In this document: positions 1-43,889 of the stretch, one piece after another | Layout: each line of letters starts with the position of its first letter | Position numbering within the stretch: the stretch's first letter is position 1 | From: a virus | IMG/VR virus record: IMGVR_UViG_3300010397_000024 | Location: 1-43,889 of that record | Reading direction: 5' to 3' (one strand) | DNA length: 43,889 nt | Position numbers and translations under genes: made by a program | The notes under the pieces: generated by a model | What the model was told of the DNA's origin: nothing | Database searches by the model: none | The model's input: only the letters and a program-made list of their open reading frames with translations

Positions 1-123
1 TCACGTCGGTCGGCGGCTCCGAGTGGTGCGCGATGTCGAACTCGCCCAGTTGGGCATAGGCGATCGCCACTTGCTCAGCCACCAGTTCTAGCGCTACGTC
101 CCAGTACTCGTGCTGGGTAGCCA
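1..123. repeat. Terminal direct repeat, left copy
   Basis: These 123 bases are identical to 43767-43889. The reading frame of the glycosyltransferase gene continues from position 1 into position 43766 without a break, so the repeat most likely reflects circular closure of an assembly, or a short terminal redundancy, rather than two separate loci. The unique genome length would be 43,766 bp. Confidence 0.95.
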
Positions 124-544
124 GTGGACAGAACGCTCCCGCCGCCTTGAGCCAGGCGTCGGTGAACCACGGGAAGTCCATCCGTCGGTCCAGCACGCAT
201 CTGGGGGCCAAAGCCCCAACCTTGCCGGGGAACAAGTCTCTTTGCCTGAGCACCCACTCGTCCCATCCCAGGCTGGTGAACTCGCAGTCGTCGGTCGCCG
301 CGCCGTAGGCCAGGTAGCCCGGATGGGCCCACTGGAGTTCATTCAGCGCTTTGCACTGGCCGATACGCTTACCCACCATCAGAGATGCCATGCTCTCCAC
401 CCCGTGGTAGATCTCGGCCTGATCCTCATCCACATAGACCGCGACGTCTGCCCGAGGTCCAGTTCTCATCACCGACTCGATCATGCGCTTCAGTTGCCGG
501 GGGCGGCTCCTAGAAGCACACATCACCAGGAGTTCCTTAGGCAA
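1..544 (-). CDS. GT-A-like glycosyltransferase, N-terminal part (continues at 43766-43627)
   Basis: The protein is split by the window ends. Reading from 544 to 1 and then from 43766 to 43627 gives 684 bases, 227 residues plus stop. It is a paralogue of the proteins at 2013-2687 and 2684-3370: an opening strand then CASRSRP (residues 9-15), an acidic triplet DED at 39-41, and a second acidic pair in ATDDCEF near 85. These resemble the nucleotide-sugar and metal-binding positions of GT-A folds. I chose TTG at 544 because it restores the first beta strand and matches the paralogues' lengths (224 and 228). GTG at 526 and ATG at 523 have a better AAGGAA ribosome site (538-533) and remain possible. 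The start overlaps the stop of the GT9-like gene. The sugar and acceptor are unknown. Confidence 0.8.
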   Translation of the reverse strand, partial: MPKELLVMCASRSRPRQLKRMIESVMRTGPRADVAVYVDEDQAEIYHGVESMASLMVGKRIGQCKALNELQWAHPGYLAYGAATDDCEFTSLGWDEWVLRQRDLFPGKVGALAPRCVLDRRMDFPWFTDAWLKAAGAFCPLATQHEYWDVALELVAEQVAIAYAQLGEFDIAHHSEPPTDV

Positions 545-1388
545 CGGGCACCGTCAGGTGCCTGTCGCGCCAAGCGGGCCATTCGGCCCTCAGTTCGGGC
601 TCGATCCGGTTCAGGTGGTTCGGCTGGAGGTTGTCCCATAGCTGCCTAGGATGGTCCCCGATCGGGTCGTGGACTCTGACCGAGTTGGTCTTCATCGCCC
701 CTGCCAGAGCCACCACGCTGGAACCCGTGCCGATCACCAGCTGGGAGATCTTCATCAGCCGTGCGAGTTCCAGGAAGCTCCCGTGGTCATCGAAGGTTTC
801 CCACTTAGGGTAAGTCCTCGCCCCGACCTCCAGGTCCCTTTCGCTGCCAACGAATACGATCCGATCGAAACGGTCTTTGAGTTCTTGCTGGATATCCGAC
901 AGGAACACCCAGAACTTGGGCGTACCCTTGGTGTTGGAATAGATCGCCTGACCGTGGAGCAGACAGATGCGCTCGCCCGAGGAGAAGCCGGGAACCTCGC
1001 CCGGCGCCTCGATCGTGGGGACGGTAGCTAGTTGGTCTTGCGTGACACTCAGACCCAGCTTGGAGTTGGTCAGGGTCTCCAGCGTCAGTTGGCGCTGGGG
1101 GAAGGTTCTGAATCCCAGATGCGTAACGTCTTTGTCCTGGAACTCGGAGGGCGGGAGGTCGAAGTGCCAAGGCTGGCCGCCACAGTTGTAGTTCTCTACC
1201 CCGGGCTTGAACTCGACCTTCTCGACACAGGGCTGCGCAGCAAAGAGCGGAGCCACCATGCTGCACGAACGCTCATCCATCCAGCAGGTGAACTGCTTGC
1301 CGTTCTCTTTGGCCCACCAATAAGCTACCGGCCACTGATGGATCGCATCCCCCGCCTTGCCAGGGAAAGTGAACACTGTCTCAGCCAT
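537..1388 (-). CDS. GT9/heptosyltransferase-like glycosyltransferase (GT-B)
   Basis: This 283-residue protein resembles the ADP-heptose/LPS heptosyltransferase superfamily (GT family 9). It opens with a strand followed by PGKAGDAIHQWP, in the place of the family's GD...P loop. Its C-terminal half has a VFVGSERDLE strand-loop, then a helix and LVIGTGSSVVALAGAM, the nucleotide-sugar binding region of GT-B folds. It is a little shorter than typical heptosyltransferases (about 320-350). The start overlaps the FkbM gene stop by 8 bases and has a strong AAGGAGAGG ribosome site. It probably adds a sugar to a phage or host glycan together with its neighbours; the donor is not readable. Confidence 0.7.
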   Translation of the reverse strand: MAETVFTFPGKAGDAIHQWPVAYWWAKENGKQFTCWMDERSCSMVAPLFAAQPCVEKVEFKPGVENYNCGGQPWHFDLPPSEFQDKDVTHLGFRTFPQRQLTLETLTNSKLGLSVTQDQLATVPTIEAPGEVPGFSSGERICLLHGQAIYSNTKGTPKFWVFLSDIQQELKDRFDRIVFVGSERDLEVGARTYPKWETFDDHGSFLELARLMKISQLVIGTGSSVVALAGAMKTNSVRVHDPIGDHPRQLWDNLQPNHLNRIEPELRAEWPAWRDRHLTVPVA

Positions 1389-2016
1389 CTGACCTCTCCT
1401 TCGCCCATAATACGTTCCAGCCGTAACGGCCCACTCTCAGGTACCCGGCCGCTTGCATCGCCCGTTGAACCGGAGTCGGGCCATCTTGCTCTACCACGTC
1501 CTCGATCAGCATGTAAGTCGGTTTCCAGCGCTTGAGGTTGAAGCCCTTGAGAACTTCTGGCTCCCTGCCATCTACGTCAATCGATACAAAGTCGATGGGG
1601 TCCTTGTGGTCCCAGGCTTCCAACAACGAGTCCAGCGTTGTCACTCGAACCTTGCGAATTGTCGCATGGTGGCTGGCCGCGCTACAGAACCGTTCCCGGA
1701 AGTCCTCGTCGAGGTCGCCTACCGTAGCCACCACCTCCCGGTGGGCACCTCCTGGGTTGGCGTAGGAATAGAAGTCCTCTTCGCCCTCATGGCCCAAGCA
1801 GGCGCACAGGACTACGTGCTTCCGGGTCTTGATCAGGTCTTCCGCCAAGTCTGGGTTGGGCTCGACACACAACACGTTCCAGCCGTTTTCCTCTAGCAGC
1901 AAGGTATTGCTCAAGGTCTTGCCGTCGCCTGCGCCTACTTCCACTGCCGTGCCGACGTAGCCGTTAGGGAATAGCTTGAGAACCTCGTCGTCCTCGCCGT
2001 CGTCCGAGTAAGTCAT
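1381..2016 (-). CDS. FkbM-family SAM-dependent methyltransferase
   Basis: This 211-residue protein is recognisable as an FkbM-type class I methyltransferase. Motif I is EVGAGDGK (residues 26-33), the strand-2 acidic motif is VEPNP (51-55), and the FkbM signature region is DVDGREPEVL (147-156). FkbM enzymes O-methylate sugars or polyketides. The ATG at 2016 overlaps the TGA of the preceding glycosyltransferase (ATGA); a longer in-frame reading to 2148 would lie inside that gene and is unlikely. It is placed between two glycosyltransferases, so O-methylation of a sugar they transfer is the natural inference. Confidence 0.85.
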   Translation of the reverse strand: MTYSDDGEDDEVLKLFPNGYVGTAVEVGAGDGKTLSNTLLLEENGWNVLCVEPNPDLAEDLIKTRKHVVLCACLGHEGEEDFYSYANPGGAHREVVATVGDLDEDFRERFCSAASHHATIRKVRVTTLDSLLEAWDHKDPIDFVSIDVDGREPEVLKGFNLKRWKPTYMLIEDVVEQDGPTPVQRAMQAAGYLRVGRYGWNVLWAKERSDG

Positions 2017-2687
2017 GCGGCCGCTATCGCCGCACGGAGCCGCTGTACCGCCACCGGACGTTCGGTCACGCACCAGGTTAGAAACGCCGCGGTGTCGGCT
2101 TGGTAGTTGGCCATGTTCTGCGCTAGCCCTTGGTGCTTCATCAGCCACTTATCTCTGGGGGCGTAGACGATGTTGGTGGCATCGCCTAGCAGTTCGTGCA
2201 TGGTGTCCCAGCAGAAGTGGTAGATCGTGGGGTGGGCGTACCAGCCTAGCGTGTTGATCCACTCGCGGGAGACACAAGGGTAGTTGAGGAACGCACCCTG
2301 ATCGTGAGCGGCTGAGACTACCCCGATCCTTCCAGGGAAGCCTTCGAGCGTGTCCAGCGCATAGGTGTCCCAGCCGGGAGTGACGAACTCGGCATCATCG
2401 GGGGCCGCGCAGAAGGCCTCATAGGGCCTTTGAGTCATGGAGTTCCGTTCGGCCGAGAGTCTCATGCTCAGGTAGGCTGAGCCGTTGATCGAGGCCCCAG
2501 GACCGATTTTGGGGCCGTACTCGAACCAGACTCGTTCGGGAACCTTCAGGCTGTCATAGAGCACCTTCTGGTCGTCGTCCAATCTCACCACCAAGTGGGC
2601 GACGGTGCTGGTCTTGACGAAGCTCGCGACCATGCGTTCTAGATGCTCAGGTCTTCCTCGGCTGGGGCAGATGATCAGAATGCTCAA
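2013..2687 (-). CDS. GT-A-like glycosyltransferase, paralogue 2
   Basis: This 224-residue protein begins with the strand ILIICPSRGRP, typical of small GT2-like GT-A enzymes, with DDD at residues 37-39 as the likely metal/nucleotide-sugar motif and a second acidic motif PDDAEF at 96-101. TTG at 2687 is chosen because it overlaps the TGA of the preceding gene (TTTGA) and places the first strand at the N-terminus. Extension to 2792 would overlap that gene by about 100 bases and adds low-complexity sequence. It is a clear relative of 2684-3370 and of the gene across the joint, implying local duplication. The substrate is unknown. Confidence 0.8.
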   Translation of the reverse strand: MSILIICPSRGRPEHLERMVASFVKTSTVAHLVVRLDDDQKVLYDSLKVPERVWFEYGPKIGPGASINGSAYLSMRLSAERNSMTQRPYEAFCAAPDDAEFVTPGWDTYALDTLEGFPGRIGVVSAAHDQGAFLNYPCVSREWINTLGWYAHPTIYHFCWDTMHELLGDATNIVYAPRDKWLMKHQGLAQNMANYQADTAAFLTWCVTERPVAVQRLRAAIAAA

Positions 2688-3370
2688 ACCGGCACCACTT
2701 GGGCGTTGATGGCGTCCCTGACCCGGTCCACGATCGGCATCAGCTCTCTGGCTACGAACGGCAGAAAAGCCTCGGTATCGCGACTGGCCCATACCTGGTT
2801 AGCGGTCATCATCAGGTCGTGGTCGATGTTGAACCGCTCCTTGGGGGCATGGACGATCGCCGTCATCTCGCCGATCAGCGCAATCACTAAGGGCCAGACA
2901 AAGTGGTGGGCGATCGGGACCGCGAACCAGCCGGTGGCCTGGATCCACTCTTTGGTCACAAACGGCATGTCTACATGCGGGCCTTGGTTGTGGGCGGGAG
3001 AGACCACCCCTACCCGGTTAGGCAGGAACGCGGCCACGTCGAGACACCACTCGGCCCACTGGCCGGTCGTTACCACCGCGTCATCTGGGATCAGGCCGTA
3101 GAGATCGTAACCTGGAAACTCTTTTACCAAGGCGTTGGCCGATGCTACCGGGCCAATCCTGGGGCCGATGTGGACTGACATCCGAGACCTGAGTTCGGAC
3201 CTGGTCCGGGCACAAGTAGCCTCGTAGAGGTCCGACTGGTCGTCGTCCACGTAACCGATCAAGTCAGCTCGGTTGGTGGTCTTCATGATCGACTTGGCCA
3301 GGTTGACGAACTGAGCCGGCCGACTCCGGCTGGGGCAGAGCACCGCAACTCTCCCACTCGATAGGGTCAT
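2684..3370 (-). CDS. GT-A-like glycosyltransferase, paralogue 1
   Basis: This 228-residue paralogue of the previous protein has VAVLCPSRSRP at the N-terminus, VDDD at residues 41-44 and IPDDAVV near 94-100. Both copies share an order of motifs further on (NQGPH or DQGAF, then a W-containing segment and a late H). The ATG at 3370 overlaps the TGA of the FkbM gene. The two copies differ enough that recent duplication is unlikely, so they may transfer different sugars. It is in a continuous operon with the methyltransferases. The function is inferred from fold-like motifs only. Confidence 0.8.
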   Translation of the reverse strand: MTLSSGRVAVLCPSRSRPAQFVNLAKSIMKTTNRADLIGYVDDDQSDLYEATCARTRSELRSRMSVHIGPRIGPVASANALVKEFPGYDLYGLIPDDAVVTTGQWAEWCLDVAAFLPNRVGVVSPAHNQGPHVDMPFVTKEWIQATGWFAVPIAHHFVWPLVIALIGEMTAIVHAPKERFNIDHDLMMTANQVWASRDTEAFLPFVARELMPIVDRVRDAINAQVVPV

Positions 3371-3975
3371 GGGAGAAAGAATAGATCGTTGAACGCCTGC
3401 TGCTGGATGCGGGAAACCTTGGTGTATCCCAAGGCCGCTAGGTAGCCGTCAATCGGGCCCGACAGGTCCCAGCACTCGGTCACGATCACCTTGGGCTGCC
3501 ACTTCTTGAGGTCGATGCCTTTCAGGACATTCAGTTCGGTCCCCTCGGTATCCACGCATAGCACATCGAGTTGCGGAAACTGGTGCTTGGCCAGCAAGTC
3601 TTCCACCCTAGCCACCGGCACTTCGATCTTCTTCCAGTCGTGATACATCTCCCTGCCCCTGGCCGCCACCTCGCCGATGGTGGAATAAGCCTCTGGCCCA
3701 TCGACGTTGATGGTCATCGTAGCTACTCCACCGAACTCGCCGCAGGCACACTTCTCGACTAGCCCCCGGTGCTGGGTGAGCCAGTCCCAGAACTCTGGGT
3801 TGGGCTCGACGCTCAGCACTTTCCACCCCCGAGCCAGCTCCAGCCCATAGGTGCTGTTGCAGGTTTGCCCATCAGAAGCCCCGATATCCACCGCGTAGCC
3901 CTTGTAGAGCCGGGGGAAGTAGCTACTGATGATGTCTGCCAGCCCATAGTTGGGTGGATGTCTGATGTGCGGCAT
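3367..3975 (-). CDS. FkbM-family SAM-dependent methyltransferase, second copy
   Basis: This 202-residue class I methyltransferase has DIGASDGQ (30-37), SVEPNP (55-60) and CVDTEGTELNVLKG (140-153), the most diagnostic FkbM stretch. It is more canonical than the copy at 1381-2016. The start overlaps the preceding stop by one base (TGATG). Two FkbM enzymes in one phage operon suggest methylation at two positions or on two sugars of one glycan. Protein or lipid-linked acceptors cannot be excluded. Confidence 0.88.
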   Translation of the reverse strand: MPHIRHPPNYGLADIISSYFPRLYKGYAVDIGASDGQTCNSTYGLELARGWKVLSVEPNPEFWDWLTQHRGLVEKCACGEFGGVATMTINVDGPEAYSTIGEVAARGREMYHDWKKIEVPVARVEDLLAKHQFPQLDVLCVDTEGTELNVLKGIDLKKWQPKVIVTECWDLSGPIDGYLAALGYTKVSRIQQQAFNDLFFLP

Positions 3976-4160
3976 CAGGCAGCCGGCGCTTCCTTGGGCT
4001 TCCGCTTGGCCGGCCGCTTCATCGCCTTGTGGACCCGGAGGCCAATCTCGTAGCCCAAGAGCTGCGGCGGGAGGTCTGGGTCGTACGAGGCACGGATCGA
4101 GATGCCGGGTTCGCCGGGTGGGAAGATGCCAATCTGGACGATCAAAGATCGCTGAGCCAT
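3975..4160 (-). CDS. Small basic protein of unknown function
   Basis: This 61-residue protein follows a strong AGGAGG ribosome site 4 bases before ATG 4160; a TTG just upstream is too close to it. The N-terminal half is likely beta-rich and the C-terminal third is very basic, rich in Lys, Arg, Pro and Ala. It is the first gene after a gap that holds a promoter-like sequence and leads into the FkbM/glycosyltransferase operon. I do not recognise the family. Confidence 0.65.
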   Translation of the reverse strand: MAQRSLIVQIGIFPPGEPGISIRASYDPDLPPQLLGYEIGLRVHKAMKRPAKRKPKEAPAA

Positions 4161-4263
4161 CAAGCCTCCTTTGGTACGAACGCGGCAGTTTTAGCTACGA
4201 ACGCCCCTTGCACTTTTCGCGGAGCGGAAACATCCTGCTCTTAGGTTCCGGTGTAGGTTTGTC

Positions 4264-4272
4264 TTTATAGCA
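4264..4272 (-). promoter_or_regulatory. Extended -10 promoter candidate for the glycan operon
   Basis: Read on the minus strand this is TGC-TATAAA, an extended -10 box, lying 9 bases after the stop of the 4279-5502 gene. No clear -35 box is visible, which extended -10 promoters tolerate. Transcription would start near 4257, giving a leader of about 95 bases that contains an imperfect hairpin at 4214-4230. It would drive 4160 and onward into the glycosyltransferase and head genes. Confidence 0.4.
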
Positions 4273-4278
4273 CGACTC

Positions 4279-5502
4279 TTACAGAACTATCTCGATGTTA
4301 GGCAGTGGCATGACGAAGCTGGCACCGGCTTCCAGCGTGGCCCGCTCCCGCTTCAGGAACTCTTCCTTGAAGGCGTAGGGACCGACCAGGATATAGCCTG
4401 GCATGTTCGCCCGCATCGCTTCCTCGGAGACGATCGGCGTCCAGGATCCCACCATCCTGAGGTTGTACTTCAAAGGGTTACGCTCGGCCGCTCCCAGGAA
4501 GCTCTCGTGGCTGTCCAGGTACTGGAGCATCACCGTCATCTTGGTGCTGGCGCCGTAGATCCAACAGCCTCTCTGAGCGAAGGGACCGTGGCAGAGATCC
4601 AGCATGCGCTCTTTCCACTTATGGACGCGCTGGGCGAAAGCCTGAGCGTCCGCTCGGGTGGCCTTCTTGATCCCTAAGAGGTCCTCTCTCTGGCGGGTGG
4701 ACTTCCGAGCTACCACCCTCATCGAGCCACCGTTGACTTCGTTGTGGGTCACCCTGGTGATGGTCAGCCCATGCTGGCGGTAGAGGTCGGCCAGGACGTG
4801 GATGTCGTAGTAGGTCAGGTGTTCATGACAGATCCCGTCGAACCCGTTCTTCTCCAGCATGGTCGGGCTGTCGTTCAGCTGGTTGATCCAGATACCGTCG
4901 CTACTCAGGACATCGTGGATGTCCCTCACGAACTTCCCAGGGTCATCCAGGTCGTAGAACATGGCGCAAGAGGTGATGACGTCGTAGGGACCAGTACAGG
5001 CGCTCTTGGAGAAGTAGTCCGTTACCACTCGCTTGGCGTGCTGCTTGAGACTGTCGGCGAAGTCCAGCGCCGGCTCACAAGCGGTCTTGTGGAAGGTGTC
5101 TGGCACCTGGGACAAGAGGTAGCCGTCGTTGGCGCCGATATCCAGCCAGGTGCCGAAGCGGTGGTACTGGAGCGCGTTCTCGACCACGTTGGAGAGGGCG
5201 TCCTTCATGGTCTGGTTGATGGATGAGCGATACCAGTACTTGCGGAACAGGAGGTCGTTCTTGACGGTGTGCTCTAGCTGGAGCAGTCCGCAGTTGTTGC
5301 ACCGGACGAGATGGAGCGGGGCTCTTGGCAGGCCGTAGTCGATGTCGGGGACGAACCTCGGGATGAACTGCTCTCCCAGGTCCAGCACCGGCTCTAGTTC
5401 CGAGGCGTAGCAGGCTCGGCACTTGGTGATGGTGTCGTAGATCGGCTCTAGGACGGTCCGAGTATCATCCTTGGCGCTGAACTTGATCGTCGTCCGTTCC
5501 AT
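4279..5502 (-). CDS. Sugar C-methyltransferase-like protein with zinc-binding N-terminus
   Basis: This 407-residue protein has the three-part layout of the NDP-hexose C-methyltransferase group (Methyltransf_13 zinc domain, SAM domain, C-methyltransferase C-domain). Four cysteines in CRAC (28, 31) and CNNC (68, 71) form the zinc site. The SAM motif is LDIGANDGYLL (120-130). The C-terminal part contains WIYGASTKMT, typical of the C-terminal domain. Family members C-methylate deoxysugars and some relatives act on other substrates. The AAGGAG ribosome site overlaps the terminase stop. It sits between packaging and glycan genes and is likely part of the glycan set. Confidence 0.82.
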   Translation of the reverse strand: MERTTIKFSAKDDTRTVLEPIYDTITKCRACYASELEPVLDLGEQFIPRFVPDIDYGLPRAPLHLVRCNNCGLLQLEHTVKNDLLFRKYWYRSSINQTMKDALSNVVENALQYHRFGTWLDIGANDGYLLSQVPDTFHKTACEPALDFADSLKQHAKRVVTDYFSKSACTGPYDVITSCAMFYDLDDPGKFVRDIHDVLSSDGIWINQLNDSPTMLEKNGFDGICHEHLTYYDIHVLADLYRQHGLTITRVTHNEVNGGSMRVVARKSTRQREDLLGIKKATRADAQAFAQRVHKWKERMLDLCHGPFAQRGCWIYGASTKMTVMLQYLDSHESFLGAAERNPLKYNLRMVGSWTPIVSEEAMRANMPGYILVGPYAFKEEFLKRERATLEAGASFVMPLPNIEIVL

Positions 5503-5512
5503 CGGACTCTCC

Positions 5513-7237
5513 TTAGAGGTTCCTCAAGGGCTCTCTGGGATTCTCGGCGCGCCATCTCGACGTCTCGTCGTCATCCCACATCCGTGAGTCAAGGCCATCC
5601 ACTTCTATCAGTTGCGCGCCGCGTTCCCAAGGGGGTTTTTGGTTCTGCTTGGCTCTCATTGGCTGGTAAAGCTCAGGCTGGAAGGCGTCCGCGTGGGCGT
5701 CTACGTAGTCATCCTTCATCTTGGGGTTGACCATCATCTGGCCGATCTTGGCCATCTGACCCAAGAGGCTGTCGATCCCAGGACTGCCCTTGATCCAGCG
5801 AACGTGCCCATCCACCCAGAAGGTGGCGGCGTTGACGATCCTCTCGATCTTCTTGGGGCCCTTGTTGCGGTTGAACTCGTAGAGCCGCGGCATCGGAGTC
5901 CGGTCGGCGTCGTTGAAGAAGTTCCTGAGTGCTAGTTCCAGCGTCCCAGCCCTGCCACCGGAAGAGAACATGTCACCAGCTAAGGCCATGACGTGCCTGC
6001 CCTGTTGCTTGTAGCGCTGGACGATGGACACCATCTTGTGGGCGAAGTCTTCCGCTCGCCAGAGAGGACTTCCATGGACTTCGCAGATATAGACGTCGCC
6101 ACTGCCGCTTCGGGGGTAGCCGTGGACGATGATCACTGTCTCGTCCTTGGCGACACGTCTTTCGCCATGAGCGAAGGCGGTATCGAAGCAGATGGCGTAC
6201 CTCAGAGCGTTCCAGGGGACATCCTTGCTCTCGACGCCGCACTGCTGGATCTGATCCCGCGTGATGGGGTTGAACTCCGAGATGGCGGGGTCGTTCAGTA
6301 CCTGAGCCGCATACCTCAGCGGGTCCCTGCGCTGGTAGCGTTTCAGCCGGTCCTCGGGCCAGGTTTTGGGGGCGGTCGGCCTCTCGTCCTTGTCCCTGGC
6401 GCTGAGGAAGTAGACATGCCATCTACCGTCCTCTGAGGTGGTGATCGAGTCGGTCTCCATCCCAGAGAGCGTGGCGACGCCTTCATCTCTAAATGAGATG
6501 CCGAAGTGATCTTCATCGTCGTACCGCGTGCCTACCCAGACGACGAGACCGTCTGCTTGGACTACCGGGACCATGCTCGTGACCTGAGAATTCACGGTGG
6601 CCAGCCAGTTGGTGTCGGAGGTCATGCGCTCATAAGAGATTGGGTCGTCGTGGATCCAGACGTCTGGATGGGCTCCCACGATCGAGGTCTCGACGGCGAA
6701 GGTGCCGAAGCTGGGGTCCTTCCTACTGGTGTTCTTCCTCGCCGCGTGGGTGATCTCCTTGCCGGTCCAGCTTCTCGCCTGGGTACTCCAGTTGCCGTAG
6801 AGGGTGTTGAACATGGCGTAGGGGTCGGAGCCGTCTAGTACCGCCTTCATGCCACCGAGGATCTTCTGGGACAGCTCGGTGCGCTCGCTTCCGACGTAGA
6901 TGCTGACCTCGGGGTCTCTGACCTGTATCCAGAGCTGCAGCGCTTGGGAGAGGGTGGTCTTGCCGAGCTCTCTAGGGATCACCAGGGCCAGATGAGTCTG
7001 CTCGACGATGCCGTTGGCCCGGCGCTCGAACCAGGCGTCTACGTGGAACTGGAACCAGTCGGCGACTGGCTTATGGAGCTTCTCGTCGATCCACTTCTCG
7101 CCCTTGGGGTTGATGCCGGCGCCAAAGGCGTAGAGGAAGAAGGCCCAGAAGTTCTGGCGGCAGCGATGCCTTAAGAGTTCGAGTTCGTCCTCGTAGGGCC
7201 AGACCTCACAGAGTTCACGCGGTTTCCGCAGGTACAT
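5513..7237 (-). CDS. terL: Terminase large subunit (packaging ATPase/nuclease)
   Basis: This 574-residue protein drives genome packaging into the prohead. The ATPase half has a P-loop variant PRELGKTT (88-95), a Walker B-like DVWIHDD (192-198, Asp in place of the usual Glu) and a coupling-type segment VWVGTRYDDED. The C-terminal RNase H-like nuclease shows an acidic strand ICFDTAFAHG, a central GD pair after HVMALA, and a late DDYVDAHADAF. The length is usual for the family. It overlaps the end of the preceding candidate small-subunit gene by 23 bases. The packaging mode cannot be read from the sequence. Confidence 0.95.
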   Translation of the reverse strand: MYLRKPRELCEVWPYEDELELLRHRCRQNFWAFFLYAFGAGINPKGEKWIDEKLHKPVADWFQFHVDAWFERRANGIVEQTHLALVIPRELGKTTLSQALQLWIQVRDPEVSIYVGSERTELSQKILGGMKAVLDGSDPYAMFNTLYGNWSTQARSWTGKEITHAARKNTSRKDPSFGTFAVETSIVGAHPDVWIHDDPISYERMTSDTNWLATVNSQVTSMVPVVQADGLVVWVGTRYDDEDHFGISFRDEGVATLSGMETDSITTSEDGRWHVYFLSARDKDERPTAPKTWPEDRLKRYQRRDPLRYAAQVLNDPAISEFNPITRDQIQQCGVESKDVPWNALRYAICFDTAFAHGERRVAKDETVIIVHGYPRSGSGDVYICEVHGSPLWRAEDFAHKMVSIVQRYKQQGRHVMALAGDMFSSGGRAGTLELALRNFFNDADRTPMPRLYEFNRNKGPKKIERIVNAATFWVDGHVRWIKGSPGIDSLLGQMAKIGQMMVNPKMKDDYVDAHADAFQPELYQPMRAKQNQKPPWERGAQLIEVDGLDSRMWDDDETSRWRAENPREPLRNL

Positions 7238-7832
7238 CCGTGCCCCCTTCGGCCTTCCACCGCTCTAGGAGGATGCGCCCGCACTGGGTCTGGCACCACA
7301 TGGACTTCTTGAGTGCACTGCCGTATTTCGGATAGCCCTTGATGGTGCCGCCCTTGATGCCGGCGTCGCCCATGTACTTGAAGAGCTTCTTGTGGGTGTT
7401 GCAGGCCATCGCTTCGGATTTGAGCTGGGGCGGGAGGTCATCGAAGGAGAACTTGTCGGTATCGTCGATTTCCTTGCTGGTCGCCGGGAAGGCTCGACGC
7501 CAGCCGACCTGGCACTTCTCTTTGCCCAGCGCCTTCATGAAGCGCGTGACGCGTTCCAGTTCCTCTTCCACCGTCATGGGCGTCGGGAGGGTGACCGTGG
7601 CTGATTCCATGTTCATCAGCATCCGGTAGGCCTGGGCTCGTTGGGCGCCTTCGCCGGTCTCGGCCATCTCGGAGAGCCCGCGGCGGATGTCGTCCATCGA
7701 GAGGATCTTGGCAGTGCCGCGTCTGACGGCACTGTGGCGCTCTAGCTTGGCGCGTTCCCTACGGCGAGGCGGGAAGAGGCGAGGTTCCTCTTCGAGCAAC
7801 GTTTCACGTGAAACATCGTCCTCGCCGTCCAT
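7215..7832 (-). CDS. Candidate terminase small subunit, gene contains a parS site
   Basis: This 205-residue protein lies directly before terL and overlaps it, the normal place of the small terminase. The N-terminal quarter is charged and basic, followed by a helical region (MDDIRRGLSEMAETGEG) and a Cys-containing C-terminal half with basic and aromatic residues. I do not recognise a canonical small-terminase HTH by eye, so the call rests mainly on position. ATG 7832 overlaps the preceding TGA (TGATG). Codons 6-10 (VSRET) are written as a near-perfect parS palindrome at 7800-7815. Confidence 0.6.
   Translation of the reverse strand: MDGEDDVSRETLLEEEPRLFPPRRRERAKLERHSAVRRGTAKILSMDDIRRGLSEMAETGEGAQRAQAYRMLMNMESATVTLPTPMTVEEELERVTRFMKALGKEKCQVGWRRAFPATSKEIDDTDKFSFDDLPPQLKSEAMACNTHKKLFKYMGDAGIKGGTIKGYPKYGSALKKSMWCQTQCGRILLERWKAEGGTDVPAETA
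7800..7815. promoter_or_regulatory. parS-like ParB binding site
   Basis: The sequence is CGTTTCACGTGAAACA. It matches 15 of 16 bases of the bacterial chromosomal parS consensus TGTTTCACGTGAAACA, with the 14-base palindrome intact. It lies inside the 5' end of the candidate small terminase gene. Two proteins with ParB-like domains are encoded 1.2-2.8 kb upstream in the same transcription unit. It could bind the host ParB or a phage protein. Confidence 0.8.
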
Positions 7833-8032
7833 CACTTGTTAAGAAAGTCCTTCACTTTTTGGGCGCCCGACTTGACGACACCGTAGGCGGTCTTGCCTTG
7901 GCTCATCAGATCCTTGGCGCCGCGGCTGAAGTCCTTGAGGGCAGGTCCGATGATGGGCATGATGTCGGCTTCCATCACCTGCCGAGCTTCGGACTTGGCT
8001 GATTTGCGCTTAGGCACGGCGGGTCGGCTCAT
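7832..8032 (-). CDS. Small basic helical protein, unknown
   Basis: This 66-residue protein starts MSRPAVPKRK and shares the RPAVPKR opening with the next gene upstream, suggesting a common origin or a shared short functional tag. The rest looks like one or two amphipathic helices ending in a Lys-rich tail. ATG 8032 overlaps the preceding TGA (ATGA). It sits just before the candidate small terminase. No family is recognised. Confidence 0.7.
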   Translation of the reverse strand: MSRPAVPKRKSAKSEARQVMEADIMPIIGPALKDFSRGAKDLMSQGKTAYGVVKSGAQKVKDFLNK

Positions 8033-8277
8033 ATCGTGGTGCTTCCCTTCCTGAAGCCGGTGACGACGCCTTGCCGGCTGGTGGGGTTGGTTCGGCTCCT
8101 GCGCTTACTGGGGGTGGGTAGCGCCGGGGGTGAGACGGGTTTGGGCGGCGTCGAGACGCGGTCGCCTTGCATCTTGGTGAGCTCGCGGTCAACGAAGTCC
8201 TCGGCTATCTGGCGCTGCTCTAGCCGTATCTTGGCCGGGTCGGACCGCTTCGGGACGGCGGGCCTACTTCCGGCCAC
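8029..8277 (-). CDS. Small Pro- and Arg-rich protein, unknown
   Basis: This 82-residue protein starts at GTG 8277 with SRPAVPKR near the N-terminus, as in its downstream neighbour. A charged helix (IRLEQRQIAEDFVDREL) is followed by a disordered Pro/Ser/Arg-rich tail. It overlaps the tiny membrane-peptide gene upstream by 14 bases in another frame. A packaging accessory role is possible from position but not supported by motif. Confidence 0.65.
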   Translation of the reverse strand: MAGSRPAVPKRSDPAKIRLEQRQIAEDFVDRELTKMQGDRVSTPPKPVSPPALPTPSKRRSRTNPTSRQGVVTGFRKGSTTI

Positions 8278-8347
8278 TTCCGCTCCCGGTCGTCATCCAC
8301 CACACTGCGGCGATGACGATAACGATGCAAACGACCAGGACGGTCAC
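8264..8347 (-). CDS. 27-residue single-pass membrane peptide
   Basis: GTG 8347 overlaps the TGA of the DUF6496-like gene (GTGA), the coupling style used through this genome. The peptide is almost all one hydrophobic helix (VLVVCIVIVIAAVWW) followed by a short Gly/Ser/Arg tail, ending in TAG at 8264 inside the next gene. Without it there would be a 66-base gap in an otherwise packed operon. It is too short for family assignment. Confidence 0.5.
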   Translation of the reverse strand: MTVLVVCIVIVIAAVWWMTTGSGSGRK

Positions 8348-8529
8348 GAGCGTTTCTTCCTCACCGGCTTGGAACGCGGCCTATCAGGCGAGCCAGTCGT
8401 TTCCTCGTTGCGCTTCTCACTCAGCATGATGGCGATGGCTTGCTTCCTGTTCTTGACCACCGGGCCTGACTTGCCGCCTGAGTGCAGCTGTCCAGCTTTG
8501 TACTTGTGCATCACCTGGCTGGATGGCAC
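8344..8529 (-). CDS. DUF6496-like small basic protein
   Basis: This 61-residue protein contains MHKYKAGQLHSGGKSGPVVK followed by NRKQAIAIMLSE, which I recognise as the pattern of DUF6496-type small proteins found in Gram-negative bacteria and phages (typically MHEFKxGxLHSGSKxGPxVKxRKQAIAIALSE). The function is unknown. It starts with GTG 8529 after a GGAGGGAG purine stretch. The C-terminus is Arg/Lys-rich. Confidence 0.75.
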   Translation of the reverse strand: MPSSQVMHKYKAGQLHSGGKSGPVVKNRKQAIAIMLSEKRNEETTGSPDRPRSKPVRKKRS

Positions 8530-8560
8530 GCGGGTCTCCCTCCTTGGAGAGTCGGAGTCA

Positions 8561-8582
8561 GGCGGGCCCGAGAGAACCCGCC
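8561..8582. terminator. GC hairpin in the gap before the DUF6496-like gene
   Basis: GGCGGG (8561-8566) pairs with CCCGCC (8577-8582) around a 10-base loop, in the 153-base gap between the stop of the 8683-8952 gene and GTG 8529. There is no U-tract on either strand, so it may be an attenuator or RNA-stability element rather than a true terminator. No further gene of more than 15 codons with a convincing start was seen in this gap. Confidence 0.3.
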
Positions 8583-8682
8583 TTATCCGGTTCGTTCGTT
8601 CAGCGGTGAGTCACGGCGCGCCATCATCGCCTAGGAAGGTCGAAGGCCGCTAAGAACTTCCTCGCTCATTCACGCCGCATTG

Positions 8683-8952
8683 TCACTCTAGTGGGTTCTT
8701 GCCCTCCGAGGAAAGAGGAAAGTCTGGCACGCTCGCCCAGCCGCGCTCCTGGATCATCCCTACCAGCGGCTGACCGACTGGCCAGCTATCTCCCCAGCTT
8801 CGGTACCTGCCAATCTCCTCGGTGCTGATCTGCGGATACTTGGCCTTGTGCTTCTGCAAGACGTCGGCTACCTGGTTGGGAGTTGGCTTGCCGGCGAATA
8901 TCCTCGTCAGTAGCTTGGCTCTGAAAGTTCCGTAGGCGTCGTGAGTTATCAT
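8683..8952 (-). CDS. Hypothetical protein, 89 residues
   Basis: ATG 8952 is preceded by AAGGAC at a good distance; an in-frame start at 8982 lies inside a hairpin and is less likely. The sequence is helical with a central KPTPNQVADVLQKHKAKYP segment and a Trp-rich second half. It may be a small DNA-binding or regulatory protein, but no motif proves it. It lies after the ParB-like genes and is separated from them by two hairpins. Confidence 0.6.
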   Translation of the reverse strand: MITHDAYGTFRAKLLTRIFAGKPTPNQVADVLQKHKAKYPQISTEEIGRYRSWGDSWPVGQPLVGMIQERGWASVPDFPLSSEGKNPLE

Positions 8953-8969
8953 TTTGTCCTTGCTTTGTG

Positions 8970-9022
8970 GCGCAAAGTACAAATACTTGCGCTCAAGAGA
9001 GCAAGAGGGACGCCAGTCCCTC
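8970..9022. promoter_or_regulatory. Two tandem hairpins after the ParB-like gene
   Basis: The first is GAGGGAC (9005-9011), loop GCCA, GTCCCTC (9016-9022), a perfect 7-bp stem. The second is GCGCAAAGTA (8970-8979), loop CAAA, TACTTGCGC (8984-8992), 9 bp with one bulged A. Read on the minus strand they directly follow the ParB-like stop codon and precede the ribosome site for 8952. They could be a leaky terminator or an RNA processing site separating the regulatory genes from the packaging genes. Confidence 0.45.
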
Positions 9023-9024
9023 GG

Positions 9025-9873
9025 TTAGTCTTTAGTGCCTTTGTTCTTGTTAGTCTTACGTCCCATCATCCATTCGCCGAGCTTGTTCCTGCGAGACGTA
9101 TCGTAGGTAGCCACAAGCACTCTGGCCACCGCATGAGCCATCGATCCCTTGTAGAAGTCCCTCACCCCACGCGCCTTTCCGATCAGGCCGGCCGAACCAC
9201 CACTGAGCGCGGCCAGTCGTCTCTCGAATGACTCCAGGTCCATCTCGTGGGCATGGCGGTGAAGAACGAGCCCCAGTCCGACCAAGATGTCTCCGTTGAG
9301 CGCCGTTGGGGTATCTCCCCAGGCCCCAATCGCCAAGGTCAGGACCTGGCGAAGGATCTTGCCAGAGTCGTCCATCCGATACAGCCGACGCAGAGACTGA
9401 ACAGCCGATACGGTTCTCTGGCTGGCGCTTTGGCCCACTGTGATGCCGCAGTCCTCGACCGTCCGATTGATAGCAATGCATTCGGGATCTCCGGCCGTGA
9501 CGCTGACCCGGAATCGATCGAGGGCGCGCGGGGCCCTGGTGGTATTCCGTCCGACGAACAACTCCGCGGCCTGCTGATCGGTGATACCGTGAACCGTTTC
9601 ACACTCCATCAGGGAGTCGTTGCCACGGGCCATTACGGTTGCCCAACGCCGATGATTCCCATCGAGGACAATGGCGCGCCTGCCGCCTTTGCCGTTTTTC
9701 ATCCAGACCAGTGGCTTGCCGAGCAGGTTGGGGTCATAGTTGGCAGCGATCTTCTTGGCCCAATGCTCCTCATAGGGGCGCTGCAGGCGTGGGTCTACGT
9801 CCATCTCGGACACCGGAACCCACTCAATGCTTGACTGGTAGCTAGGACGGCTCTTCAAGTCGGCCTTCGTCAC
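9025..9873 (-). CDS. ParB/sulfiredoxin-fold protein (DUF6551-like)
   Basis: This 282-residue protein has an N-terminal ParB-like domain: a VPVSEMDVDPRLQRP strand-turn (19-33), the region GKPLVW, and the signature LDGNHRRWAT (70-79) equivalent to the DGxHR motif that binds nucleotide in ParB and sulfiredoxin relatives. The C-terminal two-thirds is helical, as in phage DUF6551-type proteins. GTG 9873 overlaps the stop of the preceding ParB-like gene (GTGA). It could bind DNA or act on DNA or protein. Its relation to the parS site at 7800 is a hypothesis, since a canonical ParB HTH is not obvious. Confidence 0.75.
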   Translation of the reverse strand: MTKADLKSRPSYQSSIEWVPVSEMDVDPRLQRPYEEHWAKKIAANYDPNLLGKPLVWMKNGKGGRRAIVLDGNHRRWATVMARGNDSLMECETVHGITDQQAAELFVGRNTTRAPRALDRFRVSVTAGDPECIAINRTVEDCGITVGQSASQRTVSAVQSLRRLYRMDDSGKILRQVLTLAIGAWGDTPTALNGDILVGLGLVLHRHAHEMDLESFERRLAALSGGSAGLIGKARGVRDFYKGSMAHAVARVLVATYDTSRRNKLGEWMMGRKTNKNKGTKD

Positions 9874-10634
9874 GGGTTGACTCCCTTCTTCAGTTTTTTA
9901 CGCCAGCGGACAAGCGTCCTGATCACCTGAGTTAGCCTTTTCTCTACGCCTGGAAGAGGCGAGGCGGGCAATTTGGCTAGCCCCTCCGAGTAGGTTTCTA
10001 GTGCGGTCAGGGCGCGTTCAAGCTTGGCGGGGGACTGGTGGATGTTGCCTGAGTGTGGATTGCGGGGCTTGGTTTTCTTCCAGCTGCTGGTCATGTTCGG
10101 GGGCGTGAACGAGCGCATGGCGTCGGAGATCCCCATGTCGCCGGCCTCGACCGCCGCAATGACTTCCGGCGAGGCGTGCTCCAATACCTGCTTGGCCCGG
10201 CCAACACTCGACATCGATGACCCGGTCAACTCCGCCGCCTCCCCCCTGGTCAACGGTTTTCCTCCTAACTCGTTGGTGCTGGCCGTTTCTAAAACCTCCT
10301 CATTTGAGTCGGTTTTCTTCGGCCTGCCACCAGAAAGAGTTGCTAGCTTGGCCGAGTAAATCGCCTTCTGTCCTGTGGTGTAGTGCGTTCTCAACAGGTT
10401 GAGTGCCGTGGCGAAATCTGGCGCATTCGACGAATCCGGAATGGTCACTACCAACGGCTCTCGGTTCAACGCCTGGCAAGCCGCCAGACGCTTGCGACCA
10501 TCAATCACTCGCCCCCGCCACAGCACTATCGGCACCTGCTGGCCGATTCGCTGGATGCTCTCCCTGAGCGCCACCACCGCCGTTGGCGCCAAATCCGGCG
10601 AAGCGGAACTGATGGGATCCACCTCGATCGTCAT
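9870..10634 (-). CDS. ParB-like DNA-binding protein with HTH
   Basis: This 254-residue protein shows the ParB N-terminal domain with RVIDGRKRLAACQAL (42-56) and, after a Gly/Lys linker, an HTH-like segment TRGEAAELTGSSMSSVGRA (129-147) followed by ASPEVIAAVEAG, a pattern common in ParB/RepB and phage KorB-like proteins. ATG 10634 overlaps the antitoxin stop (ATGA). The missing long C-terminal dimer domain sets it apart from chromosomal ParB. No ParA is encoded nearby. It may bind parS, regulate transcription, or both. Confidence 0.8.
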   Translation of the reverse strand: MTIEVDPISSASPDLAPTAVVALRESIQRIGQQVPIVLWRGRVIDGRKRLAACQALNREPLVVTIPDSSNAPDFATALNLLRTHYTTGQKAIYSAKLATLSGGRPKKTDSNEEVLETASTNELGGKPLTRGEAAELTGSSMSSVGRAKQVLEHASPEVIAAVEAGDMGISDAMRSFTPPNMTSSWKKTKPRNPHSGNIHQSPAKLERALTALETYSEGLAKLPASPLPGVEKRLTQVIRTLVRWRKKLKKGVNP

Positions 10635-10828
10635 TTTCCCGCCTCTGCCCTTTCCTTCAGCTGCTTCCACTCCTCCGAGGTCAGCACCTCGATCATCGCC
10701 ATCTCGAACGCCGGCATCATCCCCGCCAGCGCCCGCCCATGCCTCGTGATAACGACGTGCTCTCCCCTCAACACCGCGTCCAGCGCCTCACTGAACCTCT
10801 CCCTGGCTTCCTGTGCGCCCATTTTCAC
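10631..10828 (-). CDS. Phd/YefM-type antitoxin-like protein
   Basis: This 65-residue protein carries the classic Phd/YefM core: EARERFSEALDAVLRGEHVV followed by ITRHGRALAGMMP. GTG 10828 has a strong GGAGGT site 6 bases upstream and a promoter at 10852-10881. It is the first gene of the minus-strand block. No toxin gene follows; the next gene is ParB-like. As a lone antitoxin it may be an autorepressor or counter host toxins. Confidence 0.8.
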   Translation of the reverse strand: MKMGAQEARERFSEALDAVLRGEHVVITRHGRALAGMMPAFEMAMIEVLTSEEWKQLKERAEAGK

Positions 10829-10851
10829 GCCTGCACCTCCTTCTGTTCTGT

Positions 10852-10881
10852 AGTATGCTATAGATCCTCCATGTCTGTCAA
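10852..10881 (-). promoter_or_regulatory. Promoter of the antitoxin/ParB-like/packaging block
   Basis: TTGACA (10881-10876) is a perfect -35 box, followed by an 18-base spacer and CATACT (10857-10852) as -10 box. Transcription would start near 10845, a few bases before the ribosome site of the antitoxin gene. The -10 region overlaps a dyad-rich stretch suited to autorepression by the Phd-like protein. Confidence 0.7.
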
Positions 10882-11181
10882 GAGGTGTCGGTTCTGCCGG
10901 ACGGTTTCTTCCCAAAAACTTTGTCCGTACGTAGTCTCGGGTTCCCTCAACTACGCCCGGAACGGTGGGGGGAGGGCCGGTGCATCTTCTCTAGTGGCTG
11001 GCTGTTACAAGGACATGCAAGTAACGGCTTGCTCGCTAGCTGGGAGCCCGAGAGGCTAGTCATGCAAGCCTAGCCTTGCGTGAGTGGTGAGAGTGTTGGG
11101 GGTTTTCGCTCTGGGGCTTTAGGCTTAGGGCATCCTCGCACGCAGTGCCGATGCCCTAGCGTGGCTGCGTATGCGCATTAG
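10882..11181. promoter_or_regulatory. Divergent control region with several dyads (no gene seen)
   Basis: About 300 bases separate the two divergent promoters. Inverted repeats seen: AGGCTAG (11053-11059) with CTAGCCT (11070-11076); TAGGGCATC (11126-11134) with GATGCCCTA (11150-11158), a perfect 9-bp arm around a 15-base loop; and the palindrome ATGCGCAT (11171-11178). ATGCAAG occurs at 11015 and 11062, and again at the HTH gene start at 11718. Plus-strand open frames here lack ribosome sites and credible sequence. It is a candidate for operators of the HTH regulator and possibly the replication origin. Confidence 0.5.
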
Positions 11182-11212
11182 TTGATTCAGCGCTGGGCGT
11201 ATGTGGTATGCT
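11182..11212 (+). promoter_or_regulatory. Leaderless promoter of the first HNH gene
   Basis: TTGATT (11182-11187), a 19-base spacer and TATGCT (11207-11212) as -10. The -10 ends exactly 6 bases before ATG 11219, so transcription should start at or next to the A of ATG. No ribosome site precedes the ATG. The same TATGCT-N6-ATG arrangement occurs at 11706-11720. Confidence 0.6.
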
Positions 11213-11218
11213 GGTGGC

Positions 11219-11686
11219 ATGAGTCCTACCGAAGTGCTAGTTGCCCACCGATGGAAGCGCTATGCCGCCCTCAATGGACCACTGGATGCTCCGTGCGAGT
11301 CCGCCGACCCGAGCCTTTGCCCCATCATCCCTCAGCGTTCGGTTGATAGCTTTTGGCGCCGAGTAGATAAGTCCGGCCCTTGTTGGACCTGGACTGGCCA
11401 CGTTGCCAAAGGCAAGGCCAAATGCGGCCTGTTCAACATCCGCCTACGCCCCGACGGTAAGGCTCACACGTTCAACTGCTACCGCCTCGCATATCGCCTG
11501 CTCGTTGGACCTATCCCAGAGGGCCTAGAACTTGACCATCTATGCTTCAATCGCCGATGCGTCAATCCCGCCCACCTTGAACCCGTTACGCGACAAGAGA
11601 ATGTGCGCCGGCGCGTGGCGGCCCAAAAGGCCGGGCTTATCCCTCCCAATAAGCATAAGCCCAAGCCTCTCACGCATACACCTTGA
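11219..11686 (+). CDS. HNH homing-type endonuclease (copy 1)
   Basis: This 155-residue protein belongs to the phage HNH family with an N-terminal FW..V....CWTWTG motif, RLAYRLLVGPIPEG, then LDHLCFNRRCVNPAHLEPV, in which His, Asn and His form the metal-bound active site and two Cys help the fold. The C-terminus is basic. ATG 11219 is chosen for its leaderless promoter; the in-frame ATG 11201 overlaps the -10 box. It stands alone at the start of the plus-strand block. It probably nicks or cuts DNA for mobile spread. Confidence 0.85.
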   Translation: MSPTEVLVAHRWKRYAALNGPLDAPCESADPSLCPIIPQRSVDSFWRRVDKSGPCWTWTGHVAKGKAKCGLFNIRLRPDGKAHTFNCYRLAYRLLVGPIPEGLELDHLCFNRRCVNPAHLEPVTRQENVRRRVAAQKAGLIPPNKHKPKPLTHTP

Positions 11687-11711
11687 CAGCATGAGTGCCC
11701 GGCCATATGCT
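11683..11711 (+). promoter_or_regulatory. Leaderless promoter of the HTH regulator
   Basis: TTGACA (11683-11688), a 17-base spacer and TATGCT (11706-11711). Six bases later is ATG 11718, so the mRNA would begin at the start codon. This is a near-ideal sigma-70 type promoter, and its -35 box overlaps the stop codon of the HNH gene (TTGA). Confidence 0.8.
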
Positions 11712-11717
11712 TCAAGT

Positions 11718-11969
11718 ATGCAAGCCCACGAGCTTAGAGCCATCGCTGTAGAAGCCCACGTTGACCCTCGTACCGTTGCTAAGATCCTCAAAGGTGAAAC
11801 CGTTCGCGGTGCCGCCGGCGCCCGTGCCCTCTCAGCCATCGCACGGCACCTTGCATCGAGTGTGAGTGCGTCTAGCAACCCCTCGGCGCCCTTCCCGCAT
11901 ACGGCAGATGCACCCGCAAAGACTTATGAGCCGCCAAAAACTGGCACGGAACAGGCAATAGAGTCCTAG
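11718..11969 (+). CDS. Small HTH transcription regulator
   Basis: This 83-residue protein has a helix-turn-helix at its N-terminus: LRAIAVEAHVDPRTVAKILK (6-25), then a third helix RALSAIARHL, like Cro/CI or LacI-type heads. The tail is disordered, Ser/Pro-rich. ATG 11718 follows from the leaderless promoter; the upstream in-frame ATG at 11691 lies in the spacer between -35 and -10. It is transcribed next to the divergent control region, so it is a good candidate for the lytic or early regulator. It ends with tandem TAG codons. Confidence 0.8.
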   Translation: MQAHELRAIAVEAHVDPRTVAKILKGETVRGAAGARALSAIARHLASSVSASSNPSAPFPHTADAPAKTYEPPKTGTEQAIES

Positions 11970-12005
11970 TAGCAGTGAACGCAGCAAAACAGGGAGAACG
12001 AGTCA

Positions 12006-12263
12006 ATGACCACAGAACAGAACGCACGCCCCGACTGGAAACAGGCTCATCCTTACGATCTACTCAAAGACGCCGGTATTCCCCTCGATTCCCATGAGTC
12101 GGACCTGTACGTGCTCGCCAATCCTGGCTCGCGCGCCATCCTCGCTCGCTGCGGCGCATCCTTCACCGCTTTCCGCTCGGAGCGCGATGGTCGCATTTGG
12201 TTGGATATCCCGTTCGCCTACAAGCCTTGGTGGGACGCGAAAGCCAAGTCAGGACAATCCTAG
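12006..12263 (+). CDS. Small protein of unknown function
   Basis: This 85-residue protein is led by the shared ribosome-site leader ACAGGGAGAACGAGTCA before ATG 12006, close to that of 12304 and 12948. The sequence is aromatic and mixed charged (IWLDIPFAYKPWWDAK near the C-terminus), with no membrane segment. The leader similarity suggests co-regulation with the other two genes. No family is recognised. Confidence 0.65.
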   Translation: MTTEQNARPDWKQAHPYDLLKDAGIPLDSHESDLYVLANPGSRAILARCGASFTAFRSERDGRIWLDIPFAYKPWWDAKAKSGQS

Positions 12264-12303
12264 TCCACAGGTAACAGAGTCACCCTCACAGGGAGAGAAA
12301 GTC

Positions 12304-12537
12304 ATGACCGAATCCAAGCTGAGCGCCACCCCGAAGCATACCGACCGCGACGAAATCGACCGTGCCGTCCACGCGCGCGATGGCCGCACCATCGGCCATA
12401 CCCTCGGCGGCAAGCGGCCCTGTGCCCTCGAAGGATGCCGTGGTATGCGCATGTCGGTCCGCTGGCCCGATGGCAAACTCACCTACCCATGCACGGACGG
12501 CATGTCATGGGACGGAGAGGCGTGGTGGATCCGATGA
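12304..12537 (+). CDS. Small protein with Cys pair, unknown
   Basis: This 77-residue protein has ATG 12304 behind the leader ACAGGGAGAGAAAGTC. It contains CALEGC and a later Cys with Trp/Tyr-rich segments (MRMSVRWPDGKLTYPC), which could form a small zinc-binding or beta domain. It overlaps the next gene by ATGA. No known family is recognised by eye. Confidence 0.65.
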   Translation: MTESKLSATPKHTDRDEIDRAVHARDGRTIGHTLGGKRPCALEGCRGMRMSVRWPDGKLTYPCTDGMSWDGEAWWIR

Positions 12538-12761
12538 AAGACCTTCTCGCCGGAACCGCCGTCCTTGCCTGCTGGGCCTTCCTGGGCTGGTCTCTGGTAG
12601 TCGGCGCCGGGCAAGAGGCAAAAGCCCATCCTAGGGCATCCTTGGAAGCTACAGAGGCATGTGCCGAGTATGGTGGCACGGATTACTGCGAGTGTCTGGC
12701 CCATCCTGAAGTCTGCCGGGCTGACTCGGCGCTCTATGCTCAAGTGTGGGGAAACCAGTGA
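12534..12761 (+). CDS. Small membrane or exported protein, unknown
   Basis: This 75-residue protein starts MKDLLAGTAVLACWAFLGWSL, a signal peptide or single membrane anchor, and continues with a soluble Cys-containing part (C-x8-CEC-x6-C pattern). ATG overlaps the previous stop. The four Cys suggest an oxidising, extra-cytoplasmic location. It could be a superinfection or envelope-modifying factor, but that is speculative. Confidence 0.6.
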   Translation: MKDLLAGTAVLACWAFLGWSLVVGAGQEAKAHPRASLEATEACAEYGGTDYCECLAHPEVCRADSALYAQVWGNQ

Positions 12762-12895
12762 ATCCAACCGATTTGCTATCAAGCATCATCCTTGGCTGGC
12801 TCTTCGCCATGGCGATAGGACAGGTCCTGGAAGCGGTGTTCTACAGGTACGACCCGGACGCGCCAGATGTACTTGATGATGAGTTAGACGGTTGA
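12758..12895 (+). CDS. 45-residue membrane protein, unknown
   Basis: GTG 12758 overlaps the preceding TGA (GTGA). One hydrophobic segment (IILGWLFAMAIGQVLEAVF) is followed by a strongly acidic tail (YDPDAPDVLDDELDG). The stop codon overlaps the -35 box of the next promoter. It is too short for family recognition. Coupled membrane genes in the early region often act on the host envelope. Confidence 0.55.
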   Translation: MNPTDLLSSIILGWLFAMAIGQVLEAVFYRYDPDAPDVLDDELDG

Positions 12896-12920
12896 CACCA
12901 CGCTAGCATGGTGCTAGCAT
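12892..12920 (+). promoter_or_regulatory. Strong early promoter with tandem GCTAGC
   Basis: TTGACA (12892-12897), a 17-base spacer and TAGCAT (12915-12920). GCTAGCATG occurs twice, at 12902 and 12913, exactly 11 bp apart (one helical turn), so a repressor or activator could bind both. Transcription would begin near 12927, followed by an AAAGGAG site and ATG 12948. The same -10 and leader recur at 18221-18280. Confidence 0.75.
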
Positions 12921-12947
12921 GAGTACACAGGGAAAGGAGTCAGAGTC

Positions 12948-13139
12948 ATGAACGAGAACTTCGATATCGCCCGCCACCACTGCCTTACCTCAGTCCGCCT
13001 CATGGCTATCCAGATCATCGCCCGCGATAGACGTATCGCCCAAGCCTTGGTGGACGCTGATAGACGCACCGAGGAAAGACGCAAGGAAATCCAGTACACC
13101 ACCCAGCGCGAAGTGCGCGAGTCAAAGGCAGGGTGGTAG
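12948..13139 (+). CDS. Small highly charged helical protein, unknown
   Basis: This 63-residue protein is very rich in Arg, Glu and Asp and predicted almost all helical (RDRRIAQALVDADRRTEERR). The ATG has a strong AAAGGAG site and its own promoter, so it is probably made at a high level early. It could bind DNA or a host protein as a takeover factor. No family is recognised. Confidence 0.7.
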   Translation: MNENFDIARHHCLTSVRLMAIQIIARDRRIAQALVDADRRTEERRKEIQYTTQREVRESKAGW

Positions 13140-13141
13140 CT

Positions 13142-13426
13142 ATGTCCTACCTTGACGACCCCAAACTCGAAGATATGTCCGAAGTCGCCTTCCATGAATG
13201 GATGGAAGCCTTCGAGGCTAAACTGCTAGAAAACCTTCGCTTCGACCACCAGGTCATGCGGGAGCTTCGGTCCGCCTTCCACGCAGGCGACGACCCGGGC
13301 TTGAGAGCCGCCTGGATGACCGAGATATACCTGTTGGGCAAGCGCCAGATGGCACTAGAGCACCAGCGCGCTACCGATAACTACCTGGGTGCCAAGTTCG
13401 AACGCGAACAGGATAGGCAGTCATGA
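13142..13426 (+). CDS. Small acidic helical protein, unknown
   Basis: This 94-residue protein starts at ATG 13142, two bases after the previous stop; a GTG start three codons earlier would overlap that gene. It is helical and acidic, with MSYLDDPKLEDMSEVAFHEW at the N-terminus. It overlaps the next gene by ATGA. No recognised motif. Confidence 0.65.
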   Translation: MSYLDDPKLEDMSEVAFHEWMEAFEAKLLENLRFDHQVMRELRSAFHAGDDPGLRAAWMTEIYLLGKRQMALEHQRATDNYLGAKFEREQDRQS

Positions 13427-13809
13427 GCCTGCTGGACGGCAGGTTCCTCACCATGCGCCTCGAAGACGGCGAGTCGGTGGTCCGGCTCCGGGGCGGACGG
13501 AGCAAGGCCCTCCGTTGGAAGTCCTCTCGGCCCCATGCCGGGGTTTGGGGGCCAGAAACCCATTACGTCCTGATTCCGTGTCAGACTACGCGGCAAGCAA
13601 GTAGGCGCTCTAAACTGGCCTTGGCTTCGGTGCCTGGCCTCACGAACCGCTCAAGCGATATCGAAGTTCTGATGCTGGGCTCGCCGGATAACATCCAACG
13701 CCTTGTTACGCAAGGGCCTACGTGGTGTAGAGCCTTGCCGAGCCGTAAGGGTCAACCTCGGACGGCTGCGCAAGAGGCCGCCGCTGCGAGGCTGAGAGGC
13801 TTGTCATGA
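13423..13809 (+). CDS. Hypothetical basic protein
   Basis: This 128-residue protein starts at ATG 13423 in an ATGA overlap. It opens with a likely beta-rich part (RFLTMRLEDGESVVRLRGGR) and ends in an Ala/Arg helix. No family is known to me. Support comes from exact 4-base overlaps on both sides and continuity of the operon. Confidence 0.6.
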   Translation: MSLLDGRFLTMRLEDGESVVRLRGGRSKALRWKSSRPHAGVWGPETHYVLIPCQTTRQASRRSKLALASVPGLTNRSSDIEVLMLGSPDNIQRLVTQGPTWCRALPSRKGQPRTAAQEAAAARLRGLS

Positions 13810-14042
13810 CCACGACCGCTCAGTATATGGAAAAACTGTTCAAAGAAACCGTTTTCCTAGAGGACCGGCTGAAAGTCGAGGTTGCCCGGTCGGCCGCCCT
13901 CGAAGCTGCGCTGCGGACCTCCACCGATCTGCTACAAGCTACTGCCGACGCCTTGAATCAGGCCGGAGCGGTGGTAAGAGCGGAACGCGAAGCGATACGG
14001 GCGGCCCGCAGCCTGCTGCGTGAGCCGGAGGCCAAGCCATGA
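13806..14042 (+). CDS. Coiled-coil protein, unknown
   Basis: This 78-residue, almost wholly helical protein has a heptad-like pattern from about residue 10 (KLFKETVFLEDRLKVEVARS) to the end. It overlaps both neighbours by ATGA. The next protein is also partly coiled coil, so the two may associate. No function is inferable. Confidence 0.6.
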   Translation: MTTTAQYMEKLFKETVFLEDRLKVEVARSAALEAALRTSTDLLQATADALNQAGAVVRAEREAIRAARSLLREPEAKP

Positions 14043-14398
14043 CCGAGCCCAACGCCCCGCGAGTCTCGGACGCCCGCGACTGGCCGGATGCCGGCACCGA
14101 AGTACAACTGATTGACGGCAAAGGGCTTCCCGTCGAGGACCAGTTGGCCATCTTGCATAAGTTCCAAGTTGCCAGCACCAAGCTGCGGGACAGCCGCGCC
14201 CGTATCAGGGAACTCGAAGCGGCGCTCCGCCTGCTGGTTGATAGGTGTACGCCAGACCCCATCCCGCTTGATGGTGGGAAAATCTACGGGGTGCGCTGCC
14301 CCGAAAGAGAAATCGTAGACGAGGCCCGCAGTCTGCTGGAGGCGGGGGCCAGCCGGGGCACCCCGGAGAGCGCACCGCCCCCGAGAGGTGAGACGTGA
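14039..14398 (+). CDS. Hypothetical protein with central coiled coil
   Basis: This 119-residue protein has a mixed N-terminal part with VQLIDGKGLPVEDQLAIL, a helical stretch around STKLRDSRARIRELEAALRL, and a Pro/Gly-rich tail. The short motif ending CPEREIVDEARSLL resembles helices in other small proteins of this block. It overlaps the DNA methyltransferase start (GTGA). Unknown. Confidence 0.6.
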   Translation: MTEPNAPRVSDARDWPDAGTEVQLIDGKGLPVEDQLAILHKFQVASTKLRDSRARIRELEAALRLLVDRCTPDPIPLDGGKIYGVRCPEREIVDEARSLLEAGASRGTPESAPPPRGET

Positions 14399-15105
14399 GG
14401 CCGTACTACCAGGATGGAGCGGTCACGATCTATCACGGGGATTGCCGGGATGTGATGGCGGACATCGACTACGCCGACGCGCTCGTGACCGACCCGCCGT
14501 ATGGCGTCAACCTGGGAGAGCATGGCGGCGCGAGCGATGGAAGGACCGACCACGTTCTGGTCAAGGGGGGTTATGTTTCCTACGAGGACAGCCCCGAGAA
14601 CTTCACGCAGGTTGTAGTCCCAGCCATCAAGGATGCGCTCGCCAAGGTGGACCGAGGAGCCGTGTTCTGTGCTGGACACATGGCTTGGCACCTCCCACGT
14701 CCGGCCGCCGTCGGGGGCATTTTTCTCCCCGCCGCCTGCGGGCGGACCGCTTGGGGATATAACTCCTTCGCCCATTGCCTTCTCTATGGTCGCGCGCCGG
14801 ACCTCAACTTGGGAGCCAAGGCCATCGGGATATCATCCACCGAAACGGTGGCTGAGAGCGGTCACCCATGCGCCAAGCCGGAAGGCTGGATGCGGTGGAT
14901 TGTTTCCTTGGTGAGCCGGGAAGGCGAGCTAGTGCTGGACCCCTTCGCCGGGAGCGGCACCACGCTCCGCGCCGCCAAAGACTTAGGCCGCAGGGCCATC
15001 GGCATCGAGATCGAGGAGCGCTACTGCGAGATTGCCGCCCGCCGCTGCGCCCAGGAAGTGATGGACTTCGCGAGCGCACCGCCCGCAGAAAGGACCGAGC
15101 CATGA
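14395..15105 (+). CDS. DNA methyltransferase (N6-adenine/N4-cytosine, beta-type order)
   Basis: This 236-residue protein has the catalytic motif IV DPPYG (33-37) near the N-terminus and the SAM motif I region LVLDPFAGSGTT (179-190) near the C-terminus, the N6_N4_Mtase order. HPCAKPEGWMRW, typical just before motif I, is present. DPPY favours adenine as target. GTG 14395 overlaps the previous stop. No restriction partner is encoded nearby, so it is an orphan enzyme likely protecting phage DNA or regulating transcription. The specificity is unknown. Confidence 0.93.
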   Translation: MRPYYQDGAVTIYHGDCRDVMADIDYADALVTDPPYGVNLGEHGGASDGRTDHVLVKGGYVSYEDSPENFTQVVVPAIKDALAKVDRGAVFCAGHMAWHLPRPAAVGGIFLPAACGRTAWGYNSFAHCLLYGRAPDLNLGAKAIGISSTETVAESGHPCAKPEGWMRWIVSLVSREGELVLDPFAGSGTTLRAAKDLGRRAIGIEIEERYCEIAARRCAQEVMDFASAPPAERTEP

Positions 15106-15302
15106 CCCGCCCCACCAAAGCCGATGCGCAGCGGTTCTTGGACGAGAACCTGATGGCCGTCTGGTACGAGAAGGGTTACTCGGACGGCCAGCGTTCCATG
15201 AAGCGGCGCGTGCTCGACGCTCTCAGTCATGGCTTTCATCCCTGGATGAAGGAATGGCCCAGCGTTCAGCCGGTGCCCAAGCGCAGAAAGGTGACGCGAT
15301 GA
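15102..15302 (+). CDS. Small basic protein, unknown
   Basis: This 66-residue protein, with ATGA overlaps at both ends, contains a helical segment FLDENLMAVWYEKGYSDGQR and a basic C-terminus KRRKVTR. It sits between the DNA methyltransferase and a coiled-coil protein. A longer overlapping frame from 14868 is excluded because it would lie inside the methyltransferase gene. Confidence 0.55.
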   Translation: MTRPTKADAQRFLDENLMAVWYEKGYSDGQRSMKRRVLDALSHGFHPWMKEWPSVQPVPKRRKVTR

Positions 15303-15811
15303 GCCCGGCCGAGGCTCGCGCCTTAGCTGAGCGGCTGACCAGGCGCTGCTTTGCGCAAGACGGGATCACCAACGTGGAGTGCCAGGCTAGGCGAGAGGGG
15401 GCCGCCGCCGCGCTCCGCGCGCTCGCGGACCGCGTGGAGGAACTGGAGCGGGACCTTGAAACACAGGTTCAGATTTCCGACGCGGTGGCCAAAGATTACG
15501 ACGAACGCTGGCGGGCCGCCGAGGAACGCGCCGCACGGCTCCAGGCTGAACGGGACATGTGGCACACGAAAGCGCATCCGCCTATCGGCCACAACGACGG
15601 CCCTTGCTGCGAAGTATGCGAACTCGACGCCCAGCTGGCAGCGGCGGAAGCCCAGCGAGATAGGCTCACTGAGGCACTGGACTGGATTCGCCGATTCGCT
15701 GAGGCGCACCACGCGCAGCAGGAGGCCCACGTCCTCTTGCACGGCCTCACGGTGGACATCGTGGACGTAGCCGAGCGTGCGCTCGCCACAGACGAGGAGA
15801 AGAAACCGTGA
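15299..15811 (+). CDS. Coiled-coil protein with Cys/His segment, unknown
   Basis: This 170-residue protein has a long helical region (roughly 40-85) in heptad style, then HNDGPCCEVCELDAQL, which could bind zinc, and a second helix. ATG 15299 overlaps the previous gene; the stop overlaps the HNH start (GTGA). It resembles the small Ala-rich helical proteins common in environmental phages. Function unknown. Confidence 0.6.
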   Translation: MSPAEARALAERLTRRCFAQDGITNVECQARREGAAAALRALADRVEELERDLETQVQISDAVAKDYDERWRAAEERAARLQAERDMWHTKAHPPIGHNDGPCCEVCELDAQLAAAEAQRDRLTEALDWIRRFAEAHHAQQEAHVLLHGLTVDIVDVAERALATDEEKKP

Positions 15812-16455
15812 GCGGCCTTGAGTGGGTGATGGAGAACTCGATTCCCGAGCCCAACACCGGCTGTTACCTGTGGCTCGGAACGATGGACTACAAAGGCTAT
15901 GGCCGCATCAAGATAGACGGACGGTTCCGCTCGGCCCACCGGACTGCCTACGAGATGGTCCGGGGGCCAATCCCCGATGGCCTCACCATCGACCACCTCT
16001 GCCGGATGCCGTCCTGCATCAACCCGGACCACATGGAGACCGTCTCGATGCGGGAGAACATCCTGCGGGCCTATGCGGCGAAGTGGGGAACCACTCACTG
16101 CCGGAAGGGACACCCCAAGATTCCCGAGAACCGGGTTGCTAAGGGTGGCGGCTTCGTGTGCCTCATCTGCCAGCGCGAGCACGGCCGCCGGATGTGGCGC
16201 AAGCACCACGCGGTTCCACGTCAGTCACCGAGGCGACCCTTGCCCGAGATATGGGGCGTGGTGTCCGTGGGTGATGTCTACCTGGAACTAGGCGAGCCGC
16301 ACCGCACGATTCGAGTCGTAGCCTGCGACGGGCCAAGTATCTCTATCGAGAACTTGACGACCGGGCGAACAACCACCACGCAAACGTGGCGCTTCACCCG
16401 TCCCGACCGCTGGAAAAAACTGGCCACCCCACTAGGGGAGGGACCGCCCCAGTGA
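15808..16455 (+). CDS. HNH homing-type endonuclease with C-terminal extension (copy 2)
   Basis: This 215-residue protein has the N-terminal CYLWLG motif, SAHRTAYEMVRGPIPDG, then IDHLCRMPSCINPDHMETV with catalytic His and Asn, and a downstream zinc-ribbon-like CRKGHP...CLIC. A further C-terminal domain of about 70 residues (EIWGVVSVGDVYLEL onward) is likely beta-rich. It lies within a chain of overlapping small genes (GTGA both sides), so it is translated with the operon rather than inserted in a gap. Confidence 0.88.
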   Translation: MSGLEWVMENSIPEPNTGCYLWLGTMDYKGYGRIKIDGRFRSAHRTAYEMVRGPIPDGLTIDHLCRMPSCINPDHMETVSMRENILRAYAAKWGTTHCRKGHPKIPENRVAKGGGFVCLICQREHGRRMWRKHHAVPRQSPRRPLPEIWGVVSVGDVYLELGEPHRTIRVVACDGPSISIENLTTGRTTTTQTWRFTRPDRWKKLATPLGEGPPQ

Positions 16456-16724
16456 GCCGCCTAGACGGCTTTCTTTCGCGGAAGCTGCAAGCGGTGTGGC
16501 CGGATGCACTGGTGTTCCGGAATCCGGCCCTCCAGAGTGACGACCTTGACTACCACGCACGCCGGGCCAACGGCGAGATCACGGGCCTCGGCAAGACGTT
16601 CCACGAGGCACGGCAGGCGGTGGCGGCTATCGTCGCGGCGGCAAAGGCGCGGTCGGCGATGACTGAGGCTGAGGTGGTACACCCCAACTCAAATGAGCCG
16701 GAAGCGCATGAGGACACCGAATGA
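16452..16724 (+). CDS. Small protein, unknown (C-terminus duplicated in next gene)
   Basis: This 90-residue protein is read from GTG 16452 (GTGA overlap). The first half has FLSRKLQAVWPDALVFRNPA, suggestive of a small mixed domain; the second half is helical. Its last 20 or so residues (EAEVVHPNSNEPEAHE) are repeated in altered form at the end of the next protein. No family recognised. Confidence 0.6.
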   Translation: MSRLDGFLSRKLQAVWPDALVFRNPALQSDDLDYHARRANGEITGLGKTFHEARQAVAAIVAAAKARSAMTEAEVVHPNSNEPEAHEDTE

Positions 16725-16737
16725 CTGAGCGAGTGAG
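16662..16737 (+). repeat. Diverged direct repeat, copy A
   Basis: This 76-base stretch covers the end of the 16452 gene and the first codons of the next. It is repeated with roughly three-quarters identity at 16925-17003, again at a gene boundary. Both copies contain GCTGAGGTG, GAAGCGCATGAGGA and GAGCGAGTGAG. It marks an old tandem duplication that produced neighbouring small genes. Confidence 0.75.
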
Positions 16738-16990
16738 CCGCGAGGAATCGCTGGAGGAGCACAACGCTCGTATCGACGTTCGCAACGAGGGAGTCGAACT
16801 CGCCGCTGCGTGGGTGGAGGAAGTGGAGCATGCGCCCGAGATGGCTCAGCGTGTGAGGATGCTTAAGCTCGGGCATATTACCGAGGAGATGCTGCGGTGG
16901 GGCGCGGAGGTGGTGGCGACGCCGAATGAGGCTGAGGTGCTGCGCCCCAAGCTGAATGACTCAGAAGCGCATGAGGAGGCCGGAAGTTGA
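16721..16990 (+). CDS. Small acidic protein, unknown
   Basis: This 89-residue protein begins MTERVS and ends with a variant of the preceding protein's tail (NEAEVLRPKLNDSEAHEEA). It is helical and acidic. The ATGA overlap at the start and the TTGA overlap at the end show tight coupling. It was probably generated by the local duplication described at 16662-17003. Confidence 0.6.
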   Translation: MTERVSREESLEEHNARIDVRNEGVELAAAWVEEVEHAPEMAQRVRMLKLGHITEEMLRWGAEVVATPNEAEVLRPKLNDSEAHEEAGS

Positions 16991-17003
16991 TTGAGCGAGT
17001 GAG
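16925..17003 (+). repeat. Diverged direct repeat, copy B
   Basis: Second copy of the repeat at 16662-16737, 263 bases further on, with a 3-base insertion. It spans the end of the 16721 gene and the TTG start of the 16987 gene. Confidence 0.75.
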
Positions 17004-17361
17004 TGACGCCCGCGACCTCGAACGAGCCGTCCAGCTCTGGGGCGAGATGAACGTGATCGACCGGGAGGAGCCCAAGTGCCAGACCTGGATGGACGAGAAC
17101 AACGTCCGCTACGTGCTGCCCTGGACGCTAGGCGACCAAGCCGCCCTGGTGACGATGATCCAAGAGTTTCTGGGGCGAGTCCGCGCCGAGGAGCGGGCCA
17201 CCGCGTTCGAGGACGGAGTGCGCGCCGGCATCGCTGACTTGGAGGTGAGCCGGCCCAACGGCTGGGGCCTCGCTGCCATCGCCGCCAGAGCCAAGCAAAT
17301 CAGCAACCGCGTAATCGAGCGGGAGCGGGCCGCAGGGACCAAGGGAGCCGACCGGAAATGA
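16987..17361 (+). CDS. Hypothetical helical protein, TTG start
   Basis: This 124-residue protein is read from TTG 16987, whose last two bases and the following A form the stop of the previous gene. The first residues MIERVS match the MTERVS of its neighbour, supporting this start. The middle has YVLPWTLGDQAALVTMIQEF and the rest is helical (RAEERATAFEDGVRAGIADLE). Unknown function. Confidence 0.6.
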   Translation: MIERVSDARDLERAVQLWGEMNVIDREEPKCQTWMDENNVRYVLPWTLGDQAALVTMIQEFLGRVRAEERATAFEDGVRAGIADLEVSRPNGWGLAAIAARAKQISNRVIERERAAGTKGADRK

Positions 17362-17861
17362 AAAGGTCCAGCCTCCAGCGGGGAGCCGCCCCGGTCCGGC
17401 GCACCCGGCTCAAGCCGGTCCGCATCCGCTCCAAGTCTGGCAAGCCGGGCTATCGCCATACCAAGAAGTACTTGGACAACCTGTGCCGGCTGGTGGTGTT
17501 CGCCCGGGACAAGGATCAATGCCTCAAGTGTGGGAAGCCTTCGGGCTCCAAGGATAACTGGCCGCTCATGCCTGGCCCTTCACTCCAGTGGGCGCATGTC
17601 GAGTCTCGGCGCTATACCGCCACTCGGTGGGACCCTCGGTTCTCGATGACCCTCTGCGCCGGGCATCACCTCTGGTGGCACCACCGGCCCGTCGAGGCCG
17701 CCCAGTGGTGGACCGAGACCTTCCCTGAGCGCGCCCGTGACCTCAAGCTGGCGCGAGCGTTCAAGCAGAAGGTGGACCTCGAACTGATCCGCTTGTTTCT
17801 CGAAGCCGAAGCGACCAAGTACGGAATCCCGTTGACCCCACCCAACAAGGGTGGACCGTGA
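17358..17861 (+). CDS. NinG-like HNH-type recombination protein
   Basis: This 167-residue protein resembles phage NinG/Rap-type proteins, which process recombination intermediates. A basic N-terminus is followed by FARDKDQCLKCGKPSG (zinc Cys pair), WAHVESRRYTATRWDP, and MTLCAGHHLWWHHRP, the HNH-like core, then helices to the end. It is close in the operon to the PD-(D/E)XK exonuclease, fitting a recombination role. The start overlaps the previous stop by ATGA. Confidence 0.75.
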   Translation: MKRSSLQRGAAPVRRTRLKPVRIRSKSGKPGYRHTKKYLDNLCRLVVFARDKDQCLKCGKPSGSKDNWPLMPGPSLQWAHVESRRYTATRWDPRFSMTLCAGHHLWWHHRPVEAAQWWTETFPERARDLKLARAFKQKVDLELIRLFLEAEATKYGIPLTPPNKGGP

Positions 17862-18031
17862 AGCGAAACGAGATACCGCTGAAGTGGACCACCATTTGGT
17901 GCGGGTCCACCGGACGCGACTACGACATCGGGGCCATTTTGCTCAACGGCGGCATGGACCTAGAGGACATGGAAACCTTCGTTGACTGGATAACCAAACT
18001 CCAGGCCAGCATGCTGGAGCGCCATGGCTGA
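17858..18031 (+). CDS. 57-residue protein, unknown
   Basis: GTG 17858 overlaps the previous TGA. The sequence starts MKRNEIPLKWTTIWCGSTGR and ends with a helix (LEDMETFVDWITKLQASM). No membrane segment. It follows the NinG-like gene directly. Not recognised. Confidence 0.55.
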   Translation: MKRNEIPLKWTTIWCGSTGRDYDIGAILLNGGMDLEDMETFVDWITKLQASMLERHG

Positions 18032-18224
18032 GCCGCGATTTACGCTGGTGCGGGCCGAACGCGGCAAAACCGGGCTATGGGTAGTCTTCGACACTCGTGC
18101 CGGCGGTCCACCATCAACGAATCACCTGAGCACAACCAATCAAATCCTGGCCGAAGAAGCCGTGCGCGCCCTCAATGCCATGCAAGAGAAGATCGACGCG
18201 CTAGTCGGCCGGCACAAAGCTTGA
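18024..18224 (+). CDS. 66-residue protein, unknown
   Basis: ATG 18024 overlaps the previous gene by 8 bases. The sequence suggests a small beta-alpha fold: PRFTLVRAERGKTGLWVVFD strands, then a C-terminal helix. Its TGA stop is part of the TTGACC -35 box of the next promoter. Not recognised. Confidence 0.55.
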   Translation: MAEPRFTLVRAERGKTGLWVVFDTRAGGPPSTNHLSTTNQILAEEAVRALNAMQEKIDALVGRHKA

Positions 18225-18250
18225 CCTCAATCCCGCAAGGGTGCTAGCAT
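18221..18250 (+). promoter_or_regulatory. Second TAGCAT promoter
   Basis: TTGACC (18221-18226), an 18-base spacer and TAGCAT (18245-18250), followed by a leader ACAGGAAGGAGTCAGTC and ATG 18275. The -10 context GTGCTAGCATG and the leader closely match the promoter at 12892-12920. In both cases the -35 box contains the stop codon of the upstream gene. Confidence 0.75.
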
Positions 18251-18274
18251 GGTGTCTACAGGAAGGAGTCAGTC

Positions 18275-18610
18275 ATGAGCGAGATGTGTCCGATACATTC
18301 CCAGCCATGGCGCACGGTACCGGCTGGCATCTCCAAGACCACAGGCAAGCCCTACAACAGCTTCCGTGCGTGTCCCGTACCTGGCTGTCAACAGCGCCCT
18401 CCCAGAGCCTCGAACCCCGTTCCCAGGCCGTTACCCCAGCCTGAGGGCCAAACCTCGGTCCTGAGCGATCCTCGGAAGTCTGACGCGGTGCTGGTGGCGG
18501 CCTGCCTCAACTTTGCTGCCCGAATCTATCAAGGATTGGGAGATGAGTACGAGGCCATAGCTAGGCGAGTGGCCAAGGAAGTCTACGCCGAGTGGAAGGC
18601 TCGGACATGA
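18275..18610 (+). CDS. Hypothetical protein with possible zinc knuckle
   Basis: This 111-residue protein begins MSEMCPIHSQPW and continues to FRACPVPGCQQ, giving a C-x2-H and C-x4-C pair that may bind one zinc ion, as in small single-stranded DNA or recombination factors. A Pro-rich linker and a C-terminal helix follow. It is the first gene of the promoter at 18221 and leads into the exonuclease operon, so a recombination role is possible but unproven. Confidence 0.65.
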   Translation: MSEMCPIHSQPWRTVPAGISKTTGKPYNSFRACPVPGCQQRPPRASNPVPRPLPQPEGQTSVLSDPRKSDAVLVAACLNFAARIYQGLGDEYEAIARRVAKEVYAEWKART

Positions 18611-18948
18611 GCGAGCGTGGCACCTTTATCACCTCGTTCCTTTACGACTGGCACATGCTACAACCCATCTTGCAGGCATTGCAGCAAAACGCGCGCTATC
18701 TGCTTCCCATCGCTGCCGACCATTACGTTATCGCTGGGGTGTTGCATGGAACCTGGTCGTCAGAGGAAGCTTGGGAGTTCGAGAACGAGACCAGCGAGTT
18801 GATCTCTATGGCGTTGCCCGAGAAACACGGCCAGTTCTCGGTCGTGGTCATGCCAGAGTCCGAGGAATACACCGTGGTCTTTACTTGGAACGCCGATTCC
18901 CGTGAACCAGTTGTCCGCCGGGTGCCGAAAGAAGCGAGTCCGCCATGA
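18607..18948 (+). CDS. Hypothetical protein, 113 residues
   Basis: ATG 18607 overlaps the previous stop by ATGA; the in-frame start at 18592 lies inside that gene. The protein is mixed alpha/beta with SVVVMPESEEYTVVFTW strands in the second half. It lies directly before the PD-(D/E)XK nuclease and is translationally coupled to it. It could be a partner, for example a small annealing factor, but no motif shows this. Confidence 0.6.
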   Translation: MSERGTFITSFLYDWHMLQPILQALQQNARYLLPIAADHYVIAGVLHGTWSSEEAWEFENETSELISMALPEKHGQFSVVVMPESEEYTVVFTWNADSREPVVRRVPKEASPP

Positions 18949-19727
18949 CCCCGCTCTTGGATACCTGGCCCAGCCCCACCTCCACCGTCCACGTCACCGT
19001 CAACGGGAGAAGGCACTATCGTTCGACGGACGGTTCCTTCGAGGGCGACCTGCCAGGTGCGACTAGTGTTCTTAAGTTGTTGGGGCTCAGTACGGAAGGC
19101 CTCATTAAGTGGTCCGCCAACGAGGAACGGAAAGCCTGCCTCCTTGCCGCTGACGAACTCTACCGCTCCAAGGTCAGGTTCGAGAACTTCCCGGCCGCCA
19201 TCGAAGCCAAGCTGGGTGCCGCGCGGGCCCATAGTCGGCTCTTGAGCAAGGCTGCCGACATCGGGGCCGAGACCCACCGGGCCATTCAGAGTTTCCTCTC
19301 GGGGCAGATGTCGCTGGATATCCTGAGCCCCCCCGCCAAACAGGCGTTCGACTCCTGGCAAGCCTGGTGGGCGCAGAGCGGACTCAAGCCCGTCCGAGTG
19401 GAGCAGGTCGTCTGGGACACCGATCTGGGCTATGCGGGAACCGTAGACCTCTTGGCGGAGGCCCCTGATGGCATGCTCGAAGTCTGGGACTGGAAGTCGG
19501 GCAAGGCCATCTACGACGAGTACCACCTCCAGCTAGCCGCCTACTGCCATGCCTGTAGGGGATGGGCACCCGTCAGGCCGGGCGGTATCGTGAGGCTACC
19601 CAAGTACGCCACCGACCCAGGACTGGAAGTCAAGACGCTGGGCGACATGTACGGCCGCCAGCGCACCGAGGAGGAACTGATGGACTGCTTCCGCGCCTTG
19701 CTCAAGGTGTTCGAGGTCATGACGTGA
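18945..19727 (+). CDS. PD-(D/E)XK exonuclease (RecB/Cas4/lambda-exo superfamily)
   Basis: This 260-residue protein has the full motif series of the RecB-like exonuclease branch: AETHRAIQ with His 111, VRVEQVVW with Glu 153, YAGTVDLL with Asp 168, VWDWKSGK with Asp 182 and Lys 184, and YHLQLAAY with Gln 196 and Tyr 200. No Cas4-type cysteine cluster is seen. It likely chews DNA ends to start phage recombination or to degrade host DNA. A separate annealing protein is not recognised; the small neighbours are candidates. Confidence 0.9.
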   Translation: MTPLLDTWPSPTSTVHVTVNGRRHYRSTDGSFEGDLPGATSVLKLLGLSTEGLIKWSANEERKACLLAADELYRSKVRFENFPAAIEAKLGAARAHSRLLSKAADIGAETHRAIQSFLSGQMSLDILSPPAKQAFDSWQAWWAQSGLKPVRVEQVVWDTDLGYAGTVDLLAEAPDGMLEVWDWKSGKAIYDEYHLQLAAYCHACRGWAPVRPGGIVRLPKYATDPGLEVKTLGDMYGRQRTEEELMDCFRALLKVFEVMT

Positions 19728-19918
19728 CCAAACCCAAGAGCAAGCGAGTCCCAGTGAAGAAGCAGGAAGACCGCATGAACATCTACGTCATGGGTCCCGA
19801 GGCCAGACTCTACGTGGACGGCAACCAGCACGGGATGCTCACCGTCACCATGCGAGAGGACTACCTGGAAGTGATCGCCAACAAAAACTCGATGGTCGTC
19901 TTCCTGAGACAGGAGTAG
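19724..19918 (+). CDS. Small basic beta-rich protein, unknown
   Basis: This 64-residue protein is read from GTG 19724 (GTGA overlap with the exonuclease). It begins with a Lys/Pro-rich arm followed by short strands (MNIYVMGPEARLYVDG, YLEVIANKNSMVVFL). It is coupled to the nuclease, so it may assist it. No family recognised. Confidence 0.6.
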   Translation: MTKPKSKRVPVKKQEDRMNIYVMGPEARLYVDGNQHGMLTVTMREDYLEVIANKNSMVVFLRQE

Positions 19919-19920
19919 CG

Positions 19921-20574
19921 ATGGACCTCCACGAGCAGTTGGCCCAGTTCAGCGCGCGTATCGGCAAGGACCCCATCGACGGCACCAAGATTCAAGGCTT
20001 CGAGGAAGGGACTCCTCCGCCGCCTGAGTTCGAGCCACGACCTCCGGTTGACCTCAGCCAAGTTCCAGAAGGTCCTCCGGATGAGTACATCGACGAAGAC
20101 CCCGACTTCGAGCCCGAGTCGCCCTTGATCCCGCGGACCTCTCAAACCCCGGTGCCAGAATTCCAGCAAAATTTGCCGCAGGCTCCGGCCGACCTCCCGA
20201 AACCAGACTTCAGCATCATCGGTGTCGAGGGAGTGGGATACGCCGCGGAGTACCTGGGACGCAAGGTGGAGCTCTCACCGAGTGAAGTGGCGCGGGCTCA
20301 GAACTTGGTGCGAGAAGCCATCTCACGCACCCTGAGAGCGGAACTGGCGGCGCTCAGGCCGAAGCGACAGCGAGCGAAGCGCCGGCCACGCGAGATAGGC
20401 GGGGCCACGTTGCATACTGAGAGCGCGCCAACGTACAACCAGTCAGGTGCCGGTGTCTTACCTGGGACCGTAAGTGCGGAAGTCGGGGTCAATGACTCTC
20501 CTGGCCCGCAGCCGGCATCCTCTCCCAAGAAGCCGCGCAAGAAGCGCGAGCGGCTGGATGGAACGGTGAAGTGA
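19921..20574 (+). CDS. Acidic/Pro-rich then basic protein, unknown
   Basis: This 217-residue protein has a disordered, Glu/Asp/Pro-rich first half, a short ordered segment around IIGVEGVGYAAEYLGRKVEL, a helix, and a very basic tail (KRQRAKRRPR and KKPRKKRERLDG). Such charge-split proteins may bind DNA at the tail and a partner at the front. ATG follows two bases after the previous stop. No family recognised. Confidence 0.6.
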   Translation: MDLHEQLAQFSARIGKDPIDGTKIQGFEEGTPPPPEFEPRPPVDLSQVPEGPPDEYIDEDPDFEPESPLIPRTSQTPVPEFQQNLPQAPADLPKPDFSIIGVEGVGYAAEYLGRKVELSPSEVARAQNLVREAISRTLRAELAALRPKRQRAKRRPREIGGATLHTESAPTYNQSGAGVLPGTVSAEVGVNDSPGPQPASSPKKPRKKRERLDGTVK

Positions 20575-20729
20575 CCACTGATCCAAGGCTCCGTCAGTCG
20601 ATAGATGTGCAGGAGATCGACCCGGGCGAGATGCTTCAGCGCCTGATCCATCGCCACATCTCCGACGACACGTCCTGGCGTCTCTTGTCCGCCATCCTCA
20701 AGGCCTTCCAGCCCAAGAGGAAACGGTGA
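20571..20729 (+). CDS. 52-residue protein, unknown
   Basis: GTG 20571 and the stop overlap both neighbours by four bases (GTGA). The sequence is helical with a basic end (MLQRLIHRHISDDTSWRLLS then KAFQPKRKR). Too small for family assignment; support comes from the coupled overlaps. Confidence 0.5.
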   Translation: MTTDPRLRQSIDVQEIDPGEMLQRLIHRHISDDTSWRLLSAILKAFQPKRKR

Positions 20730-20905
20730 GCCAACCCTGGATGTCCGTCATCATCCGCCAGCCCGCCGAGTGGACACCGGCACTCAGAGAGGCTGCCGCT
20801 CAACGGCTTCGCCAGTGGGCGGACGAAGTGCCAGGCTGGCCTCAGCCAGATAAAGACGACACGCTCATCAAGCGGCTGGACTGGTTCGAGATGGAGTCCC
20901 TATGA
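20726..20905 (+). CDS. 59-residue protein, unknown
   Basis: GTG 20726 overlaps the previous stop and the TGA overlaps ATG 20902. It is Trp-rich and amphipathic (WTPALREAAAQRLRQW), with no membrane segment. Not recognised. Confidence 0.5.
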   Translation: MSQPWMSVIIRQPAEWTPALREAAAQRLRQWADEVPGWPQPDKDDTLIKRLDWFEMESL

Positions 20906-21387
20906 ACGACTGGCGCTGGCACCGACGCCGCCGCCGCAGATGGATGTGGTTCTACATCGCCCTCGCGTCAGCATGGATCCTCTGGGCGGCCTTTGTCAGA
21001 CCGGCCCACTCAGCCGAACTGGTCTGGGTGGATGGCTGCGACAAGTGCAGCCTGGATAGCGGAGTCGAGGCCTACCGCCTCGCCGCGAGCTTTCCTGGTA
21101 GATGGCTGAGGTTCGGGCTCTCGGGAGATCTCTACTGGACGGCTCGGCAGCGCATCGTCCTCTCGCTCAAGGACGGCCGCCAGGTGCCTTCACAAGCCAT
21201 CCTGGGCGTCGGACCGATGGAATCTCATGGACGACCGATTAGGCTAGGGCTAGCCTCTCGTTGGCTCCACCAGGACGAGTTGGAGCAGGGCCACCGTGGA
21301 CGTGGCGGGCTGATCTTAGCCTGCTTCCCAGACTCCATGATGACCAGTCGCATTGTCGGTGTGCACTTGGAAAGGGGCGCACCATGA
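20902..21387 (+). CDS. Signal-peptide or membrane-anchored protein, unknown
   Basis: This 161-residue protein starts with a run of Arg then one hydrophobic helix (WFYIALASAWILWAAFV) and PAHSAE, a possible signal-peptidase site. The rest contains GCDKC and a beta-rich part with ILGVGPMESHG. It is probably exported or anchored. The short distance to the next secreted protein suggests a pair acting at the envelope. Not recognised. Confidence 0.6.
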   Translation: MNDWRWHRRRRRRWMWFYIALASAWILWAAFVRPAHSAELVWVDGCDKCSLDSGVEAYRLAASFPGRWLRFGLSGDLYWTARQRIVLSLKDGRQVPSQAILGVGPMESHGRPIRLGLASRWLHQDELEQGHRGRGGLILACFPDSMMTSRIVGVHLERGAP

Positions 21388-21563
21388 AAAGACTGGCTGT
21401 CGCTGTTCTCCTGTCCCTTGGGCTGTTCGCGTCCACCGCTCGCGCTTGCGATTACCTGCAGGTGATGGGCTTCCCCGAGTCCTGTTCCTTCGCCTGTGCG
21501 GCGGGCGGTAACTCCGCCTACTACAACACCGCCTGCGTCTGGGATTTGGCCACCGATTGGTAG
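21384..21563 (+). CDS. Small secreted Cys-rich protein
   Basis: This 59-residue protein has a textbook signal peptide (MKRLAVAVLLSLGLFASTARA) and then a mature part of about 38 residues with four Cys (ACDYL, SCSFAC, ACVWD), likely two disulfides. ATGA overlap with the previous gene. A secreted disulfide protein in an early phage operon is unusual; function unknown. Confidence 0.7.
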   Translation: MKRLAVAVLLSLGLFASTARACDYLQVMGFPESCSFACAAGGNSAYYNTACVWDLATDW

Positions 21564-21573
21564 GGAGGATGCC

Positions 21574-21687
21574 ATGCTCGAACTCATCACTGGCTGGAAG
21601 TGGTGGCTTGATCTCTGGGGTGGTGATGACGAAGTCTCAGCCGCAGGTGCCGACCCCGACGGCCCCAAGCATCCTCTCGGCTACTGA
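21574..21687 (+). CDS. 37-residue peptide, overlapped by the next gene
   Basis: ATG 21574 has a GGGAGGATGCC ribosome region. The peptide begins MLELITGWKWWLDLW, a likely membrane-associated amphipathic helix. Its last 62 bases are shared in another frame with the 21626 gene. Only one of the two may be real; the ribosome site favours this one being translated. Confidence 0.4.
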   Translation: MLELITGWKWWLDLWGGDDEVSAAGADPDGPKHPLGY

Positions 21688-21808
21688 GAGAGCCGAAGAG
21701 TGGCGGGAGCGGCAGGAGAAGATCCTGGCCCTGATCGCCATCCTGGAAGCGCGGCTGCTAAAGCGAAGCGTAGCGGTAAACGTAGTGGACCGGGATGAAA
21801 GGTCTTGA
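21626..21808 (+). CDS. 60-residue charged helical protein, overlapping start
   Basis: ATG 21626 lies behind GGGGTGGTG within the preceding small gene. The second half is a charged coiled-coil-like helix (RAEEWRERQEKILALIAILE). The out-of-frame overlap resembles nested phage genes. Moderate support. Confidence 0.45.
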   Translation: MTKSQPQVPTPTAPSILSATERAEEWRERQEKILALIAILEARLLKRSVAVNVVDRDERS

Positions 21809-21892
21809 GAGGCCCCCTCCGTACCTCCATGGCATCTCAGGGTCGCGGCTTGGCAGACCGCCATCCCGGTCGTAGTTCGCTGAGGAGACCCA

Positions 21893-22369
21893 ATGCAAAC
21901 AACCCTGTGGGATCGCCCCGGACATGCGTGGTGGGATCAGCGCGCATGGATGGATAAGCTCGGCGAGTGGTTTGTTACCGAGCCCAATACTGGCTGCTGG
22001 TTGTGGATCCGTGCCGTTGATCGTGATGGCTACGGCATCCAAAACGTCCAGGGCCATAGGCGATTCGCCCACAGGGTGTCTTATGAAATCCTGCGTGCCC
22101 CCATCGGCTTCGGCCTGACCATCGACCATCTCTGCCGCAACCGGTGCTGCGTCAACCCTGACCACCTGGAGCCGGTGCCGTTCGCGGTCAACCGTGCGCG
22201 AGGAGTCTGGGGAGATACACGTAGTGTGGGAAGACGTTGGCGCTCGCACTGTCAACGGGGCCATGAGTTGACGGCAGAGAACTTAGAGCAGTCTGAACTT
22301 CCCAAGAGGAAGTGCAAACTCTGCCGCCGACTACGCGATAGGGCTCGGCGGCGCAAGTCTTCAGTCTAA
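21893..22369 (+). CDS. HNH homing-type endonuclease (copy 3)
   Basis: This 158-residue protein has CWLWIRAVDRDGYG, RFAHRVSYEILRAPIG, then IDHLCRNRCCVNPDHLEPV with catalytic His-Asn-His, and a C-terminal zinc-ribbon-like CQRGHE...CKLCRR with basic end. ATG 21893 follows GAGGAG. Close in motif order to copies 1 and 2. The preceding 84-base gap (21809-21892) holds no visible gene. Confidence 0.88.
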   Translation: MQTTLWDRPGHAWWDQRAWMDKLGEWFVTEPNTGCWLWIRAVDRDGYGIQNVQGHRRFAHRVSYEILRAPIGFGLTIDHLCRNRCCVNPDHLEPVPFAVNRARGVWGDTRSVGRRWRSHCQRGHELTAENLEQSELPKRKCKLCRRLRDRARRRKSSV

Positions 22370-22417
22370 TCAGCGAGGGAAGTGGGCCCCGGGAGCGGGC
22401 CGTCTTGGGGGACAGGG

Positions 22418-22594
22418 ATGGCGCTTCCCTCGCCTCAGCCTATGACGAGAGCAGACCTCGACGCTCGGATGATGTCCACCCTGAGACTGAGAGAGTTACT
22501 GGTCTGCCGGGTGCTGGAGATCAACGCTCTGAGCTACCCTTACGAGCGCTGCTGCGAGAAGGTGGGTGAGTGCTGCCTTCAGCGCTACGCCTAG
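22418..22594 (+). CDS. Cys-rich small protein with in-frame amber continuation
   Basis: This 58-residue product starts at ATG 22418, behind GGGGGACAGGG. It ends ...CCLQRYA at TAG 22592-22594, then 21 more codons follow in frame to TAG 22658-22660, with GC-rich third positions and two further Cys. It may be a readthrough product or a gene broken by an amber mutation. It is the last plus-strand gene before the convergent block. GTG 22382 is an alternative start. Confidence 0.5.
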   Translation: MALPSPQPMTRADLDARMMSTLRLRELLVCRVLEINALSYPYERCCEKVGECCLQRYA

Positions 22595-22669
22595 GGCGGG
22601 TGCGACCCGGTAGCCAACGAGTACCTGCGCCGCACCTCGGGCGTTCAGACCTGCGACTAGCGACAGCCC

Positions 22670-23113
22670 CTAGCGGTAGTGCAGTTCCGGGTCGGGCTCC
22701 AGCAGCACCGCCAGCATGCCAGCGATAAAGGGTGGGCTGATCCACCCCAAGGAACTCGCCCTCGCCGGCCGGTTGCCCTTGACCACCGAGATCACGCTGG
22801 CCGGGCAGCTCCAGAGCCCCGACGAGTCCCTGACGTCTACCGTGACGGTGTAGGTCCCGTTAGGGACGCTGGTAGTCATCACCACCGCCGTGCCGGGAGA
22901 CCTCCCAGTTACCGAGTCCTGGCCTGAGACCGGCCCAGTCCAGGTACGTCTCGCAGTCATCGTGCCGACCAGCGAGATGGCTGAGGCGGCACAGGTATCG
23001 CCCGTCGAGCTCGCCTCGAAGCCGGGCATGGTGAAGGTGTTGTTGAGCTTCCCAGCCGCGGCACAAGAACACAGTGCCAGGCTGAACAACAGCACCAGTA
23101 GGTTGGTTTTCAT
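22670..23113 (-). CDS. Exported Ig-like or fibronectin-like protein, lipoprotein-like
   Basis: This 147-residue protein begins MKTNLLVLLFSLALCSC, a signal peptide with an approximate lipobox before the second Cys. The mature part is rich in Ser/Thr/Val strands (VPNGTYTVTVDVRDSSG), suggesting an Ig-like or FN3-like beta sandwich. The C-terminus is hydrophobic. ATG 23113 follows AGGAG at 5 bases. It is the last gene of the minus block and could be a host-surface lipoprotein for superinfection exclusion; that is inference. Confidence 0.6.
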   Translation of the reverse strand: MKTNLLVLLFSLALCSCAAAGKLNNTFTMPGFEASSTGDTCAASAISLVGTMTARRTWTGPVSGQDSVTGRSPGTAVVMTTSVPNGTYTVTVDVRDSSGLWSCPASVISVVKGNRPARASSLGWISPPFIAGMLAVLLEPDPELHYR

Positions 23114-23140
23114 GTGCACTCCTGCTTTCCTAAAAGAGTT

Positions 23141-23206
23141 GGCGGCTCCCGCCCGAGCCTGACTGGGGACGCTTCCCCGCTTACCCGTTCCGGATAGGGA
23201 GCCGCC
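23141..23206 (-). ncRNA. Structured RNA element with 10-bp closing stem
   Basis: GGCGGCTCCC (23141-23150) is exactly complementary to GGGAGCCGCC (23197-23206). Inside is a second hairpin, GGGGA (23165-23169), loop CGCT, TCCCC (23174-23178). Together they can form a closed multi-stem fold of 66 bases. On the minus strand the outer stem is followed by AACTCTTTT, so a large-loop terminator is one reading; a leader RNA for the lipoprotein-like gene is another. Confidence 0.55.
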
Positions 23207-23213
23207 TTACAGC

Positions 23214-23702
23214 TTACGGCGTGTCAGGCTGAGGATTACCGGCCGAGAGGTTCAGCACACCCGGCGTACCCGGCGCATAGGTGATGTCCACCGTGTCCGA
23301 AGCGTAGCCCGGCGCTGAGGCGGTGATCGTAGCCGTTCCGTGGTCGAGCGGCGTCAGAGCAAAACAGCTCCGCCCGTTGTCGGTGGTCGAGACTTCCAGT
23401 CCCACCTGAGCGGGGTCAGAACTCGTCCAAGTCACGACGACGCTGTCATCCACCGTGCCGTCAGACTTCTGCGGCGACACCGAGAGCAGCACCTTCTCCA
23501 CATCCAGTAGCTTGATCGGGGGCAAAGTAGCCATCTTGTATCTCCTTCCGTGGACTTCTGTGATGGCCAAACTGAGCTTGGGTGCTCGGTCGTGGCCGGG
23601 CTTCAGCAACGCTTTGATCTCGTCCAGTCGCTTGATGAGTGCCTTCTGCAGGTGGCCGAGCGCATGCACCACCTCGTGCTCCGATCGGCCCCGAGTTGTC
23701 AC
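23214..23702 (-). CDS. Ig-like domain protein with possible internal start
   Basis: The 162-residue full product starts at GTG 23702 (GGGAGGAAGC before it): a helical N-terminal part (VHALGHLQKALIKRLDEIKA), then an Ig/Big-type beta domain (SVSPQKSDGTVDDSVVVTWT onward). At codon 57 an internal ATG (23534) is preceded by AAGGAGATACA, an excellent ribosome site, and would give a 106-residue product with just the Ig domain. Both products may be made. Ig-like domains on phage particles often bind cell surfaces. Confidence 0.7.
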   Translation of the reverse strand: MTTRGRSEHEVVHALGHLQKALIKRLDEIKALLKPGHDRAPKLSLAITEVHGRRYKMATLPPIKLLDVEKVLLSVSPQKSDGTVDDSVVVTWTSSDPAQVGLEVSTTDNGRSCFALTPLDHGTATITASAPGYASDTVDITYAPGTPGVLNLSAGNPQPDTP

Positions 23703-23835
23703 GCTTCCTCCCTAAAGTCTGGCGTCTGACTTGCTATGTAACACGAACTCACTGCAAGATATGGACCCAAGACCCGGGGGCGGGGCTCTCGCGGTAGTCT
23801 AGAGGACCCGTTACGAGCACCCGTCTCCGGGATCC

Positions 23836-24243
23836 TTACTTCCGCCAAGGGTGAGCCGCCAGATAGACCCGGGCGCTCCAGTTGGGACTATCGGTAAAAT
23901 CCCTATCGAAGTTCCCGCCCAGCTCCAAGCCTGAGTTGATGGGCAACCTTTCCTCGACGCCGAAGAAGAACGGGTCCTCGTGGCTGATCCCAGGCTTGTC
24001 AGGACAGGCACGGTCCCAACGAAAGCCAGTCGTGAGGCTGAAGCCATCCGCCAGAGCGTCGTAAAGGCCTCCAGCGTAGGCGCTGCTGGACTCTGAGGCC
24101 GGGACTGGAGCCGGAGGCACAACCACCGTGGTACAGGGCTGGGCGGCCTTCCTATGCGGCTTGGGACAGGGGCAGGGCTTCTTGGCCGCTAAGGCCGAAC
24201 TGGCCACCAGCAGCATGAGCATGAGCAACATGAGTTTCTTCAC
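23836..24243 (-). CDS. Exported beta-rich protein, unknown
   Basis: This 135-residue protein is read from GTG 24243 (GGGAGG upstream). A clear signal peptide (MKKLMLLMLMLLVASSALA) is followed by a Pro/Cys-rich stretch (PCPCPKPH) and a C-terminal region with alternating residues (GLELGGNFDRDF, SARVYLAAHP), resembling outer-membrane or outer-membrane-associated barrels. This weakly supports a Gram-negative host. The function may be to alter the host envelope late in infection. Confidence 0.6.
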   Translation of the reverse strand: MKKLMLLMLMLLVASSALAAKKPCPCPKPHRKAAQPCTTVVVPPAPVPASESSSAYAGGLYDALADGFSLTTGFRWDRACPDKPGISHEDPFFFGVEERLPINSGLELGGNFDRDFTDSPNWSARVYLAAHPWRK

Positions 24244-24257
24244 TTGAGCGGGCCTCC

Positions 24258-24575
24258 CTAGTGTTTGATCTTGCCAGCCGTATGGACTGGCCCAACACCG
24301 GCTAGTTCTTCCGTCGGGCGGATGAAGGTCTCGTAGATGAGGCGGGCGATCGCTGCCTGTACCGGCGGCCAGAGCCAGCCCAGCGTATGGCCCAGGAACG
24401 TGCCACCGAAGCCAGCCGCGTGTGCTTCAGCCGGGGCCACCAGCTTGACCAGGATACCGAGCGCTAGGTTGAGCCAAACGATAAGCTGATTGGGCACCTT
24501 GGCGAGGGCGGGGAAGCGCTTGACGGCGATACCCAAGAGCACCATCAAGATCGGAGTAATCCAGTTCCAGTCCAT
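24258..24575 (-). CDS. Small membrane protein, holin candidate
   Basis: This 105-residue protein has one hydrophobic segment at the N-terminus (WITPILMVLLGIAV), a second around LIVWLNLALGILVKLV, and a possible third (LGHTLGWLWPPVQAAIARLI). It is next to other membrane genes and downstream of the endolysin, so a holin role is plausible. ATGA overlap with 24575-24706. Holins are too diverse to confirm by eye. Confidence 0.6.
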   Translation of the reverse strand: MDWNWITPILMVLLGIAVKRFPALAKVPNQLIVWLNLALGILVKLVAPAEAHAAGFGGTFLGHTLGWLWPPVQAAIARLIYETFIRPTEELAGVGPVHTAGKIKH

Positions 24576-24706
24576 CAGCGGGCCCAGAAGGCTACGAGCA
24601 ACGTGATACAGATGGCGAAGTCCACCATCCAGCCTGGGATCTTACCGAACGCCGACCCTACCGCCAGGATCAGGTCCACCAGCACTAGCACTACGAGTAA
24701 GCTCAT
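24575..24706 (-). CDS. 43-residue two-pass membrane protein, holin/antiholin candidate
   Basis: ATG 24706 has a very strong AAGGAGGAG ribosome site. The peptide holds two hydrophobic helices (LLVVLVLVDLILAV and FAICITLLVAFW) joined by a short KIPGW loop. It overlaps the neighbouring genes by four bases or fewer at both ends. The size and topology are those of small class II or III holins; only the lysis context supports the role. Confidence 0.6.
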   Translation of the reverse strand: MSLLVVLVLVDLILAVGSAFGKIPGWMVDFAICITLLVAFWAR

Positions 24707-25125
24707 TTCTTCTCCTCCTTGCGTTCGCCGATCTTGCTCGGCCCCATCGGGTCCGGTTTGCCGCCCGAGCCACGGATGGTGTCCCTTTGCCCCTCTACCA
24801 CCAGCCTCAACCGCTCGATCTCGGCCAGCGCTTCCGACAGTCTGGAGTTGACCATCAAGTGAACCTGAGCCGTCTGGTCGGCGATGCCGTCAATCTTCCC
24901 AGTTAGGGTAGATAGCCCCGACAGGTCTACCCGCCCGATCGCTTCCACCGTGTCTTTGGTCGAGGCCGCTGCCAAGATCGCCACGTCTTCCACCTTGGCT
25001 GCGATCTTGACGTCGGAGGCTTTCTGGCGGCGTAGTTGGATCATCGAGGCTAGAATCACCGCCAGCGTGGTCGGGAGCCCGGCCACCAGGGCCAGCACGA
25101 TAGCCGTCGCCTGGTCGGACGTCAC
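24703..25125 (-). CDS. Membrane-anchored coiled-coil protein, spanin-like candidate
   Basis: This 140-residue protein, from GTG 25125, has one N-terminal membrane helix (AIVLALVAGLPTTLAVILASM), then a helical region with hydrophobic heptads (LSEALAEIERLRLVVEGQ) and a Lys/Glu-rich end. The topology fits an inner-membrane spanin or a holin-associated protein. It is coupled to both neighbours. No lipoprotein partner is nested inside it, so the spanin reading is uncertain. Confidence 0.55.
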   Translation of the reverse strand: MTSDQATAIVLALVAGLPTTLAVILASMIQLRRQKASDVKIAAKVEDVAILAAASTKDTVEAIGRVDLSGLSTLTGKIDGIADQTAQVHLMVNSRLSEALAEIERLRLVVEGQRDTIRGSGGKPDPMGPSKIGERKEEKK

Positions 25126-25373
25126 GAGCCACGTCTCCGGCCCTTGAGCCAGTCGATATCAGCCGAGTTAGCTGCCACTCGGCCGTTGATGTGCTTGATG
25201 TCGGCCTTGATCTCCTTCTGGTCGTCTCGGATCTCTTCCATCGTCTCCTTGTTCTCCCGGTGCCGTTCGTCCTGCTGGGCGGTCATCTTTCCCCACTTGA
25301 CGCTGAAGGTAACCAGATGAACTAAGACCGCCAGACAGACAGCAGCGGCTGCCCACCAGATCTGGGCCGCCAC
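25122..25373 (-). CDS. Membrane-anchored coiled-coil protein, unknown
   Basis: This 83-residue protein, from GTG 25373, has a membrane helix (WAAAAVCLAVLVHLVTF) followed by a long charged helix (QQDERHRENKETMEEIRDDQKE on) and a basic tail. It follows the endolysin gene closely and overlaps the next by GTGA. It may pair with 24703-25125 in lysis. No family recognised. Confidence 0.6.
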   Translation of the reverse strand: MAAQIWWAAAAVCLAVLVHLVTFSVKWGKMTAQQDERHRENKETMEEIRDDQKEIKADIKHINGRVAANSADIDWLKGRRRGS

Positions 25374-25374
25374 C

Positions 25375-25803
25375 TCAGACCAACAATCCTTCGTCCCGCG
25401 CCTTGAGTCTGAGTGCCGCTAGGGTGGTGTCGCCATGGTGCTCAAAGTGTGGCCGGTCAGGGTGCTTCCACCTCCCGCCCCAGATCAGTCCCAGTTCTTC
25501 TCCCATGTCGCCGATCTTCTCCCAGTTGCCGTCGTAGAGATTGGTCGGAGTCAGGTCGCCGGGGTAATAAACGATCGCGATATCGAAGGCTCTGCCGAAG
25601 TTATGCCAGCTATATCCGGGCGGAGCGTAGGTCACGATTGGGCCGGGAGTGCTCCTGCCCTGAGCGTAGATCTTGGCTTGCTCATCCAACGTCCGCTTGG
25701 CCTGGGTGACGCGCAAGACGATCTGGTCTTGCTTGGCGCGCTGAAGGAGATCGAGCGCTAAGTCCTGGACATCGGGGTCGAGCGAAGCAATCAAGTCGGA
25801 CAT
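25375..25803 (-). CDS. Endolysin, M15-type peptidoglycan peptidase
   Basis: This 142-residue protein is a zinc D,D- or L,D-type M15 peptidase like T5 endolysin. SWHNFGRAFDIAI supplies zinc ligands His 67 and Asp 74, and DRPHFEH supplies His 119 near the acidic EELG region. The helical N-terminus holds the usual substrate-positioning part. ATG 25803 follows AAGGAG; GTG 25848 would add an unsupported extension. It cuts peptide bonds of the cell wall for release. No signal peptide, so it needs a holin. Confidence 0.85.
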   Translation of the reverse strand: MSDLIASLDPDVQDLALDLLQRAKQDQIVLRVTQAKRTLDEQAKIYAQGRSTPGPIVTYAPPGYSWHNFGRAFDIAIVYYPGDLTPTNLYDGNWEKIGDMGEELGLIWGGRWKHPDRPHFEHHGDTTLAALRLKARDEGLLV

Positions 25804-25881
25804 CGCCTGGAACTCCTTTTCCCCTAAGAGAAGCACGGGTGGACTCAATCCATGAGTCCCCGCCCGAGCGGTTCCCGTGCC

Positions 25882-27108
25882 CTACTGCCCTTGGTCTACT
25901 TCTGCTGGCCCTGGCCCAATCAAGCTGGCCGATCTTAGTGAGTGCGCCAGTATCGGTCCCAGCACGGGGTTGCCCAGCGCGGCAGACAGCAGCGCCATGC
26001 GCGAGGCAAGCCCGGGCGGAACACCGATCCCGGCCTTGATCGGTCCTAAGCCCACTCCCACCGCTGCCGGCGTTGGCCTGATCTCTGACTCGCGCACCGC
26101 ACGAGAGACGCCAATCGCGGTCTGTTCCGCCGCTCTGGCCGAGGCTACGAATGGAATCCGCTTGACCGCGGAGCTGGCCCCCTTGGCAATCAGTCGGTCC
26201 ATGTCGGGAATGGCCGTGGTAGGTAGCCCTGCCGCCTCAGCTCCTAGGGTAGCCCGACTCGCTCTTGCCGCTGCCTTGCGTAGTTCATCAGCCATCAGCG
26301 GGGTCATGGCGGCCGAAGACCTGGGCTTGGCCCCCAGCACGGACTTGAGCAGTAGCTCGTCGGCGCGGTCTTGGACTGATTGAAGCAACGCCGCATGGTC
26401 CACTGGGTTGAGTTTGCCGGCTTTCCTTTCTACCGCCTGAACGATCGGCTGGGCCACCTCGGCGATATCTACCGACGCGCCCCGACGAGTGGCGGTCCGC
26501 AGTAGCCGCACCACGTTCGCGGTGGCAGCGTTTCGTACCTGATCGGCTGCTCTCACCCCACCCTTGCCAAACCAGCGGTTCACGCTGGCACCTTGACGCA
26601 GGGCGTCTTCCACCACCGTGGGGAAGTTCCTGACCAGTGCTTTGGCGGGGGCCAGCGCCTTGGCCATCTGGGACTTCGCAAATGCCCCAGTAACGGCTTT
26701 CACACCCGGCTGGACCCACTGGGTCGGGATGCCCTCAAACGCGCCCTGGAGGGCAGCAGCGTTCGCCTGCTGCTTGTAGGCCTCCATCGGTCCCGAAGGC
26801 CCCTCCACGCCGAGGGGGCCTGACAGAGCCTGCTCTACGGCCTTACCTGCCGCACCGCCTGCCATTGCTAGGCCGACGGGAACCTCTAGCTGCCCGGCTG
26901 CTAGCGCTGGAGCACCCAAAGCCGCGCCGATGGTGGCACCGTAAGCCGGTAGGTTCTTGGCCTGGGTCCTGGCTAGGCGCTTGAGGAAGCCCGGCTGGGA
27001 TCGGGTGTGCTCCTTGACTGTCACTGCTGGAGTGCCGCCAGCCTCGGTAGCCAGTGAGTCGTAGTTCACCGCCCCCGCGTCGGCTGCCAGCTTGTCGTAA
27101 TCCGGCAT
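25882..27108 (-). CDS. Ala-rich internal virion protein candidate
   Basis: This 408-residue protein is rich in Ala and helical, with hydrophobic stretches (ALGAPALAAGQLEVPVGLAM and PIKAGIGVPPGLASRMALL) and a basic middle. Such proteins between the tail fibres and lysis genes in podoviruses are usually ejected internal proteins. It begins directly after the previous stop (TAG then ATG). No family signature is identifiable. Confidence 0.55.
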   Translation of the reverse strand: MPDYDKLAADAGAVNYDSLATEAGGTPAVTVKEHTRSQPGFLKRLARTQAKNLPAYGATIGAALGAPALAAGQLEVPVGLAMAGGAAGKAVEQALSGPLGVEGPSGPMEAYKQQANAAALQGAFEGIPTQWVQPGVKAVTGAFAKSQMAKALAPAKALVRNFPTVVEDALRQGASVNRWFGKGGVRAADQVRNAATANVVRLLRTATRRGASVDIAEVAQPIVQAVERKAGKLNPVDHAALLQSVQDRADELLLKSVLGAKPRSSAAMTPLMADELRKAAARASRATLGAEAAGLPTTAIPDMDRLIAKGASSAVKRIPFVASARAAEQTAIGVSRAVRESEIRPTPAAVGVGLGPIKAGIGVPPGLASRMALLSAALGNPVLGPILAHSLRSASLIGPGPAEVDQGQ

Positions 27109-28428
27109 CTACTTGATCCCGGCCTTGCGCTTGAACTCATCGGCCGCTTGCTGCGATGGGAAGTGGTAGGTCTTGCCGTTGGGGGCCTCCACCGAGATCA
27201 ACTGGGGCGCAGCACCCCCACCACCTGCCGCCGGGGGCTCGAAACCCCCTTGGCTAGGCAAGGCCGCCCCCACCTGGTTGATTGAGTTGATGCGGTACTG
27301 GAGGTTGGCCCGCTCACGCTGGACCCCCGACATGATCCGGTTGACCGGCCAGTCGGCATGGAGCACCCGTCCCGCTAGCTTCATCGCCTCGGTCGTCGGC
27401 ACACCGCCCGCCGAGTAGATGTTCGATAGTTCGGGAATCAGCGTGGCGATCTGGCCGTTGAGTTGGGTGGCCACGTCCTGGGCCTCGGGACTCATCAGCC
27501 CCCACTCGCGGCTGGCCTTAACGGTGAGTGCGTTGAGCGGCGTGTTACGGAACTGAGGCTGGAGCTCGGCCAGGCGCTTGGCCAACTTCTCGACATCATC
27601 GAGACCTTGAGTCACGGTGTTGGCTGACTGGCGAATCTGAAGCTGGAGACGCCCGTTGAGCGTGGCGAAGTGGCGCTGGACCGCTGAGAAGTCCTGCTGG
27701 GCCCGGGTCAGGTTGAAACCCTGGCGTGCCAGTTGGGTAGCGACTGGCCCCTGCGCTAGCCGGGAGTACTGCGACAAGTTGGGCGGCAGGTCGCCACGGA
27801 TGATCCCGTCAGCGATGGCCTTGGGGTCGGTCTCGCTATAGGACTGGCCGAAGGCACCGCCCCCGCCAGCGGGCTTGGCCTTGTCCTCAGCCATCCGGCT
27901 CTGGTGCTCAATCTCCAGCAGGGCCTTCTTGTCTTCCAGGTCCGAGGCCCGTTTGTGGTTGGCGTTGGCGATGTCGAGCTGTTTCTGGAGCGTCTCAACC
28001 TGAGTACGGAACTTGTGCTCCGTCTCTAGGTCTCCCGCCTTCTGGGCCTCTTTAGCTCTTAGCAGGGCTGTGTCCTGCAGCGCCTGCAGATTGTCCGCTC
28101 GCTGTTTCAGTTGCTCAGCGCGGGACTTCTGGACTACTTGCTGAGCGTTCTCGCGATAGCTCGGCGTCCCGCCTAGCACCGAGGCGGTGTTGCCACCGAG
28201 CATGGTGAGGAACTGGGCGAAGTCGGGGCCTGGCGCAGGCTGTGCCGCCGCTTGTTGGTAAGCCTGGGCTGCCTGACTAGCGCCTTGCTGGGCGGCTTGA
28301 GTGCTCTGCTCTAGCGCCTGCTGCTGCTGTGCCGCAAGCGCTTGCATTTGGAGCAGCACCTGGGCCTGCTCGGGGTCATAGCCCCCTTGGAGCGTGTTGT
28401 CGAGAGAGGCCTGGGGCGGGACGGCCAT
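27109..28428 (-). CDS. Gln/Ala-rich coiled-coil internal virion protein candidate
   Basis: This 439-residue protein has a Gln-rich N-terminal third (QALAAQQQQALEQSTQAAQQ), a coiled coil around 130-185 (RAEQLKQRADNLQALQDTAL onward), and a helical C-terminal half ending TYHFPSQQAADEFKRKAGIK. The pattern resembles podovirus ejection proteins. ATG 28428 overlaps the HNH stop (TGATG) and has GGAGG; the longer frame to 28449 is not needed. Confidence 0.6.
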   Translation of the reverse strand: MAVPPQASLDNTLQGGYDPEQAQVLLQMQALAAQQQQALEQSTQAAQQGASQAAQAYQQAAAQPAPGPDFAQFLTMLGGNTASVLGGTPSYRENAQQVVQKSRAEQLKQRADNLQALQDTALLRAKEAQKAGDLETEHKFRTQVETLQKQLDIANANHKRASDLEDKKALLEIEHQSRMAEDKAKPAGGGGAFGQSYSETDPKAIADGIIRGDLPPNLSQYSRLAQGPVATQLARQGFNLTRAQQDFSAVQRHFATLNGRLQLQIRQSANTVTQGLDDVEKLAKRLAELQPQFRNTPLNALTVKASREWGLMSPEAQDVATQLNGQIATLIPELSNIYSAGGVPTTEAMKLAGRVLHADWPVNRIMSGVQRERANLQYRINSINQVGAALPSQGGFEPPAAGGGGAAPQLISVEAPNGKTYHFPSQQAADEFKRKAGIK

Positions 28429-28898
28429 CAGTCCTCCAAGTGTCGCCATATCTGGCGACGAAGGATGCGGAGCACCGTGATATCGCGTACGCCATAGCGA
28501 CGGCCAAGCTCGGCCCGAGTCAGCGAATCGCCCAGAGCGCGTATCTCACGGACCTGACTAGCGGTCAGCTTTGCGCTGTGCTGACGTTCACCCCAAGCGG
28601 AGCGCTTGCGGACGACCTTGTCCCTCATGTTGTCAGCGTGGTTGCCAAGGTAGAGATGGGACGGCTTGACGCAAGAGCGGTTGTCGCAATGGTGGAGCAC
28701 CTGCGCGTGTCGTGGCAGCCGTCCGTAGACCAACTTCCAGGCCGCCCGGTGAGCGCGCCAGTACTCGCCCTGCATGCAGATCGAGCCGTAGCCGCCACCA
28801 GTGCCGCCAATCTTGGCCGCCTGCCAGTCCCAGCAACCTGGACCGATAGCCACTCGTGACCAGAACTTCCGCTCCGGCAGAGCGACGTTGTACTTCAT
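28428..28898 (-). CDS. HNH homing-type endonuclease with C-terminal DNA-binding domain (copy 4)
   Basis: This 156-residue protein has CWDWQAAKI, YWRAHRAAWKLVYGRLP, then HHCDNRSCVKPSHLYLG as the HNH core, and a C-terminal segment AKLTASQVREIRALGDSLTR leading into a short HTH-like part (IWRHL end). It sits between two internal virion genes, overlapping one by ATGA and the other by one base. It is the same class as copy 5 at 35433. Confidence 0.88.
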   Translation of the reverse strand: MKYNVALPERKFWSRVAIGPGCWDWQAAKIGGTGGGYGSICMQGEYWRAHRAAWKLVYGRLPRHAQVLHHCDNRSCVKPSHLYLGNHADNMRDKVVRKRSAWGERQHSAKLTASQVREIRALGDSLTRAELGRRYGVRDITVLRILRRQIWRHLED

Positions 28899-29464
28899 CG
28901 GCGCGGATACAGCATCGACCCGCCCGTGCCCAGTGCGTTCGCCTGAGCCAGCGAGTCGTACGGGAGGGACTGCCGTCCAGCAGAGTGACCATGAAGAAGT
29001 CCCTGCAAATACGGGAGAAAAGCGTCTAACCCTCCGGCAAAATAACTTTGGGTTTGCGAGGGTCCTTGAGTCCCTGAGAGCGCTGCCAGCTGTTTCTCGA
29101 TGGCGTTCTGGGCCTGGGACTGAGCACCCTGGTAGGCCGAGGTGCGGAGCCCCGCCTGCTGGGATCCCACAAGGCTCGGCGTCAGGCCCGATAGAATCGC
29201 CCCTGTGCCGGTCGTGCCGATTCCCCGTGCCGCGAGGCTCTGCGCCACCTGGTTGGATGCCTGGTTCGCCCCCGCCGCTATCGTTCCCTGTGCCTGTGAG
29301 TAGGCCGGCGAGGAAATCCCCTGCTGGTAGAACTGGTTGGTCAGCTTCCCAACGTTCTGAGGGCTGGTGAGTTGGGCAACCTGCTTACGGTACTTCTGGG
29401 CTGGGTTGCCGAAGAGGCCGGACAAGAGGCCGGGCGCGAGGCTGAGCAGGGCGCTCAAGAGCAT
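28895..29464 (-). CDS. Internal virion/ejection protein candidate
   Basis: This 189-residue protein begins MLLSALLSLAPGLLSGLFG, an amphipathic or membrane-active helix, followed by Ala/Gln/Gly-rich sequence (QAGLRTSAYQGAQSQAQNAI). This layout is typical of podovirus DNA-ejection proteins that form a membrane channel. ATG 29464 is 16 bases from a GGAGG, a long gap, and no better start is seen. Confidence 0.6.
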   Translation of the reverse strand: MLLSALLSLAPGLLSGLFGNPAQKYRKQVAQLTSPQNVGKLTNQFYQQGISSPAYSQAQGTIAAGANQASNQVAQSLAARGIGTTGTGAILSGLTPSLVGSQQAGLRTSAYQGAQSQAQNAIEKQLAALSGTQGPSQTQSYFAGGLDAFLPYLQGLLHGHSAGRQSLPYDSLAQANALGTGGSMLYPRR

Positions 29465-29500
29465 CGGGTTGATAGCACACCTCCTTGTGGCGTGGCCGTT

Positions 29501-29529
29501 ACGCTAGCACCTGGCTAGGCACTCGTCAC
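29501..29529 (-). promoter_or_regulatory. Weak promoter candidate before the internal protein genes
   Basis: On the minus strand GTGACG (29529-29524), a 17-base spacer and TAGCGT (29506-29501), close to the TAGCAT -10 used on the plus strand and in the same GCTAGC context. Transcription would start near 29494, just before the GGAGG preceding ATG 29464. It overlaps the end of the 29515 gene. Confidence 0.35.
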
Positions 29530-29718
29530 TGAGATTTGCGCCCGGGAGACCGACTCGGCCCCTAGGAGCCCAGCGATGTCGGTCTTTACCCCGTCCAATG
29601 CCGCCCCGATCGTGGCTACGTTGTTGACGTCCTTCTGCCCTACCCCGTCCTTGAACAGGGCGTAGGCGTAAGGTCCGTTGGTGATCACCTTGACGATAGT
29701 GGCTGAGAACTGAGACAT
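29515..29718 (-). CDS. Small virion-associated protein, unknown
   Basis: This 67-residue protein starts at ATG 29718 behind AGGAGG. It reads as a small alpha/beta domain (FSATIVKVITNGPYAYALFK). It lies between the tail fibre genes and internal virion genes, so a structural role is likely. Not recognised. Confidence 0.65.
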   Translation of the reverse strand: MSQFSATIVKVITNGPYAYALFKDGVGQKDVNNVATIGAALDGVKTDIAGLLGAESVSRAQISVTSA

Positions 29719-29727
29719 CCCTGCCTC

Positions 29728-30408
29728 CTAGCCTAAGTATGCACAGCGCAGCCGCAAGGCGTAGGCGGCGCTGCCATAGATGCCGGTATGTGTGGTGGCG
29801 AAGGTGATATTCCCCGAGGCCAGATAGAGCACCACGTCGCCCGAGGTCCGGCCGGTGCCGGTCAGCAACTGGTTCGCGGTGGCGGTCGTAGCACCTACGT
29901 CGTCAGTCCACGAGATGGTCAACGTGACTGCGCCCGCCGTGATGTCAGCCGTGGTGTCGGCCAGCACGTATTCCACTCGATAGAGCCCGGTCGCCGTGCC
30001 GTTAGTGATGTTCGCCGAGGCCAGGTCGGCGGTCTGGCCGGTCAGGTCCCACTTGGCGATCCGCCCTGCGCCGGGTGGAGCGGATGAGATGCCGCCCGTA
30101 ACCTGGGTGTCCTTGAAGTTCTGAGTTGCCGTCCAAGTCGAGGTGGCGTTGAGGTCGGCAATGCCTTGGTTGGACTTGGTGTCGAAGATCGGTGGATTGC
30201 CTGCCCCGCCCGCGCTGACCAGGAGGTCGCCGCTGTTGCCCTCGGTGAGCGCCAGCAGGACAAATGCGCTGCCGCCCGTGGTCGGAGCCTTCCAGGTCTG
30301 AAGGCTGCCAGTCGAGATATTGCTGAGATCGAACATGACGTTCTTGGTGCTGTCGGCGTAGTCGTAGAACTTGATCTCGTTGGGGGCGCCGTCGAGAAAA
30401 GTGCTCAT
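29728..30408 (-). CDS. Tail fibre/receptor-binding-type protein 2
   Basis: This 226-residue protein has a short N-terminal segment (PNEIKFYDYADSTKNVMFDL), a middle repeat-like linker with Thr/Gly (SNQGIADLNATSTWTATQNF), and a beta-rich C-terminal domain with GLYRVEYVLADTTADITAGA and a final YALRLRCAYLG. The end resembles the C-terminal domain of the large fibre at 30418 (GEYQINAYISTGG ... YDLHMRV). ATG has AGGAGAGAG. Confidence 0.7.
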   Translation of the reverse strand: MSTFLDGAPNEIKFYDYADSTKNVMFDLSNISTGSLQTWKAPTTGGSAFVLLALTEGNSGDLLVSAGGAGNPPIFDTKSNQGIADLNATSTWTATQNFKDTQVTGGISSAPPGAGRIAKWDLTGQTADLASANITNGTATGLYRVEYVLADTTADITAGAVTLTISWTDDVGATTATANQLLTGTGRTSGDVVLYLASGNITFATTHTGIYGSAAYALRLRCAYLG

Positions 30409-30417
30409 CGCTCTCTC

Positions 30418-32757
30418 CTAGGTCGCATTGACGCGCATGTGCAGGTCGTAGTTTCCGGTGGTGCCCGAGACCAACGAACTACGCAGCCGGATGGCGGTGG
30501 TGCCGCTGTGCCAGATCACTCCGGTGTACTGTCCGATGTTGGCGGGAGCGGAAACGAAGGCGGTCACCGAGAAACCACTGAAGATCGTGATGACGCGATC
30601 GGCGGCGGCGGTGTCGGCGCGCTCATCTCGCCACAGCAGTTCGAACTTGAAGACTCGGTCACCCGATGTCCCACCGGTCGAGATGTAGGCGTTGATCTGG
30701 TACTCGCCGGCCGTTGCCCCCGCTCCCAGCACCGTAGCGGTATTCGTGGTCGTGCCCGTAGTGCTGTTGGTGCGGTCCACCGCCGCTGCTCGCACCAGGC
30801 CTACACCGGCAATATTGGGAAAGGTAAAAGTCTTTAGGCTACCGGTGACAAGCGAAGAAAACCCCTGTATTCCTGTGCCCACGCCAATCTGGCCACTGGG
30901 CCACAGGAAGAGTCCTAGCGCCCCACCGACCGAACTGGAAACGATGTGAAGCCCGGGAAAACCGCTGGTTCCGGCACTGGTCTGGTACTCAAACGCTGGC
31001 GTAGCAAAATCGCCATCAATCAGCTGGAACCCTGTCGAGGCCTGCCCGGCTGCTGTATTCAGCGTTAGCGATATGGCATCTGAGTCTGGTGTGATGGCCT
31101 GGGCTTTGGTGAAGGTCTGAGCCAGATCGATGGCGGCCAGGGTGGTGGTCGAAGCTGCTGCGCTGTTGGGCGGGCGGAAGGTGTGGGTGCCGGCCACGAA
31201 GCTGGCGCTGTCCAACTGGAACGCCATGATCTTGGTTGGCGTCGAGTTGTCGAAGATGCTGAACAGGTTGTCAGCGAAGGAGGCGGTGAGAGCGCCCACC
31301 GCCGTCCAGGCTCCGACGCCAGTCGTCGCGCTGGTGCAGGTATAGACGCTCCCAACCGCTGCACCGGCAACTAGGCCATAGGCTCCGTTGCTGTCGATCC
31401 GGCCCTTGACCACGCTGGCCCTAGGGTTCCCCGCCACCGAGCCGTCGTTGAACCGCATGTAGTCCGAGGTGGCGCCTGAGTTCTGATCGATCACCATCCC
31501 TATGTCGTTGATGGTCATGTCGATCTGGGTCAGGCCAAAATAGCCGACCGTCAGAATATCGGTGCCGTTGGTCCTCAGCTTGAAGAAGTCGTTGTCACCC
31601 GAGGCGGCGGTCGAGTCCTCCATCGACACCGTCAGCGCTACCGGGTTGCCGGTGGTGTACTGGGTGCCGGGGACGTTGACCTTGGTCACGCCGTCACCCT
31701 GGACGCTGAAGATGTTGACCGCATCGAGGGTGCGAATCTGGAACCGGGTGGTCTGATCGGTGATGGCGTCGCCACTGGACACCAGCAGGGTGCCGGTCTG
31801 GGCGGTGTTCCAGATCCAGGTCGGCATGCTGCTGCCCTGGAACCTTGCGATATCCGCCGACCCGCCGACGTTGACCTCGAAGTAGGTCAGTAGCCAGTAG
31901 AAGGCTTGGTTGGGGCTGAAGATCTGGATGCTGTTCGCGGTGCCGCTCGTCACTCCAGCCCCAGAAGCGTCGATGGTGAAGGTGACGTCTTGCCAGGACG
32001 TGCTTAGCCCGTCCTCGGTGATCGGGTTCCGGTGGACGGACTCGAAGTATTTGCCGTCGTTCCTCACCACCGCCACGTAGTAGGTGATCGTCCCCGAGGG
32101 GGCCGATAGGAACCGGCAGCGGCACTTGACGGTGATGGTGGTTGCCGTGCTGGGGACCGTGCCGTTCAGGTCAAAGATGGCTGGGTTGTTGCCCTGAGCG
32201 TTGGATTGGCCCAGATAGAGCGTATCGTCGTCGCTAGCCGCGATCGCCGCCAACCTGTGCGGTCCGTCCTGGGGGTTAGAGGTCGTGCCTCCTGAGCCGG
32301 TATAGACCCCCCAGTCGCAGGTTCTGGTGGCGCTCGCCGTCAACACTCCACCCGTGGCGGCACCGCTCACCTGGAGGGTGGCTTGGGGGGTGACGTTGAT
32401 CCCTAGCCGTCCGACCGCGTCGTCGTACATCGAGGTCAGGGCGTCACCGAGGTAGATAAATCCCTTGGTCGAGGCCGAAGTGCTCGATAGCGTGAGGTTC
32501 TCGCCGTTGTTGACGCCACCGTGGGCCAACTGGCTACCGCTCAGGCCGGGCTTGAAGAGGTAGTTGAGAAGCCCCGGGCCGCCCAGCGAGTCACCCGAGC
32601 CGTTGGGGCTCTCTCCCAGGATGATGCGGTTGAATCCAAAGCTGGCGTCCTGAGCCCAGTAGTCGAACTTGCTGAGCATCTCCCTCAGCCGAGAGTGGAA
32701 GTCGGGCTCGGTGATCTCTGGCAGGCTGGCGGGGTCGGTGGGGATATAGTTGCGCAT
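30418..32757 (-). CDS. Large tail fibre protein
   Basis: This 779-residue protein begins MRNYIPTDPASLPEITEPDF, a virion-attachment-like head, then a typical fibre segment (FIYLGDALTSMYDDAVGRLG and INVTPQATLQVSGA) repeated in spirit along a Thr/Ser/Gly-rich shaft, and ends in a beta domain. It likely binds the host receptor. ATG 32757 has no visible ribosome site, and 20 bases upstream begins a pentanucleotide repeat in which the frame remains open to 32826, so expression may vary with repeat length. Confidence 0.85.
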   Translation of the reverse strand: MRNYIPTDPASLPEITEPDFHSRLREMLSKFDYWAQDASFGFNRIILGESPNGSGDSLGGPGLLNYLFKPGLSGSQLAHGGVNNGENLTLSSTSASTKGFIYLGDALTSMYDDAVGRLGINVTPQATLQVSGAATGGVLTASATRTCDWGVYTGSGGTTSNPQDGPHRLAAIAASDDDTLYLGQSNAQGNNPAIFDLNGTVPSTATTITVKCRCRFLSAPSGTITYYVAVVRNDGKYFESVHRNPITEDGLSTSWQDVTFTIDASGAGVTSGTANSIQIFSPNQAFYWLLTYFEVNVGGSADIARFQGSSMPTWIWNTAQTGTLLVSSGDAITDQTTRFQIRTLDAVNIFSVQGDGVTKVNVPGTQYTTGNPVALTVSMEDSTAASGDNDFFKLRTNGTDILTVGYFGLTQIDMTINDIGMVIDQNSGATSDYMRFNDGSVAGNPRASVVKGRIDSNGAYGLVAGAAVGSVYTCTSATTGVGAWTAVGALTASFADNLFSIFDNSTPTKIMAFQLDSASFVAGTHTFRPPNSAAASTTTLAAIDLAQTFTKAQAITPDSDAISLTLNTAAGQASTGFQLIDGDFATPAFEYQTSAGTSGFPGLHIVSSSVGGALGLFLWPSGQIGVGTGIQGFSSLVTGSLKTFTFPNIAGVGLVRAAAVDRTNSTTGTTTNTATVLGAGATAGEYQINAYISTGGTSGDRVFKFELLWRDERADTAAADRVITIFSGFSVTAFVSAPANIGQYTGVIWHSGTTAIRLRSSLVSGTTGNYDLHMRVNAT

Positions 32758-32776
32758 GCTATAATCTGGCCTGCAT

Positions 32777-32831
32777 GGCACGGCTAGGCACGGCGGGGCT
32801 CGGCAAGCCAGGGCAAGGCATGGCAAGGTGA
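32777..32831. repeat. Degenerate pentanucleotide tandem repeat (GGCNN)n
   Basis: Eleven consecutive 5-base units of the form GGCNN (for example GGCAC, GGCTA, GGCAA, GGCAT), with one or two degenerate units, fill the gap between the nozzle gene and the large fibre gene. Unit changes would shift the reading frame upstream of the fibre start. Confidence 0.85.
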
Positions 32832-32835
32832 GGTT

Positions 32836-35400
32836 TCATCGTCCCGAGTCCTCAACACCAAAGGGCTCGCCTTCGATGACGATAGCTTCTTGGCTGAAGG
32901 CCGAGGCGGTGATCTGGGCGGTGATCTGCATTCCCTCGAACATCGCCCGAGGCTCGATCTTATGGAGCTTCTGGCCCGCCAGCGTGACGGACTTCTGGAA
33001 CACTTGGACCGGCCCAGCATCGTTGGTCTTGGTGTTCTGAGCGGTGTAGCTAATGATCGGGGCGCCGGTATAAGAACCGCAGTAACCGTAGACCTCGGCA
33101 CCCTCGAACTCGTTGCCCCAGCCTGCCAAGTACATCCGTCTCGACACCCAGCGCATCGTTGAGTCGTTGCTCGGGATGTTGGTGCCGGTCTCGCGGAACA
33201 CGTAGCCCGCCCCCGCCGAGGCACTCGCGCCGCCATAGCCCAGGTAGACGTCCGTCGCCCCACTGGTCCGCTGGACCGCCCAGGCGCTCTCCAGCGAGGC
33301 GTAGCCTCCACCCACCGGCTCAAAGTTCCTGACGTGGACTGGCCCTGAGATCTTGAAGTTCCCGCCGTTAGTAGCCCGGTGCTCCGAGGCGTAGCTCAGG
33401 TGGAGACACATGTAGGTCTCGTTCCCCAGAGCGTCGTTCCGGTAGTAGAACAGGATCTCCTGGTTCTCCCGGTCGTTGATCAGACAGATCGGAGCTGAGG
33501 TGCTGGTGGTGGAGATGATGCCCCGCCAGTTGAGGCCGTCCGTCAAGGTGTCGAAGCTGTACCCATCGGTGATGTGGATACCAGAGTCCGACACGAACGC
33601 CAAGCCTTCAGGCTTGCTGTCCATCGAGAAGGTGCAGGCACACATTGGGTTGACGCAGCCGTAGGCCTTGGAGATTGGCGCGATGGCCTTGCCCCGGTCG
33701 AAGCTGGAGTCGCGCTCCGAGGGTAGGTAGTTGATGCGCCAGATCGAGGCGTCCAGCGCCACCACCAGACTGGAGTTCACCACCTTGACCAGCCTGACCT
33801 GATCGTTCTCACGGGTCTCGAAGTCAAGGAAGTAGGACGGCGGGAAGGACTCCGGGTCGCCGGGAAAGCTCCAGCGGATGAAACTGGGCTGGCTTACATC
33901 GTTCAAGACCAGCGAGTCCTCGAACACGTCCCCCGTGCTGGCATTGGGAGGCGGCATGTTCTTGGATTCCTGAGTAACCAAGTCGCCAAAGGTATAGACG
34001 ATGGCTGGGTACTGGACCGTCCCGTCGATCGGGCCGCCGTAGTGGGCGGAGGCGATGATGTAGTCCACGAACAGCTGTGCCGACGGGCGAGAGAACGAGA
34101 CCCGGACCATGAAGTTGGAATCGAAGTCAGAGTCCACCAGCGAGGCCACGTCGCTGGAGAACCAGCGATCCGTCGGGCCGCCGAAGGTGAGCACCTGAGT
34201 GGACGTACCGGTCACGTTGGCCGACTTGGAGGCGGTCTTTGGAACGTTGATGGTGGACGGCCCGCCCACCACTTGCTGGGTGGTGAAGTCACCATCCAGT
34301 GCCCGCTTGCCAATCGTAACCGTCATCGGAGTGGTGCCGGAGAGGGTCTTGGCCCCGACTTCAACCGTGATGCCCTTGACCGACCCCGCAAACCCACCGA
34401 AAGAGTTGAACCCGTACCAAGCTTGAGCCTTGGTCTGTCCCGCAAACGTTCCCGCCGTGGCAGACGCAAACGCCCCGCCTATGGCGGTAGCCCCCAGGGG
34501 AGTGAAGAAGTTGGCATAAGGCGCCACTCCGTTGGCGGTGGCTGGGAACGAGGCCGCCGTCGAGAGCACCGAGGTGTCCACTATGTAGTTCGCGGCCGAC
34601 GCTGTGGCCCCCGCCGTGGCCGTGGATACCGCCATCTCCGAAATCATGAACCCGCTCGGGAACTTCTTATCGGTTGCCTTTTCTTTCTTGGGACTCCGGT
34701 AGACCCGCCAATGGGTGGTGATGGGATTCAGCGTGGCGGGCATCTGGATGATCGGAGCCATGCCCACGCTGGTGACGTAGATCGTGGTGGGCCCGGTATT
34801 CGAGTTGAAGGCCGACTCCAGCGTGAGCACCGCGTTGTCCTGGGTGATCTTCGCCACCTCGGTGGTCCAGTACTCGTAGTAGCCAACTACGCCCTGCGAG
34901 AAGGCGCTGGCCGACGCTGTCACGAACGGCGCCGCGATCACCGGGATCATGCCCATCTGCCTCGGTGTCAGCGCATTCCCTGCGGCGGTGGCCGTCAGGT
35001 AGATCACCGAGTTGGTGCCGGTGCTCGAAACATCCGCCGTCACACCGTTCAGCAAGAAGAAGCGGTTCCGGTACTGGATGACTTCCAGTTGGTTCCCAGG
35101 CTGGCCCGTGGCGGTCACCGAGAAGGTGCCGGTATCTCCCACCGGAGCGAAGTTGTAGCGGGAGGAGGCTAGGGCTACCAGGTAGGCGTCACCGTTATCG
35201 AAGGTGATGTCTCTCAGCCCATCGACTGCGGTAGCGCCTGCGGCGGAGCCAAAGGCCACCCGGCCCCTTGCTCGTTGGAGCGCCTGAGAGCCCGGGTAAT
35301 AGACTGCGTTCCTGAGGTCTGCGAGTTGGCCCGGAGTTAGGAGAGCAGGGTCAGCGGCGGTCCAGAGACCTTTGTTGAGGCTCTCAACGTGGCGCGCCAT
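32836..35400 (-). CDS. Tail nozzle/stabilisation-type virion protein
   Basis: This 854-residue protein lies between connector and fibre genes as in P22-like and T7-like podoviruses. It opens NKGLWTAADPALLTPGQLADLRNAVYYPGSQALQRARGR, a form typical of phage tail stabilisation or nozzle proteins, and is beta-rich with propeller-like strands (IVYTFGDLVTQESK, SLVVALDASIWRINYLPSER). The assignment is by order and style; I cannot verify a specific family. ATG 35400 has only a weak GAGCGAA ribosome site. Confidence 0.65.
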   Translation of the reverse strand: MARHVESLNKGLWTAADPALLTPGQLADLRNAVYYPGSQALQRARGRVAFGSAAGATAVDGLRDITFDNGDAYLVALASSRYNFAPVGDTGTFSVTATGQPGNQLEVIQYRNRFFLLNGVTADVSSTGTNSVIYLTATAAGNALTPRQMGMIPVIAAPFVTASASAFSQGVVGYYEYWTTEVAKITQDNAVLTLESAFNSNTGPTTIYVTSVGMAPIIQMPATLNPITTHWRVYRSPKKEKATDKKFPSGFMISEMAVSTATAGATASAANYIVDTSVLSTAASFPATANGVAPYANFFTPLGATAIGGAFASATAGTFAGQTKAQAWYGFNSFGGFAGSVKGITVEVGAKTLSGTTPMTVTIGKRALDGDFTTQQVVGGPSTINVPKTASKSANVTGTSTQVLTFGGPTDRWFSSDVASLVDSDFDSNFMVRVSFSRPSAQLFVDYIIASAHYGGPIDGTVQYPAIVYTFGDLVTQESKNMPPPNASTGDVFEDSLVLNDVSQPSFIRWSFPGDPESFPPSYFLDFETRENDQVRLVKVVNSSLVVALDASIWRINYLPSERDSSFDRGKAIAPISKAYGCVNPMCACTFSMDSKPEGLAFVSDSGIHITDGYSFDTLTDGLNWRGIISTTSTSAPICLINDRENQEILFYYRNDALGNETYMCLHLSYASEHRATNGGNFKISGPVHVRNFEPVGGGYASLESAWAVQRTSGATDVYLGYGGASASAGAGYVFRETGTNIPSNDSTMRWVSRRMYLAGWGNEFEGAEVYGYCGSYTGAPIISYTAQNTKTNDAGPVQVFQKSVTLAGQKLHKIEPRAMFEGMQITAQITASAFSQEAIVIEGEPFGVEDSGR

Positions 35401-35415
35401 TATTCGCTCGCGCCG

Positions 35416-35424
35416 TGATAAAAT
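35416..35424 (+). promoter_or_regulatory. Extended -10 promoter of the antisense HNH gene
   Basis: TGA-TAAAAT (35416-35424) is a perfect extended -10 element. ATG 35433 follows 8 bases later, so the transcript would be almost leaderless. It faces opposite to the surrounding virion genes and begins inside the short gap between two of them. Confidence 0.6.
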
Positions 35425-35432
35425 GCCACGCT

Positions 35433-35948
35433 ATGTTCCGCAAACCATTTACCGCCCAAGACGCTGACCGATTCTGGTCCAAGGTCGATAAGTCTGACGG
35501 CTGCTGGCTCTGGCGCGGCGCCTTGTTCAGCAACGGATACGGGCAGGTGTCGCGCACCGGAGGCGGGATAGGCGCGCATCGAGTCTCCTGGTTTCTGGCG
35601 TATGGCCCAATCCCTGATGGGCTCTTCGTCTGCCATCGCTGCGACAACCCTCCCTGCGTAAACCCCGACCATTTGTTTCTGGGAACCGCCAAAGACAACA
35701 GGCTGGACATGATGAGCAAGGGAAAGACAACCCGGCCGTCTCAGCCAGTCCGAGGGGAGATGCATTTCTGGGCCAAGCTCACCGAAGACGATGTTCGCTC
35801 GATCAGAGACCTTGCCGCTATCGGCCAGACCCAGCGAGCCATCGCTGGCCAGTTCCATATCGCGCCAAGTCGCGTCTGCGACATCGTCAACCGCAGGTCC
35901 TGGGCACACGTCAGGCAAAATCCCAAGATATCCAGCGGGTCGATCTAG
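35433..35948 (+). CDS. HNH homing-type endonuclease on the opposite strand (copy 5)
   Basis: This 171-residue protein has CWLWRGALFSNGYG, IGAHRVSWFLAYGPIPDG, then CHRCDNPPCVNPDHLFLG, and a C-terminal segment AKLTEDDVRSIRDLAAIGQT with an HTH-like end (IAPSRVCDIVNRRSWAHV). It is closest in layout to copy 4. It runs opposite to the virion operon and overlaps the 3' end of the connector gene by 38 bases, marking it as an inserted element. ATG 35433 is favoured by its -10 box; GTG 35415 is possible. Confidence 0.9.
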   Translation: MFRKPFTAQDADRFWSKVDKSDGCWLWRGALFSNGYGQVSRTGGGIGAHRVSWFLAYGPIPDGLFVCHRCDNPPCVNPDHLFLGTAKDNRLDMMSKGKTTRPSQPVRGEMHFWAKLTEDDVRSIRDLAAIGQTQRAIAGQFHIAPSRVCDIVNRRSWAHVRQNPKISSGSI

Positions 35949-36825
35949 AATCCCCGTAGTAAGGCAGCGCCCCCGGCGTAAAGCCTAGATCGTTATCTGG
36001 GATGCGCGTTTGTTCAGCTAACATCGTGCGGATCCCATCCTGCGCCAAGGAGAACCAAGTCTGGCCCTGGGCCTTGCGTTGTTCACCCTTATCGGTCAGG
36101 AAGTGCCACTTGGCCCAGGCGATCGGGATGAACTCGTAGTCCGCTGGGACGTCCAGGTTGGCACTGACACTAGAGGCCGAAGCCACCGAGAAAGCCCGGT
36201 AGTATCGCTGCTGGAGGAGATCCGAGCCTGCAGGCGGAGGCAGGAGCCGTACCTTGCTGGATCCACCGAGCATGAACAGGTCGTACCAAAACGGCGTTGA
36301 GGCTTGCAGCTCGTCGGTACTCGCTCGGTCGTAGGGCCTTCTCGCCGCGTAGATCAACGGCCGCTGGCTGCTCAGCAGCTTGACCCCGTACTCGGTCCTC
36401 ATGTCGCTCGGAGCGTCGTACATGTCCCGAGTGAAGGTGGCGGTGATCGCTGAACCACCCGCTGTAGGGGCTACGGTGGTCGTAAAACCACTTGCGGCGG
36501 TGGATGCGACTCGGGTGCCGTAGAGGTAGCCGTTCGCCGATACGATGTCATCTATGGCGATCGTATGGCCCGCGGCACAACTGGCCGAGACGGAGTTGGC
36601 CGTGGCCGAGACGCTCCCGTTGGAGAAAGGCCCAGTCACGATCTGGACTGGGTACTCGGCTCTGAGGAAGTCCCAGTGGGCCTTGCCACCGATGAACTGG
36701 AAGGCGGCTCTGAGAGACGTGTGGGCCCGGGTGGTCATCTCGGTGTCGGCCGAGGCTCCGATGCTGTCGGCAATCTGCTGGACCGCCGTCGCCCAAGGAA
36801 TCGTGCTCTGCCTGAAAAGGGCCAT
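35911..36825 (-). CDS. Head-tail connector/adaptor-type protein
   Basis: This 304-residue protein sits after head genes and before the nozzle gene, where podoviruses encode the adaptor (P22 gp4, T7 gp11 type). The N-terminal half is helical (AVQQIADSIGASADTEMTTR), followed by Ser/Thr-rich strands and a C-terminal helical part with FIPIAWAKWHFLTDKGEQRK. AAGGAG precedes the ATG. The C-terminal 12 codons overlap the antisense HNH gene. Confidence 0.65.
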   Translation of the reverse strand: MALFRQSTIPWATAVQQIADSIGASADTEMTTRAHTSLRAAFQFIGGKAHWDFLRAEYPVQIVTGPFSNGSVSATANSVSASCAAGHTIAIDDIVSANGYLYGTRVASTAASGFTTTVAPTAGGSAITATFTRDMYDAPSDMRTEYGVKLLSSQRPLIYAARRPYDRASTDELQASTPFWYDLFMLGGSSKVRLLPPPAGSDLLQQRYYRAFSVASASSVSANLDVPADYEFIPIAWAKWHFLTDKGEQRKAQGQTWFSLAQDGIRTMLAEQTRIPDNDLGFTPGALPYYGDSRSTRWISWDFA

Positions 36826-36834
36826 CCTGGCTCC

Positions 36835-38148
36835 TTAGGCTGGTTGTGGCTCTTCCTCTTGCTTCTGAGCGGCTTCGTCTTCCGCCCTGATCTCTTCCCA
36901 CTGCTCGTCGCTGACCCGGGGCTGCTCGCGCTGCCGATCCTCCCTCAGCCGGTGCCAATGAGCCACCCACTCGGGAACCTTCTTCCGGGCGTCCCGGTTC
37001 TCTGACACCCAGTCCTTGGCGTTGGCTGCCAGTTCCTTCCGCTTCTGGGTGTCCTCGATCAAGAGACCGAGCTTTTCCTCGAACTCCTTGGGGTCCTTGA
37101 ACAAGAGCCCGGTCTCGCCTTCAACGATCTCGTGCTTATAGGCACCCGAGTGCTGGGCCAGCGTGGCGGCGGGGTTCTTCAATACCGAGGCTTCGTAGAA
37201 CTTGATGGCGCTCCTACAGGTGTTGAAGACGTGGTCCTGGAGGGGTGCTAGCGAGATGTCGTGCCCGATCGTTGCCAGTCTCAGCCGGTACTCGTTGTAA
37301 GGGCACCAGTCCTTGTAGGTGTACCGATGGGGCGGGATCAGCTCGTTCACCCAGTGCCACTGAGCGCCCCAGATGATCCAATGGACCTGAGGGTACTTCC
37401 GGGTGATGCTGCCCAAGGCCTCTCTTAGAGGGCACCAGTCCTCGAAGTGGGCCGCCCCGCCTTGCCAAAGGATCTTGACCTTGTCGGTCTCTTTGATGTC
37501 TACCTGCTCGTAGTCGTTGAACCTGACCAAGTTCGGGAACACGTCCACCCGTCTGGGCTTGACCTCTTTCAACAAGGACTGCTTGACCGCCTCGGTGGAA
37601 CAGGTCACCGCGTCCACCATGCTGAGGATGTTCTTGTAGCCCATCAGCATGTTCTTGTTGCGCTGGATGTCGAACCCGTTCTCCCCCTGCCGCCAGTGGA
37701 TCTGCCGCTTCCCCTCCTGAACCGACCCAATCTCCATCGGCTTGCCGTCTACGAAGGCCGGCAGGTCGTTCCCCTCCATGTCCCGGAAGCCCAAGGTCTT
37801 GTAGGCCGGGTTGAAAGGGCTGACGTTGAACAGATTGTCGTCGGTCTCCACGATCACCGTAGGCGGCCACTTCCAGCCCTCGTCGGTCTTGCTAGGAATA
37901 AACGCCTGGACCTGCTTGATGTTGTGGGTCGGCATCTCGCCGACTGGCTGGTACATCAGGACCAAGTCAGCGTTGGCGAAGTTCGCAATCCGCTCGTCGG
38001 TCGGAACACCCATGTCGTTGGTGTCGATATAGGCACGGATGTTGAGGCCCAGTTCCACCGCGGTTCTGAGCGGCACCGCCAGGCGGTAGTAGTAGCTCGC
38101 CGAGGCCGTGTGCGGGATCGAGGTGTAGACGGTCAGGGGTCGCTTCAT
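36835..38148 (-). CDS. GT4-type glycosyltransferase (GT-B) among virion genes
   Basis: This 437-residue protein has the GT-B layout: an N-terminal domain with a Tyr-rich region (HTASASYYYRLAVPL), a middle strand KVKILWQGGAAHFEDW, and the donor-site region CRSAIKFYEASVLKNPAATL followed by EIVEGETGLLFKDPKEFE, the classic end of Glycos_transf_1 domains. The C-terminal 40 residues are charged and helical. It is coupled by overlap to small virion genes. It may glycosylate virion or host structures; the donor is unknown. Confidence 0.9.
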   Translation of the reverse strand: MKRPLTVYTSIPHTASASYYYRLAVPLRTAVELGLNIRAYIDTNDMGVPTDERIANFANADLVLMYQPVGEMPTHNIKQVQAFIPSKTDEGWKWPPTVIVETDDNLFNVSPFNPAYKTLGFRDMEGNDLPAFVDGKPMEIGSVQEGKRQIHWRQGENGFDIQRNKNMLMGYKNILSMVDAVTCSTEAVKQSLLKEVKPRRVDVFPNLVRFNDYEQVDIKETDKVKILWQGGAAHFEDWCPLREALGSITRKYPQVHWIIWGAQWHWVNELIPPHRYTYKDWCPYNEYRLRLATIGHDISLAPLQDHVFNTCRSAIKFYEASVLKNPAATLAQHSGAYKHEIVEGETGLLFKDPKEFEEKLGLLIEDTQKRKELAANAKDWVSENRDARKKVPEWVAHWHRLREDRQREQPRVSDEQWEEIRAEDEAAQKQEEEPQPA

Positions 38149-38366
38149 GATCTGGCGGGTGGCTGCTTGTTCGCCTTCCTGGCGCGTTGGACTGCTTTGA
38201 TCGCACTCGGTCGTCCAGTGCCCTTGACATAGCTCCGTTCCACCTTGGTCATCGCGGTCGGGTTCTCGACGCTGCCGAGGATGTTCCCCGCCTCGCCCGT
38301 CATGTCCACGTCCTGGGCGTAGTTGCCAACCTTGACCGCACGCTTCGTCACCGGGCTCCTAGCCAT
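38145..38366 (-). CDS. Small basic virion-region protein, unknown
   Basis: This 73-residue protein starts at ATG 38366, overlapping the end of the previous gene by 8 bases. It is basic and rich in Ala, Lys and Arg (AIKAVQRARKANKQPPARS at the end). A longer frame to 38513 overlaps the other gene heavily and has low-complexity sequence. Not recognised. Confidence 0.6.
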   Translation of the reverse strand: MARSPVTKRAVKVGNYAQDVDMTGEAGNILGSVENPTAMTKVERSYVKGTGRPSAIKAVQRARKANKQPPARS

Positions 38367-38667
38367 TGCTCTTGCTGCCCTTGAAGATATCGGCTGGAGT
38401 CTGGTCACTGCCCTGCGACTCAGGGTTCTGGACGTCGGTCGAATCGGTCGGGATACTGCCACCGGTCGGCAGATAGGCACCGGGATCGGTGTGGGTCGGA
38501 CCAGCATGGTCACACACCCAATGGTTCTGGACGAAGTTGACTCCGGGGCCGATCGGGCTGTTGTTGCTGGTATCCAGCACGGGCTGAGGCTCGCCCGATT
38601 CCGGCACCGGAGGGGTGCCCGAGACGCCTGGCCCGCAATAAGTGGCCTGCTTGATGTTCACGCCCAT
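38359..38667 (-). CDS. Hypothetical Pro/Gly-rich protein
   Basis: This 102-residue, mostly disordered protein with PVPESGEPQPVL and a Cys-His segment (FVQNHWVCDHAG). ATG 38667 lies in a GGAGAGTGAC context. Position in the head block suggests a structural or assembly role. Not recognised. Confidence 0.6.
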   Translation of the reverse strand: MGVNIKQATYCGPGVSGTPPVPESGEPQPVLDTSNNSPIGPGVNFVQNHWVCDHAGPTHTDPGAYLPTGGSIPTDSTDVQNPESQGSDQTPADIFKGSKSNG

Positions 38668-38668
38668 G

Positions 38669-39019
38669 TCACTCTCCGATCTTCTTCGTGACCACCACGC
38701 CGTTTAGCAGCATGTTGGGATCGCGCTGTCTCCTGCGGTCGTAGGTACAGTACTCGGGATGTGCGTCGAGCCAGCGGTAGAACTTTTTCTTGTCCCGCAA
38801 GAAATCCGGCTCGATCGCTCTCAGCAAGTCCTCGATCGGACCCAGCAGATTGGCTACGCGGCTAAACTCGTTCCCTCGGTGGTAAGAACCGTCATCGAGT
38901 GATTTGAGTTCCTTGATGGCGTCAAAGCGGTCGGCCACTTCCGGGTTCCTTGCCACTAGACCGGCCGGGTCTACCACCTTGTCCATCAGGCTCTCCGAAG
39001 GCTTGACCCAGAAACTCAT
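38669..39019 (-). CDS. Hypothetical head-region protein
   Basis: This 116-residue protein has a helical middle (NPEVADRFDAIKELKSLDDG) and a mixed C-terminus with Tyr/Arg residues (RWLDAHPEYCTYDRRRQRDP). ATG 39019 follows GGAG. Probably a small capsid-associated protein by position only. Confidence 0.6.
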   Translation of the reverse strand: MSFWVKPSESLMDKVVDPAGLVARNPEVADRFDAIKELKSLDDGSYHRGNEFSRVANLLGPIEDLLRAIEPDFLRDKKKFYRWLDAHPEYCTYDRRRQRDPNMLLNGVVVTKKIGE

Positions 39020-39021
39020 GG

Positions 39022-39399
39022 TCAGGCTCCTGGCATGTCAGGTGTGGGGTCCGACAGCGACCGCTTGGGACGACCGTTCTCTGGCGCCTCTCGGCTGGTG
39101 TCCGTCGCTTCCCAAGTCAGGTGCTCGCTCAGCTTGGGGCCGCCCGAGACGTCGTTCGTCTTGTCATGCGCCGGAGCGGGCGGGACGAGATCCTGGTTCT
39201 GAATGTTGCGGTCGAACGTCTCACGCGCTCGATCCCATGGCAGGACCGAATCCACGTAAGCGCCCTTGTCTTGATCCCAGATCTTGGTCGGGTCCCAGCC
39301 GCGGTCGAAAGCGTTCTGCACCAGCGACCGAGTGGGAGAGTTCGGGTGCGGCGCGACCGAGTTCTTGGTGCCAAACGCATTCGGTTCATTCGGTGGCAT
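39022..39399 (-). CDS. Hypothetical disordered protein after the capsid gene
   Basis: This 125-residue Pro/Asn/Asp-rich protein (MPPNEPNAFGTKNSVAPHPN) has a strong GGAGG ribosome site. Its place right after the major capsid gene is where decoration proteins often lie, but the composition is disordered. No family recognised. Confidence 0.6.
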   Translation of the reverse strand: MPPNEPNAFGTKNSVAPHPNSPTRSLVQNAFDRGWDPTKIWDQDKGAYVDSVLPWDRARETFDRNIQNQDLVPPAPAHDKTNDVSGGPKLSEHLTWEATDTSREAPENGRPKRSLSDPTPDMPGA

Positions 39400-39418
39400 C
39401 TTTATCCTCCAAGCCTTT

Positions 39419-39457
39419 GAGGGCCGGACTCCCCACCTCTCCTCGCCCGGCCCCCTC
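39419..39457 (-). terminator. Hairpin after the major capsid gene
   Basis: GAGGGCCGG (39419-39427) pairs with CCGGCCCCCTC (39447-39457) with two extra bases, around a 19-base loop. On the minus strand it follows the capsid stop by about 10 bases. No U-run follows, so it may serve partial termination or mRNA stability. Confidence 0.35.
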
Positions 39458-39466
39458 TGGCCTATC

Positions 39467-40429
39467 TTACGTGTTGATGACGCCCGTCATGGCGCCCCAG
39501 CTCGACGGATGGTCGATCTGAAGCGTGGCCTCCATCAGTACGATGCCCTGGGTGTTGTCGCCGGTCTTCCCCATCGGCTTGTGCTGCGGGGGACGGAGGA
39601 CGGCCAGCTTGGCCATGCTGCGGTCGCCCATGTAGTAGGCACCCGAAGCCACCGCAGTCAGCGGGATGAACCGATCGGTGATGACCGCAAACAACTGGCC
39701 GAACGGGGATTCGAAGATGTCCACGTTCATGCTGAGCCGGTTGTCCACCGCCGCGATGTTCCGAGCGTTGATGGTATTTCCGCTCGACGCCAGGAAGAAC
39801 TGGTACTTGCTCCGAGGGGCGAACCAGAGCGAGTCCGGCTCGGCACCGTTGGTAAACATCTTCTCCGCCAGCGCCACCAGGTCAGCCGTCAGCACCACGC
39901 CAGAGGCCGAGGCGGAGGTGAAGATGGCACCGTTGCCGAAGGTGCCGAGGAATCCCGACATCCTGGGCGGAGTGCTCGCCGTAATGCCCGAGGCCGACTG
40001 GGCCGAAGCCACGCCGATGGTCCAGAAACGGGACTCGATATTCCGGGCAATGTCCTTGAATCCCTTCATCACCTGGTGCTCGTAGAAGTCCCGGATGCCG
40101 GCCGGACGCACCACGCGCTCGCGGTCGGATACCTGGACGTCCACCCGGAAGATCTGGGTGTAGTTCCAGAGCCTGACCGGGGTGGTCATCGAGGAAGGCA
40201 CGAAGGCGCTGCCTTCCGCCGCGTTCGTGCTGCCGGTGGCCGTCGCGTCCAGCGCGTCGATTGCCCACGAGTGGACTACGTCGGTCGCCCGGATCTTGGG
40301 CATGGAGGAGAACATCGGCGTCTGGAACGAGTCGATGATCGTCACCATGTCCATCAGGTCTTCGTGCTGCGGGGCCGTGGTAAGTGGCCATGAACCTACG
40401 TCATAGGTAGTTCCTGATGCAGCAGCCAT
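39467..40429 (-). CDS. Major capsid protein, SU10/DUF5309-like
   Basis: This 320-residue protein resembles the SU10-type major capsid family: an N-terminal EDLMDMVTIIDSFQTPMFSS segment, HSWAIDALDATATGSTNAAEG, a helical domain with RDFYEHQVMKGFKDIARNIE, and a C-terminal region with NVDIFESPFGQLFAVITDRF and a final beta part. It forms the HK97-fold shell. ATG has AAGGAG. It lies directly after the scaffold gene as usual. Confidence 0.85.
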   Translation of the reverse strand: MAAASGTTYDVGSWPLTTAPQHEDLMDMVTIIDSFQTPMFSSMPKIRATDVVHSWAIDALDATATGSTNAAEGSAFVPSSMTTPVRLWNYTQIFRVDVQVSDRERVVRPAGIRDFYEHQVMKGFKDIARNIESRFWTIGVASAQSASGITASTPPRMSGFLGTFGNGAIFTSASASGVVLTADLVALAEKMFTNGAEPDSLWFAPRSKYQFFLASSGNTINARNIAAVDNRLSMNVDIFESPFGQLFAVITDRFIPLTAVASGAYYMGDRSMAKLAVLRPPQHKPMGKTGDNTQGIVLMEATLQIDHPSSWGAMTGVINT

Positions 40430-40454
40430 TCCGTTGGCTCCTTACCGATCGTTC

Positions 40455-41147
40455 CTACTGCTCGAAGAACGCATCGGGGATCGCGGTCTTGAGGCGTGCC
40501 CGCGCGTAAGCGGCGGCAGTCGTAGCGTTCTTGTTCTGCTCCCACGCCCGCCGGGCCTCCTGTACCGCACCACCATCTTGCGGAATCCTTCGCGCATCGC
40601 CTGAGCGCTGGCTGGGGATCCGCGCTTCGATCTGGTCCTCTTGGGCTCCCTGCGAGGTGCCGTTCTTGTTCCTGCGCCACTTGAGGTAAGCCCACTCAGC
40701 AGCTACGCCGGGGTCGGCTTGGAAGGTGCGGGCATAGGTCGCCTGCGTCTCCGGGTCAGAGTTGACGTACTCCATCACGTCGGACTCAACCTTGTTGTAC
40801 TCCTTGTAGCGTCCGACCATCGTTTGTCTGGCCTGAAGACCGCGCTGGAAGGGCTCGAAAGCTTGGGCAATGCCTTGCTGGACGCGGTTGCCGATCAACT
40901 GATCGAGCGCGTCGAGGGGCACGGCGGCCTGTTCGAGGGTCTCTTCGTAGGCTGCGCGTTGCGGGACGTTCTGCCGAGGCTGCGCATAGGCTGACTGGAG
41001 CGACTGGACGGTCTGGGCTAGCCGTTTGCCCTCTTCCGAGGAGGCGGCGTAGCGCCGGTTGACTTCGGCCAGTTTGGCTTCGAGGTCGGCGATGCGCTGG
41101 TCAGCGTTGGGCTCGGTTGGAGCCGGGCTGACTTCGTTCTCTTCCAT
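40455..41147 (-). CDS. Capsid scaffold protein
   Basis: This 230-residue protein is highly charged and coiled-coil rich (IADLEAKLAEVNRRYAASSE then a long helix), directly before the capsid gene. Acidic N-terminus, Gln-rich middle and basic C-terminal helices are typical of scaffolds. AAGGTGG precedes the ATG. Confidence 0.8.
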   Translation of the reverse strand: MEENEVSPAPTEPNADQRIADLEAKLAEVNRRYAASSEEGKRLAQTVQSLQSAYAQPRQNVPQRAAYEETLEQAAVPLDALDQLIGNRVQQGIAQAFEPFQRGLQARQTMVGRYKEYNKVESDVMEYVNSDPETQATYARTFQADPGVAAEWAYLKWRRNKNGTSQGAQEDQIEARIPSQRSGDARRIPQDGGAVQEARRAWEQNKNATTAAAYARARLKTAIPDAFFEQ

Positions 41148-41164
41148 GAGCTTCCACCTTCAAG

Positions 41165-41467
41165 TTATGGCGCGGAAGGTTGGCCTTGGGCGGCTTCCGT
41201 GCCGTTCGCTGCTTCGCGCTGCTGGTTTGCACGGTTCACTGTAACTTCGTTCTGGAACGCTGACAAGACGTACTCGTAGACTCCCAGCGCTCCGCGGATG
41301 CCATCGTCGCTGACGCCCTTCCAGGTCCCCTCACGGTTCGCCAAGGGGATACAGAGCGCCTTGATCGCCGCTTGGCCCTGCTGGGCGATGATCGGCATCA
41401 TCACCTCGCGCCAACCGCCGGTCTGGAGCGTCACTGCCAGTTTGTCGCACTGCTCGTTGGAAAGCAT
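41165..41467 (-). CDS. Small helical head-assembly protein, unknown
   Basis: This 100-residue protein overlaps the portal stop by one base (TGATG) and lies before the scaffold. It is helical (CDKLAVTLQTGGWREVMMPI) with a Gln/Ala-rich tail. Many SU10/P22-like phages have a small gene here. Not recognised. Confidence 0.65.
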   Translation of the reverse strand: MLSNEQCDKLAVTLQTGGWREVMMPIIAQQGQAAIKALCIPLANREGTWKGVSDDGIRGALGVYEYVLSAFQNEVTVNRANQQREAANGTEAAQGQPSAP

Positions 41468-43380
41468 CAGATCGCTCCTAGCGGTTGCGGCCCCTGGACG
41501 TTCATCTGCTGTCCCAGGATGCCGGGGCTTAGTTGCTCCAGGTTCGTGGCCCCTGGGGCAGCCTCGGCGCCCTGCGGGGCGCCCTGGCCTTGCTGGGCCG
41601 CCATGAGATTGACCATGCTGGGCTGGCTGTTCAGGAAGTCCTGGAAGTTGGGGTAGTCAAAGAGTTGGAAGCCTTGTTTGAGCCAGTTGGCCCAGTTGAC
41701 GATCTGGATCGCCGCCGGGTTGGTCTGCATCATCTGGCTAAAGGCGATGTAGTCCTGCTGGCGGATGCTCCGGCCTAGCATCTGAGAGGCCCCCACGGCT
41801 CGGGCCTTGTAGTCCGAAGCGAAGTCGTCCTCATCCACCGTCACCCGTTCTTGGTAAGGCATGCCAGTGATGGCGTTGACGCTGGCAATCGAGCCGATGT
41901 ACTTGGTGTAGGGCTTGGGCAGGAGCCTTCTATCAAGTTCCCAGAAGGCATTTGCCAAGGGTTCTACCATCCCTTGCTCGATCGCCAGGCTCTCCATCGC
42001 CACCCGGGTTAGGGCGTTCTCCTGGCGGCCGAGGAACCCTCGTGCCGTCTCTCTGCCCCCACCCCCACCCCCACCCATCAGGGCCTCGGTCTGGCCGGTG
42101 CCGAGCTGCATGAAGCTGAACAACTGCTCGATCTCAGAGTTCCCGAGTTGGACGTTCCGCATGTCGGGGCTCAAGGGCCGGATGTTGGAGTCGTCGGCCG
42201 GACCATCCACCAGGATCACCCGTCCGGTTCTTGAGAACAGATTCTGGGTGTTGATGTTGGCGGTGTTGGAGACCACCCACTGGTTGTCCAGCAAGAGGTC
42301 CACCGCATCGAGCTTCTGGTTGTTGATCCGGTCGGCGGTCCGTTGAGGTCCAAAGGCGATCTCGGCCTTGGAGATACCGTCGAACCCATAGCCATCGCTC
42401 ATCGGGCTACAGGCGATGAAGGGCTTGGCCTGGTTGGGAAGCTGGGACTCGCGGTTCTTGAGGACCACCCGCTCGTTGCCGATGGCGATACACCTCGACC
42501 TGATCCCCGAGGTAGCGAACTCGCTGGGCACCAGGCCGTGCATCTCCCATATCTCGACTGGCTTGGCGAAGCGCTCATTCTGGCGCGCTTGGTAGTCATA
42601 CTCGTTCCGGTAGGCCACCTGGCGTTGCTGGAGTTCGGTCTGGCCACCGGTCGTCACCGGGAAGTCTTTGAGCATCTGGACTGCGGCGCGGTCGAAGTAT
42701 GGATAAGGACCTTCGGCGTCTTCCAAAAGGTCGTCCAGGTCGGCCCAGTAGCGGTGAATCACCCAGGCCATGTCGTCAATCCGCTTCCTGGCCGGCTGCT
42801 GCCAGAAGTCCAGCCGGTCCACCACTTCCCAGGTCGGACCGTTGAACAGCTCGGCGGTGTAGTCCCGTTGAACTGGGACGCTGAGGCCCGGAGCGACTTG
42901 CTCGTAGCTGGTCACCCGGTTCTTGCGGGTGACGTTCTTCCAGCCGTATCTCAGAACCCCGGTGCCGCAGATATCGGCCTGAAGGAAGAAGTCGATCGCC
43001 CGGATCACCGAGTCGCAATCCTTCATCTGGGCCGAGATCAGCATCTCCGCCTTCTTGGCGGATCCTGAGTCTTCTGGCGCGTAGCCCTCGAAGTTGACGA
43101 TCGGCCAGGCACCGAAAGAGGTCTGGACCTTCCGTGCCACGTCCGACTGGATCATGGCGAAGGTGAAGGGGATCGAGATGTCGTTCCTGAAACTGGACCG
43201 GCTCGACCTCGCGACACCACGGTAGGTGTCGTAGTAGTGCTGGATGCGGGTAAAGTGGGTGCGGTTGTAGCGCAGGCTCTCTTGTCTGCGGCTATCGACC
43301 AGTTCGATCACCCGGCGCCAGTCGGGGTAACTGCTGCGCGTGGCCTCGCCGGTATTAGGATTCTTGCCTGCGCTAGCCAT
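41467..43380 (-). CDS. Portal protein
   Basis: This 637-residue protein has the portal style: an N-terminal helical region (WRRVIELVDSRRQESLRYNR), IQHYYDTYRGV, a central core with ILISAQMKD-type helices and ICGTGVLRYGWKN, and a Gly-rich loop LMGGGGGGGRETARGF before long C-terminal helices and a Gln-rich tail. It forms the ring for DNA entry and exit. The Gly loop is encoded by a GGTGGG hexanucleotide repeat near 42057-42080. Confidence 0.9.
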   Translation of the reverse strand: MASAGKNPNTGEATRSSYPDWRRVIELVDSRRQESLRYNRTHFTRIQHYYDTYRGVARSSRSSFRNDISIPFTFAMIQSDVARKVQTSFGAWPIVNFEGYAPEDSGSAKKAEMLISAQMKDCDSVIRAIDFFLQADICGTGVLRYGWKNVTRKNRVTSYEQVAPGLSVPVQRDYTAELFNGPTWEVVDRLDFWQQPARKRIDDMAWVIHRYWADLDDLLEDAEGPYPYFDRAAVQMLKDFPVTTGGQTELQQRQVAYRNEYDYQARQNERFAKPVEIWEMHGLVPSEFATSGIRSRCIAIGNERVVLKNRESQLPNQAKPFIACSPMSDGYGFDGISKAEIAFGPQRTADRINNQKLDAVDLLLDNQWVVSNTANINTQNLFSRTGRVILVDGPADDSNIRPLSPDMRNVQLGNSEIEQLFSFMQLGTGQTEALMGGGGGGGRETARGFLGRQENALTRVAMESLAIEQGMVEPLANAFWELDRRLLPKPYTKYIGSIASVNAITGMPYQERVTVDEDDFASDYKARAVGASQMLGRSIRQQDYIAFSQMMQTNPAAIQIVNWANWLKQGFQLFDYPNFQDFLNSQPSMVNLMAAQQGQGAPQGAEAAPGATNLEQLSPGILGQQMNVQGPQPLGAI

Positions 43381-43391
43381 CCGTGGCCCTC

Positions 43392-43634
43392 TCAGTAAAC
43401 TTTGATCTGTGGGTTTACCTCGGCAGCGCCCGTTGCCACCGCCTTGGACAGTATCACGTCAATCTCAGCCATCAACTGATTCCGCTGGGTGTTGAGCGTG
43501 TCGAGCTTCTTCACTAGGTCCGGACTGAGTCCTACGTTCTCACGTGAAGCCCGATGGACTTCGTCCTGGACGAACCACAGCTTGAGATTCGTCACCGAGA
43601 GCTTGTCCACTAGCGAGCCCAGAGTGTCAGACAC
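43392..43634 (-). CDS. DUF4254-like short protein
   Basis: This 80-residue protein starts at GTG 43634 behind AAGGGAGG and matches the core pattern of DUF4254: SLVDKLSVTNLKLWFVQDEV followed by LNTQRNQLMAEIDVIL. Bacterial DUF4254 proteins are longer and occur in LPS and glycosyltransferase clusters. Here it follows a glycosyltransferase whose stop it overlaps by 8 bases, so it is probably part of the glycan set. It lies just before the portal gene. Confidence 0.65.
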   Translation of the reverse strand: MSDTLGSLVDKLSVTNLKLWFVQDEVHRASRENVGLSPDLVKKLDTLNTQRNQLMAEIDVILSKAVATGAAEVNPQIKVY

Positions 43635-43889
43635 CTGCGGCCTCCCTTAACACCTGGATCATCAGCCTTCGGTTGTGGGCCAGCCAGGCACATACCCATC
43701 TGCCATCTTGCGAGTTCCTCAGCACCCAGATGGCGGTCTCTAGCGGGATGGCGTGGGGGTTGTCGGTCACGTCGGTCGGCGGCTCCGAGTGGTGCGCGAT
43801 GTCGAACTCGCCCAGTTGGGCATAGGCGATCGCCACTTGCTCAGCCACCAGTTCTAGCGCTACGTCCCAGTACTCGTGCTGGGTAGCCA
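43627..43889 (-). CDS. GT-A-like glycosyltransferase, C-terminal part (continues at position 123)
   Basis: This is the end of the gene described at 1-544. The last 73 or so residues (VAEQVAIAYAQLGEFDIAHH onward, then IPLETAIWVLRNSQDGR) correspond to the C-terminal ends of the paralogues at 2013 and 2684. The open frame extends through the terminal repeat to the window end, so the gene is 5'-truncated only because of the linear representation. An internal ATG at 43848 is not the true start. Confidence 0.8.
   Translation of the reverse strand, partial: ATQHEYWDVALELVAEQVAIAYAQLGEFDIAHHSEPPTDVTDNPHAIPLETAIWVLRNSQDGRWVCAWLAHNRRLMIQVLREAAGV
43767..43889. repeat. Terminal direct repeat, right copy
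   Basis: Exact copy of positions 1-123. See the left copy. Confidence 0.95.

Follow-up and report, generated by a model that had tools for sequence, protein, structure and literature searches.

A variable block of sugar-transfer and methylation genes in the head operon of SU10-like phages and its possible role in virion glycosylation

What does a phage do with a run of glycosyltransferase and methyltransferase genes between its terminase and its portal, and which molecule receives the sugars? We addressed this question in the window, i.e., the whole stretch of 43,889 bp of viral DNA that was analyzed. The earlier note on this DNA had read the locus as a glycosylation and methylation island and had left its target open among virion, phage DNA and host glycans. 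The island reading is supported on four counts: the protein families, their folds, the conservation of catalytic residues and the synteny across the clade. Among the targets, the virion is favored by the position in the head operon, the variable gene content and the reported precedent of Corndogvirus.

Layout of the island and of its genome

The first 123 bp of the window are identical to its last 123 bp, positions 43767–43889 repeating positions 1–123; therefore, the phage genome is complete and circular, with a length of 43,766 bp. Its capsid, portal and adaptor are all of the SU10 type, and its terminase weakly resembles podophage terminases (24% identity). The portal had no match in the annotated phage collection, the window sequence had none in a phage nucleotide search, and a host search with GT9 and portal alignments against genome contigs found no relative in either case. 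The genome encodes a DNA methyltransferase and contains no tRNA or Rfam family. No tyrosine or serine recombinase profile matched anywhere in it, which is compatible with its previous description as lytic-type.

All of the genes previously named between terminase and portal were found in one block of eight on the minus strand, running from the terminase in the order CMT, FkbM2, GT-A2, GT-A1, FkbM1, GT9, GT-A3 and DUF4254-like to the portal (Table 1). The last two genes had been placed across the joint of the window ends. The DUF4254-like gene is at 43392–43634 and the GT9-like gene (537–1388) stays off the joint; the gene that spans it is the third of the three expected GT-A paralogues, with a joined frame of 230 codons after removal of the 123-bp repeat. 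The proposed set of up to eight genes missed a ninth, which encodes a GT4-like enzyme. The seven island enzymes occupy 12.3% of the genome, rising to 12.8% with the DUF4254-like gene and to 15.8% for all nine genes with GT4, in agreement with the earlier estimate of over 10%.

Table 1. Coordinates and supporting matches of the island genes, their boundaries and related head genes in the window.
Feature	Position	Strand	Evidence
Large terminase, upstream boundary of the island	5513..7237	-	phrog_38 E=7.7e-31
CMT, sugar C-methyltransferase, full-length three-domain	4279..5502	-	PF08421+PF13489+PF08484; TylC3 4rv9 E=7.3e-33
FkbM2, FkbM-type methyltransferase	3367..3975	-	PF05050 E=1e-18; TIGR01444
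GT-A2, GT-A-fold glycosyltransferase	2684..3370	-	phrog_14945 E=7.6e-15; AlphaFold pLDDT 94.5
GT-A1, paralogue of GT-A2 (38% identical)	2013..2687	-	PHROG match; 4-bp overlap with GT-A2
FkbM1, FkbM-type methyltransferase	1381..2016	-	PF05050 E=1.2e-15
GT9-like GT-B glycosyltransferase	537..1388	-	AlphaFold pLDDT 86.3; PDB folds; hhalign
GT-A3, third paralogue, crosses the joint	553..1 then 43766..43631	-	phrog_14945 E=5.1e-7
DUF4254-like protein, 80 aa	43392..43634	-	PF14063 E=3.6e-8
Portal, downstream boundary	41467..43380	-	PF23899 SU10_portal E=6.6e-15
Major capsid protein, SU10 type, candidate acceptor	39467..40429	-	PF17236 E=3.5e-54
GT4-like GT-B glycosyltransferase, between capsid and adaptor genes	36835..38148	-	phrog_7162 E=2.3e-25
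SU10-type adaptor	35911..36825	-	PF24175 E=9.5e-7

From FkbM2 through GT-A2, GT-A1 and FkbM1 to GT9, neighboring genes overlap by 4–8 bp, as in a translationally coupled operon. The likely start of GT-A1 is a TTG at 2687, which gives the overlap with GT-A2, instead of 2792, and that of FkbM1 is an ATG at 2016 instead of 2148. CMT and FkbM2 are separated by a 303-bp gap, and no sigma-70 promoter was found inside the island. We rejected a recent import of the island; its genes resemble the head genes in GC and in GC3 (0.71–0.84 and 0.75–0.86, respectively). The island genes are real and not chance open reading frames, because they have homologues in approximately 60 contigs, their active-site residues are kept (in 42–83 sequences per enzyme family) and their dN/dS values are well below 1.

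Predicted activities of the island enzymes

CMT residues 24–406 aligned with TylC3, a D-mycarose 3-C-methyltransferase, and TcaB9 was also matched. The N-terminal zinc domain, the SAM domain and the C-terminal domain all scored over cut-off, and in 42 phage sequences the four zinc cysteines and the E-H pair of a C-H-E-H motif were 93–98% conserved. We take E-H to be the catalytic pair, with the same role as in TcaB9. That is, CMT shares with TylC3 and TcaB9 the architecture over its full length, the zinc cysteines and the E-H pair, whereas the sequence homology is remote. Unlike the TylC3 and TcaB9 systems, the present genome lacks a GDP-mannose-dehydratase-type gene for making the substrate: a search of the genome with PF16363 gave no match, so the CMT substrate would have to come from the host. 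Both FkbM proteins exceeded the cut-offs for PF05050 (Pfam) and TIGR01444 (NCBIfam).

The GT-A paralogues had no Pfam or NCBIfam match, and a PDB sequence search with the GT-A profile returned nothing significant; the PHROG family that they did match (phrog_14945) is one of glycosyltransferases. Structure prediction, which the earlier note had proposed for these proteins, was informative: the confident GT-A2 model gave 372 PDB matches at E<=0.001 (best E=8e-9), and the 50 matches listed were glycosyltransferases; the GT2-type enzymes matched included wall-teichoic-acid and polysaccharide transferases and GalNAc-transferases. Residues D42, D96–D97 and H184 (4 lower in the numbering of the trimmed alignment) were kept in 97–98% of 66 sequences, with the DD motif retained. 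In the GT-A tree, the three paralogues of the window do not group together; their duplications are therefore older than the phages compared. Homologous GT-A genes were also present in Streptomyces phages (Samistivirus and relatives; 22–26% identity, profile E=4e-24). However, these are large phages in which the GT-A genes adjoin a nucleotidyltransferase, and the region fetched around that pair had no profile match for FkbM, CMT, GT9 or DUF4254. The GT4-like protein scored just below the cut-off for PF13524 and is conserved across the relatives.

The GT9 label of the earlier note received no support from Pfam or NCBIfam: PF01075 gave no match at E<=1 with the protein or E<=10 with the genome, NCBIfam gave none, and a PDB sequence search with the GT9 profile was not significant. 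The label was upheld by the predicted structure and by profile–profile comparison. The 25 best PDB matches of the model were all GT9-type heptosyltransferases (WaaF, Veillonella GT9 3tov, WaaC and TibC), of which TibC is a protein heptosyltransferase, and an hhalign comparison with four GT9 enzymes of E. coli gave a probability of 92.9 (E=3.7e-7). The phage enzyme therefore shares with WaaC, WaaF and TibC the GT-B fold and the N-terminal G-D motif (G13-D14, invariant among the phage sequences; G12-D13 in the E. coli enzymes), but it differs from them in the missing Pfam match and in the absence of a conserved Asp and His. All four E. coli enzymes have these two residues (D269 and H274 of WaaF), but in the phage clade a G-x-G-S-S stretch takes their place; because of this replacement, we rejected ADP-heptose as the default donor, and the donor is probably a different one. 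The DUF4254-like protein scored 33.8 against PF14063 (cut-off 27), its two halves matching in swapped order. Among the relatives that have it, its gene is usually directly downstream of GT9.

Distribution and turnover in the clade

IMG/VR was searched with terminase, CMT, GT9 and portal. Prevalence was taken from the portal search, as the 100% rate of GT9 among loci found with GT9 is circular. The portal search yielded 62 distinct loci, and in 50 of them the sequence on the upstream side of the portal was 1 kb or longer. Among these, GT9 was upstream of the portal in 46/46 in-clade relatives and in 0/4 outgroup loci (L140, L143, L144 and L145; portals 30–37% identical). CMT, GT9 and FkbM were found together in 26 of the 27 in-clade loci with TerL in view; the exception (L130) has CMT, GT9 and GT-A. 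The island thus marks a clade. In two of the outgroup contigs, the slot between terminase and portal holds other sugar or methyl-transfer genes, namely a different methyltransferase (L140) and a DegT-type aminotransferase (L143).

The relatives keep the order TerL, island, portal, capsid, GT4 and adaptor. When both ends were present, CMT followed the terminase as the first recognised gene in 28/30 loci and GT9, the DUF4254 gene aside, was the last before the portal in 26/30. The FkbM/GT-A middle ranges from 1 to 8 genes, with 1–4 FkbM and 0–5 GT-A genes in most loci. In four loci (L004, L016, L080 and L082), FkbM and GT-A genes are instead upstream of the terminase.

The middle also differs between close relatives. 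Two phages with portals and terminases that are 99% identical (L064 and L067) differ by an extra GT-A and an extra FkbM in the former, and two with 95% identical portals (L006 and L075) have FkbM and GT-A proteins that are 28–53% identical at best. The locus with the portal closest to that of the window (L050, 88%) has a GT9 that is only 51% identical and a DUF4254 protein that is 79% identical. When all pairs are compared, however, the correlation of GT9 and CMT with the portal is about equal to that of capsid and GT4 (rho 0.56–0.61); therefore, the fast turnover is limited to the middle genes and to single cases and does not extend to the whole island. Each enzyme family is under purifying selection, with a median dN/dS of 0.11 for CMT, 0.05 for FkbM, 0.10 for GT-A and 0.07 for GT9, compared with 0.04 for the portal and 0.09 for the capsid. 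Judged from these sequences, gene content varies while the enzymes remain functional.

The enzymes also occur together outside the clade. A divergent SU10-like contig (L090) and larger phage contigs of 105–126 kb (L091 and L094) carry GT9, DUF4254, FkbM and CMT in this order, and CMT, FkbM and DUF4254 are close together in the 735-kb phage LR756501. In the 105-kb contig L091, whose neighborhood was read, the cassette adjoins a GDP-mannose 4,6-dehydratase (GMD) and an epimerase. These arrangements support a joint pathway for the cassette enzymes and suggest that CMT acts on a 4-keto-6-deoxy sugar.

Possible acceptors of the glycan

A reported precedent is Corndogvirus, a Cluster O mycobacteriophage, which has an O-methyltransferase and three tandem glycosyltransferases between portal and protease (PMC11600133, PMC4351075). 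These genes are reported to modify the capsid and tail tube (Freeman et al. 2023, as cited in PMC11600133 and PMC12619734). Both loci combine a methyltransferase with several small glycosyltransferases, tightly packed in the terminase–portal–capsid block, but the present island lies between terminase and portal. We used Firecracker, a relative of Corndog, for the comparison. Its O-methyltransferase is TylF-type and two of its glycosyltransferases are GT2-like and GT25-like, whereas C-methyltransferase, GT9 and DUF4254 are absent from the Corndogvirus block. The profiles of the present clade did not match Firecracker gp33–36. The enzymes of Firecracker thus show no sequence homology to those of the island, and the likeness is one of kind and not of descent.

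Considering the head-operon position, the lack of a clear membrane protein and of a thymidylate-synthase-like gene, and the reported function of the Corndogvirus genes, we think it fairly probable that the product of the island is a short methylated glycan, attached to at least one virion protein of this SU10-like phage. The presence of the protein heptosyltransferase TibC among the fold neighbors of GT9 also counts in favor. Acceptor, glycan and benefit are all inferred here. CMT would methylate a nucleotide-4-keto-6-deoxy sugar made by the host, and the first sugar would be attached to the protein by a GT-B enzyme, either the GT9-like or the GT4-like one, both of which are near-universal in the clade. 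Chain extension would fall to the GT-A paralogues, and O-methylation of the chain to the FkbM enzymes. GT-A and FkbM genes are often gained, lost or replaced, so each phage would be expected to have its own glycan. Such a coat may hide the particle from binding proteins, proteases or predators; alternatively, it may adjust adsorption. Against this reading, the structural proteins have modest Ser/Thr/Pro-rich stretches, with no enrichment at the capsid C-terminus, and Ser/Thr-rich tails were not decisive for a single acceptor.

The enzymes could instead alter surface or lipid-linked glycans of the host, blocking superinfection or releasing progeny from receptor debris. GT9 is a family of LPS heptosyltransferases, FkbM and C-methyltransferases also occur in surface-glycan loci, and in a large phage the cassette is accompanied by GMD, epimerase, GT2 and GT4 genes, in a cluster that resembles those for polysaccharides. 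However, none of the island proteins is clearly membrane-spanning, no flippase or Gtr-like gene is among the proteins identified in the island, and the head operon is a late position for superinfection exclusion. Stable serotype conversion is improbable as no integrase profile matched, and on balance we regard a host-glycan target as unlikely. The acceptor could also be phage DNA, hypermodified with a glycan against restriction. Phage-encoded transferases are known to glycosylate phage DNA (Pyle et al. 2024, as cited in PMC12619734), and the DNA methyltransferase of this phage also counts in favor. Nevertheless, this explanation is very unlikely: the genome has no gene of the thymidylate-synthase families PF00303 and PF02511 for a modified base, glycosyltransferases for polysaccharides, wall polymers and proteins head the fold matches, and the genes lie among head genes, not replication genes. 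The least probable proposal, to which we give very little credence, is a counter-defence that leaves the virion aside, in which the enzymes would produce a small glycosylated molecule or act on a host protein. The fast turnover of GT-A and FkbM genes would fit such an arms race, but the slot between terminase and portal is fixed across the whole clade and early counter-defence genes are usually located elsewhere.

Returning to a methylated virion glycan, we tentatively propose, as a possibility that falls somewhat short of an even chance, that the island is a glycan-variation locus with fixed ends (CMT on one side and GT9, often with its permuted mini-DUF4254 partner, on the other) and a recombining GT-A/FkbM middle, such that phages with near-identical head genes would carry different methylated glycans. 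If true, this would parallel, on the virion, the variation of O-antigens in bacteria. Documented cases of virion glycosylation come from a few mycobacteriophages; the present set is independent, clade-wide and far more variable, and it belongs to uncultured SU10-like phages. It also calls for caution: glycosyltransferases of environmental viruses should not be taken by default as host-metabolism genes, because those described here sit in the head operon and are near-universal in the clade. The naturally differing gene contents form a series by which enzymes could be connected with glycan structures, and if the glycan variation is real, selection for the sugar coats of particles in the environment becomes testable.

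The DUF4254-like protein and the gap within the island

The two halves of the Pfam profile PF14063 were matched in swapped order by the DUF4254-like protein; i.e., residues 1–30 aligned to profile positions 72–101 and residues 41–68 to positions 35–62. This protein looks like a circularly permuted mini-form. The sugar C-methyltransferase and FkbM2 (FkbM-type methyltransferase) genes are separated by 303 bp without a convincing gene, the sole large gap of the island, and no sigma-70-like promoter was found in this gap.

Other genes of the window

Two adjacent ParB-like genes lie upstream of the terminase block, and no integrase was recognised in the genome. At least four HNH-endonuclease matches were observed, which is many for a 44-kb phage.

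Coordinates of the features
Feature	Genome	Position
DUF4254-like protein	window	43392-43634
Gap	window	3976-4278
ParB-like pair	window	9025-10670
HNH match	window	11201-11686
HNH match	window	15808-16455
HNH match	window	17358-17861
HNH match	window	21893-22369
NeuB	L140	14078-14929
GNAT acetyltransferase	L140	14853-15356
DegT-type aminotransferase	L143	4265-5374

Sugar genes in other phages

Homologues of the C-methyltransferase (33–36% identity) occur in phage contigs of up to 190 kb (L019–L030). Other sugar genes are present in outgroup phages without the island: L140 carries NeuB and GNAT acetyltransferase genes downstream, and the terminase-portal slot of L143 holds a DegT-type aminotransferase gene.
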